Shown here one piece after another: positions 1-37,630 of a stretch of DNA of 37,630 nt. Each line of letters begins with the position of its first letter. Position 1 is the first letter of the stretch. This stretch comes from a virus. The stretch is from the IMG/VR virus record IMGVR_UViG_3300038701_002263, positions 1 to 37,630 of that record. The stretch is one strand, 5' to 3'. The notes below the pieces were generated by a model. It ran no database searches. It was not told where the DNA came from and worked only from the letters and a program-made list of their open reading frames with translations. The translations under genes and the position numbers were made by a program.

Positions 1-141
1 TGAATATAACACCAGGGCGGAAGAATTGGGAATTCGGCGGAATTGACCGAAAAATCAACGAGTTGCGAGGAGGATGCAGAGACGCGGGCAGATTGAGGAA
101 AACCGAGAAAGACGCACCTGGTCGCGGGAGGTTAGGAATTT
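1..141. other. Left transposon end (attL-type terminus) with transposase-binding motifs
   Basis: The sequence opens with TGAATATAACACC, which matches the reverse complement of the right end (TGTATAAAAAACC) at 10 of 13 positions and carries the TG dinucleotide usual for Mu-like elements. A weak AGGGCGGAA at 14-22 sits where the right end has AGGTTCGGA. A perfect 17-bp motif, CGGGAGGTTAGGAATTT, lies at 125-141, overlaps the stop codon of the last leftward gene, and recurs inverted at 37575-37591. I read these as MuA-type binding sites. No gene lies in 1-131. The left flank is outside the window, so a target duplication cannot be checked. Confidence 0.75.
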
Positions 142-689
142 TTTGCGGCGATGAGGAGAGCGGTTAAATCCGGATTGAAGCGGGCTTTAATGAGCGCGAA
201 AAAGTCACCATCGGTCAACTTTTTGAGAGCCGCTGCGGAAAATTCCTCCAGATCGTCGACGAGTTCAGCGGTGAGGCGCTGGCGCATGGAGCGGGCGCGA
301 TTGGCGACGGTCATCCGGAGGTTGCGGAGGTGGTGAGTGTCCATTGTCCGCCAAGCACCGCGTCCCCCCGGGATTGTATGTTCGGCGAGATGAGCGATAA
401 GGGCGTGGTCGAGGCCGTGGGATTCGATGCCGAAGATCAGGCGGCGCTTTTCGGCGTCGTCGACGTGCAGCTCGTCGGGGGCTGTGTGGGCGAGGAGGGC
501 CAGGAGCAGGCCGTCGACCTGCTTTTGAGTGAGAGCCGACCAGGAGACCAGCTCGCCGCACTCCTGGCGGGTGAGGTCTGCGCGGAATTCGTCTTTTTCC
601 TCCTTCGAGGTGTAGCCGTGGGATTTGCAGGCTTTGTTGAATTCCGCAAAGAGCATGCCGAGCTGGCTCCTGGTCGTTTTTCGGCTCAT
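132..689 (-). CDS. Putative GemA-like (Mu gp16-type, DUF1018-like) early protein
   Basis: 185 aa, last gene of the leftward operon. The chosen ATG overlaps the stop of the MuB-like gene by ATGA, which indicates coupled translation. The N-terminal half (RSQLGMLFAEFNKACKSHGY, then an R-x-L motif, and SALTQKQVDGLLLAL near residue 55) resembles the spacing of GemA/gp16 proteins of Mu-like phages. The rest is helical and basic and ends in AAKNS. Position next to transposition genes fits GemA, a modulator of host gene expression in Mu, but similarity is weak and the function is inferred. Its stop codon lies inside the left-end 17-bp motif, so the gene runs into the transposon terminus. Confidence 0.5.
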   Translation of the reverse strand: MSRKTTRSQLGMLFAEFNKACKSHGYTSKEEKDEFRADLTRQECGELVSWSALTQKQVDGLLLALLAHTAPDELHVDDAEKRRLIFGIESHGLDHALIAHLAEHTIPGGRGAWRTMDTHHLRNLRMTVANRARSMRQRLTAELVDDLEEFSAAALKKLTDGDFFALIKARFNPDLTALLIAAKNS

Positions 690-1675
690 GACTGGATCTG
701 GAAAGAGTAGGCGGTAAGGAATGCCTTGGCGGGCTCCATTTGAGGTGATTTGTCGAGGATCTCGCCGGCGGCGATGAGGACATTCCGCAAGGTGCGGAGG
801 TGCCCGCGCTTGGTGGCAATCTCCACCGCTTCGGGCTCGACGTGGCCGACGAGACGGGCGTCGACAGCGGCGACCAGGCGGGGGGCGTCTTCGCGGGCCA
901 TGTCCTCGGTGTATTCCTGTGGCCGGCACTTTCCGAGGCGGCTGAAAAACTGATCCCGTTCCTCGTCTCCACCTCGCTGGTAGGGGTGCAAAATTTGCGG
1001 ATTTCCCAGGACAAGCAGCGGATTTTTGGTGGCGTCGTAGAAGTCGAAAAGAAGACGCCGTGCGGCCACATTCATCCGCTGTCCGGTGTCGACGATCAGG
1101 AGCCGGCCGGTGTCCCGGACGCGCTCGACGATCCACTCCATCCTGTTCTTGTTTCCGGGGCATTTTCCGCCCAGGGAATAGGCGACAGCGCGGGCGAATC
1201 CCGCCTCGCCTTTCGACCACGCGGAGAGCGGTGCGTAAATGTCGCCGGCGTTCTTTTTGATGCGCATCTGCGCCCAGGTAGTTTTGCCGATTCCCGCCGG
1301 GCCGTAGGCCATGCCCGGCTGCCTTGTTGCGGTCAGAGAATTGGCCAAATTATCGAGCTTGCGATGAATCGACGTCGAGAAAATTTCGTGCTCGGTATCG
1401 ATGCGAATATCATGCCGGCGGATGTGGGCCTCGATGAGCGCCTCGAACTCCCGCAGCGGGCGCTCGGTGACGCTCTGATACCCCTTGCTGCCGTCGGGCT
1501 GATAACCCAGGTAAAGAGACACCTGCGCGGGGCTCCGGCCGATGCCCTTGGCGATCTCTTTTTGATCCTGTTCAGGGTGCCGCGCCATAAACTCGCGCAG
1601 GGCGTCGATGGTCGCCGCATTGTGCGGCCAAACGGTGAGATTACTGGGGCGTTTTTTTCGGGTGGCAGTGGACAT
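686..1675 (-). CDS. MuB/TniB-like AAA+ ATPase, transposition target selector
   Basis: 329 aa. An N-terminal helix-turn-helix (EIAKGIGRSPAQVSLYLGY, about residues 40-58) is followed by an AAA+ core with Walker A GPAGIGKTT (125-133), a Walker B-like strand RLLIVDTGQ (191-199) and a sensor-like LLVLGNPQIL. This is the MuB layout: a DNA-binding ATPase that captures target DNA and stimulates MuA. It lies directly downstream of the transposase, as B follows A in Mu. Oddly, the usual DEA/DEAH of Walker B is DTG, so the canonical catalytic glutamate is absent by motif. The 3' end overlaps the next gene by 4 bp. Confidence 0.85.
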   Translation of the reverse strand: MSTATRKKRPSNLTVWPHNAATIDALREFMARHPEQDQKEIAKGIGRSPAQVSLYLGYQPDGSKGYQSVTERPLREFEALIEAHIRRHDIRIDTEHEIFSTSIHRKLDNLANSLTATRQPGMAYGPAGIGKTTWAQMRIKKNAGDIYAPLSAWSKGEAGFARAVAYSLGGKCPGNKNRMEWIVERVRDTGRLLIVDTGQRMNVAARRLLFDFYDATKNPLLVLGNPQILHPYQRGGDEERDQFFSRLGKCRPQEYTEDMAREDAPRLVAAVDARLVGHVEPEAVEIATKRGHLRTLRNVLIAAGEILDKSPQMEPAKAFLTAYSFQIQS

Positions 1676-1706
1676 ATTTTTCAGTTGGTTTGTGGTTAAA
1701 AAAAAA

Positions 1707-3908
1707 TCAGATTCCGAGCGGGTTTTCGTCCGTCTCGACGGGCACCTTTGGAGACGTCTTCGGGGTGCGTTTTTGGCGGTCGATTTCCCCCGCTTCCTTC
1801 ATGCGATCGCGCTTGGCATTTTCGTCGGCTGTATAGAGCGCATCGTTGAATCTTCGGTTGTTCCGGTTCCGTGCGATTTCGCGGGCGGCCATGGCCTCGA
1901 CGGCGGCCACTTCGGGGGCCTCGACTTCGGCGATTTCGGCGAGTTGCTTTGTGATTCCGATCTCGTCGGTGATCATGCTCTTTTTGATCCGCGGGCAGGT
2001 GCCGATCACGCGGCCGATCTGCCCCTTCGGCAGCGCCTGGGCGACCCAGATTTTGGACGGGTCAAAAGGCGACAGCAGCACCTTGAGTTTCTCGCCGCGC
2101 GGCAGGTTCTCCCGGCCGCCGTGGGAATTGGTCGCGTAGCCCGGATAGACCATCTCATCGGCGTCGATCCAGTGGTCGGTGATGCGGATCGTGTGATCCT
2201 GCTCGACGCGCTCATCGCGCCAGAGTTGCGAGGGGGCGACCATGGGGATTTCATCATCCCGCAGCTTGCGGATTTCCGATCCCTGCTTGTCCAGCATCCG
2301 CTGGCGCGCTTCCCAGCGGCTGAGGTTAAAAACCTTCTCACAATTCGGCATCGATTTTCCCACCGCGCGCAGCGCCTCCCGACGATCCGTCGGCAGGGCC
2401 TGCATTTCGGCGGGGGAAAACCACTTCCCGAAGGGGCTGGAGTCGTCCGCCTCCAGGCGATAGCGCGTTTCGGAAAAATGACACGAGCGCCAGCCCTCAA
2501 GCTGATGATCCGGATTCCGGTTATACATTTCCACCATGCGCTGCGCGAGCCAGGCAAAGGTCGGGTAGTGCATGTGATCGTGGACGAGCTGCAGGGCGAA
2601 CTCCGGCTCCATTTCATCCGCGATCCGCAGCAGCCGGCGGTATTCCATTTCCCGGCCGTGACGCTGGGCGAGTTCGTTCGTGCGCTCTGTGTGATGCTTC
2701 GCGCCGGGGGCATCGGCCAGGAGGATTCTCAGCGGTTTAAACGAGCTTTCGATGTGCGCTTTAAAGCGAGGGTTTCCTCCCGGACTGGCTCCGAAAAGCC
2801 CCTTGTAAGCCGGCTTGTTAAAAATCCCGCTGCGCTGAAAGGTCACCGCCCCGCGGGTGGCCGTTTTGATCAGCTCGTCCATGCCCTCCACGTTGGCCGT
2901 GCCGTGCTCCATGATCCACAGGCACGGCACGCCCGAATCATTCCAGCCCTCCTGCGTCAGCGACCAGATCAGCCGCCAGAAGAAATCCTTTTGCGTCAGC
3001 GTCCGCAGCACGCCGGCGCGGTCGTCATGATAGGGGCATTTGATCAGGTGGTTTGAGTAGCCGGTCAGGACATCGAGATCCGCGAACGACTGCGGCGTGA
3101 CCAGCCGGTCACCGAAGAGTGGAATCACCCGCGTGTCGAAGTCCTGGTCATCGAACATGACGACCTGACGGAAGCGCAAACCGACGCGCGTCCGGAGCAC
3201 CGGCATTTTAAAACGAGCCGCCTGTCTCGGGCCGCCGCGCAGGGCGACGCGGATGTGTGCCTCCGGCTGCTTTTTGATGAGGTTCCCGTAGCTCCACCCG
3301 TCCGGGATGCCCGTGCGCGGGTTGAAGGTCAGTTCCACCTCGCCCGGCCCCGGCGTCTGTCCGGCCAGGTGATAGCCCGGGATTTTGTTTTCATCCCGCC
3401 GGATCTGCGCCCAGCGCTTGGCCTGGCGGATGAGACGCTTGACGACATTCTGCACGGCGTCATTCTCCCGCGTGGCATTGGTCACCTGCTCGTGGAAAAG
3501 ATCGATGAATGCCTGCGGGATCTTCGTTCCCGGTTTCGTCGGCTTGTATTTGTTCCAATCCACCAGCGCCCGCCAGGAGTGGGCCGGGAAGCGCAGATTC
3601 CCGCGTCCGCGCGAGCCTTTGTTGAAGCGCGTCATCCGGTATTCGATCTGTTTCACCGTGACGCCGTGCTCGCTGGCGAGTTGTTTTTTCAGCGCGCCCC
3701 GCTCATTGCGCGGCGTCTTGAGGATGTCGGAAATGATCGCCTGCCACAGCCACAATTCCCGCTGACCGTCCGGCGGCAGCTCCGCGAGGACGAAAACTTT
3801 CTGCCGGTCGGAAACCTGCACCAGCGGGTGGAGGTTCGGGCGGAAAGGAGCGAGCGCGGGTTTGTTCGCGTCGCCGGTGTCGGTGGTGGTGGCAGGTTTG
3901 TTGTCCAT
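1707..3908 (-). CDS. MuA-like DDE-type transposase
   Basis: 733 aa, close to MuA in size. The N-terminal third is basic and helical with a candidate DNA-binding segment (KQLASEHGVTVKQIEYRMTR, about 75-94). The RNase H-like catalytic core follows: VVMFDDQDFD (Asp cluster 253-258), LWIMEHGTANVEG (332-343) and KAHIESSF (383-390, Glu387). A Mu-type C-terminal beta-barrel segment lies around ITDHWIDADEMVYPGYATN, and the tail is charged. In most DDE enzymes the second block reads DNG; here it is EHG, so the triad would be D-E-E. It probably cuts and joins the phage ends. The ATG follows a heptamer array with CTTTAAA and an A-rich leader. Confidence 0.87.
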   Translation of the reverse strand: MDNKPATTTDTGDANKPALAPFRPNLHPLVQVSDRQKVFVLAELPPDGQRELWLWQAIISDILKTPRNERGALKKQLASEHGVTVKQIEYRMTRFNKGSRGRGNLRFPAHSWRALVDWNKYKPTKPGTKIPQAFIDLFHEQVTNATRENDAVQNVVKRLIRQAKRWAQIRRDENKIPGYHLAGQTPGPGEVELTFNPRTGIPDGWSYGNLIKKQPEAHIRVALRGGPRQAARFKMPVLRTRVGLRFRQVVMFDDQDFDTRVIPLFGDRLVTPQSFADLDVLTGYSNHLIKCPYHDDRAGVLRTLTQKDFFWRLIWSLTQEGWNDSGVPCLWIMEHGTANVEGMDELIKTATRGAVTFQRSGIFNKPAYKGLFGASPGGNPRFKAHIESSFKPLRILLADAPGAKHHTERTNELAQRHGREMEYRRLLRIADEMEPEFALQLVHDHMHYPTFAWLAQRMVEMYNRNPDHQLEGWRSCHFSETRYRLEADDSSPFGKWFSPAEMQALPTDRREALRAVGKSMPNCEKVFNLSRWEARQRMLDKQGSEIRKLRDDEIPMVAPSQLWRDERVEQDHTIRITDHWIDADEMVYPGYATNSHGGRENLPRGEKLKVLLSPFDPSKIWVAQALPKGQIGRVIGTCPRIKKSMITDEIGITKQLAEIAEVEAPEVAAVEAMAAREIARNRNNRRFNDALYTADENAKRDRMKEAGEIDRQKRTPKTSPKVPVETDENPLGI

Positions 3909-3918
3909 TTTCGGGATA

Positions 3919-3978
3919 GTTTAAAGTTGGCAGTTTTCAGTTGGCAGTCGGAGACGTGGCAGGAGCGTCCCGCTCCTG
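3919..3978 (-). repeat. Composite intergenic repeat: REP palindrome plus heptamer array
   Basis: Read on the minus strand, a REP-like palindrome (AGGAGCGGGACGCTCCT core, 3956-3978) is followed by CTGCCAA, CTGAAAA, CTGCCAA and CTTTAAA units that end 10 nt before the transposase ATG. The upstream gene reads through the palindrome and takes its stop codon TGA from the first CTGAAAA unit. Confidence 0.8.
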
Positions 3979-4149
3979 TTTCTTCAGTGCCCTCACGGAT
4001 TCCGCCGCTTTGGCGGCGAGGGAGAGTTGCAGGGCGACGACGCGCTGGGCTTCCGGGTCATCAGCCATGCCGGCGCGGGCGTAGACGCGGGCGAAGAGAT
4101 CCGCGCAGTGGCGGTGCCAAGCGGGCGAGTTGTCAGCGGGTAGTTTCAA
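3937..4149 (-). CDS. Small hypothetical protein with repeat-derived C-terminus
   Basis: 70 aa from a TTG that overlaps the TGA of the ASCH gene (TTGA). I prefer it to the upstream ATG, which would overlap that gene by about 90 bp. The body (AWHRHCADLFARVYARAGM, DDPEAQRVVALQLSLAAKAAESVRALKK) is helical, with no domain I recognise. The tail QERDAPATSPTAN is encoded by the REP palindrome and the first heptamers, so the original gene may have ended earlier. It lies between the ASCH gene and the transposase in the early operon. Confidence 0.55.
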   Translation of the reverse strand: MKLPADNSPAWHRHCADLFARVYARAGMADDPEAQRVVALQLSLAAKAAESVRALKKQERDAPATSPTAN

Positions 4150-4568
4150 GCGGTCGGTTCGTTCGGTTTCCAGTCGATGAGGATGCCGGAGAAGGGCAGA
4201 TCGTGGGTTTCCCGGAACCACCGCACCATATCCGCCCAATCCTCGAAGCCGTCCTGCCGCGCGAAGCCGTCGAAGCCGCTGCGTGCATCCGTGGCGAGGT
4301 TCCAGACAGCGCCGTTAATACCGATCACGCTGTCGGTGAGAGCGAGAGTAAAAACACCGGTGATTTCGTGTTCTCCCAGCTTCACCTGCGGGCTGCCATA
4401 CGGCCGGCCCTCCCACTGGCGGCAGTCGATGATGTCGCCGGGCTCCGGCATGCGCTTCGGGCGCGTGCGGATCGTCTGCGTCTTCTCCCCGCTGCGCACC
4501 AGCTCCGCGAAGCGCGGCTGAAACATCCGGACAAAACGCCGGGGCTTTTGTTTTTTGGAAGTGCTCAT
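4146..4568 (-). CDS. ASCH-domain protein
   Basis: 140 aa. The pattern MFQPRFAELVRSGEKTQTIR, followed by PGDIIDCRQW, a central strand ITGVFTLAL, GFARQDGFEDWADMVRWFR and a C-terminal GILIDWKP, is that of the ASCH fold, a PUA-related beta-barrel expected to bind RNA or modified nucleobases. ASCH proteins are frequent in phages, with roles proposed in translation or base-modification biology; the substrate here is unknown. Start and stop overlap neighbours by 3-4 bp, consistent with a tightly coupled early operon. Confidence 0.75.
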   Translation of the reverse strand: MSTSKKQKPRRFVRMFQPRFAELVRSGEKTQTIRTRPKRMPEPGDIIDCRQWEGRPYGSPQVKLGEHEITGVFTLALTDSVIGINGAVWNLATDARSGFDGFARQDGFEDWADMVRWFRETHDLPFSGILIDWKPNEPTA

Positions 4569-4999
4569 GATAGATCCGGTTCGCTGGGAAAAGGGCTGAT
4601 CACTTCCTTGGGTTCATGCTTCGGGCTGGCCTCCCGGCTGCGGGCTGAGGCTTTGGCGGATGGCGTCGATGAGGCCGCGCTCGTGGACGACCTTGTGAGC
4701 CAGTAGGGCCTGACAGGCGGCGGCGATGTCCGCCTCGGTCGGGTGATCCCAGGCGAGGACGGTGCGCTCACCGGGAGACTCCCGCCGCTCGACCGTGGCC
4801 AGGCGCACACAGACGAAAGTATCCGGCGCGATCTCCACCACACGCGTCTCGGCAGGGACTTTGACCGGCGTCTTTTCGCCGCCAGCGCCGCCTCCCGGAC
4901 GCGCATTAAAGGACGTTTTTCCAGGCATTTCAGATGTTGGTTCATGGTTTCAAAGATGGCCGCCCAAAGAAACAGGGCGGCGGTGATGAGGAGAGTCAT
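4565..4999 (-). other. Alternative-frame ORF overlapping 4614-4928, hydrophobic N-terminus
   Basis: An ATG 4 nt after five perfect heptamers opens a 144-codon frame starting MTLLITAALFLWAAIFETM, a plausible membrane segment, and ending in an ATGA overlap with the ASCH start. Every other clear heptamer array in the window directly precedes a gene, which argues for this start. After about 30 codons the composition becomes Arg/Ser/Pro-rich, as expected of an out-of-frame reading of 4614-4928. Either only a short membrane peptide is real, or the two frames are joined by a frameshift, or this is chance. Confidence 0.25.
4614..4928 (-). CDS. Hypothetical small early protein
   Basis: 104 aa. After a Gly-rich N-terminus, the region TRVVEIAPDTFVCVRLATVERR looks like a beta-rich unit, followed by ERTVLAWDHPTEADIAAACQALLAHKVVHERGLIDAIRQSL, a likely helical segment. 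Amino-acid balance supports this frame over the Arg/Ser/Pro-rich alternative. I recognise no family. The gene lies 70 nt after a heptamer array whose adjacent ATG (4999) opens a different frame, so the true 5' end of the unit is uncertain. Confidence 0.6.
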   Translation of the reverse strand: MPGKTSFNARPGGGAGGEKTPVKVPAETRVVEIAPDTFVCVRLATVERRESPGERTVLAWDHPTEADIAAACQALLAHKVVHERGLIDAIRQSLSPQPGGQPEA

Positions 5000-5003
5000 G
5001 GCG

Positions 5004-5062
5004 TTTTCAGTTTTCAGTTTTCAGTTTTCAGTTTTCAGTGTGGCAGGAGCGTCCCGCTCCTG
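5004..5062 (-). repeat. Five perfect CTGAAAA heptamers next to a REP palindrome
   Basis: Positions 5004-5038 are five exact TTTTCAG units (CTGAAAA on the coding strand), directly followed on the + strand by the REP palindrome at 5040-5062 (AGGAGCGTCCCGCTCCT core). In transcription order this is stop codon, REP, heptamers, ATG at 4999. Confidence 0.9.
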
Positions 5063-5068
5063 TCGGGT

Positions 5069-5410
5069 CTATCTCCTCAGGTGCCCGCGCGCGGCGGCGA
5101 TCCAGATGGCGCGCTCGCTGTCGCTGAGAGTGTCCCAATTCGGGATGGTGAGCTGTTCGCCATCGGTTAGATAAATAAACTCAGTGGCGACGGCGCTGTG
5201 GTAACAATTCTTCGCCACCTGCTCGATCAGCTCCGCCGTGGTGACACGGTAGGCGTCCGGCTTATCCAGGGCGGCATCCAGCAGCCGCTGGGTGCGGATC
5301 TCGCGCACCCGGCGCTCGCCGGCGGTCTTCCGCCACCTGCGGAAGCCATCCCAGCAGAGCCAGGCGGAAAGGACGAGGGCGAGGAGGATCATTCCGTCGA
5401 AGGCATTCAT
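5069..5410 (-). CDS. Small membrane-anchored hypothetical protein
   Basis: 113 aa from the ATG that overlaps the upstream TGA (ATGA), giving MNAFDGMILLALVLSAWLCW: one N-terminal transmembrane segment (about 5-20) followed by an Arg-rich cytoplasmic start (GFRRWRKTAGERRVREIR). The remainder (TTAELIEQVAKNCYHSAVATEF, IPNWDTLSDSERAIWIAAARGHL) is helical and soluble. No family recognised. It sits between a winged-helix regulator gene and the next early gene. Confidence 0.6.
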   Translation of the reverse strand: MNAFDGMILLALVLSAWLCWDGFRRWRKTAGERRVREIRTQRLLDAALDKPDAYRVTTAELIEQVAKNCYHSAVATEFIYLTDGEQLTIPNWDTLSDSERAIWIAAARGHLRR

Positions 5411-5754
5411 GCAGTGACCTCCTTTTTTTCCCCCTCCGGGCTCTGGAACATTTTCCACACTTCCGGGCGGAGGGTGGCGATGAGGGCTGGCATGCCGCCG
5501 CGCGGGCTGCGTGCCTCCTGTCTGAGGGTGATCAGCCCGAGGGCCGCGAGTTTTTTAAGCTGAAAATTCAGCGTGCCCTGGGTGAAGTATTCCGTCTCCA
5601 GCCGGCGCAGGGTGATGCGCGCCTGCGGGTCGCCATCCTGGGCGATCCAGAGGCGCATGAGGAGCGTGAATTTGACCGGGTCGACATTGAGCTGCGCGCG
5701 GCGCGCCTCCATGCCGAGGAAGAGATTCTTTACGAGATTGTTCGAGAGTTTCAT
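5407..5754 (-). CDS. Winged-helix (MarR-like) DNA-binding protein
   Basis: 115 aa. KFTLLMRLWIAQDGDPQARI, then TLRRLETEYFTQGTLNFQLK, then KLAALGLITLRQEARSPRG reads as helix, helix-turn-helix and wing of a MarR/ArsR-type winged helix. Proteins of this kind regulate transcription as dimers. Within an early phage operon it could control the middle or late switch, the role of Mor in Mu, although it is not similar to Mor. Both ends overlap neighbours as ATGA. Operator unknown. Confidence 0.6.
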   Translation of the reverse strand: MKLSNNLVKNLFLGMEARRAQLNVDPVKFTLLMRLWIAQDGDPQARITLRRLETEYFTQGTLNFQLKKLAALGLITLRQEARSPRGGMPALIATLRPEVWKMFQSPEGEKKEVTA

Positions 5755-6182
5755 ACGGCTGCGGCCTCCTTTCTTTCGCTAAGGGCGCGGGCGTCCATGA
5801 CGCTGAAGAAGCGGGCGGAACTCTCCAGGCAGATCTCCTCCACCCAGAGGGACGCGGCCAGCCAGCAGCCGGTCTCGCAGGCGTTCCGGAAAAGGTTCCG
5901 CATTTCCTGGAGCCCCTCGTCGCGGTCGATCTCCGTCTCGCTGAAAAGGAGATTCACCGGGCTGGTGGTGCTGTCGGCGGAGCGGGCGCAGATCTGCTGG
6001 ATGCGGCTGCCCAGCAGCAGGCGGCCGTCCTCCTTCAAGACGCCGAGGACGCGCGTCCATTCTTTCAGCGTGGTGATTTGGTCACCCTCCACGCGGAGGC
6101 GGGTGGCGTCGACGGTGTCATTGTTATGGCCGGGCTTTGACGGAGCCTTGGCCGGGTCTATGGTGATTCGGTAGTGGGACAT
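5751..6182 (-). CDS. Hypothetical early protein
   Basis: 143 aa, starting MSHYRITIDPAKAPS directly after a heptamer array. A helical middle (TTLKEWTRVLGVLKEDGRLL) and C-terminal half rich in Cys and Trp (NACETGCWLAASLWVEEICLES) are visible, with no motif I can assign to a family. It is translationally coupled to the downstream winged-helix gene by an ATGA overlap. Confidence 0.55.
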   Translation of the reverse strand: MSHYRITIDPAKAPSKPGHNNDTVDATRLRVEGDQITTLKEWTRVLGVLKEDGRLLLGSRIQQICARSADSTTSPVNLLFSETEIDRDEGLQEMRNLFRNACETGCWLAASLWVEEICLESSARFFSVMDARALSERKEAAAV

Positions 6183-6183
6183 A

Positions 6184-6218
6184 TTTTCAGTTTTCAGTTT
6201 TCAGTTTTCAGTTTTCAG
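6184..6218 (-). repeat. Five perfect CTGAAAA heptamers
   Basis: Five exact TTTTCAG units on the + strand (CTGAAAA in transcription sense). The array supplies the TGA stop codon of the upstream gene and ends 1 nt before the ATG of the downstream gene, so it spans the whole intergenic gap. Confidence 0.92.
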
Positions 6219-6601
6219 CCCGCTTTGAGATTTGTGAGGGCGGTGGCGAGGACAACGACGCAGTTGTGAATTTCGGCAGAGTTTTCCGTCGTTGCGGATG
6301 CCGTCCAGGAGGGATCGAGGCAGTCGGCGGAAAGGTCGCAGACAACCAAGGTAATCTCCCAGTGCGTCATGTGCTCATTCAGCGGGACGATGTCCCCCAA
6401 CAGTTTGAGAGCGGCCTTACGCAGAGATGAGGTGTAGACGAAGGCGGCGGCTGCAGTATGAGAGGTGCTGCACAGTGTGGTGGCATGTTCGTCCGGATCA
6501 TCATAACACGCCTCCTCGACGGTGAGGCTGATGTGCATATTCTCCGGCTTCGGGAGAGCGAGTGGCTTTCCGAGGGCGTTGATGGGTGCGGTGATTTTCA
6601 T
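6215..6601 (-). CDS. Hypothetical early protein
   Basis: 128 aa with alternating strands and helices (ENMHISLTVEEACYDDPDEH, HWEITLVVCDLSADCLD, VVVLATALTNL). The acidic, Cys-containing sequence matches no family I know. It ends on a TGA contributed by the heptamer array and starts after a leader containing two heptamers and an A-rich stretch. Confidence 0.55.
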   Translation of the reverse strand: MKITAPINALGKPLALPKPENMHISLTVEEACYDDPDEHATTLCSTSHTAAAAFVYTSSLRKAALKLLGDIVPLNEHMTHWEITLVVCDLSADCLDPSWTASATTENSAEIHNCVVVLATALTNLKAG

Positions 6602-6617
6602 AGGTTTGTTTTTTGGT

Positions 6618-6656
6618 TTTTCAGTTTTCAGATCATGAGCGGGACGCTCATGCCAC
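6618..6656 (-). repeat. REP-like palindrome and two heptamers
   Basis: Two TTTTCAG units (6618-6631) adjoin a palindrome ATGAGCGGGACGCTCAT (6635-6651) followed by GCCAC. The palindrome begins 4-10 nt after the stop codon of the upstream gene. Same order as elsewhere: stop, REP, heptamers, start. Confidence 0.8.
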
Positions 6657-6660
6657 GGGC

Positions 6661-7110
6661 TTAGTCGTCGGTTTTTTCGGCGGGGATTTGTTGGGCGTTT
6701 TTGGCGGCTTCGGGGTGTGAGTGGCCATTAACAGGGATGTAGGGTTCCGGCAGTTCGCGCCAGGCGATGACCGCGTCCTGGTCAAGGGCCTCGTTGCCGG
6801 AGGCGTAATACCAGACGCCGTCCTCGCGGAAGCCTTCGCTGACTTCGTTTTCCTCGGGTGTCGCGCCGGCCTCGGTGATGAGGACGCGCTGCTCGTCGTC
6901 GGGGTAGGCCACCGCGTTTTGTTCGCCCAGGAACTGAGCAATTTCGCCGGCGGCTTTGATGCTCATCCATCCGGGAGCCGCGCCGCTGCGGTGGATGATG
7001 ATCGGATTTGTGGCTTTGTCCAAAAATTGGGAACGGTAAAGCTCCAACAGTTTCATGAGCAGTTGCTCTTTCGCCTGTTTAATTTCCTTCTTCAATTTCG
7101 ATTTCTTCAT
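6661..7110 (-). CDS. Hypothetical early protein with Lys-rich N-terminal helix
   Basis: 149 aa. The first 35 residues (KKSKLKKEIKQAKEQLLMKL) form a strongly basic, amphipathic helix. The middle (GAAPGWMSIKAAGEIAQFLG) could be a small helix-turn-helix-like unit, and the C-terminal half is acidic (EENEVSEGFREDGVWYYASG). No family assigned. The leader is very A-rich and contains the second heptamer family (AATCCGA type), ending AAAAAACC-ATG without a Shine-Dalgarno motif. Confidence 0.55.
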   Translation of the reverse strand: MKKSKLKKEIKQAKEQLLMKLLELYRSQFLDKATNPIIIHRSGAAPGWMSIKAAGEIAQFLGEQNAVAYPDDEQRVLITEAGATPEENEVSEGFREDGVWYYASGNEALDQDAVIAWRELPEPYIPVNGHSHPEAAKNAQQIPAEKTDD

Positions 7111-7139
7111 GGTTTTTTCTGTTTTTTTGGTTTTGTTAT

Positions 7140-7167
7140 GTTCGGTTTTCGGATTTCGGGGATTCGG
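7140..7167 (-). repeat. Second heptamer family (AATCCGA-type) in a leader
   Basis: On the coding strand the units read CCGAATC, CCCGAAA, TCCGAAA and ACCGAAC, a period-7 array distinct from CTGAAAA. Related arrays occur at 15209-15224, 16040-16070, 24249-24272 and 25019-25050, the last two inside coding sequence. Confidence 0.65.
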
Positions 7168-7171
7168 ATTT

Positions 7172-8053
7172 TCAGCCGCCCTTGTTGATCAGTTTTTCCA
7201 GCGCGCCGGCGGCCTGCTGGAGCCAGGCGAGGGTGTCGCGGAGTTGTCCGGTGTCGGCACCGGCCAGCGGGTTCTTTTTCCGCGCGGCCCAGGCGGCCAG
7301 CTTTTCCGCGATTTCCGCCGCCTGGTCGTGGAAGCCGGCGAAGAGGAGCTGCGCCGGCGGATCGGGCTCCTGCCCTCCGGAGGGCATGCAGTCCTCGAAC
7401 GCCTCCAGCGTCCAGCCGCAGGGGAGGTTGTTGTTTTTCTCCGAGCGCGGCGGGGAGTGCTCGTAACCCGGCAGCATGTTGGCGGCCTTGGGGTTTTCCT
7501 CCCATGTTTTGAGCAGCTTTAAAGCGGCTTTCCACACGCTTTGCAGCGGGTTCTTGCTCTTGTTCGCGGCGAGCGCCTCGGAGATCCAGACCTTGAATTC
7601 GCCGGGGAGCTGGTTCGGGTCTGCGGGCGGTTTGTAGAGATCCGCCGCGAGCGCGCGGCCGGCCAGCAGGTCGCGTTTTTCCACCTCGTCCAGGATGCTC
7701 AGATCGTAGGTGTGCACCTCCTCCGGCGATGCGTCGGGGTGGAGAGATAAAACGGCATTCGCGGCGGCATTGAGCAGATTGTAAACAGTGCGCTTGCAGA
7801 GTCCGTGAGTCGTTGTTGCCCAATGGGTAAAACCGTCTCCCTGCAGGAGTTTCCCGTCTTCGCCCCGCCTAAGTGCAACCGTTGCACTTAGGTGATGGAT
7901 TTCCCGCCCTTTGTGCAAAAGGAGGCCGACGCGGGCGGCGGAGTAGGCCATGGCGCTGGCCTTTTTCCGGAGATCCGGCAGGGCCGTGCCAAGCTGCGCG
8001 TCAATCGGCGCGAGCGGGTTTTCGCTGTCTGTTTTCTGTGGTTTATCAGGCAT
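7172..8053 (-). CDS. DUF3102-like phage protein with helix-turn-helix region
   Basis: 293 aa. SAARVGLLLHKGREI, then GDGFTHWATTTHGLCKRTVYNLLNAAANA (about 38-105) has the layout of DUF3102-like phage proteins, in which a short helical segment precedes a G-x-F/W-x-x-W motif and an HTH. The C-terminal two thirds (TYDLSILDEVEKRDLL, KVWISEALAAN, coiled region AAEIAEKLAAWAARK) are helical and unassigned. A perfect 25-bp palindrome lies in the coding sequence just 5' of the HTH codons. A DNA-binding, perhaps autoregulated, early protein is likely. Confidence 0.6.
   Translation of the reverse strand: MPDKPQKTDSENPLAPIDAQLGTALPDLRKKASAMAYSAARVGLLLHKGREIHHLSATVALRRGEDGKLLQGDGFTHWATTTHGLCKRTVYNLLNAAANAVLSLHPDASPEEVHTYDLSILDEVEKRDLLAGRALAADLYKPPADPNQLPGEFKVWISEALAANKSKNPLQSVWKAALKLLKTWEENPKAANMLPGYEHSPPRSEKNNNLPCGWTLEAFEDCMPSGGQEPDPPAQLLFAGFHDQAAEIAEKLAAWAARKKNPLAGADTGQLRDTLAWLQQAAGALEKLINKGG
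7868..7892. promoter_or_regulatory. Perfect 25-bp palindrome inside the DUF3102-like gene
   Basis: CCTAAGTGCAAC, one central C, then GTTGCACTTAGG: twelve-base arms without mismatch. It encodes LSATVALR in the protein. Such a dyad suits a dimeric regulator or partition-type protein. Binding partner unknown. Confidence 0.6.
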
Positions 8054-8070
8054 GTTTATTCGGTAGTTCT

Positions 8071-8109
8071 GGCCCGGCGGGCGGGGAGTTTGCGTCCGCC
8101 CGCCGGGCC
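8071..8109. other. Strong GC-rich stem-loop between two early genes
   Basis: Arms at 8071-8084 and 8096-8109 (GGCCCGGCGGGCGG and its complement) pair perfectly over 14 bp with an 11-nt loop. There is no T-tract on either strand after the stem, so it is not a standard intrinsic terminator. It could be an mRNA-processing or attenuating hairpin, or a dispersed palindrome. Confidence 0.7.
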
Positions 8110-8115
8110 GTCTGT

Positions 8116-8352
8116 TTAGTGGCGGGATTCCCCGCCGAGGGTTTCCAGCTTCCGCGTGACGCTGCGCAGGGAATCGTGCAGCTCGTGCAGGCGCTCCTTC
8201 TCGCGGTCATCCATCCTGAGGATGCCGCCGATAAACCTCCGTGCCTCAGCGACCGGCAGACCGGCCGTGATGGTGATGATGCGGTTCACCGCCTCCCTCA
8301 CTTGTTCCTGCCCGCCGTGCGGGCCTTTCTTTTTTGGTGTTGGTGCCTCCAT
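8116..8352 (-). CDS. Small hypothetical protein, helical
   Basis: 78 aa from the ATG at 8352 (MEAPTPKKKGPHGG). An in-frame TTG at 8391 would add 13 residues encoded by AT-rich sequence and overlap the upstream gene. The body (EQVREAVNRIITITAGLPVAE, then MDDREKERLHELHDSLRSVT) is two long helices, the second heptad-like. Function unknown; second gene of the leftward operon. Confidence 0.55.
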   Translation of the reverse strand: MEAPTPKKKGPHGGQEQVREAVNRIITITAGLPVAEARRFIGGILRMDDREKERLHELHDSLRSVTRKLETLGGESRH

Positions 8353-8383
8353 ACATTCTATACCCTGAAATTTTTCTTTTCTA

Positions 8384-8599
8384 TTAGTCAATCAACCCGA
8401 TGACGCGGAGTTTTTTCTCCACGTCAGGCATGGAGACGCCGTCACGGATGACGGCGCGGATGGAGTTGACGTGCTTGCCGATGTGATCGGCCAGGCGCTC
8501 AAGGGTCTGAAAGCGGGATGTCAAAACGCGGGCGCGGAACTGTGCCCATTTGACTTGACCGGTCGGACTGTTTTTTGGTTTGCTTGTGGTTGTGGCCAT
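8384..8599 (-). CDS. Ner/Cro-like small DNA-binding protein
   Basis: 71 aa. A basic N-terminus is followed by TLERLADHIGKHVNSIRAVI and a C-terminal helix (PDVEKKLRVIGLID), the pattern of a small XRE-type helix-turn-helix. It is the first gene of the leftward transposition operon and lies next to the divergent operator, the position of ner in Mu, where the protein turns down early and repressor transcription. The family is inferred from position and size; the HTH is visible. Confidence 0.65.
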   Translation of the reverse strand: MATTTSKPKNSPTGQVKWAQFRARVLTSRFQTLERLADHIGKHVNSIRAVIRDGVSMPDVEKKLRVIGLID

Positions 8600-8634
8600 T
8601 GGCTCAAAAAGTTGAATTTCTTAAATAGCGGGTT

Positions 8635-8672
8635 ATGTTTCTACATTATAAACCTAAATTAGAAACATGCAA
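8635..8672 (-). promoter_or_regulatory. Leftward early promoter embedded in an operator dyad
   Basis: On the minus strand TTGCAT (8667-8672) and a perfect TATAAT (8645-8650) are 16 bp apart, pointing to the transposition operon. An inverted repeat ATGTTTCTA (8635-8643) / TAGAAACAT (8660-8668) brackets the -10 box and covers part of the -35, so a bound dimer would block the promoter. The 8600-8711 gap holds this site, a further TTTCTTAAAT near 8617-8626 and no gene. Confidence 0.65.
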
Positions 8673-8711
8673 CCGAATAATCACATTTTGCTAAATTTTT
8701 TTATCCACCTC

Positions 8712-9134
8712 ATGAACACGAACACCGGGCGCGATGAAGACGCCGAAATTCTGCGCCAGCAGAAAGAACTCCTCAACACCGTGCGCGCGGTGACCGGCTG
8801 GTCGACGGAGCGCATCGCCACCGAGGTGGCGGCCAGTGCGTCCACCCTGCAAAAGGCGGCGCATCAGAAATTCAGCGCCGGCCTGACACGCTCCCTGCAG
8901 CGTCTCCTAAAAGAGGGAACCGCCGCGCCGCCGCGCACGTCTCCCGTGATCACTCTCCAGGATGAACCCGATCCGGACGGCGAGGCGGTTTTCCGTGCCG
9001 AGTACATTCTGGAGCACGGCACCGAGGCGGAGCGCCGCCTCCTGCTCGCCGTCCTGCAGGTGCTGTGGGATGAGATGAGCGACCGCATCCGCGCCGCCCG
9101 TAAAACAACTAACTACGAAAGGGAGGAATCCTAA
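8712..9134 (+). CDS. Putative phage repressor, HTH protein
   Basis: 140 aa from ATG 8712; an ATG at 8667 would lie inside the operator and add residues encoded by AT-rich DNA. GWSTERIATEVAASASTLQK followed by LTRSLQRLLKEG is an XRE/CI-type helix-turn-helix (about residues 22-60). The acidic C-terminal part (FRAEYILEHGTEAERRLLLAVL) could dimerise. It is divergent from the Ner-like gene across the operator, which is the place of the c repressor. Identity as the lysogeny repressor is inferred. Confidence 0.55.
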   Translation: MNTNTGRDEDAEILRQQKELLNTVRAVTGWSTERIATEVAASASTLQKAAHQKFSAGLTRSLQRLLKEGTAAPPRTSPVITLQDEPDPDGEAVFRAEYILEHGTEAERRLLLAVLQVLWDEMSDRIRAARKTTNYEREES

Positions 9135-9136
9135 CC

Positions 9137-9451
9137 ATGAACGAAAATAAAACACTCATCTACGCGCTGGTTTTAATCCTGGGTATCGCGGGCATCCTCC
9201 TCGGAGGCCACATGGCGGCGGAGAAGAACAGGGACGCCGCGCTGATCATCAATGCGGAAGACCGCGAAAAGCTCACGAGCAAGGCGCGGGAGCGCACAAA
9301 CGAGCGGGCCATGGCGGAGCAGGAAAAAACAAGGCGCAAGCTGGAGCAGCAGGCAATTGATGCCGGGATGATGACGCCCGAGGAGGCGCGCATCCGCGCG
9401 GAGATCCGCGCCATGGAGGAGCGTCTCACTGAGGAGATCCGCGACCGATGA
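9137..9451 (+). CDS. Small membrane protein with coiled-coil tail
   Basis: 104 aa. One N-terminal transmembrane segment (IYALVLILGIAGILLGGHMA, about 8-27) is followed by a highly charged helix with heptad character (RERTNERAMAEQEKTRRKLE, EIRAMEERLTEEIRDR). A GGGAGG element lies 10-16 nt upstream of the ATG, one of the few Shine-Dalgarno-like sites here. It sits in the repressor operon, where superinfection-exclusion proteins are common, but no specific family is recognised. Confidence 0.55.
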   Translation: MNENKTLIYALVLILGIAGILLGGHMAAEKNRDAALIINAEDREKLTSKARERTNERAMAEQEKTRRKLEQQAIDAGMMTPEEARIRAEIRAMEERLTEEIRDR

Positions 9452-9483
9452 TTTAGAAATCCGCATTTGACAGATTTCTAAAT
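9451..9483 (+). promoter_or_regulatory. Second TTAGAAA-type operator overlapping a possible promoter
   Basis: ATTTAGAAAT (9451-9460) and ATTTCTAAAT (9474-9483) form a perfect 10-bp inverted repeat with a 13-nt spacer. The half-site resembles that of the 8635-8668 operator (TAGAAA). A consensus TTGACA (9467-9472) lies between the arms, with a weak TTATTG 18 bp further. This suggests a repressible promoter for the genes from 9504 to DnaB. Confidence 0.6.
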
Positions 9484-9503
9484 TAGATTCTTATTGCAGG
9501 CGC

Positions 9504-9839
9504 ATGTCCGCGCTTGCAGAGTCCAGGGAAAAACCAGAACAGTTCGAGCTGCCGTTCGATCTGGAGGCATTGGCGGCGTCGGGTCTGGAGACGGAGCTCA
9601 AGGTCACGCGCCTGCCGGACGGCAGCGCCCGGGTCACGCCCCGCGTCGTCAAGCGGGAGACCGCCCGCGAGCGCACCGTCAGCATCGAGACCGCCCGCCG
9701 CCGTCTCGGCTATGAGAACCGGTCAAGCGTTTACTATTTGATACAGGTCGGCATCCTCGACGCCTATCAGCCGCGCAAGGGCTGCAAGTATCGCGTGCTT
9801 GAGGAGAGTGTCAGGAAAGCGGAAGGGAGGCGGGTGTGA
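9504..9839 (+). CDS. Excisionase-like (MerR/HTH_17-type) DNA-binding protein
   Basis: 111 aa. The C-terminal half, TVSIETARRRLGYENRSSVYYLIQVGILDAYQ, followed by GCKYRVLEESVR, matches the HTH_17/excisionase layout (winged helix with a tyrosine-containing recognition helix and a K/R-x-hydrophobic strand). The N-terminal part is acidic to neutral and unassigned. With no tyrosine integrase in the window, a regulatory rather than recombination role seems more likely. The stop overlaps the GTG of the next gene (GTGA). Confidence 0.6.
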   Translation: MSALAESREKPEQFELPFDLEALAASGLETELKVTRLPDGSARVTPRVVKRETARERTVSIETARRRLGYENRSSVYYLIQVGILDAYQPRKGCKYRVLEESVRKAEGRRV

Positions 9840-10270
9840 GAGAGGATGCAACCGGCACAGAAAAGCGCGTCTGCGAGGACATCGCAAAGCGGCAGGCTTT
9901 GGGGCGCGCGAAATACGGCGCCACGGTGGAGGAGAATCCGCTCAGCCTGAGGGACTGGCTGCAGCACGCCTATGAGGAAACGCTCGACAAGGCGATCTAC
10001 CTGCGGCGGGCGATTGAGAAGTTGGACGCACAAGCACAGGAGCGGGACGCTGAATTGTTAAGTGATTTAGATGAACTCTACCAGAGCCGCGCCGGAATAC
10101 AGCATCGCGCGACGTGGGGAGGCAGTTATGAAATCGAATCTGCCGCCGCCGGCGAACTCCAACAAGTGTCGCAACATATTTTCGAGAAGTGCCTGGAACT
10201 TCTCGAAATCCGCCGACAAAGCAAGTTGGACGCACAACCTCAGGAGCGGGACGCTCCTGCCACGTTATGA
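9836..10270 (+). CDS. MazG-like/phage pyrophosphohydrolase-like protein interrupted by REP repeats
   Basis: 144 aa from a GTG. The N-terminal 65 residues (DIAKRQALGRAKYGATVEEN, then LSLRDWLQHAYEETLDKAIYLRRAIEKL) match small phage proteins with the MazG-like pattern R-x-x-x-G-x-x-x-Y-G ... W-x-x-H-x-x-E-E-x-x-D. From residue 63 the sequence contains two REP-derived segments (LDAQAQERDA and LDAQPQERDAPATL) exactly 68 codons apart, so the ancestral gene probably ended near residue 62. Nucleotide-pool hydrolysis is possible but unproven. It ends in an ATGA overlap with the next gene. Confidence 0.5.
   Translation: MREDATGTEKRVCEDIAKRQALGRAKYGATVEENPLSLRDWLQHAYEETLDKAIYLRRAIEKLDAQAQERDAELLSDLDELYQSRAGIQHRATWGGSYEIESAAAGELQQVSQHIFEKCLELLEIRRQSKLDAQPQERDAPATL
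10021..10255 (+). repeat. Pair of 31-bp direct repeats containing REP half-palindromes
   Basis: 10021-10051 and 10225-10255 are identical except for three consecutive bases (GCA/CCT). Each contains TTGGACGCACAA and CAGGAGCGGGACGCT. The second copy continues into the full palindrome with GCCAC (to 10263). Offset is 204 bp, a multiple of three, so both are read in the same frame. Confidence 0.85.
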
Positions 10271-10413
10271 GTGACGCAGCAAAGGGATTCATCATTGGTA
10301 TGGCGGTATCTTCAGCCATCGACGGGCACTGGCAGGCGGCCTTCTGGCAACTGGCGTGGTTTGTGATCTTCTCCGCGTGGGTTGCACTGGATAAGGGGGA
10401 AAGCGATGAGTGA
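10267..10413 (+). CDS. Very small membrane protein
   Basis: 48 aa, MSDAAKGFIIGMAVSSAIDG then HWQAAFWQLAWFVIFSAWVA: two short hydrophobic segments with an acidic C-terminus (KGESDE). ATG overlaps the previous stop (ATGA), and its own stop overlaps the DnaB gene start region, so it is coupled on both sides. No function recognised. Confidence 0.5.
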   Translation: MSDAAKGFIIGMAVSSAIDGHWQAAFWQLAWFVIFSAWVALDKGESDE

Positions 10414-11767
10414 CGTGACCAAATCCCTGCCTTGTTCCCGTGACGCGGAGATGGGGGTTTTATCCTGCATGCTGCTGGAGCCGGGCACCGTCATCGGGGA
10501 GGTCGTCCTGCTGCTGCGGGAGGAGGATTTTCACATGCCCTACGCGCGGACGATTTTCGCGCTGTTAGTGTCCATGGATGCGGAGGGCATCCCGGTCGAT
10601 GCGGTGACACTGCAGGAGACACTGATAAAGCGCAAGCTCATGGACAAGGCCGGCGGGCCGACGATGATCGCCGAGATCCTGTCCTTTGTGCCGGATGCCG
10701 GACACGCGGAATTTTACTGCGGCATCGTGAAGGAAAAAAGCGTCCTGCGCCATGTCATCGAGCTGACGCAGGAATTCACCGGGCGCGGCTATGATGCCGG
10801 GGAAAATTACGGCGAGCTGCTGGACGATCTGGAGGCCAGCGTCCTGGCCATCCGCGACGGGCACGCCGCGCGGGACGGGGAAAAAGATCTGCGCGCCAGC
10901 GTCCTGGCCGCCGTGGAGAAGATCGAGATGATGATCGAGAGCAAGGGCGCGGTGCTCGGCCTGCCGACAGGGTTCCGGGACTTCGACCGCAGCACCGGCG
11001 GACTGACAGGCGGGCAGATGGTCGTCATCGCCGCGCGCCCGGGCATGGGGAAAACCTCCTTTGCCATGAACATCGCGGAAAACGTGGCCTGTGATCAGGG
11101 GAAGCCGGTCGGTGTCTTCTCCCTGGAGATGGGCACCGACGAGCTGGTGCAGCGCCTGCTATTCTCCCGCGCCCGCGTGGACGCCTCCCGCGTGCGGAAG
11201 GGCATCCTGTCAAAGGGCGACATGCCCCGCCTCATGCACGCCTCCGACGAGCTGGCCAAGGCGCGGCTGCTCATCGACGACACGCCCGGCATCAGCATCC
11301 TGGAACTCCGGGCAAAGGCCCGCCGCATGCAGCGGAAGCACGGCATTGAGATGATCGTCGTCGACTACCTGCAGCTCATGCGCTCCACCTCGAAGAAGGC
11401 CGCCGAAAACCGGCAGGTCGAGGTGTCGGAAATCTCCGCCGGACTCAAGGGCCTGGCCAAGGAGCTCGGCATCCCGCTCATCGTCCTGGCCCAGCTCAAC
11501 CGCAACGCCGAGGGCCGCGCCGGCGGCATCCCCAAGCTCGCCGACCTGCGCGAGTCCGGCAGCATCGAGCAGGATGCCGACATTGTCGGTTTATTGTATC
11601 GTGAGGACTACTACGCCGAGGACGAGGACGAGCGGAAGGAACTGGAGGGCCAGTCCACCCTCATCGTAGCCAAACACCGGAACGGCCCCGTCGGCGAGAT
11701 CCCGCTCACCTTCCAGCCGGGATGTTTGCGGTTTTCGGATCGGGCTTTGGGGGAACGCCAAACATGA
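10406..11767 (+). CDS. dnaB: DnaB-type replicative DNA helicase
   Basis: 453 aa, the full length usual for DnaB. The N-terminal domain (DAEMGVLSCMLLEP, then ADDFHMPYARTIF-like EEDFHMPYARTIF) is followed by a RecA-type core: GLPTGFRDFDRSTGGLTGGQ, Walker A ARPGMGKTS (about 210-218), FSLEM, Walker B VVDYLQLM and LRESGSIEQDAD, FQPGCLRF. It unwinds DNA 5'-3' as a hexamer at the fork. The start ATG is preferred over an in-frame upstream TTG because it abuts the coupled small ORF. Mu recruits host DnaB, so a phage-borne copy is notable. No primase or loader gene is evident nearby. Confidence 0.93.
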   Translation: MSDVTKSLPCSRDAEMGVLSCMLLEPGTVIGEVVLLLREEDFHMPYARTIFALLVSMDAEGIPVDAVTLQETLIKRKLMDKAGGPTMIAEILSFVPDAGHAEFYCGIVKEKSVLRHVIELTQEFTGRGYDAGENYGELLDDLEASVLAIRDGHAARDGEKDLRASVLAAVEKIEMMIESKGAVLGLPTGFRDFDRSTGGLTGGQMVVIAARPGMGKTSFAMNIAENVACDQGKPVGVFSLEMGTDELVQRLLFSRARVDASRVRKGILSKGDMPRLMHASDELAKARLLIDDTPGISILELRAKARRMQRKHGIEMIVVDYLQLMRSTSKKAAENRQVEVSEISAGLKGLAKELGIPLIVLAQLNRNAEGRAGGIPKLADLRESGSIEQDADIVGLLYREDYYAEDEDERKELEGQSTLIVAKHRNGPVGEIPLTFQPGCLRFSDRALGERQT

Positions 11768-11809
11768 GTCCCCCCATACCGAGGGCGCGGCTCGCAACAC
11801 CACAAAACA

Positions 11810-12130
11810 ATGATGAAATCGAAAGTAAACAAACTCGCAGCGGGGTATGGGTTGATCTCCATAATCTTGTTCTGCGTTGGTTGCAGCGAAATCCCGATTA
11901 AATCGGGCATAGTTGCCCAGAAAACATACATTCCCGACACCAGTTCGGTCGATATGGGATTCACATCCGGCGGCAACGTCTCGTTCACACCTAGCGGATC
12001 GTCGGAACAATGGTTGTTGATGGTTCGTGACGGAGACGGGCTTCGGGCGATACAGACCAGTTCCGAACGTTGGGCGACGATTGCGGAGGGCGACACTATC
12101 CGCTTTCGGGGCAAAAGACACATTGATTAG
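11810..12130 (+). CDS. Small lipoprotein, probable moron
   Basis: 106 aa. N-terminal KSKVNKLAAGYGLISIILF is followed by CVGC-S, a type II signal peptide with lipobox (Cys25). The mature part (GSSEQWLLMVRDGDGLRAIQ, then WATIAEGDTIRF) is beta-rich and typical of small phage or host surface lipoproteins. Base composition is less GC-rich than the neighbours, which suggests separate acquisition. Expressed from a prophage it could alter the envelope or exclude related phages; that is inference. Confidence 0.6.
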   Translation: MMKSKVNKLAAGYGLISIILFCVGCSEIPIKSGIVAQKTYIPDTSSVDMGFTSGGNVSFTPSGSSEQWLLMVRDGDGLRAIQTSSERWATIAEGDTIRFRGKRHID

Positions 12131-12143
12131 CAGAGCGATTTAG

Positions 12144-12449
12144 CGCACCCCTTGGATCATTGAAAACGTAGTTGGCGCACCGCTACACAATCCTGTCACG
12201 ATCTGCGGTTCCGCTTTCGGGTTGGGCGTGAGGCGTCACAGATGGTTTGAAAGCAATATCTGGCTATGGCCGACCGAATGCCGCCACGACCTGCAACCGG
12301 AACCCATCGACGTGACTGGAACGGGGGGATTTGTTGAGGGGCGGGTGAGAACGGACGGTGGCGGTGGGAACTCCCGAAAGCCGCGAAACATTGCGGAGGC
12401 GAGAGAAGCAATGGGGATCGACTGGATGTCTCCCGGATGTACATGGTAA
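12144..12449 (+). pseudogene. Remnant of a phage-type DNA cytosine-5 methyltransferase
   Basis: The frame opens directly after a TAG and reads WIIENVVGAPLHNPVTICG, then FGLGVRRHRWFESNIWLWP, then RKPRNIAEAREAMGIDWM before a stop. These match the ENV motif, the R-R-H-R-x-F-E segment and the C-terminal A-M-G-I-D-W-M block of phage C5 methyltransferases. The AdoMet motif (F-x-G-x-G), the catalytic PCQ loop and the final IPPAYT-like end are all missing, so it cannot be active. It is not closely similar to the intact methyltransferase at 32142. Confidence 0.7.
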
Positions 12450-12495
12450 CAGCGGACACGGCAATACCTGGAATGATGCTGAAGGCTGCTGGGAA

Positions 12496-12711
12496 ATGAC
12501 TCAGGAGGATGTGGACTGGTGGACAAAATACGTTACCGACAATGAGACAGCCGATAAAATGGCTGCGGAATTGATTGCTGATGGGTTAAGTTCCGAAATT
12601 GTTAGGGACGTGCAGGAGTCTGCGGTGGACGGGGACATGGAAGATCACGGGCCACAAAGGATCGCCTCGCTTAAGGAGCTTGCAGAAGCAAAAACGAACG
12701 GCAGAGACTAA
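12496..12711 (+). CDS. Small acidic hypothetical protein
   Basis: 71 aa, MTQEDVDWWTKYVTDNETAD then KMAAELIADGLSSEIVRDVQ, ending KELAEAKTNGRD. Helical, acidic, no family recognised. A longer in-frame start at 12358 lies inside the methyltransferase remnant and is less likely. GGGAA stands just upstream of the ATG. Composition is less GC-rich than phage core genes, as in the rest of this accessory patch. Confidence 0.45.
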   Translation: MTQEDVDWWTKYVTDNETADKMAAELIADGLSSEIVRDVQESAVDGDMEDHGPQRIASLKELAEAKTNGRD

Positions 12712-12737
12712 ATCTCACCCCCTCGGGAAACTCCCCC

Positions 12738-12759
12738 CCCGGTCAAAGGCATGACCGGG
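12738..12759. other. Stem-loop before the 12804 gene
   Basis: CCCGGTCA / TGACCGGG arms with a 6-nt loop (AAGGCA). No T-tract follows. It lies in the 92-bp gap between two small accessory genes and may affect mRNA stability or readthrough. Confidence 0.5.
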
Positions 12760-12803
12760 CGGAAACACCTTTCGCCGATACCGCTGAGAGCGCGGGTGAA
12801 AAA

Positions 12804-13121
12804 ATGACTACTTACGAAATCACCATCCGCACCACCACCGAACACGCTTCCGCTATGCGCGGATCTGGAATGACTGCCGCCGGAACCTACCTCCGTTACG
12901 ACGGCGAGAAGTTTTGCGAAGGCTCGTTCGATGTCGTAACTTGGGATGACGAGAGCGACGCCCGCGCCGCCTTCGACTGCTTCGCCGACGATGACGACTT
13001 CGCCCCCGGACTCGAAATGGTTCTGACGCGGGAAATCTACGACGAAGAAACCGACGAATCCGAAACGGAGGAAATCCTCATCAAAGCCCTGTATAACGCC
13101 ACTTACTGCGACAAAGACTAA
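12804..13121 (+). CDS. Small, strongly acidic hypothetical protein
   Basis: 105 aa. A strand-like start (TTYEITIRTTTEHASAM) and a central YLRYDGEKFCEGSFDVVTWD precede very acidic segments (FADDDDFAPGLEM, YDEETDESETEEIL). The charge would suit a DNA-mimic or anti-defence protein, but nothing specific is recognised. It is the last gene before the strong terminator and is preceded by GGGTGAAAAA. Confidence 0.5.
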   Translation: MTTYEITIRTTTEHASAMRGSGMTAAGTYLRYDGEKFCEGSFDVVTWDDESDARAAFDCFADDDDFAPGLEMVLTREIYDEETDESETEEILIKALYNATYCDKD

Positions 13122-13151
13122 ACCACTCTCGCCCCTCCGGGGCAATTCGGG

Positions 13152-13184
13152 CCGTCGTCTCCTTCGGGGGGCGGCGGTTTTTTT
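13152..13184 (+). terminator. Strong intrinsic terminator with UUCG loop
   Basis: An 11-bp stem (CCGTCGTCTCC / GGGGGCGGCGG, including G-U pairs) closes a TTCG tetraloop and is followed by seven T. It ends the rightward early/accessory transcript before the late lysis-head operon. A smaller GCCCC-TCC-GGGGC hairpin precedes it at about 13130-13142. Confidence 0.88.
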
Positions 13185-13323
13185 GTGCCCGCAGTTGCAA
13201 AAATCCCCATTCAGAGCGATTGATTAAACGCGGTTCAAAGGGGTAAAAATCCGATTTTTGCGCGGGATTCGCGGGCTGTGCGGGCTGCGCTTTTGCGGTG
13301 GTCAGGACGTGGTTTGTTGCCGC
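13185..13323 (+). promoter_or_regulatory. Candidate late-promoter region
   Basis: This non-coding stretch separates the terminator from the late genes. It contains a palindrome AAAAATC-C-GATTTTT (13245-13259) and AGCGATTGATTAAAC followed by GCGGTTC (about 13215-13237), which resembles AGCGATTTAAACCGGTTC upstream of the portal gene. No good sigma70 -35/-10 pair is visible, consistent with an activated late promoter of the Mor/C type, but this is inference. Confidence 0.4.
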
Positions 13324-14346
13324 ATGTCCAAGCCATCCATTTCCAAGATCGTCAAAGAGCGCGTGCGGGAAAATCCGCAGAGCCTCACCGGAGCCATCGC
13401 CGCCGGCGTCATCGGTGCCTCCATGCCGCTGATTCATAAATTCCTCAACTCCTGGGGCCGCCGGCAGGTTCTGAAATTCCTCAACTGGATCGCCAGCTTC
13501 TCCACCGGCGGCGCGCTCATTATGGAAAACTACGGCGCGGCCATCATTACCGGTATTCTGGCCCTGTTGGGTTTCATTCTGGAGATCGCCGCCAGCCGCG
13601 TGGCCGAGATGGCGCGCGGCACCGCGGACGACACCGGCACCGAGACCAGCAACACCGGCGGCACCTCCTCCGTCACGGCGCTCCTGCTCTTTCTCGGAAT
13701 CGCCGGCCTTTCTCTTTTTTCGGTAGGTTGTGATGATGATGACACGCGGCGGCCACAACCCGCCGTGCATCTTCACGACAGCTCGGCACTCGGACATACA
13801 GCAGCGGAGGCTCCGGCGGGGGGAACCTGGTCGGGGCCTTCGCTCGCTGTATTCCTCGGCTCTATTCTCTACATCGGAATCGGCTGCGCGTTTATCTTTA
13901 GCCAGCGGAACCGCGGCGACCGCATCACCATCGGTGACTGCACCAAGATACTTCTCTGGCCGGCCATCGCGCTCCTTTACATCCTCGCGGCCCTGCTCCT
14001 GCGCATCGATGACTGGATCTGGATGCGGAAGATAAAGAAAGCCGGCGGCATGCGACGGCGGGACTACTTCGGCAACTTCGCCGTGCTCCTCCTCGCCGCC
14101 CTTTGCGCGCTCACCCTGACATCCTGTAAAACGGGGAAGGCTATCACCGGAGCCGTCACCGACCGCGCCAAAAACCTCGGCCTCGGAATCTACGGCACCC
14201 TCAGCGGAAAAGAACTCTGCGTCTGCGTCGGCAAGACCGACAAGGCCGCCGAAACCACCCCGGAGGAAAACGAGATCACCGCCGACGACATCGTCATCAT
14301 CCGCGATGCCCTCGAAGATGGCCACCCCCTGGGAGGATCGAAGTAA
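13324..14346 (+). CDS. Multi-pass membrane lysis protein (holin/spanin-like fusion)
   Basis: 340 aa from ATG 13324. About seven hydrophobic segments are visible, among them TGAIAAGVIGASMPLIHKFL, AAIITGILALLGFILEI, SLAVFLGSILYIGIGCAFIF and LLWPAIALLYILAALLL. Two internal lipobox-like sites occur: LSLFSVGC followed by DDDD, and ALTLTSC. The last is preceded by an in-frame ATG (14050) that would give a classical lipoprotein of 98 aa. It looks like several lysis genes (holin, spanin or lipoprotein) joined in one frame. It directly precedes the endolysin gene, separated by no spacer, as in a lysis cassette. Confidence 0.5.
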   Translation: MSKPSISKIVKERVRENPQSLTGAIAAGVIGASMPLIHKFLNSWGRRQVLKFLNWIASFSTGGALIMENYGAAIITGILALLGFILEIAASRVAEMARGTADDTGTETSNTGGTSSVTALLLFLGIAGLSLFSVGCDDDDTRRPQPAVHLHDSSALGHTAAEAPAGGTWSGPSLAVFLGSILYIGIGCAFIFSQRNRGDRITIGDCTKILLWPAIALLYILAALLLRIDDWIWMRKIKKAGGMRRRDYFGNFAVLLLAALCALTLTSCKTGKAITGAVTDRAKNLGLGIYGTLSGKELCVCVGKTDKAAETTPEENEITADDIVIIRDALEDGHPLGGSK

Positions 14347-14856
14347 ATGAACTGGTTCCGCCGCCTCTTTATGAAATCCAGTCCACAGACAGCAGCCGCC
14401 GCGCCCGCCGGTGACGGCATGCCGATCACCCTTTACCGGATGGCCGAGCGCTTTGTTGGCGTCAAAGAGATCCCCGGCAGCCTGGATAACCCGCAGATCC
14501 TGGCCATGCTCCGGCTCGATGCGGACTGGCCGAAGAATGACGAGGTCGCCTGGTGCGCCGCGTTTATGAATTACATCGCCTGGCTGCTGCGTCTACCCCG
14601 CAGCAAGAGCCTCATGGCGCGCTCCTGGCTCAATGTCGGCCGCCGCGTCTCCCTGGAGCAGGCCCGCGTCGGCTGGGATGTCGTCATCCTCTGGCGCGGA
14701 TCGCGGGACAGCAGCTCCGGACACGTCGGCATGTTCGCCGGTGTCGAGGGAGGCCGCATCCTCCTCCTCGGAGGCAACCAGTCTGACAGCGTCAATATCC
14801 AGTCCTTCCCGATGGATCGCGTGCTCGGCATCCGCCGCCTGCGCGATGCCGCCTGA
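14347..14856 (+). CDS. NlpC/P60-like endolysin (TIGR02594-type)
   Basis: 169 aa. After a short basic N-terminus, the sequence follows the TIGR02594 pattern: GVKEIPGSLDNPQIL, EVAWCAAFMNYIAW with catalytic Cys70, a central GWDVVILWRG, SSGHVGMFAG with His126, and LLLGGNQSDSVNI. Such enzymes cut peptidoglycan peptide links at the end of infection. No cleavable export signal is seen, so release would depend on the holin-like protein encoded immediately upstream. Confidence 0.8.
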   Translation: MNWFRRLFMKSSPQTAAAAPAGDGMPITLYRMAERFVGVKEIPGSLDNPQILAMLRLDADWPKNDEVAWCAAFMNYIAWLLRLPRSKSLMARSWLNVGRRVSLEQARVGWDVVILWRGSRDSSSGHVGMFAGVEGGRILLLGGNQSDSVNIQSFPMDRVLGIRRLRDAA

Positions 14857-14883
14857 CAGCACCCGAAAAAAAACAGAACCACC

Positions 14884-15126
14884 ATGGCCGCGAAAAAACA
14901 ATCCCAGATCACACAGATCCTCAAGCGCCTGCGCAAGAGCAGCACAAAGAACCCCCTCACCCCCGGTGAGGCGCTGGAAAAATTCCACTGCATGCGCCTC
15001 GGCGCGCGCATCCACGAGATTAGAACCAAGGGCCTGCTCCTCGACAGCGAGGCCCTCTGCAGCGAGCTCCGCCACCTGCCCGACGGCACCCGCGTCTCCC
15101 ACTACTGGATCGAACCCAATCTTTAA
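14884..15126 (+). CDS. HTH_39-like small DNA-binding protein
   Basis: 80 aa. LTPGEALEKFHCMRLGARIHEIRTKGLLL followed by a wing-like GTRVSHYWIEPNL is the HTH_39 (winged helix) arrangement common in small phage and plasmid proteins. The N-terminus (KKQSQITQILKRLRKSS) is basic. A regulatory role is likely, target unknown. The leader is A-rich, ending ACCACC-ATG. The following 108 bp (15127-15234) hold only an AAATCCGAAAACCGAA-type heptamer stretch next to the following start. Confidence 0.6.
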   Translation: MAAKKQSQITQILKRLRKSSTKNPLTPGEALEKFHCMRLGARIHEIRTKGLLLDSEALCSELRHLPDGTRVSHYWIEPNL

Positions 15127-15234
15127 CAACAGCATTCCACCGCGAAACGGGAGCGCCGCGAGCCCAAGACGATAAAGGAAAACGAATTCGTCAGACAGCG
15201 GCACGTTCACAAAATCCGAAAACCGAAGAAAACC

Positions 15235-15579
15235 ATGTCCGATAAATCCACCATCCAATCCAAAGACCTGACCGCCGCCGACCGGAAGATCCTCAGCGAT
15301 TACATCCGCGCCCGCCGCGCCGCCGAGCGGGCCAAGGCAAAAGCCGACGAGACCGAAATCCTCGTTACCAACCTCCTCGTGCGGAAGGGAGACGTGATCC
15401 TCACCCACGACCGCGCCACCGTCTCACGCCGCGCCGGCTCCAAGACCTGGACACTGCCGGAGAAACTGCAGGCCTCGCTCGACCGGCTCAATGCCCGCAT
15501 CAAAAAAGCCAAGGACGAAGGCTCGGCCACCTTTAAACAGAAGCGCTGGGGCATCCTTTTCAGAGACTCCAAAAAGTAA
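15235..15579 (+). CDS. Hypothetical small basic protein
   Basis: 114 aa. A helical N-terminus (DRKILSDYIRARRAAERAKA) leads to VRKGDVILTHDRATVSRRAG, a beta-hairpin-like part, and a basic C-terminal region (LNARIKKAKDEGSATFKQKR). The shape recalls small phage proteins annotated as recombination or nuclease-inhibitor factors, but I cannot assign a family. It lies in the block between the endolysin and terminase genes. Confidence 0.5.
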   Translation: MSDKSTIQSKDLTAADRKILSDYIRARRAAERAKAKADETEILVTNLLVRKGDVILTHDRATVSRRAGSKTWTLPEKLQASLDRLNARIKKAKDEGSATFKQKRWGILFRDSKK

Positions 15580-15624
15580 CCCGCCTCCTCTCATCCGCCA
15601 CAGCCTGACATTTTGCTAGACAAC

Positions 15625-16035
15625 ATGCTCACCCACATGATCCAGGACACCGCCGCCGGCGCGGTCGTCGCCAAGGCCGGCGGCGTCGCCCTCCTGGGAT
15701 ACGGTCTCTTCGAGGGGACGAACGCGCCCTTCGTCATGCAGGCCATCATCTTCTGCGGCGGCGTGCTCTGGCTCTTTAACCAGGTGCAGACAGCCCGGGG
15801 AAAAGGGAAACCCCACACCGCGCACATCGAACGCGAGGTGGAGAAACTCTCCGCCCTCATTCAAAAAATCAGCGAGTCCGGCTACAAGGGCCGGAAAGAG
15901 CTGCATAACAAAAACGCAAAAATTCTTGGCGCTCTCCAGTTCCTCGCCGGCCAGATGAACGCCACCGGGAACCACCAGGCCGCCGCCCACCTGCGCGGCA
16001 TCGTCGACGACGCCACCGACGACCACATGCATTAG
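15625..16035 (+). CDS. Small membrane protein, possible holin-class or structural
   Basis: 136 aa from ATG 15625 (a TTG four codons earlier is possible). Two hydrophobic segments (AGAVVAKAGGVALLGYGLF and VMQAIIFCGGVLWLFNQVQ) are followed by a soluble, heptad-like tail (HIEREVEKLSALIQKISESG) that ends His/Asp-rich. Layout is similar to some class II holins or to phage membrane proteins placed before terminase. Function unproven. Confidence 0.5.
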   Translation: MLTHMIQDTAAGAVVAKAGGVALLGYGLFEGTNAPFVMQAIIFCGGVLWLFNQVQTARGKGKPHTAHIEREVEKLSALIQKISESGYKGRKELHNKNAKILGALQFLAGQMNATGNHQAAAHLRGIVDDATDDHMH

Positions 16036-16082
16036 AGAAAACCCGAACCGCCCGAAATCCGAAACCCGAAAAACCACTCACC

Positions 16083-16337
16083 ATGGCTAAAACATCCACC
16101 ACTGAAAAAATGCTGCGCTCCCAGGTGCGCGCCATCCTCGCCGACAATGCGCCCCGCCGCCTGTCCAGGGATCTGCTCGCCAACCTCGCCCAGGCGGAGG
16201 GCATCCAGTTCGAGGACGCCGAACTCACCCGCGCCCTCGACTGGAACCTGGAACGCGGCAACCTCGCTTTCAGCCACAACCACGAACTTGAGGTCGATGT
16301 CTACTACCTCACCGAACGCGGAGCCGCATCCGTCTGA
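16083..16337 (+). CDS. Hypothetical small winged-helix-like protein
   Basis: 84 aa. MLRSQVRAILADNAPRRLSR, then LLANLAQAEGIQFEDAELTR, then LDWNLERGNLAFSHNHELEV and YYLTERG reads as three helices with a terminal hairpin, as in winged-helix folds. No family assigned. Its stop codon is the TGA in the first CTGACAA unit of the following array. Confidence 0.5.
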   Translation: MAKTSTTEKMLRSQVRAILADNAPRRLSRDLLANLAQAEGIQFEDAELTRALDWNLERGNLAFSHNHELEVDVYYLTERGAASV

Positions 16338-16354
16338 CAACTGACAACTGACAA
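16334..16354 (+). repeat. CTGACAA heptamer array before the small terminase
   Basis: Three exact CTGACAA units, followed by CTTCCTAACC-ATG. The first unit provides the stop codon of the upstream gene. Confidence 0.9.
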
Positions 16355-16364
16355 CTTCCTAACC

Positions 16365-16910
16365 ATGCCAAAACCACGCGGAAAAATCGACCGTCTCCCC
16401 GATGAGACACAGGACGAGATCGCCGCGCTCTATCTGGCCAACAAATACGACGAATGCATCGACTCCATCGAATCACTGGCAGGTTATCGGCCCTCTGCGC
16501 CGCGATTATCGGAGTGGTTTCAGCGCTACCAGGTTCGCCAGGAGATGGCGGCCGTGCAGAGCAGCACGGAAGCCTTCGAGGAACTCATGAAAGAGGAGGG
16601 CAGCTTCTCCCCGGAGGAGATCGCCGACCAGGTGGACGCGCACTTTCACCGGGGCCTGCTGCACAATATGAAGAAAGCCAGCCTGCCCGGACAGAGTCTG
16701 GAGGCCTTCGACCTCATGGGCAAGCTCATGATAAAGGCCCGGGCCGACAGGCGGGAGGCGCGCGAGACAAAACTTCGCCTGGAGAAGATGGAGCGCGAGG
16801 CGGCAGCCGCGCGGCAGCTCATCGAGAACGCCAAGACGGCGGCCGGCAAGACCGGAGTGCTCACCGTCGAGGCGCTGGAGGCCATGCAGAAGAAACTCAA
16901 GATGCTCTAA
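16365..16910 (+). CDS. DUF3486-like small terminase subunit (Mu gp27-like)
   Basis: 181 aa. KIDRLPDETQDEIAALYLAN followed by a recognition-helix region (YRPSAPRLSEWFQRYQVRQE) is the N-terminal signature of the DUF3486/Mu gp27 family, which recognises packaging DNA. The rest is long helices, with a basic coiled coil near the C-terminus (ARADRREARETKLRLEKMER). It lies 2 bp upstream of the large terminase gene, the order seen in Mu-like phages. Confidence 0.8.
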   Translation: MPKPRGKIDRLPDETQDEIAALYLANKYDECIDSIESLAGYRPSAPRLSEWFQRYQVRQEMAAVQSSTEAFEELMKEEGSFSPEEIADQVDAHFHRGLLHNMKKASLPGQSLEAFDLMGKLMIKARADRREARETKLRLEKMEREAAAARQLIENAKTAAGKTGVLTVEALEAMQKKLKML

Positions 16911-16912
16911 CG

Positions 16913-18400
16913 ATGGTCGAAATCCTCACAGACACGCAGACCAAAAAGCGCCCGGCCTTCGTCCCGAAGTCCTTCGCTGGCGCGTGTCAGTGCTTCCCGG
17001 AGACGGACGCCTTCTTCCTGGCCTATCAAAAAGCCTGGATCAAGGACAAGGCGCTCATGAAGATCATGGAAAAGAGCCGCCGCATCGGCGTGACCTTCGG
17101 CACCAGCTACGAGCTGGTGCAAAGACATGCGCCCACGGAGGCGGATGCCGCGCAGTGGGATTCCTGGGTGTCGTCCAAGGATGAGATCACCGCCAAGGAG
17201 TTCATCCTCTACTGTTCCAAATTTTCCCGCATGCTGGATGCCGGGGCCAAAGACATGGGCCTGCAACTCCTCGATGACGGCAAGCAGTCCGCCCGCGTCA
17301 TCGCCTTCGCCAACGGCACCCGCATCAACGGCCTGACCTCCAACCCCGACGCCTTCGTCGGAAAAGGCGGACGCGTCCGCCACGATGAGTTCGCCATCCG
17401 GGACAATCCGCGCGACGTCTATGACATCAGCATGCCCTGTATCGACTGGGGCGGCGACATGGGCATTATCTCCACGCACCGGGGCAGCGCGAATTTCTTC
17501 AATGAACTCATCCGCGAGATCCTCGAAAAAGGGAACCCGAAAAATTTCAGCCACCACCGTGTGACCCTGCAGGATGCTCTCGACCAGGGCTTCTTGTATA
17601 AACTGCAGTCCAAGCTCCGCCCGGAAGATCCGCGCATGCAGATGGATGAAGCGGACTACTTTAATTACCAGCGGAATCGCTGCTCCGACGAGGAGCAGTT
17701 CCTTCAGGAATACATGTGCGTCCCCGGCGACGACGCCAGCGCCTTCCTGCCTTATGATTTGATTGCCTCCTGCGAATACCGGCGCGGCGAGGAATGGGAA
17801 ACCCCGCTGGATCAGTGTGAGGGCCAACTCTACGTCGGCGTCGACGTCGGCCGCGAGCATGACCTCACCGTCATCTGGGTGGTGGAAAAGTTCGGCGGCG
17901 TCTATTTCACCCGGCAGGTGATCGAGCTGCACAAGGAGCGCTTCGCCGACCAGGAGACTGAGCTCTACCAGATCCTCCAGCTCGGAAACGTCCGCCGCTG
18001 CTGCATCGACAATACCGGCATCGGCCGCCAGTTCGCCGAGCGGGCGCAGGAACGCTTCGGCAAATACAAGGTGGAGCCGGTCAACTTCACCGGCCCGGTG
18101 AAGGAGGAACTGGCCTACCCCTTCCGGGCCGCCTTTGAAGACCGGAATATCCGCATCCCTTACCGGGATGGAATCCGCGCCGACCTGCGCAGCATCAAAA
18201 AGGAAACCACCGCCGCCGGGAATATCCGCTTCGCCGCCGACCGGGGGACGAACGGCCACGCCGACCGCTTCTGGGCCGCCGCCCTCGCGCTCCACGCCGG
18301 AGCCCAGGCCACCACACCCGCCCTGCCCGCCTCTTTCCGCAAAAAATCCCGCCGATCCCGCGCCCAATCCTACCGCAAAAACCGCGCCCTCCTCGGCTGA
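16913..18400 (+). CDS. Large terminase subunit (Mu gp28-like)
   Basis: 495 aa from the ATG 2 bp after the small subunit; the open frame extends upstream but is noise there. ATPase region: EKSRRIGVTFG (about 53-63, a divergent Walker A of the SRRxGxT type), VRHDEFAI with Asp158-Glu159 as Walker B, then a coupling motif IISTHRGSAN. Nuclease region: YVGVDVGREHDLTVI (Asp311), CIDNTGIG and HADRFWAAALAL. It drives DNA into proheads and makes the cut; in Mu relatives this occurs by headful packaging into flanking host DNA. Confidence 0.9.
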   Translation: MVEILTDTQTKKRPAFVPKSFAGACQCFPETDAFFLAYQKAWIKDKALMKIMEKSRRIGVTFGTSYELVQRHAPTEADAAQWDSWVSSKDEITAKEFILYCSKFSRMLDAGAKDMGLQLLDDGKQSARVIAFANGTRINGLTSNPDAFVGKGGRVRHDEFAIRDNPRDVYDISMPCIDWGGDMGIISTHRGSANFFNELIREILEKGNPKNFSHHRVTLQDALDQGFLYKLQSKLRPEDPRMQMDEADYFNYQRNRCSDEEQFLQEYMCVPGDDASAFLPYDLIASCEYRRGEEWETPLDQCEGQLYVGVDVGREHDLTVIWVVEKFGGVYFTRQVIELHKERFADQETELYQILQLGNVRRCCIDNTGIGRQFAERAQERFGKYKVEPVNFTGPVKEELAYPFRAAFEDRNIRIPYRDGIRADLRSIKKETTAAGNIRFAADRGTNGHADRFWAAALALHAGAQATTPALPASFRKKSRRSRAQSYRKNRALLG

Positions 18401-18495
18401 AAATCTCCAATTTCTCAAAACTCAAAAAAAACGCCCCAAATCACGACTTCCGCTAGTTCGACACTCAAACCGCCTCCAAAGCCGAAAAAACCCCC

Positions 18496-18513
18496 GTTTA
18501 AAGCGATTTAAAC
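18496..18513. promoter_or_regulatory. Dyad in the 142-bp gap before the portal gene
   Basis: GTTTAAA-GCGA-TTTAAAC is a perfect 7-bp inverted repeat. The context AGCGATTTAAACCGGTTC resembles a segment upstream of the first late gene. The rest of 18401-18542 is A/C-rich with no ORF. It may mark a secondary late promoter. Confidence 0.4.
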
Positions 18514-18542
18514 CGGTTCCTTAACTTCTCCTGACCTTTCCA

Positions 18543-20219
18543 ATGCCCGAATTTGATGACAAGCCCAAAAAGCGTTCTCCGCTCGCGATTTTCAATCGCT
18601 TCAAGGCGGCGGCCGCTTCGGCCATCCAGACCGTGACACTCGGGCTGCAGATTCGCGCCGCCAACCGCTGGCGGGATCAGTTCAACCCGCTCCGCGGTCT
18701 GAACATCGCCGGTGCCATCCATTACCTGGAAGAAGGCGAGCAGGGGAAATACGTCGGCCTCCAATGGCTCTACCGTTTCATCGAGATGCAGGACGCCACC
18801 CTCGGCGCGGTGATCGACCGCCGCGAGTCGGCCATCAAAAAGCTCGACTGGGACATCCGCCGGAATTCCTCCTATATAGAGGAGCCCGCCGAAAAGCGGC
18901 TCGTCCGCCGTCAGCGGGAGATCGAGGAAAAAGAACGCGCCCTCTACGGCGACCTCGGCTTCCGCCAGGAGCAGGCGCTGCGCGAGCTTTTCAACGGCAT
19001 CAAAAATTTCAAATCCGCCTGGGCGCATCTTTCCCAGGCATCCTTCCGGGGATTCTCCCATTTGGAAAAAGTCTACGATGAGACCGGTCGACTCACCGAG
19101 CTGCGCCACATCCCGCAGTGGCACTGGGTGCGCGAGGGGCTCAACGGCCGCTGGGAAATCGTGCCGGAATTCAAGCGCTCCACTTATAAAGGCGAACCAC
19201 TGACCGACGAACAATTCGAGCGCCTGCTCATCCGCGAGGTCGAGCGTCCCATTAATAGAGTGGCCCTCGTCTGCTACGTCCGGAAGAACATGTCGCAAAA
19301 GGATTGGGACGGCTTTGTCGAGAGCTACGGCATCCCGCCGCTTTTTGTCTTCGGCCCGCCCGACATCCCGGACGATCTCAAGGACGAATACCAGGACGCC
19401 GCCGAGGCAGTCGCCAGCGACACCCGCGGCTATCTCCCGCACGGCTCCGACGTCAAGACCGTCGACGCCGGCGAGCGCGGGACGAACCCCTTCCAGGAGC
19501 ACATCGACTACCAGGACGCCCAGGTCGTCCTGCGCGGCACCGGCGGCAAGCTCACCATGCTCACCGAGTCCGGCTCCGGCACCCTCGCGGGAAATGCCCA
19601 CGCCGACACCTTCGACGCCATCGCCGAGGCCGAGGCCATGGAGATCAGCGAGCTGATCGACTCCGACATCGCCCGCCCCTACCTGGAGGCCATGTTTCCC
19701 GGAAAGCCGATCCTGCGGAAGTTTGAAATCTGCGCCGGTGAGGAGACCGATCCGAGCCAGGTCATCAAAGACGCCGCCGCAGTCAAGAAAGCCGGCTACA
19801 AGATGACGAAAGAAGAACTGGAGGAAAAAAGCGGCTACGAGCTCGTGGATGAAACTGAAAGTGGCACGGGCGTCCCGCCCGTGAACCCTGACGATCCCAA
19901 AAAAGAGCAAGCGACCGAAGCCCCTGAAGAGGGGGACACAGAACAATCCGGTGCCACAGACACCACGGGCGGGACGCCCGTGCCACAGGAGGAAGAACCC
20001 GTCAAGAACCGCGACACCCGTCCGGCCGATCCTGACATCCGCGCCATCCTGGAGCTCCTCACCGAGTCCACCTCCGACCAGGAAACCGCCGACCTTTTAC
20101 AAATGCTCGCCGACACCGCCGGCAGCGCGCGGGATGCCGACGCCATCGCCGCGCAACTCACCGCCGCCGCCCTCGCAGGCTACATCGACGGCACACACAA
20201 TCCCGCAGTATCCGCATGA
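18543..20219 (+). CDS. Portal protein (DUF935, Mu gp29-like)
   Basis: 558 aa. The core shows family features: LQWLYRFIEMQDATLGAVID, RRESAIKKLDWDIR, ALRELFNGIKNFKSAWAHLS, HIPQWHWVREGLNGRWEIVP, RKNMSQKDWDGFVESYGIPP and LEAMFPGKPILRKFEICAGE. It forms the dodecameric DNA gate of the prohead. Residues about 439-482 are a low-complexity linker encoded by a pair of inverted REP palindromes (SGTGVPPV to TTGGTPVPQ), absent from what is usual for the family. After it a helical tail continues (DIRAILELLTESTSDQETAD). The stop overlaps the protease start (ATGA). Confidence 0.9.
   Translation: MPEFDDKPKKRSPLAIFNRFKAAAASAIQTVTLGLQIRAANRWRDQFNPLRGLNIAGAIHYLEEGEQGKYVGLQWLYRFIEMQDATLGAVIDRRESAIKKLDWDIRRNSSYIEEPAEKRLVRRQREIEEKERALYGDLGFRQEQALRELFNGIKNFKSAWAHLSQASFRGFSHLEKVYDETGRLTELRHIPQWHWVREGLNGRWEIVPEFKRSTYKGEPLTDEQFERLLIREVERPINRVALVCYVRKNMSQKDWDGFVESYGIPPLFVFGPPDIPDDLKDEYQDAAEAVASDTRGYLPHGSDVKTVDAGERGTNPFQEHIDYQDAQVVLRGTGGKLTMLTESGSGTLAGNAHADTFDAIAEAEAMEISELIDSDIARPYLEAMFPGKPILRKFEICAGEETDPSQVIKDAAAVKKAGYKMTKEELEEKSGYELVDETESGTGVPPVNPDDPKKEQATEAPEEGDTEQSGATDTTGGTPVPQEEEPVKNRDTRPADPDIRAILELLTESTSDQETADLLQMLADTAGSARDADAIAAQLTAAALAGYIDGTHNPAVSA
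19861..19986 (+). repeat. REPIN-like pair of inverted REP palindromes in the portal gene
   Basis: ACGGGCGTCCCGCCCGT (within 19861-19883) and its inverted partner ACGGGCGGGACGCCCGT (within 19964-19986) flank about 80 bp. Both carry the GTGGC/GCCAC tag on the outer side. The unit is 126 bp, 42 codons, so the reading frame is kept. Confidence 0.85.
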
Positions 20220-21271
20220 AAATTCCCGACGCCATCTTTCAGGAAATCCCGCCCATCATCAACCGCGCCCAGCTCGCCGACGAGACCTTCACACTCCCGG
20301 ACGATCACTGGTATCAGATCGAGGTTTCCGGAGAGACCTTCACGCCGGACACCGAGGCCTTCGGCGACATGACGCAGGTCGTCGACTACGCCGCGCTGCG
20401 CTCCATCGTCAGTGAGTTCGCCAAGAAAAAAGAGCAACCCAACTTCGCCGGCCTGCTCATCGACCGGGATCACGATTCCCTGGATTCCTCCAAGCCCACC
20501 ACCGCCATGGGCTGGCTCATGGACGTCGAGATCCGGGACGGAGAACTCTACGGCCGCATCCGCTGGACGGAAACCGGCCGCCGCCTCGTCCAGGGAGGGG
20601 AATACCGCTTCTTCAGTACCGTTTACTTCCCGTCCTCCTTCCTCCGGATCGATGGCGACCGCTACCGCCCCTGGGCGCTCGACCGCCTCGCGATCACCAG
20701 CGACCCGCGCAAAAAAGGCGGCAAACCCATTTCCAACCGTAACCAAAAACCAAACGAAACGAAAAATAAAGATATGAAAGAACTCGCCACAATCGCCGCA
20801 CTGATCGGCCTCCCGGCAGACGCATCCGCAGCGGATGTGGAAGCCGGAGTCCGCAAGCAGACCGACGATTTCAAAGCCATCCAAAACCGCGCCGACGAAC
20901 TCGAAAAAGAGATCGCAGCCGCCAAGGTGGACAGCCTGCTCGATGAGCACGGCATCAAAGACACCGACGAGCGCAGCGCGCTGAAAGAACTCTACGTCGC
21001 CAACCGCGACACCACGGTCAAGCTGATCGAGGCACGCGGCCGCGAGATCAAAGCCGCCCCGCAAAAACGCGGCGACTCCAAGCCCATCTTCAACCGCTCC
21101 CAGGCAGGGCAACCCGCCCCGATGAAAGAGCGCGCCACCGAGGACGGCGCCCACGACGCCGCCATGAAAAAACTGGAGGCCCGCACCATGGCCATCAAGA
21201 ACCGCTATGGAGTCAGCTACACCGCCGCGCGAAATCAGGCGCGCCTGGAACTCGCCGCCGAAGAACAATAA
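20216..21271 (+). CDS. Prohead protease-scaffold (Mu gpI-like)
   Basis: 351 aa. The N-terminal domain carries family features of Mu I proteases: FTPDTEAFGDMTQVVDYAAL, FAGLLIDRDHDSLD, AMGWLMDVEIRDGELYGRIR, EYRFFSTVYFP and WALDRLAITSDP. From about residue 187 the protein is a charged helical scaffold (FKAIQNRADELEKEIAAAKV). It should cleave scaffold and capsid precursors in the prohead. An in-frame internal ATG at 20774 would produce the scaffold alone, as Z does from I in Mu. It ends 76 bp before the decoration protein gene. Confidence 0.85.
   Translation: MKIPDAIFQEIPPIINRAQLADETFTLPDDHWYQIEVSGETFTPDTEAFGDMTQVVDYAALRSIVSEFAKKKEQPNFAGLLIDRDHDSLDSSKPTTAMGWLMDVEIRDGELYGRIRWTETGRRLVQGGEYRFFSTVYFPSSFLRIDGDRYRPWALDRLAITSDPRKKGGKPISNRNQKPNETKNKDMKELATIAALIGLPADASAADVEAGVRKQTDDFKAIQNRADELEKEIAAAKVDSLLDEHGIKDTDERSALKELYVANRDTTVKLIEARGREIKAAPQKRGDSKPIFNRSQAGQPAPMKERATEDGAHDAAMKKLEARTMAIKNRYGVSYTAARNQARLELAAEEQ
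20774..21271 (+). CDS. Nested scaffold protein from internal start (Mu gpZ-like)
   Basis: 165 aa, in frame with the protease gene. The ATG (MKELATIAALIGLPADASAA) follows an A-rich stretch (AACGAAAAATAAAGAT) typical of leaders in this phage and sits exactly at the junction between protease and scaffold domains. In Mu the equivalent product Z is the major scaffold. Expression from this start is inferred from architecture and leader sequence. Confidence 0.5.
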   Translation: MKELATIAALIGLPADASAADVEAGVRKQTDDFKAIQNRADELEKEIAAAKVDSLLDEHGIKDTDERSALKELYVANRDTTVKLIEARGREIKAAPQKRGDSKPIFNRSQAGQPAPMKERATEDGAHDAAMKKLEARTMAIKNRYGVSYTAARNQARLELAAEEQ

Positions 21272-21276
21272 GGAGA

Positions 21277-21293
21277 GCGGGTTTGCAACCCGC
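21277..21293. repeat. Palindrome after the protease gene
   Basis: GCGGGTT-TGC-AACCCGC, a 7-bp stem 6 nt after the stop codon, similar in build to the palindrome at 35299-35315. The remainder of the 76-bp gap holds CCACTTTAAACCA (21306-21318), which recurs before the capsid gene (21779-21791). Confidence 0.65.
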
Positions 21294-21347
21294 CCCGTGT
21301 AACAACCACTTTAAACCACCTTTTTAAACCTTAGAAAAACCAACTTT

Positions 21348-21731
21348 ATGAAAGCCCAAACTTCAACCCTCATCCCGATGACCGTCGCCACCGACTTCAC
21401 CGGCAACGAGGGAAAATTCATCAAGGCGGACGGCACCCTCGTCGACGGCACCACGGACGTGCCTTATGCCGTTGTTGACTCGGTCAACAGCGCCGACGGC
21501 CTGTCCATCACCGCGGAAGTCCTCGACGGAGCAGCCGGTCTCTCCTTTGTCAAGCTCGGCGGCACCGTTGCTGTCGGTGACTACCTGCTCACCAAAGCCG
21601 ACGCCACCGTCGAAAAATACACCACGCAGACCGACCGCGTCATCGTCGCCCGCGCCGCCGAAGCCGGTGACGCCGACGAACTCGTCCGCGCCTGTCTCAT
21701 CAGCCCGACCGACCAGCCAGCCGCGTCCTAA
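21348..21731 (+). CDS. DUF2190-like capsid decoration protein
   Basis: 127 aa, beta-rich: TSTLIPMTVATDFTGNEGKF, PYAVVDSVNSADGLSITAEV, SFVKLGGTVAVGDYLLTKAD, TDRVIVARAAEAGD. This matches the small capsid-stabilising proteins (DUF2190 type) that lie between protease and major capsid genes. Predicted as a head-surface trimer. The leader contains CCACTTTAAACCA, as does that of the capsid gene, hinting at shared expression control of two abundant proteins. Confidence 0.75.
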   Translation: MKAQTSTLIPMTVATDFTGNEGKFIKADGTLVDGTTDVPYAVVDSVNSADGLSITAEVLDGAAGLSFVKLGGTVAVGDYLLTKADATVEKYTTQTDRVIVARAAEAGDADELVRACLISPTDQPAAS

Positions 21732-21798
21732 CCTGACAGGAACACAAACACACTGACTGGAACCCGTATAAACACACACCACTTTAAACCATCCAAAA

Positions 21799-22875
21799 AT
21801 GAAATTTAAATCCAACACCAACGACCGCGACTGCCGCATCTTCTTCTACGGGATGCAGGCGCTCGCGCTCCTCCTCATCGTGCCCATGGTCGCCCTGGGC
21901 GTCATCGCCCTCAACGGCGGCAGCATCTCCGCCGGAGAGCTCACCCTCGGCTACGCCGTCGGCGGTGCCGCCGTCGATCCCCACCTGACCAGCTACTCGA
22001 AAGCATTCTCCCAGGATCTCGGCCGCGGTGTCGCGGACTTCCTCTGTCCGCGCGTCGATACCGGCGGCGTCGCCAACGGCCAGTATAAAATCTACTCGTC
22101 GAAAAATGACTTCCAGACCTACAACACCGAGCGAGCCATCGGCGGGGAAACCACAAGGATTATCTTCGGCCAGTCGGACGGCACCTACAATTGTAAGCCG
22201 CACGGCCTGGAGATCCCGATCGATGACTTCGAGGACGACATCGCCGGCGACCGCGCCACCCTGCACCGCGAGGCCAAGGCCCGGACGCTGATCTCCACCA
22301 GCGGACTCAGCTACCAGGCGCGCGTCAATGCCGCAGCCATCGCCAACGCCGGCACCATGACCAGCGGCGCGGGCGTTTGGTCGAACGCGGCGAAAAAGCC
22401 GATTGAGGAAATCGACGCCGAGATCCTCGCCATCCACGCGGCCACCGGGCTGCTCCCTAACCGTATGGTCATCGGCCTCGCCGCCTGGGCCGTGCTCAAA
22501 GAGCACGCGAACGTCATCAACCGTCTCCCCGGCGCGGATGTCGCCAACATGACGCTGCAGCGTCTCGCCAGTCTCCTGGTCAATCCGGACATCGAGATCC
22601 GTCTCGCCACCCTGACCAAGGACACGACGAAATTCGGCAAGGGCAAGTCCGGCACCGAGATGATCGGCGGCAACGTCCTCATCTTCTACGGCCAGGACAA
22701 CGCCAGCGAATACGATCCCTCCTACATGAAATGCTTCATGACCGGCTCGGAGAACATCGACAGCGTCGAGACCTACCGCGACGAAAAAGCATCGTCCGAC
22801 ATCCTCCGCGTCAAGTGGACGGAAGACATCGAAGTCACGGCTGCCGAGTGCAGCCGGAACATCGTCCTCAGCTAA
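21799..22875 (+). CDS. Major capsid protein with unusual hydrophobic N-terminus
   Basis: 358 aa. DPHLTSYSKAFSQDLGRGVA, FLCPRVDTGGVANGQYKIYS, CKPHGLEIPIDDFEDD, LISTSGLSYQ, NRMVIGLAAWAVLKEHANVI and IFYGQDNASEYDPSYMKCFM fit HK97-type capsid proteins of B3-like/Mu-like siphophages. Residues about 16-40 (FFYGMQALALLLIVPMVALG and on) form a transmembrane-like stretch before the usual start of the fold; it may be removed by the gpI-like protease. The order decoration then capsid fits the family. Confidence 0.85.
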   Translation: MKFKSNTNDRDCRIFFYGMQALALLLIVPMVALGVIALNGGSISAGELTLGYAVGGAAVDPHLTSYSKAFSQDLGRGVADFLCPRVDTGGVANGQYKIYSSKNDFQTYNTERAIGGETTRIIFGQSDGTYNCKPHGLEIPIDDFEDDIAGDRATLHREAKARTLISTSGLSYQARVNAAAIANAGTMTSGAGVWSNAAKKPIEEIDAEILAIHAATGLLPNRMVIGLAAWAVLKEHANVINRLPGADVANMTLQRLASLLVNPDIEIRLATLTKDTTKFGKGKSGTEMIGGNVLIFYGQDNASEYDPSYMKCFMTGSENIDSVETYRDEKASSDILRVKWTEDIEVTAAECSRNIVLS

Positions 22876-22911
22876 CCCGCCACCACCACTCGCTGCCAAC
22901 ATGCACCACCC

Positions 22912-22968
22912 GGAGCGGGAGCCGTCCGAAGGTTTCCCTTGTTTTTCCCCGAAGACAGCTCCCGCTCC
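22912..22968. repeat. Long-loop inverted repeat after the capsid gene
   Basis: GGAGCGGGAGC (22912-22922) and GCTCCCGCTCC (22958-22968) are perfect 11-bp arms with a 35-nt loop, resembling the REP stem. No T-tract follows. The 113-bp gap (22876-22988) has nothing else obvious; the structure could tune capsid mRNA decay or partial termination. Confidence 0.6.
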
Positions 22969-22988
22969 ACCTCTTTGAAAGTCCGATC

Positions 22989-23201
22989 ATGAACCACGCC
23001 ATCGCCGAGCTCACCATCCGCCGGGAAATCAACGAGACCAACGCCGTCCTCGAAAAAGACCCGGAACAAAAAAAACTCAACATCGCCATCGCCGCCAGTT
23101 GTGCCAAAGCCATCCGCGTCCTGGAAGACATCGAGCGACGATCCGCCGAACCCGAGCCGCCCCACGGCGAGGTCACAACCCTGCCGGAGTCTTCCCGCTG
23201 A
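22989..23201 (+). CDS. Small hypothetical protein
   Basis: 70 aa, MNHAIAELTIRREINETNAV, then KKLNIAIAASCAKAIRVLED, two helices of coiled-coil character and a Pro/Glu-rich tail. No family recognised. It sits between capsid and connector genes, where small connector-associated proteins are usual. Its stop codon TGA is contributed by the following heptamer array. Confidence 0.5.
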   Translation: MNHAIAELTIRREINETNAVLEKDPEQKKLNIAIAASCAKAIRVLEDIERRSAEPEPPHGEVTTLPESSR

Positions 23202-23225
23202 AAACTGAAAACTGAAAACTTTAAA
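23198..23225 (+). repeat. Heptamer array before the DUF1320-like gene
   Basis: Three CTGAAAA units and one CTTTAAA, contiguous, ending 5 nt before the ATG at 23231. Confidence 0.9.
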
Positions 23226-23230
23226 CTCCA

Positions 23231-23692
23231 ATGTGGATACCTTTCACAGAAGCCGAAGCGCTGACCGAACTCGCCGGCCCCGAGCTGGAATCCATCCTCG
23301 CCGCCGCGCTCGATGACACCCAGACGGCCTCCGGTCTCCTCGCCAAGCACACCACGCCCGTCGTCCGCATGATCCGCGGCTATGTCGCCGCCAACACGGA
23401 AAACCGCCTGCACGAGGAGGCGGAATACATCCCCGACGAGCTCGTCATCGCCGCCGGCCCGCTCATCATGCGCAGCATCATCACCCGCATTCCGACGATG
23501 CGACTCAGCGACGCCCGGAAGGACGAGGTCGAGTCCGCCGAAAAACTCCTGCGGGATGTCGCCGCCGGAAAAATGGCCGTCGCCCAGCCCGACAGCGATG
23601 AGGAGGCCGAGGAGATCCTAAAAACCCCGCAAGGCCCCGCCGTCACCGGACGCACCCGCCAATTCACCCGAACCCAGCAAAACGGAATCTAA
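23231..23692 (+). CDS. DUF1320-like head-tail connector (Mu gp36-like)
   Basis: 153 aa. The helical profile (SILAAALDDTQTASGLLAKH, VVRMIRGYVAANTENRLHEE, PDELVIAAGPLIMRSIITRI, SDARKDEVESAEKLLRDVAA, GKMAVAQPD) is that of gp36/DUF1320 adaptor proteins that extend the portal. The C-terminal tail is variable and basic. Position directly after the capsid block agrees with this. Confidence 0.7.
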   Translation: MWIPFTEAEALTELAGPELESILAAALDDTQTASGLLAKHTTPVVRMIRGYVAANTENRLHEEAEYIPDELVIAAGPLIMRSIITRIPTMRLSDARKDEVESAEKLLRDVAAGKMAVAQPDSDEEAEEILKTPQGPAVTGRTRQFTRTQQNGI

Positions 23693-23697
23693 AAACC

Positions 23698-23934
23698 ATG
23701 GCCTACGGAGATCAAAAAAAATACCGCTCCCGCCTCAACCTGTCCTTCCCGGAAAGTGACGACAAGAAGCGCTTCCTCGACTGGTTCCTGGAGCCCGACG
23801 AGGAACACCCCGACCGCGCCGGCGCCATCGCCGACTTCATCGAGCACCAGGCCGACAACGGCGGAGCCATCTACGACATGGAACGCGGATCTAAATCCGA
23901 CAACCAAAACGTCGACATCTACTTTGAAGACTAA
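23698..23934 (+). CDS. Small hypothetical head-tail region protein
   Basis: 78 aa, acidic: YGDQKKYRSRLNLSFPESDD, KRFLDWFLEPDEEHPDRAGA, IADFIEHQADNG, ending NVDIYFED. Not recognised. The leader ends AAAAACC-ATG. Its stop lies inside the first codons of the next gene, which begins at a TTG 11 bp earlier, so the two are coupled. Confidence 0.5.
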   Translation: MAYGDQKKYRSRLNLSFPESDDKKRFLDWFLEPDEEHPDRAGAIADFIEHQADNGGAIYDMERGSKSDNQNVDIYFED

Positions 23935-24283
23935 CACCCAGACACCAGACGCCCTTTCCCCGGAAGAGTTCCACCTCATCGAGTGGCTCCGGAAGATCGC
24001 GCACCGCTGGCAGGACAACGGCCTGCTGCCATCCTTTAAGATCCGCGCCGCCGCCACCATGCTCCGCATGCACTACCTGGCCGCCTGCCTCGGGCGGGAG
24101 GATCTGCCGCCCGTCCCGTCGGATGCCGTCCCGCTCCTCACCGAGTTCGGCCAAATGATCCACGACCAGGGCGCGGCCCTGACACCCATCCAAAGAATCG
24201 GCTGCCTGCTCTACCTGGAGAATACCCTCGAACAAATCCTCCGGGAGAAACCCGAATCCCCGAATTCCGAAGCACGAACATAA
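23924..24283 (+). CDS. Hypothetical connector-region protein with TTG start
   Basis: 119 aa from TTG-AAG-ACT (KTNTQTPDALSPEEFHLIEW). No ATG is available upstream without replacing the preceding gene's frame. Helical: LRKIAHRWQDNGLLPSFKIR, MLRMHYLAACLGREDLPPVP, LTEFGQMIHDQGAALTPIQR, GCLLYLENTLEQIL. The tail (REKPESPNSEART) is encoded by an AATCCGA-type heptamer stretch. Function unknown. The start context is shared with the next three head-tail genes. Confidence 0.55.
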   Translation: MKTNTQTPDALSPEEFHLIEWLRKIAHRWQDNGLLPSFKIRAAATMLRMHYLAACLGREDLPPVPSDAVPLLTEFGQMIHDQGAALTPIQRIGCLLYLENTLEQILREKPESPNSEART

Positions 24284-24300
24284 CCACCGTGGTGCGGGCG

Positions 24301-24335
24301 CTGAAAACTGCCAACTGAAAACTGCCAACTGAAAA
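24301..24335 (+). repeat. Five-unit heptamer array containing the presumed CTG start
   Basis: CTGAAAA, CTGCCAA, CTGAAAA, CTGCCAA, CTGAAAA in strict succession. The first unit places a TGA in the downstream gene's frame; the last unit's CTG is the first in-frame codon suitable for initiation close to the conserved protein sequence. Confidence 0.9.
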
Positions 24336-25240
24336 CTCAAACCACAGCCGCCTTCGACACAGCCGCCGCCCGCGGCATCCTGCCGAGCACGCTCTCCAGC
24401 CGGGAGCAGCGGGAGGCCTTTTCCGCCGACCTCCGCGCCCGCTCCGTCTTTCTGGCGCGCGGCAGTCACGCCGACTTCGTTTCCGCGCTCAAAAAAGCGG
24501 TCGAGGCCATCGTCTCCGGACAGAGCGACCGCGCCACCCGGCGCTGGCTCCTCGGTGAGCTGCTCGTCGATCTCGGCTACACCGCCGAGAACTCTTTCGG
24601 CCGGCCGGAAGACGCCGCCGTCCCGCCCGCTGTCGAGGGCTCCTTCCAGGATCTCCGCAGCCGCCGCCGGCTGGACTTCATCCTCGACACTCAGGCGGAG
24701 ATCCTGCGCGGCCACACCTACCGGGAGGCCGGCATGACCGCCGCCGAAATGTTCACCTTTCCCGCCTGGGAACTCATCCGCCGCTTCGACCGCAACGAGC
24801 CGCGCGACTGGATCGAACGCTGGCAGAGCGTCGGCGGAGAAATCCGCGAGGACGGCCGCATGATCGCTTTAAAGGTCGACCTCATCTGGGACGAGCTCGG
24901 CAGCAGCGGAAACTTCGACGACGCCCTCGACGTCAATCACGCACCCTTCGCGTTCAACTCCGGCATGCGCCAGCGCGCCGTCCCCCGGGAAGAATGCCTC
25001 CGCCTCGGCATGGAACTGCCGGAAACCCGAAGCCCGAATCCCGAAACCCGAATTTCAGACCCGCAGGAACTCCCGCCCGCCGTCCTGTCCGTCAAAAAAA
25101 TGGACGACGCCGTGCGGAAAAAACTCGCCACCCTCACCGAACTCAAAGACGGCCGCGCCGTCTACAAATCCAAACTCCAGCAACGCCTCGCCGACCTCCG
25201 GGCCCGGAAGGTGGAAAGGGAGGTGGCCGCAGCATCATGA
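24329..25240 (+). CDS. gpF/gp30-like minor head morphogenesis protein with CTG start
   Basis: 303 aa if started at CTG 24329. The frame is open from the TGA at 24302 but has no ATG, GTG or TTG before codon 136, although the upstream part is clearly coding (TTAAFDTAAARGILPSTLSS, then HADFVSALKKAVEAIVSGQS). The later part has the minor head protein pattern: SRRRLDFILDTQAEILRGHT, FPAWELIRRFDRNEPRDWIE, RWQSVGGEIREDGRMIALK, DLIWDEL and HAPFAFNSGMRQRAV. In Mu the F gene lies between portal and protease; here it follows the capsid. Residues about 232-243 are coded by a heptamer insertion. Confidence 0.7.
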   Translation: MKTQTTAAFDTAAARGILPSTLSSREQREAFSADLRARSVFLARGSHADFVSALKKAVEAIVSGQSDRATRRWLLGELLVDLGYTAENSFGRPEDAAVPPAVEGSFQDLRSRRRLDFILDTQAEILRGHTYREAGMTAAEMFTFPAWELIRRFDRNEPRDWIERWQSVGGEIREDGRMIALKVDLIWDELGSSGNFDDALDVNHAPFAFNSGMRQRAVPREECLRLGMELPETRSPNPETRISDPQELPPAVLSVKKMDDAVRKKLATLTELKDGRAVYKSKLQQRLADLRARKVEREVAAAS

Positions 25241-25428
25241 CCCTCACCCTCAACCTCTGGACAATCCTCGCCGCGCTCCTCTACCTGCAGGTCGGCGTCA
25301 TGCTGCTGCTCTGGGTGCAGGCGCAGACCGGCACCCGCGGCACCCTCAAAGCCCTGCGCATCGTCCTTTTCTGGATTCCGGAACTCCTCCTCTACCTCGC
25401 CGCCGCCATCGGCCCGCGCGAGTGGTAG
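25237..25428 (+). CDS. Small two-segment membrane protein
   Basis: 63 aa, MTLTLNLWTILAALLYLQVG and IVLFWIPELLLYLAAAIGPR, two hydrophobic segments with a short basic loop (TGTRGTLKALR). The ATG overlaps the previous stop (ATGA). A membrane protein amid head-tail genes is unusual; a holin-like or lysis-timing role is possible, not shown. Confidence 0.5.
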   Translation: MTLTLNLWTILAALLYLQVGVMLLLWVQAQTGTRGTLKALRIVLFWIPELLLYLAAAIGPREW

Positions 25429-25433
25429 CCCGT

Positions 25434-25468
25434 CTGAAAACTGCCAACTGAAAACTTCAAACTGAAAA
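25434..25468 (+). repeat. Heptamer array with in-frame CTG
   Basis: CTGAAAA, CTGCCAA, CTGAAAA, CTTCAAA, CTGAAAA. The last unit begins at the proposed start of the next gene (CTG-AAA-ACT). Confidence 0.9.
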
Positions 25469-26094
25469 CTCTAACCATCACCGCCAGCATCCGCGAGACA
25501 CCCGTCCTCGCCATCATGGCCGCCGGTTACACCGGCGAGCGGCGCGCCGGTCTGCACGCGCACATCGCGGCGCGGGAGCGGGAGCTTTTCCGCGAGCACC
25601 TCACGCTGCTGGCCGCCACACGCCACCGCACGGCGGACAGGCTCGGCGCATCCCCTACCGGATTTCTGGCCGGCGCGGCGGATTCCGTCGAGGCCCGTTC
25701 GGACGCTGCCGCCGCCGACATCCTCATCGGTGTGCCCGGGCTTGGACGCGCCTTTGCCGACCTGCACATCCGCGCGCGGAACGCCGGAGCCCTCACCATC
25801 CCCGTCCATGGAGACGCCTACGGCCGCCGGGCCGGAGAATTCGACGACCTCTTCATCTGGCGCGCCAAAAAAGAAGACGGAGACAGCGGCAGTTCCAAAG
25901 CCTTCCTCGCCCGGAAAGGCCCCGGCGACACGCTGGTGCTCATGTATGTCCTCCTCAAATCCGTCATCATCCCGCAAGACCGCAGCCTGCTCCCGAGCGA
26001 CGAGGAGATCACCCTCACCGCCGAGATCGGAGCCCTCGATTACCAGGAGCGTCTCGAAGCCGAGGCCGCCGCGCAGCGAAGCTCTGAAAACTAA
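25462..26094 (+). CDS. Putative virion morphogenesis/neck protein (Mu gpG-like position)
   Basis: 210 aa from CTG 25462, or 192 aa from ATG 25516. The segment before the ATG (KTLTITASIRETPVLAIMAA) continues the strand-plus-helix start usual in such proteins, so I prefer the CTG. Later features: AHIAARERELFREHLTLLAA, ILIGVPGLGRAFADLHIRAR, GALTIPVHGDAYGRRAGEFD and VLMYVLLKSVIIPQDRSLLP. The A-Y-G-R-R and V-x-x-P-Q-D motifs resemble neck or tail-completion proteins. Its stop (TAA) is formed by a CTAAAAA heptamer variant. Confidence 0.6.
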   Translation: MKTLTITASIRETPVLAIMAAGYTGERRAGLHAHIAARERELFREHLTLLAATRHRTADRLGASPTGFLAGAADSVEARSDAAAADILIGVPGLGRAFADLHIRARNAGALTIPVHGDAYGRRAGEFDDLFIWRAKKEDGDSGSSKAFLARKGPGDTLVLMYVLLKSVIIPQDRSLLPSDEEITLTAEIGALDYQERLEAEAAAQRSSEN

Positions 26095-26111
26095 AAACTG
26101 AAAACTTTAAA
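26084..26111 (+). repeat. Heptamer array between two tail-region genes
   Basis: CTGAAAA, CTAAAAA, CTGAAAA, CTTTAAA, then CGTC-ATG. The array overlaps the 3' end of the upstream gene and fills the intergenic gap. Confidence 0.88.
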
Positions 26112-26115
26112 CGTC

Positions 26116-26343
26116 ATGTTAAAGCGCCTCAAACAACTCTTTAAAAAGCCCGACGAAGCCCCGCCCGAGATCCGCGAGGTCGTCGAGCAGGCCCTCGCCG
26201 AACCGGCACCCGGCAAGCGCCGGAAATTCACCTGCCGCAACCGCCGCTGCCGGAAAGTCCTGGCCACCGACCCGCGCGGCCCCGTCCCGAAATGCTGCGG
26301 CCTCCGCATGACCTACAGCGGCCGCATCACCGTCTCCGCCTGA
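26116..26343 (+). CDS. Small zinc-ribbon-like protein
   Basis: 75 aa. A basic N-terminus (MLKRLKQLFKKPDEAPPEI) precedes a Cys-rich unit: KFTCRNRRCRKVLATDPRG, VPKCCGLRMTYSGRI, with CxxxxC and CC pairs that could bind one zinc ion. Mu encodes a zinc-binding translational regulator (Com), but this protein is not clearly similar and lies elsewhere. Nucleic-acid binding is a guess. Confidence 0.5.
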   Translation: MLKRLKQLFKKPDEAPPEIREVVEQALAEPAPGKRRKFTCRNRRCRKVLATDPRGPVPKCCGLRMTYSGRITVSA

Positions 26344-26344
26344 T

Positions 26345-26365
26345 CTGAAAACTGAAAACTGAAAA
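26345..26365 (+). repeat. CTGAAAA array before the tail terminator gene
   Basis: Three exact CTGAAAA units followed by CTTCAAC and the TTG start. The last CTG is in frame with the gene. Confidence 0.9.
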
Positions 26366-26373
26366 CTTCAACT

Positions 26374-26853
26374 TTGTCCCAATACAACGACATCAAAGAC
26401 GCCCTCGTCACCGCCATCCAGGCGCTGACGCCGTTCTCCGACTCCACGAAAGTCACCGTCCGCAATGACAAGGCGCGCATCCTCACCAGTGAGATCGCCA
26501 CCATGATCGCAAAAGTCAACACGCACGCCGTCCTTGTCACCCTCCTGGCCGGGGAAAACATCACGCAAAACGGCAGCGTCATCGACCGGCCCATCGACGT
26601 CCTTTTCCCCGTCGTTACCATCTGGAGCAATCCGCTCGTCATGGGAGCCAACTACACCCCGCAGCTCGACCTCGTGGAGACCCTGCGCGCCCCCGCCGGC
26701 CCCGGCGACGGCAGCGGCGGCCTGCACGGCCTCACACTTCCCGGCTTCCAGAAAACCTCCCACGATCAGCGCCTCAACTACCAGCGCTGGGCCGAGACAC
26801 CCGACCCGGAATTCCTCGTCCACGCGGTGACCTTCCGCATGGAACTCGAATAA
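26374..26853 (+). CDS. Putative tail terminator (Mu gp37/DUF1834-like)
   Basis: 159 aa from TTG (CTG 26359 is also in frame). YNDIKDALVTAIQALTPFSD, KARILTSEIATMIAKVNTHA, VLVTLLAGENI, IDVLFPVVTIWSNPL and LVETLRAPAGPGDGSGGLHG, ending HAVTFRMELE, follow the helix-then-strands layout of DUF1834 proteins that cap the tail tube. It lies just before the tail tube gene, as expected. Confidence 0.65.
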   Translation: MSQYNDIKDALVTAIQALTPFSDSTKVTVRNDKARILTSEIATMIAKVNTHAVLVTLLAGENITQNGSVIDRPIDVLFPVVTIWSNPLVMGANYTPQLDLVETLRAPAGPGDGSGGLHGLTLPGFQKTSHDQRLNYQRWAETPDPEFLVHAVTFRMELE

Positions 26854-26897
26854 CTGACAATACCTAAAAAATTCATCCACTAACCAACTAGAAAACC

Positions 26898-27440
26898 ATG
26901 GCATCCAACTACGCATCCGTTATCGGAGCTCACGCTTACTTCCTGCGCGACGGCCAGACCGTCGACTCCGTCACCGTCTCCTCATCCGTCAAACCCGACG
27001 TCGATCCGGAGAGCAACTGGACGGATGATTCCCTCGGGATCATCAACAGCTTCCAGCCCATCGTCAATCAGCAGACCGAGGAAATCTGGGGCTCCTCACC
27101 CGCCATCATGGAGCGCCAGGACATCATCGTCAAGCGCAAGCAGTTCGACTGCGTGCTCGGCCTGGAACAGGTCAATCACAACGTCTTCGACATGCTGCTC
27201 GGAGCCACCGCCAACGCCGCCTCCTTCGTCCCCGGCGGACAAAACACCCCGGTGAAAGGCTGGCTGAAAGTCCAGCTCTACCGCCAGCCCTCCAGCCTCA
27301 TCAGCGTCTTTGACCTCTGGTGCGTCCTGGAGACACAGGGCAATCCGACCATGACCAAAGGCCAGGTCTTCCGCCCGTCCATCATCGCCAAAGGCATGAG
27401 CAACGCGCTCAACACCGGTCTGAAACAAAACCTGTCCTGA
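26898..27440 (+). CDS. Major tail tube protein
   Basis: 180 aa. ASVIGAHAYFLRDGQTVDSV, GIINSFQPIVNQQTEEIWGS, VKRKQFDCVLGLEQVNHNVF, GWLKVQLYRQPSSLISVFDL, beta-rich as in siphovirus tail tubes. It lies between tail terminator and tail surface genes. There is no sheath gene in the window, so the tail should be non-contractile. Leader contains one CTGACAA and ends GAAAACC-ATG. Confidence 0.65.
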   Translation: MASNYASVIGAHAYFLRDGQTVDSVTVSSSVKPDVDPESNWTDDSLGIINSFQPIVNQQTEEIWGSSPAIMERQDIIVKRKQFDCVLGLEQVNHNVFDMLLGATANAASFVPGGQNTPVKGWLKVQLYRQPSSLISVFDLWCVLETQGNPTMTKGQVFRPSIIAKGMSNALNTGLKQNLS

Positions 27441-27441
27441 T

Positions 27442-27469
27442 CTGAAAACTGACAACTGAAAACTGACAA
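27442..27469 (+). repeat. Heptamer array before the LRR-like gene
   Basis: CTGAAAA, CTGACAA, CTGAAAA, CTGACAA in alternation, starting just after the tail tube stop codon and ending 12 nt before the next ATG. Confidence 0.9.
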
Positions 27470-27481
27470 CTCTCCCGTAAA

Positions 27482-28078
27482 ATGCCTGACGATCCTGAAA
27501 TCCTCACCGCGCCCGGCACCGCGGCCTCCCCCTCCGCTCCGGAGGATCTGGCCGCGCCCGGCACCGCGGCCTCCCCCTCCGATCCGGAGGATCTGGCCGC
27601 GCCCGCGGCGGCCGCGTCTCCCGATCCGCCGGAAAGTCTCGGCAGCGTGTCGGCATCCGCCACCGATGACAACGTCGCCGTGACCATCACTGTGACCATC
27701 GCCAACCCCGCCGTCGGTCAGGCATCGGACGCGGCCGATGAGTTGCGCTTAACCGAAGACATGGGAGCGGCCACCACCTTTGCCGTGCCGGATGTCGTCA
27801 CCTACCACTTCCGGGACTGGGTCGGCATCAATACCCTGAACTTGCCGGACGCCGCGCGTGTCGTCCGTATTACCAACTGCCCGCCCGCCCTGTCGGAAGT
27901 GTTCCTCAGGGGCACGGCCATGAATGAGGCCGCCGTCCTCGATTTCATCGGGGATCTGCCCGACCGCAGCGCCACCACCGCTGGGGAGATTGATTTCTCA
28001 GAATCCGTCTCCTTTTCCGGGGGCGTCACCACCGCCATCCAGGACGCCCTGGACGCCAAAAATTGGGATCTCCCATAA
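27482..28078 (+). CDS. Tail-associated protein: Pro/Ala tandem repeats plus LRR-like part
   Basis: 198 aa. Residues 10-54 are tandem 15-residue repeats (APGTAASPSAPEDLA type), forming a flexible linker. A beta segment (SVSASATDDNVAVTITVTIA) follows, then FRDWVGINTLNLPDAARVVR, ITNCPPALSEVFLRGT and AVLDFIGDLPD, which resemble two or three leucine-rich-repeat turns. No known phage family. It lies upstream of a protease and a lectin-like gene in the tail block and is likely a surface or fibre component. Confidence 0.5.
   Translation: MPDDPEILTAPGTAASPSAPEDLAAPGTAASPSDPEDLAAPAAAASPDPPESLGSVSASATDDNVAVTITVTIANPAVGQASDAADELRLTEDMGAATTFAVPDVVTYHFRDWVGINTLNLPDAARVVRITNCPPALSEVFLRGTAMNEAAVLDFIGDLPDRSATTAGEIDFSESVSFSGGVTTAIQDALDAKNWDLP
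27509..27643 (+). repeat. 45-bp in-frame tandem repeat, three copies
   Basis: Copies at 27509-27553 and 27554-27598 are almost identical (15 codons, APGTAASPS[AD]PEDLA); a third, diverged copy (APAAAASPDPPESLG) follows to 27643. Copy number could vary by slippage. Confidence 0.85.
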
Positions 28079-28108
28079 TAAAACCCCACCACACCATCCT
28101 GACCTAAG

Positions 28109-29395
28109 ATGCCCGCCGCACCCGAGATCATCACCAATCCCAGACCCGCCGGCCACGCGCCGGATGAAACCCCGTCGGACGGCCTCGTCCACATCGTGGA
28201 TCTGGACAATGCCGCCGCGCTCGCCATCGAGCTGCAGGTCGTCCCCGCCGGGCAGGAGCCCTCGCCCAATCCCGTCGCCTCCGTCACCACCACCCAGGAC
28301 AAACGCACCCGCGCCTACGACGCCGGCACCGCCCTGCTGCAGCATTACCGCTGCTACGTCACCGTGACAGGGTCGACCACCGGCACCATCACTTGTGCCT
28401 CCTCGGATGAGTCCGTCTTCACCTGCGCCATCGACGGCGATCCGCTGATCGTCAATCTCACGCACATCGCCGACGGCACCGCGACCCTCAGCGTGACCAA
28501 TACCTCCGGCGAGGACACCTTCACGGCCAAATACCGCATCCAGTTCCGCAGCACCGCCCCGTCCGTGGCCGACAACTACATCGGCGGCACCGCCGGCAGC
28601 GCCCGCCGCGGAATCGAGGACTATCTGGACATTCTCGACGATCCCGACCCGCCGTCCCGCTGGGCGCTTTTTTCCGCCGTCAATCACACTAGCCCGGCCT
28701 ACACGCGCAAGACATCCATCTCCGCGACGGTCGATCTATCCGGCATCTCCCCCTGGAACTCGACCGGCGGGGAATACCGGGGAGGCACCGCCATCACGCC
28801 GCGGCATGTCGTCTGGGCCGCGCACTACGACATCGGCACCGGGGCGACGATGCGCTTTGTCCAGATGGACAACACCGTCGTCGACCGCACGATCACAGCC
28901 AAGACACAGATCGCGGGCACGGACATCATGGTCGGCAAGCTGTCCTCCGACCTGCCCGCCGGCATCACTCCCGTGCAGGTGCTGCCCGCCGACTGGGCGG
29001 ACTTTTTCCCGACCGGCTTGCAGGGCTGTTGTGCCTTTTCCACCGCCGGCGGCTCGGAGCGCTTTTTTGTGAAAGAAATCGCCACCGCCGGGGGCACCTT
29101 CTCCACCTTCCAGCCCCCCGGCGAGCTGCCTTTCGGTGATCCGTCATCCCTCGACTTCCTGGCGGATTACGACCGCGGCGTCATCGCCGGAGACAGCGGC
29201 AACCCGGTCTTCCTCCTCGGGGATGACACCAACCTCGACGAGATCCCCATCCTGATCTCTCACTGGTTCACCGCCGCCGGCGGGCCGTTTTATCCCGGCC
29301 TGCGCGATGAGCTGGAGGCCGCGATCACGGCGCTCGGCGCGGAAAGCCACACCCTCACCGATGCCGATCTGCAGGACTTCACCGACTTTTCTTAA
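28109..29395 (+). CDS. Trypsin-like serine protease fused to Ig-like domain, tail region
   Basis: 428 aa. Residues about 20-150 are beta-rich and Ig/BIG-like (YRCYVTVTGSTTGTITCASS, ADGTATLSVTNTSGEDTFTA). Residues about 185-395 read as a chymotrypsin fold: RGGTAITPRHVVWAAHYDIG with His239, GTDIMVGKL with Asp272, and GVIAGDSGNPVFLL with Ser363, followed by ILISHWF. Order and spacing of the triad fit family S1. There is no export signal, as expected for a virion protein. It could process a tail component or degrade host surface protein; neither is shown. Neighbours are LRR-like and lectin-like tail genes. Confidence 0.75.
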   Translation: MPAAPEIITNPRPAGHAPDETPSDGLVHIVDLDNAAALAIELQVVPAGQEPSPNPVASVTTTQDKRTRAYDAGTALLQHYRCYVTVTGSTTGTITCASSDESVFTCAIDGDPLIVNLTHIADGTATLSVTNTSGEDTFTAKYRIQFRSTAPSVADNYIGGTAGSARRGIEDYLDILDDPDPPSRWALFSAVNHTSPAYTRKTSISATVDLSGISPWNSTGGEYRGGTAITPRHVVWAAHYDIGTGATMRFVQMDNTVVDRTITAKTQIAGTDIMVGKLSSDLPAGITPVQVLPADWADFFPTGLQGCCAFSTAGGSERFFVKEIATAGGTFSTFQPPGELPFGDPSSLDFLADYDRGVIAGDSGNPVFLLGDDTNLDEIPILISHWFTAAGGPFYPGLRDELEAAITALGAESHTLTDADLQDFTDFS

Positions 29396-29407
29396 AATCG
29401 TAAATCA

Positions 29408-30541
29408 ATGGCCGTTAAATCCACCTTTAAAGTCGTCATCGGCGCGGTCACCTTGATCGACTTCACGGACTACGACGCGCTCGTGGTACCGTCCTTTTCC
29501 CAGGGCGTCAACCCCGGCTTAAAATTCCGCCAGGCATGGGCGACGCCCTTTCCGGAAAAAACAGCCGGGGGAAAATACACGCTCTCCGTCATGGCGCGGC
29601 GGAAGAACACCGCGGCCAGCACCTCGGTGAAAGCCTGCTTCGACGCGACCATCGACCCGCCGAAAACCCAGCTCACCTGCACCATTTACAGCAGCGACGG
29701 CGGCGAGTGGGAATGTGAGGATGCCGCAGTGATCAGCAGCATCGACCCGCGTGTCGATCCCGCCGATCCGCGCTGGTGCACGCTGTCCTTTGTCATCCAG
29801 TGCGGAGAGATCACCGAGACCACCGCGCCAACGGTGCCATCAGATCCGGCCGCGCCGTCCGCGCCGTCAAGTGTGGTGCCTGTCTATGCGTCCACCGAGG
29901 AACCGGAGGAAACGGCCGCCGAACAATTGCTCGCCCTCGGCACCTGTGAGCTGCTCTGGATGCCGGACAGCGTCGTCTCCACGGGCAATGTCCTGACGGA
30001 GTGGACGGATCTTTCCGGCAATGACAATCACGGCGTCCCGGTGGCCGGCACAAACGGGCTGAAGCCGGTCGCCCTGGCTGGTGGTGGCGTAGCGCTGCGT
30101 CAGGATCACTACATCGACTTCACCACGCGCCTGACAAACATCCGCACTGTCGTGATGCGGCTCGCCCTCGGTTCCCGCCCGGTGGACGGCACGGAGGCCC
30201 GTCCGCTCCTCGGAGATAATACCGTCTATGATTTTCACGGCTCAGAGGGAGCGACTGGCCCGGTGTTTTCCTCCTTTGCCGCGACGGCGGTAAAGAACGG
30301 CACCCTGCGGATCGACGGCAGCGCGGAAACCGGCACCACCTACATTTTCCCGGCGGATCAGGACGGCCCGGTATCTCTGACTCTCGTCACCACAGGAGCG
30401 GTCGCCGCCAGCCGCCTGTCTCGCGAGCGCACGAACGCCAAAAAGTCCTGGGAAGGCAACGTCCTCTGCCTGGCTATTTTCTCCGACGCCCTGTCCGGCG
30501 CCGACATCCTCGCTGCCGAAGCCATCCTCGACACCCTCTAA
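29408..30541 (+). CDS. Tail protein with C-terminal LamG-like lectin domain
   Basis: 377 aa. The N-terminal 130 residues (STFKVVIGAVTLIDFTDYDA, GKYTLSVMARRKNTAAST, TIYSSDGGEWECEDAAV) are beta-rich and resemble a tail-tube-like attachment unit. A Pro/Ala/Ser linker (about 140-170) leads to a concanavalin/LamG-like domain: CELLWMPDSVVSTGNVLTEW, TDLSGNDNHGVPV, ALRQDHYIDF and a final GADILAAEAILDTL. Such domains bind sugars, so a role in receptor binding is plausible. It lies 12 bp downstream of the protease gene. Confidence 0.6.
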   Translation: MAVKSTFKVVIGAVTLIDFTDYDALVVPSFSQGVNPGLKFRQAWATPFPEKTAGGKYTLSVMARRKNTAASTSVKACFDATIDPPKTQLTCTIYSSDGGEWECEDAAVISSIDPRVDPADPRWCTLSFVIQCGEITETTAPTVPSDPAAPSAPSSVVPVYASTEEPEETAAEQLLALGTCELLWMPDSVVSTGNVLTEWTDLSGNDNHGVPVAGTNGLKPVALAGGGVALRQDHYIDFTTRLTNIRTVVMRLALGSRPVDGTEARPLLGDNTVYDFHGSEGATGPVFSSFAATAVKNGTLRIDGSAETGTTYIFPADQDGPVSLTLVTTGAVAASRLSRERTNAKKSWEGNVLCLAIFSDALSGADILAAEAILDTL

Positions 30542-30575
30542 AAAAAACAGACGTGCTGCGCCCGCGCTATCCCAA

Positions 30576-30603
30576 CTGCCAACTGAAAACTTTAAACTGA
30601 AAA
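30576..30603 (+). repeat. Heptamer array before the tape measure gene
   Basis: CTGCCAA, CTGAAAA, CTTTAAA, CTGAAAA, ending 4 nt before the TTG start. Confidence 0.9.
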
Positions 30604-30607
30604 CTCC

Positions 30608-32134
30608 TTGGCCGACCACAACACACACATCCGCATCACCACCGAGGCCGACACCTCCGGTCTCGACGCGGCCACACGCGCCCAGGAGGAACTCAACGAA
30701 AGCGCGGACAAATTCAACGAAAAAGCAGCCGACCGCGACGGCGCCTCCGGTCGCGGGGTGGAAAGCCTCACCGACAGATTCTCCAGGCTCGCCCTCAAGG
30801 TCACCGCCGTGACGGCTGCCGTCAAAGTCGCCTGGGATCTGTTTAAAAAAACCGACGAGGGCAAGGCCGCCATCCAGACCCTGACAGACGCCTTCGGCGA
30901 CGCGCACAAGACCATCGACGAGACCACCCGCACCCAGCTCACCCACGCCGCCGCCGCCCGCACCGGTGAGCGCGCCGCACGGGAGCAGGCGGAGGCCGTC
31001 CGGGAACTGAAAGACGCCGAGGCCGGCCGCAACGCCGAACTCAGCCACGCCACGCAACTCACCGCCGACAACATCTCCTACCAGCGCGAGCGCCTGGAGC
31101 TGGCCAAACAGGAGGCCCTGCTCAAAGTCCGCGCCGAGGGCGGCGGCACCCGTGAGGAGGCCGAGGCCCTGGCCGCCGCCGAGATGGAGCAGCTCAAACA
31201 ACGCCAGGCCGAGCGCGCCAGTGAGCAGGGCCTGCTCAACAAAGGCGTCCGCCAGGCCCGGGACACCGCCTCCGATGCGCAAAAAGCCGCCGAAGCCGCC
31301 GCCGCCCAGGTGCGCGCCGCCGAGGCCCTGGAACAAATCAGCGCCCGCCTCGCCGCCCTCACCGGCACCGGTGAGGAACCCGGAGAACTGCAGACCGCCC
31401 GCACCGCCGCCTCCGGGTTCGACGAGGATGTCGATCCAAAACGCGCCGCCATCCCCGGCACAGCGGAATACAAGTACGTGCAGCGCCGCGATCAGGCGGC
31501 GCAGACCCTCGCGGAAAAACAAAAAGAATTCGACGACCTCACCGCCCGCCAGGCCGAGCTGCGCGGCGTCTTCCCCGGTGCCGCCCCCAAGTCCGTGGAG
31601 GAGGCGGAAAAGGACAAGAGCTTCGCCGATAAAAACGCCGAAGCCGCCCGCCTGGAAGCCGCCCGGCGCGAGCGCGAGGCCGAGATGCAGCGCCTGCGCC
31701 TGCGGAATCAGGCCGAGCAGGATGCCGCCAACACCGAGCGACGCCGGAACCTCATCATCAACAGCGCCCGCGTCGACGAACGCCTGGAAAAAGAAGAAGA
31801 GGAAAAAGACAAACCCGAAGGCCTCTCCGTCAAGACACCCATGCGCGGCGGCGCGGACTACATGCGCCGGGAGGCCGCCCAGCGCACGCGCGGCATCGCC
31901 TCCCAGATCCCGGAAGGCCGGAAGCTACGCGAGTCCCTGGAAAAACTCGCCGACGAGCTCTCCACCTCCGCCGCCAAGGAAATCAACAGCGCCCTCGGAG
32001 AGATCCGCGCCACCCTGGAGGATCTCGACCTCGACGTCTCCGGCCGCTTCGCCGACCGCTCCGAAGTCGCCGAACTCCGCGGCCTCGTCCAAAGACTCTC
32101 CGAACAAATGAAAGGCAACCGCCCCGTGCAGTAG
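30608..32134 (+). CDS. Tail tape measure protein
   Basis: 508 aa from TTG. HIRITTEADTSGLDAATRAQ, EELNESADKFNEKAADR and FSRLALKVTAVTAAVKVAWD match the typical start of tape measures; the rest is a long, charged coiled coil (AREQAEAVRELKDAEAGRNA, AARLEAARREREAEMQRLRL). At about 0.15 nm per residue a short tail of roughly 75 nm would follow. The only hydrophobic stretch is near residue 60-80. It is usual for it to precede tail hub genes; here a DNA methyltransferase gene intervenes. Confidence 0.7.
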   Translation: MADHNTHIRITTEADTSGLDAATRAQEELNESADKFNEKAADRDGASGRGVESLTDRFSRLALKVTAVTAAVKVAWDLFKKTDEGKAAIQTLTDAFGDAHKTIDETTRTQLTHAAAARTGERAAREQAEAVRELKDAEAGRNAELSHATQLTADNISYQRERLELAKQEALLKVRAEGGGTREEAEALAAAEMEQLKQRQAERASEQGLLNKGVRQARDTASDAQKAAEAAAAQVRAAEALEQISARLAALTGTGEEPGELQTARTAASGFDEDVDPKRAAIPGTAEYKYVQRRDQAAQTLAEKQKEFDDLTARQAELRGVFPGAAPKSVEEAEKDKSFADKNAEAARLEAARREREAEMQRLRLRNQAEQDAANTERRRNLIINSARVDERLEKEEEEKDKPEGLSVKTPMRGGADYMRREAAQRTRGIASQIPEGRKLRESLEKLADELSTSAAKEINSALGEIRATLEDLDLDVSGRFADRSEVAELRGLVQRLSEQMKGNRPVQ

Positions 32135-32141
32135 AAAAGAA

Positions 32142-33002
32142 ATGACCCATGCAGCAAAAAACCAAAAAAACATCGGCAGTCTCTTCGCCGGCATCGGCGG
32201 CTTCGACCTCGGCTTCGAGCGGGCGGGCTGGTCAACCGAATGGGCGGTCGAAATTGACCCGGCAAAGCGGGCTGTCCTTGGTGACCGATTTCCTGCCGCC
32301 CGGCTCTTTGAAGACATCAATACAGTCGACGTCTCGCAGCTTTCGGGCGTCGATGCGGTCGTCGGCGGTTTCCCCTGCCAGGACATCAGCATCATGGGCG
32401 CGTGTCGTAAAGGCGGCGTCCCCGGCCTCAAAGGTGCCCGCTCAGGACTCTTTTACCGGGCCATGGATCTCATCCGGGAAATTCGGCCCGAATGGGTGGT
32501 GCTTGAAAACGTCGCGGCACTGCTCCATAGCAATGATAGCGAAGACCTGCAGGCAGTCGTCTCAACCCTTGCCGACAGCGGGTATGTGGGATACTGGCGG
32601 GTGCTTAATGCTCAATATTTCGGAGTCCCCCAAAACCGCCGCCGCGTTTTCCTGGTCGCGGGTCTTGGAAGACAACCCTCCATTGACTTCCTGGCTGATG
32701 CCGCACCAGTGGACAGCCTACCTTGCGCGCTTGGCCCGCTCAGCCAGCCACGGCCGGCGGATTTTTTCGCTTCCAATACTCTTCTCGCCACCAGCACGCG
32801 AACCCGGATCGATATTGGCACTGCCGTTTTCGTGGCTCAGGAGGACGGACGGGATCAGATGGTTGAGCGGCAGCGAGCGTCTGAGCTACATGGGATTCCC
32901 CTCGGACTGGATGCGCCCAACTTTGTCCAGGCTCACGGAGCGGGAAATGCTGTGGTGCCAGCGATAGCGCAATGGATCGCGGAAATCTTAAACCGCTCTT
33001 AA
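32142..33002 (+). CDS. DNA cytosine-5 methyltransferase
   Basis: 286 aa, short but complete by motifs: I SLFAGIGGFDLGFE (13-26), IV GGFPCQDIS with catalytic Cys79, VI VLENV (120-124), VIII QNRRRVFLV (164-172), and IX-X AHGAGNAVVPAIAQWI near the C-terminus. The target recognition region (about 175-250) is short. It methylates C5 of cytosine in a specific site, probably to protect phage DNA. No matching endonuclease is adjacent. It is wedged between tape measure and tail hub genes with 7- and 10-bp gaps. Confidence 0.9.
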   Translation: MTHAAKNQKNIGSLFAGIGGFDLGFERAGWSTEWAVEIDPAKRAVLGDRFPAARLFEDINTVDVSQLSGVDAVVGGFPCQDISIMGACRKGGVPGLKGARSGLFYRAMDLIREIRPEWVVLENVAALLHSNDSEDLQAVVSTLADSGYVGYWRVLNAQYFGVPQNRRRVFLVAGLGRQPSIDFLADAAPVDSLPCALGPLSQPRPADFFASNTLLATSTRTRIDIGTAVFVAQEDGRDQMVERQRASELHGIPLGLDAPNFVQAHGAGNAVVPAIAQWIAEILNRS

Positions 33003-33012
33003 ACCGCAGCGA

Positions 33013-35229
33013 ATGCCCGACACCTGGACAATCACCAACAACACGCAGACAGGCACCTCCGACCTGGCCGATATCTGCGCCCGGAACCTGCGCTGCCAGT
33101 TCCATTCTCTCAGCGCGGACACGTTCGAGTTCGACTGCGCCGGCGCGGAGATCGATTACGATGGCAGCCTCCCCGGTGCCTTTCCTTTGGCGGATGATGA
33201 CAACGTCTCCATCAAATTCGGCGCCACCCAGGTCTTCCGGGGAAATGCCCGCGTCCGTCGCATCGGCGGGATCGACGGCGAGCGCATCCGCGTCGTCATC
33301 GACGGCCCCTGGAAGGAACTGGAGGAACGCACCGCCTACCAGCCGTGGAAAGTCCTCACCGAGTCCACCGTGCCGGAAGACCCGGCGGAGGACGTGGAAC
33401 TCGTCTTTGAAGACATCGAGCAGATGCGCTTCATCCTCTACCATGACCACACCACCGGCGACCGCCTGAGCACCACCCAGCAGATCCAGCAGATCGTCCA
33501 GCGCGCCGCCGGCGACGGCGCGGCCCTGGCATCCGGCACTTACTTCACCGGCTTCTCCCCGACCTTTGAAGAGGTGAAAAATGTCATGATGTCCGAGCTG
33601 ATCATCCAGATCCTGCGGAACCATCCCGATGCCGTGGCCTGGTTCGACCACTCCGCCAGCGCCCCGACTTTCAACTGCGGAAAGGCCGCCCAGCTCGCCG
33701 AGTGGGAGGTGGATCTCTCCACCGTCGATCTCAAGAACAACGACATCGTCGCGCGGAAAGACCTGCAGGCCGCCGGCGTGCAGATTAACTTCGACCAGCC
33801 CGTCACCGTGGACGGAAAAGTCTACATCGGCGCACCCGTCGAGCAGGTCGCCGGCAGCGGCGTCGGGGCCGGCCGCGTGGTCGCCGCCCAGATCGAGCTG
33901 GCCGGCACCCGCGTCACCCTCATGCGCCAGGAGGTGGAGACGGAGACCTATCCGGACGCCGTCGACACCGAGACGCCCGACCCGGTCGAGTGGTGGCAGG
34001 AGCGCCTGGACAAATGGTTCCGCGACATCCCCGCCGCCGACCTCAAAATGATCTCCCACAGCGTCGACCCGGATGACGACGCCGCCGACATCTCCGACCT
34101 GACCAAGGAACTCGTGCAAGGCACCATCACCGACTGGATGGGAGACCGCAACGGCGAGACCGTCCTGGCCGAGCCCGTCACCGCCACCGCCGTGCTCTCC
34201 TACACCGGCACCGACGAACTCATCGCCGCCAGGTTCGATGAGTTTAACCAGATCCAGGCGAATTTTTCCTTCATCGCCACCAACGCAGTGACGAAAGAAT
34301 ACACCGGCATCGACAGCTTCGAGCAGCCGGAGGAAATCCCCTCCGGCATGGCCAGCGCGCTCTACGCCGGATGCGGCCACCTCCACTACGAGGGCGAGTT
34401 TTCCATCCAGAACGTCTACGAACCGCCGACCGTGCTCGGCCTCGGCCGCCGCGTCAACATGACAGGCGGCCGCAGCGAGTGGGAAAGCATGGACGGCATG
34501 GTCACCGACGTGAGTTGGGACATCTCCGCCGGCGTGCAGACCGTGCGCTTCGGCCCGCCCGGACACTACGGCATTCATGACTTCATCGAGATGATGCGCA
34601 GCCGGCGCGGCCCCACCGCCAGCTACAGTGTCAAAGACCGCGAGGAAGGCGAGGCACTGGGCAGTCTCACCAGCGTGCGCGGCGGAGCCATCCAGCCGCG
34701 GCACAACAGCTCCCTGGTCAACGGCAGCGGCAGCGTGCCCTTTACCCCCATCATCGCCGGCAATGCCGATGACGGCTGGGAACTCGGCTGCCGGGGAGGA
34801 CAGGTCGCCGCCATGGATGACGACGGCTCCATCACCAAGCTCAACGACGTCGCCCCGGACACCGGCATCACCCACTTCTGGATTCAGATCGATATGGACG
34901 CGCTCGGCGGGGAGGAAAACTACCGCACGATGAACAATGCCCTGCTCGACAGCGGCACCGAGTGGCCCACCGGCGGCGGGGATGACACCCAATATTGGCG
35001 CCTCTTCTCCGTCGACTTCTCCGGCAGCAGCCCCGTCGTCACCACCGAGTGGAAGGGCAGCATCTGCTGGAGCCAGGCCGTCCTCCTGGAGCTCGCCGCC
35101 ATCGACTTCATCGACTGCGACGGCTCCACGCAGGTCAGCTACGATCCGTATGGCGAGGACATCGAGGTCGACGTGGGCGACTGCTCCGGAGACAGCGGCG
35201 GAGACGGAGGCAGCGGCGGCAGCGCCTGA
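33013..35229 (+). CDS. Tail hub/central tail protein (distal tail or fibre-hub)
   Basis: 738 aa. The N-terminal half (DTWTITNNTQTGTSDLADIC, DDDNVSIKFGATQVFRGNAR, RIRVVIDGPWKELEERTAYQ, TQQIQQIVQRA, NHPDAVAWFDHSA) resembles hub proteins of siphophages, in which gp27-like barrels are built from repeated units. The centre has VLGLGRRVNMTGGRSEWESM and VSWDISAGVQTVRFGPPGHY, typical of hub C-terminal domains. The last 200 residues vary and end in a Gly/Ser/Asp tail (GDSGGDGGSGGSA). Large size and position after the tape measure support this assignment. Confidence 0.65.
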   Translation: MPDTWTITNNTQTGTSDLADICARNLRCQFHSLSADTFEFDCAGAEIDYDGSLPGAFPLADDDNVSIKFGATQVFRGNARVRRIGGIDGERIRVVIDGPWKELEERTAYQPWKVLTESTVPEDPAEDVELVFEDIEQMRFILYHDHTTGDRLSTTQQIQQIVQRAAGDGAALASGTYFTGFSPTFEEVKNVMMSELIIQILRNHPDAVAWFDHSASAPTFNCGKAAQLAEWEVDLSTVDLKNNDIVARKDLQAAGVQINFDQPVTVDGKVYIGAPVEQVAGSGVGAGRVVAAQIELAGTRVTLMRQEVETETYPDAVDTETPDPVEWWQERLDKWFRDIPAADLKMISHSVDPDDDAADISDLTKELVQGTITDWMGDRNGETVLAEPVTATAVLSYTGTDELIAARFDEFNQIQANFSFIATNAVTKEYTGIDSFEQPEEIPSGMASALYAGCGHLHYEGEFSIQNVYEPPTVLGLGRRVNMTGGRSEWESMDGMVTDVSWDISAGVQTVRFGPPGHYGIHDFIEMMRSRRGPTASYSVKDREEGEALGSLTSVRGGAIQPRHNSSLVNGSGSVPFTPIIAGNADDGWELGCRGGQVAAMDDDGSITKLNDVAPDTGITHFWIQIDMDALGGEENYRTMNNALLDSGTEWPTGGGDDTQYWRLFSVDFSGSSPVVTTEWKGSICWSQAVLLELAAIDFIDCDGSTQVSYDPYGEDIEVDVGDCSGDSGGDGGSGGSA

Positions 35230-35298
35230 CCGCTATAAAAGAAGATGCGCTTTGTCATTGAGAGATCCCAAAAGCAAGCCTATCTAAACAGACGCGGT

Positions 35299-35315
35299 GC
35301 GGGCGTCAAGCCCGC
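35299..35315. repeat. Palindrome after the tail hub gene
   Basis: GCGGGC-GTCAA-GCCCGC, a REP-type stem in the 112-bp gap 35230-35341. The gap also has an A-rich leader (CCTAAAAAAAACAGACCA) before the next ATG. Confidence 0.65.
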
Positions 35316-35341
35316 CCGGTAAACCTAAAAAAAACAGACCA

Positions 35342-35521
35342 ATGGAAGACGAAAAACTACTTGAGGTGCTCTGGAGGCTTGCTCTTTCTGACCATCTTGG
35401 AGACGTGGCTGAAGCGATCAAACCTATCGTGACGCACTTTAAGATGGAGTCGACATCACTCGACCATCTTCGCGACGAAATGAAGCGGCTCAACATTCTC
35501 CCCGACTATGCCCGCGATTAA
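35342..35521 (+). CDS. Small hypothetical protein
   Basis: 59 aa, MEDEKLLEVLWRLALSDHLG, then DVAEAIKPIVTHFKMESTSL, DHLRDEMKRLNILPDYARD: short helices, acidic then basic. Lower GC than its neighbours, so perhaps acquired. An upstream in-frame GTG inside the palindrome is less likely. No family recognised. It separates tail hub from glycan-modifying genes. Confidence 0.5.
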   Translation: MEDEKLLEVLWRLALSDHLGDVAEAIKPIVTHFKMESTSLDHLRDEMKRLNILPDYARD

Positions 35522-35574
35522 CCATGAAATGAACCCCAAATAACGGCTGCAGTTCGCCGCCCGCCCCGCCTCAA

Positions 35575-36834
35575 ATGACCTCCCAAAAATCCACCTGGTC
35601 ACAGCACGGACAGGACACGGTCATCCTGTCCATTCTCCGTGCCGTCCGGGGCGGGAAAATGCGCGGCGGATACTTCGTCGAGGCAGGCGCTCTCGACGGC
35701 CTCCACATGAGCAACACACGCTCCCTCTGCGACCTCCCCGGAAAGTGGCGGGGAACGCTCATCGAGCCGCTCCCGGACGCCGCCGCCAAGGCCCGGAAAA
35801 ACCGCCCGGAAAGCACCGTCTACCAGCTCGCACTGACGGACGGAAAAGACAGCGGCAATGCGCCCTTTTTATCCATCCCCGGCGCGCCCGCTTTGAGCGG
35901 ATTCTCCGACACCTTCACCGGCGGCCACAATCGCCAAAACGGGGAGGAAATCTTCGTCGGAAAACGCACCCTGAAAGAGGTTCTCGACCTCGCCAAAGCC
36001 CCGCCCCTGATCGACGTGATTTCCATCGACGTGGAAGGCGCGGAAACCGCCGTCCTCGACGGCTTCGACTGGAGCCGAAAAGTGCGCGTCTGGTGCATCG
36101 AGCACAACGGCAAAAAAGCCCACCGCGCGGCCATCCATGAGAGCCTCCAGGAGAACGGCTATCGGCGCGTCGCCCGCGTCGCCGCAGACGACATTTTCAT
36201 CCCCGAGGAAGACGCCGCAAAAGTCCGCCGGCCCTACCTGATCCGCGTGCCAAAAACCGGCTCCATCTCCATGGCGGCCGCACTGCCTGACGACATCCGG
36301 AAGCTCCCCACCATGAGCCAGCGGAAACACTCCACCACAGCCGACCGCGCCGTGCTCAAAGACCTGGAAAAAATGGGCGGCCGGCCGTTCGCTTTGGTCT
36401 TCGGTTTTGTCCGCAACCCCTACGACCGCGCCGCCTCCCTCTATCACTGGATACGCAAAAACGCGGACACCCGCAACCACCTCGATGACCTCTGCGCCGG
36501 CCTCGTCGAGATGGCCCTGCAGACCGACTGCAGCACCTTCTGGAGCCGCATCGACATCCCCGCTCTGGCCGCCCGCTCCCGCATGTTCGCGCGGCAGGTC
36601 GATTTCCTACAGGGCGGCAAGTTCGAGGTCGATTTCATAGGCCGCTGGGAGCGACTGGAAAAGGACTGGAAACGCCTCCGGAAAATGTGCTCCTCCGGCA
36701 CCATCGGCGACCTCCCGCACCGCAACGCCAGCGGCCGCACCCGCCCTTGGCAGGACGACCTGAACACCGCTGCCCGCGTCGCCATCCAGACCCACTATTT
36801 GGCGGATTTCGAGGCCTATGCTTACGATTTCTAA
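35575..36834 (+). CDS. FkbM-type methyltransferase fused to a sulfotransferase
   Basis: 419 aa with two enzyme domains. Residues 1-215: WSQHGQDTVIL, GGYFVEAGALDGLHMSNT (AdoMet loop), GTLIEPLP, DVISIDVEGAETAVLDGFDW and VWCIEHNG are hallmarks of FkbM methyltransferases. Residues 219-419: YLIRVPKTGSISM (5'-phosphosulfate loop of PAPS enzymes), FGFVRNPYDRAASLYHW (3'-phosphate site), FIGRWERLEKDWKRL and LPHRNASGR, ending THYLADFEAYAYDF, match membrane-type carbohydrate sulfotransferases (Sulfotransfer_2). It could O-methylate and sulfate a glycan, either on host surface or virion. The 3' end overlaps the glycosyltransferase gene by 17 bp. Confidence 0.82.
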   Translation: MTSQKSTWSQHGQDTVILSILRAVRGGKMRGGYFVEAGALDGLHMSNTRSLCDLPGKWRGTLIEPLPDAAAKARKNRPESTVYQLALTDGKDSGNAPFLSIPGAPALSGFSDTFTGGHNRQNGEEIFVGKRTLKEVLDLAKAPPLIDVISIDVEGAETAVLDGFDWSRKVRVWCIEHNGKKAHRAAIHESLQENGYRRVARVAADDIFIPEEDAAKVRRPYLIRVPKTGSISMAAALPDDIRKLPTMSQRKHSTTADRAVLKDLEKMGGRPFALVFGFVRNPYDRAASLYHWIRKNADTRNHLDDLCAGLVEMALQTDCSTFWSRIDIPALAARSRMFARQVDFLQGGKFEVDFIGRWERLEKDWKRLRKMCSSGTIGDLPHRNASGRTRPWQDDLNTAARVAIQTHYLADFEAYAYDF

Positions 36835-37576
36835 AAACTCGCCACTGGCCGAAGTCATCCGCGACCACACCGGCCCCGGCCTGCTCCCTCCCGTCCAGAT
36901 CGAGGGCCTCTGCGGACTCGGCGATCACATCTTCCTCATCGGGGCCATCCGCTGGCTCGCCAGCGTCTCCGAGCGCGTCATCCTGGACGTCCAGGACTTC
37001 CAGCTCCCTGACCTCTCCTACGCCTACCGGGATGTCCCCAACGTCCACCTGCGAGGCAAACCAACAAAGCTCATCGAGGGACTGCTCGCCACGCCCGACC
37101 TACCCTATTTAGCCATGCCCATGGGCGCCGGCGGCACCATCGAACACTGGACGCACCAGGCCCTCGGTCTGCCCGCTGTCCTCTCCTGGACGAACTACCA
37201 CATCGCGCGCGATCGCACCACTGAAGAAGCCCTCCGCCAATCCCTGGGGCTCCAACCAGGTGACCGCTACATCGTCATCCACGACGATCAAAAACGCGGT
37301 TTTAGCATCAATAAAAGCCGGATTAACCCCCGTTTCGGCGTCCGGACAATCCACCCCGGCGGCAGCCGCGGCCAATCCCGCTCCTTCCCGATCTTCGCTT
37401 GGATCGGCATCCTCGAAGCAGCCCAAGAGATCCACCTCATCGAGTCAGCATTCGCCGCCCTCATCGACCGCTCCCCCTCCATCACCGCCCCCATCCACCT
37501 CCACCGCTACGCCCGCCGCCCCATCCCCAAATGGAGAGCCGCCCGCCACCGAAAAGACTGGCAAATCCACCGCTAA
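36818..37576 (+). CDS. GT9-like glycosyltransferase
   Basis: 252 aa. PVQIEGLCGLGDHIFLIGAI with a G-x-G-D motif near the N-terminus, then RYIVIHDDQKRGFSIN and FPIFAWIGILEAAQEIHLIE, SAFAALID, follow the two-Rossmann pattern of heptosyltransferase-like (GT9/GT-B) proteins, the last block being the nucleotide-sugar binding side. The N-terminal donor/acceptor split is shorter than usual (about 250 against 320-350 aa). It is translationally coupled to the FkbM-sulfotransferase gene, so both may act on the same glycan. Its stop lies at the edge of the right-end 17-bp motif. Confidence 0.65.
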   Translation: MLTISKNSPLAEVIRDHTGPGLLPPVQIEGLCGLGDHIFLIGAIRWLASVSERVILDVQDFQLPDLSYAYRDVPNVHLRGKPTKLIEGLLATPDLPYLAMPMGAGGTIEHWTHQALGLPAVLSWTNYHIARDRTTEEALRQSLGLQPGDRYIVIHDDQKRGFSINKSRINPRFGVRTIHPGGSRGQSRSFPIFAWIGILEAAQEIHLIESAFAALIDRSPSITAPIHLHRYARRPIPKWRAARHRKDWQIHR

Positions 37577-37623
37577 ATTCCTAACCTCCCGATTTCCACT
37601 CCGAACCTGCGGTTTTTTATACA
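37574..37623. other. Right transposon end with two spaced binding motifs
   Basis: Read inward from 37623, the end is TGTATAAAAAACC, then AGGTTCGGA (37600-37608) and, exactly 21 bp further, AGGTTAGGA (37579-37587) within the 17-bp motif shared with the left end. Two copies in phase with two helical turns are typical of transposase-bound ends such as R1-R2 of Mu. Confidence 0.75.
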
Positions 37624-37630
37624 CCGGCTT
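37624..37630. other. Presumed host flank
   Basis: CCGGCTT follows the terminal CA. For a Mu-like 5-bp target duplication the first five bases would recur just before base 1, which is outside the window. Confidence 0.5.

What the first reader, a model, noticed from the sequence alone, without database searches (positions are those of the whole stretch)
35575..37576. FkbM methyltransferase-sulfotransferase fusion plus glycosyltransferase at the right end
PAPS-binding loops (VPKTGSISM, FVRNPYDRAASLY) and a C-terminal LPHRNASGR follow a complete FkbM domain in one chain; a GT9-like gene overlaps it by 17 bp. In Mu this end carries the invertible tail-fibre segment and mom. Inference: the phage modifies a host surface glycan (methylation and sulfation) to convert the lysogen or block superinfection, or decorates its own virion.
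Basis: partly seen in the sequence, partly recalled or inferred. Interest (0 to 1): 0.67.

Follow-up and report, generated by a model that had tools for sequence, protein, structure and literature searches.

The report
Phage methyl-/sulfotransferase fusion with glycosyltransferase
At the right end of a Mu/B3-like transposable phage, probably of a Verrucomicrobiota host, sits a two-gene cargo: one protein that joins two normally separate sugar-decorating enzymes (an O-methyltransferase and a sulfotransferase) and an overlapping glycosyltransferase; both enzyme families are common in phages, but this fusion was found nowhere else searched.

Summary
ORF 35575-36834 (419 aa) is a complete FkbM methyltransferase (aa 37-197, Pfam E 1e-14) joined with almost no linker to a complete Sulfotransfer_2 domain (aa 224-418, E 5e-9), with PAPS-binding residues intact. 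The next gene (36818-37576) overlaps it by 17 bp; it has no Pfam, PHROG or NCBIfam hit, but its AlphaFold model matches GT9 heptosyltransferases (best E 4e-6). Its phage homologues sit in glycan clusters, twice directly overlapping an FkbM gene. The record is a transposable phage: Portal_Mu, B3-like terminase, 17-bp inverted repeat near both ends. In related prophages the tail gene before this pair is the last phage gene, so the pair is right-end cargo. The two halves occur as separate genes in phages and about 1,200 bacterial genomes searched; of 164 sulfotransferase and 166 FkbM reading frames examined, only this one joins them. Phage sulfotransferases fused to other domains do occur. Most likely a bifunctional glycan-capping enzyme working with a sugar transferase. 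The target (host surface or virion) is not shown; the position in line with the late operon gives no support for lysogenic conversion. New variant of a known kind.

The parts
35575..36834 (+). Fused gene: FkbM methyltransferase + Sulfotransfer_2, 419 aa
   Evidence: Open frame; both Pfam domains over cut-off; one codon-usage frame throughout
35683..36165 (+). FkbM (Methyltransf_21) domain, aa 37-197
   Evidence: Pfam E 1.3e-14, TIGR01444 over cut-off; residues invariant in 13 homologues present, e.g. G32, G38, D152, E154, G155, E157
36211..36234 (+). Domain junction, aa 213-220, almost no linker
   Evidence: Stand-alone FkbM matches end at query aa 168-239, mostly 200-215, and stand-alone sulfotransferase matches start at aa 217 or later
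36244..36828 (+). Sulfotransfer_2 domain, aa 224-418
   Evidence: Pfam E 4.9e-9; modelled at pLDDT about 73-96 per block; the first 33 PDB matches are sulfotransferases, though at weak E-values of 0.008 to 0.2
36247..36273 (+). VPKTGSISM, first PAPS-binding loop (aa 225-233)
   Evidence: K227 and S232 conserved in 90% or more of 39 viral sulfotransferases
36406..36444 (+). FVRNPYDRAASLY, second PAPS-binding loop (aa 278-290)
   Evidence: V279, R280, P282 invariant and S288 97% in 39 viral sulfotransferases
36818..37576 (+). GT9-like glycosyltransferase gene, 252 aa, overlaps the fusion by 17 bp
   Evidence: No profile hit; AlphaFold pLDDT 78.5, pTM 0.78; best PDB match 3tov GT9 E 4.2e-6, then TibC, WaaC, WaaF
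33013..35229 (+). Preceding tail gene (hub-like, by position); last phage gene in related prophages
   Evidence: Homologues in L425, L426 and L423 are followed by host-type genes
125..141 (+). Left copy of the 17-bp terminal inverted repeat CGGGAGGTTAGGAATTT
   Evidence: Perfect inverted match to 37575-37591
37575..37591 (-). Right copy of the terminal inverted repeat; overlaps the stop codon of the glycosyltransferase
37606..37623 (-). Probable right phage terminus (5'-TGTATAAAA... reading inwards, 7 bp of other DNA beyond)
   Evidence: Sequence; 5'-TGT ends with host DNA beyond are described for Mu-like phages (PMC4378225)

Best explanation
The pair is accessory cargo at the right end of a B3/Mu-like transposable phage and encodes a small glycan-tailoring unit. 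The GT9-like enzyme adds a sugar from a host nucleotide-sugar. The fused enzyme caps the glycan with a methyl group (SAM, FkbM half) and a sulfate (PAPS, sulfotransferase half), so both caps are put on by one polypeptide. The genes are probably transcribed late with the tail operon. The most likely target is a surface glycan of the infected cell, where capping would hinder re-adsorption to debris and superinfection; a virion glycan is the main alternative. Shown: domain content, intact cofactor residues, single reading frame, predicted GT9 fold, cargo position. Inferred: enzymatic activity, order of steps, timing and target.
For: Both domains over curated cut-offs with cofactor residues kept. 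The sulfotransferase half models well and matches only sulfotransferases at the top, heparan sulfate sulfotransferases among them. The second gene folds like GT9/heptosyltransferases. Its homologues lie in glycan clusters of cyanophages, and 10 of 49 viral loci of that family also hold an FkbM gene, against 1 of 160 terminase loci. FkbM genes overlap such GT genes in L370 and L375. The pair follows what is the last phage gene in relatives and is in the phage's own codon usage.
Against: No activity, acceptor or host is known. The donor sugar is not made by the phage as far as scanned. The host-surface target is a choice by plausibility, not shown. A single metagenomic record, no second fused copy.
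Confidence: 0.6

Rival explanations
1. Virion decoration: the enzymes glycosylate, methylate and sulfate a head or tail protein of the phage itself; GT9-fold relatives such as TibC glycosylate proteins.
For: Codirectional with and directly after the structural operon, no separate promoter found. The fold matches include the protein heptosyltransferase TibC. Similar genes sit inside structural modules elsewhere: a sulfotransferase two genes before the DNA-stabilizing protein in CBW1004C-Prop1, FkbM and a glycosyltransferase-like gene in the structural region of G004.
Against: No acceptor protein identified; insertion in late operons may only reflect tolerated sites.
Confidence: 0.3
2. Lysogenic conversion: the prophage expresses the genes in the silent state and changes the host's surface glycan.
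For: Temperate transposable phage; O-antigen modification by prophages is well established in general (own knowledge).
Against: No own promoter found, same strand as the late operon; no foreign composition. The scan does not cover unusual promoters.
Confidence: 0.15
3. DNA hypermodification: the enzymes act on modified bases, together with the C5-cytosine methylase at 32142-33002.
For: A DNA methylase gene lies nearby; base glycosylation and sulfation systems have been proposed in phages (cited in PMC10829341).
Against: No TET/JBP-type oxygenase or base-hypermodification enzyme among the ORFs scanned; the glycosyltransferase fold is GT9, whose homologues lie in nucleotide-sugar clusters.
Confidence: 0.04
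4. The fusion is an artefact: two separate genes joined by an assembly error.
For: Seen in one metagenomic record only; no other fused copy.
Against: One open frame, equal codon usage in both halves, and no usable internal start for a separate sulfotransferase; both a stop and a start would have to be lost exactly at the domain boundary.
Confidence: 0.05

Closest known systems
FkbM family methyltransferases (Pfam PF05050, TIGR01444)
   Same: Complete domain, all residues invariant in 13 homologues kept; common in phages (at least 497 viral stretches)
   Different: Usually a stand-alone protein of about 190-300 aa; here the first half of a fusion
Sulfotransfer_2 family (Pfam PF03567), PHROG 3347
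   Same: Complete domain with both PAPS loops; at least 185 related viral stretches, and phage examples in DLP_6 and CBW1004C-Prop1
   Different: Usually a stand-alone protein of about 180-265 aa; here fused behind FkbM
GT9 / heptosyltransferases (3tov, TibC, WaaC, WaaF)
   Same: Best structural matches of the second gene product, TM 0.53-0.57 to the two 3tov chains by query length
   Different: Shorter (252 aa against 303-390), sequence identity about 11%, no GT9 profile hit
Pseudomonas phage B3 and other transposable (Mu-like) phages
   Same: Terminase about 51% identical over 67% of its length, Portal_Mu, terminal inverted repeat, probable 5'-TGT right end
   Different: Early genes on the left run leftwards from about 8.4 kb, a DnaB-like helicase is present, right-end glycan cargo; host probably Verrucomicrobiota
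Viral sulfotransferases joined to other domains (L197, L228, L245, L260)
   Same: Sulfotransferase domain in one chain with another domain, some of which read like glycosyltransferases (by eye, not scanned)
   Different: None has an FkbM partner

Membership tests
FkbM methyltransferase | Score over the curated PF05050 and TIGR01444 cut-offs | tested here: met
   55.1 against 22.7 bits; 45.7 against 37.7 bits
FkbM methyltransferase | Conserved GxFVExGAxDG and SxDVEGxE motifs | tested here: met
   Alignment A2
FkbM methyltransferase | SAM-dependent O-methylation | not testable with these tools
   Needs an assay
Sulfotransfer_2 | Score over the curated PF03567 cut-off | tested here: met
   37.1 against 22 bits
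Sulfotransfer_2 | Both PAPS-binding loops with conserved K, S, R, S | tested here: met
   K227, S232, R280, S288
Sulfotransfer_2 | Sulfotransferase fold | tested here: met
   Well-modelled half; top 33 PDB matches are sulfotransferases, E-values weak
GT9 | GT9-type GT-B fold | tested here: met
   The first 24 PDB matches are GT9/heptosyltransferases, the best at E 4.2e-6
GT9 | Match to a GT9 or any curated family profile | tested here: not met
   No Pfam, PHROG or NCBIfam hit; so 'GT9-like', not a member
Transposable (Mu/B3-like) phage | Mu-type head genes and B3-type terminase | tested here: met
   PF06074 150 bits; terminase tblastn
Transposable (Mu/B3-like) phage | Transposase and its ATPase | tested here: inconclusive
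   AAA_22 in 686-1675 (-); the neighbouring 733-aa ORF has no Pfam hit, called transposase by position and reading
Transposable (Mu/B3-like) phage | Repeats near both ends and host DNA beyond a 5'-TG terminus | tested here: inconclusive
   17-bp inverted repeat; right terminus TGT with 7 bp beyond; left terminus not certain
Moron (strict sense) | Own promoter and terminator, foreign composition | tested here: not met
   No promoter-like site, no intergenic terminator-like site; codon usage like the phage core. The report therefore says 'cargo'

The most novel reading that the evidence does not exclude
A single phage polypeptide that installs both a methyl ether and a sulfate ester on one glycan, acting as a two-cap finishing enzyme for a phage-made decoration of the virion or the infected cell surface. 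No such fusion was found among the phages, viral contigs and bacterial genomes searched.
Probability: 0.3. Interest if true: 0.6.

Novelty: new variant of a known kind. Interest (0 to 1): 0.42.

Why it matters
Phage sulfotransferases are frequent in metagenomes but their function is described as unclear (PMC10580990). A fusion to an FkbM methyltransferase next to a GT9-like glycosyltransferase ties the sulfotransferase to glycan capping and gives a compact two-gene unit that can be expressed and assayed. If the target is the virion, it would point to sulfated, methylated phage glycoproteins, for which no report was found in the few paper searches made here.

Tried and rejected
Close relatives of the fusion by peptide patterns in viral contigs and genome contigs: none. 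phmmer against PDB for the fusion and profile searches for each half and for the glycosyltransferase: nothing useful. PF03567 and PF05050 scans of 50 terminase-related viral records: no sulfotransferase (with the caveat that its control genomes did not ring) and one separate FkbM gene. A joint alignment of both halves for structure prediction put the sulfotransferases on the FkbM half; checked and abandoned, so the FkbM half of the model is unreliable (largely pLDDT below 50). Two separate genes misread as one: rejected. DNA hypermodification: no supporting enzymes among the ORFs scanned. The glycosyltransferase as a chance ORF: rejected by its coding signal (0.415 per codon in frame), fold and homologues. 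Heptamer arrays as a marker of close relatives: the viral contigs carrying them share almost no proteins with this phage.

Full report
What is there. The window is a whole virus record of 37,630 bases. ORF 35575-36834 (+) reads 419 aa without a stop. Pfam places Methyltransf_21 (FkbM) at aa 37-197 and Sulfotransfer_2 at aa 224-418, both over their curated cut-offs; NCBIfam agrees on FkbM and PHROGs on both halves.

Is it one chain? Yes, as far as the sequence can show. Both halves have the same frame and the same strong phage-like codon usage. In-frame ATG/GTG/TTG codons near the boundary fall only at aa 170 or earlier, or at aa 225 (inside VPKTG) or later, so a separate sulfotransferase could not start with its first strand intact and without a piece of FkbM. 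Stand-alone FkbM proteins of bacteria and phages end where the window's FkbM half ends, and stand-alone sulfotransferases start where its second half starts. The fusion therefore looks like a clean end-to-end joining of two normal genes. Residues conserved in 39 viral sulfotransferases, including K227, S232, H252, R280, S288, E359, N384 and D411, are kept; several aromatic positions near the C-terminus (392, 395, 396) differ. The residues invariant in 13 FkbM homologues are kept. This speaks against decay.

How rare is the fusion? It was searched in phage records, in viral contigs and GTDB contigs by peptide patterns, and in 388 genomes of the phylum of Cerasicoccus (Verrucomicrobiota), 399 of the phylum of a Gallionella MAG and 386 of the phylum of a MAG labelled Cyanobacteria. 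No match spans both halves. Profiles of each half run over all ORFs in 501 fetched loci gave 164 sulfotransferase and 166 FkbM ORFs; only the window's own is in both lists. Each family is common in phages taken alone: at least 185 related sulfotransferase stretches and 497 FkbM stretches in viral contigs. Sulfotransferase domains joined to other domains do occur in viral contigs (L197, L228, L245, L260), so fusing a phage sulfotransferase is a known theme with a new partner here. That makes it a new variant, not a new kind.

The second gene. It has no family hit. Its phage homologues are in Synechococcus phages Sf-CH8, Sf-CH5 and S-SRM01 and in giant uncultured phages. In S-SRM01 the homologue stands between a gene annotated as NodZ fucosyltransferase and a GT2 gene, with an FkbM gene close by; in Sf-CH8 it lies near heptose and cytidylyltransferase genes. 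With an alignment of 19 sequences, AlphaFold gives pLDDT 78.5 and pTM 0.78; the first 24 PDB matches are all GT9/heptosyltransferases, led by 3tov and TibC. It is GT9-like by fold, but not a member by sequence profile. FkbM and this family overlap directly in two other viral loci (L370, 4 bp; L375, 34 bp), and a third has the reverse order (L326).

The phage. Portal_Mu, a terminase about 51% identical to that of Pseudomonas phage B3, a leftward AAA ATPase beside a 733-aa transposase-like ORF (the transposase call is inference), and a 17-bp perfect inverted repeat at 125-141 and 37575-37591 make it a transposable phage. About 1e-5 such repeats would be expected between two 400-base ends (simple calculation with equal base frequencies). 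The right terminus reads TGTATAAAA inwards with 7 bp beyond, as described for Mu-like phages (PMC4378225). The right repeat overlaps the stop codon of the glycosyltransferase, so the cargo fills the phage almost to its very end. The best terminase relatives in named genomes are mostly Verrucomicrobiota and Victivallales/Lentisphaerae, so the host is probably of that group (inference).

Why cargo. In prophage relatives with a homologue of the tail gene 33013-35229, that gene is the last phage gene: in L426 a MutS-like host gene follows and in L425 a LysM-like and a PurH-like host gene (host-gene names read by eye). L427, L424 and L429 carry other genes in this place. In the window the place holds the fusion and the glycosyltransferase. 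A related phage, G004 (terminase 62% identical), carries a separate FkbM gene and a glycosyltransferase-like gene inside its structural region instead. Cargo of this sort is thus exchanged within the group.

How it most likely works. The GT9-like enzyme would add a sugar from a host nucleotide-sugar, and the fused protein would methylate and sulfate the product. No promoter-like or intergenic terminator-like site was found, and the genes run with the late operon, so late expression is the default inference. Then the plausible targets are the surface of the infected cell and the virion itself. Lysogenic conversion remains possible because promoters of the probable hosts are not covered by the scan. 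DNA modification is unlikely for lack of the necessary partner enzymes among the ORFs scanned.

Limits. The FkbM half was not well modelled. The PF03567 scan of relatives had no ringing control. No activity, substrate, host or second copy is known. The genome searches sampled phyla, not all genomes. The confidences given for the target (host surface, virion, lysogen) overlap with the biochemical reading and need not sum to one.

Noticed in passing
window 3913-6631 (- genes) and 16328-30605 (+ genes): Arrays of the heptamer CTGAAAA/ACTGAAAACT stand just before many genes, in the same orientation relative to the gene on both strands. None occurs in the terminase relatives fetched; 29 stretches of viral contigs carry a three-unit exact array, some several times, but share almost no proteins with this phage. 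Role unknown.
   Followed up: partly
window 28109-29395 (+): 428-aa tail-region ORF with trypsin-like motifs read by eye (WAAHY, GTDIMVG, AGDSGNPVF); no Pfam hit at E 0.1.
   Followed up: no
window 32142-33002 (+): C5-cytosine DNA methylase gene (PF00145) inserted between two tail genes that are neighbours in relatives; its codon usage is unlike the phage core.
   Followed up: partly
window 10382-11767 (+): DnaB-like replicative helicase in a phage that otherwise looks transposable.
   Followed up: no
window 4146-4568 (-): ASCH-domain protein in the leftward early block.
   Followed up: no
L275:12965-13495 (phage CBW1004C-Prop1): A sulfotransferase gene in the structural module, two genes before the DNA-stabilizing protein gene.
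   Followed up: no
L194, L244: Viral loci with several sulfotransferase genes in one stretch (at least four each).
   Followed up: no
L228:5737-7227, L245:5971-7212, L197:5161-6549, L260:2490-3971: Viral sulfotransferases joined in one chain to other domains; the partners read by eye like glycosyltransferases or a glycoside-hydrolase-like domain.
   Followed up: partly
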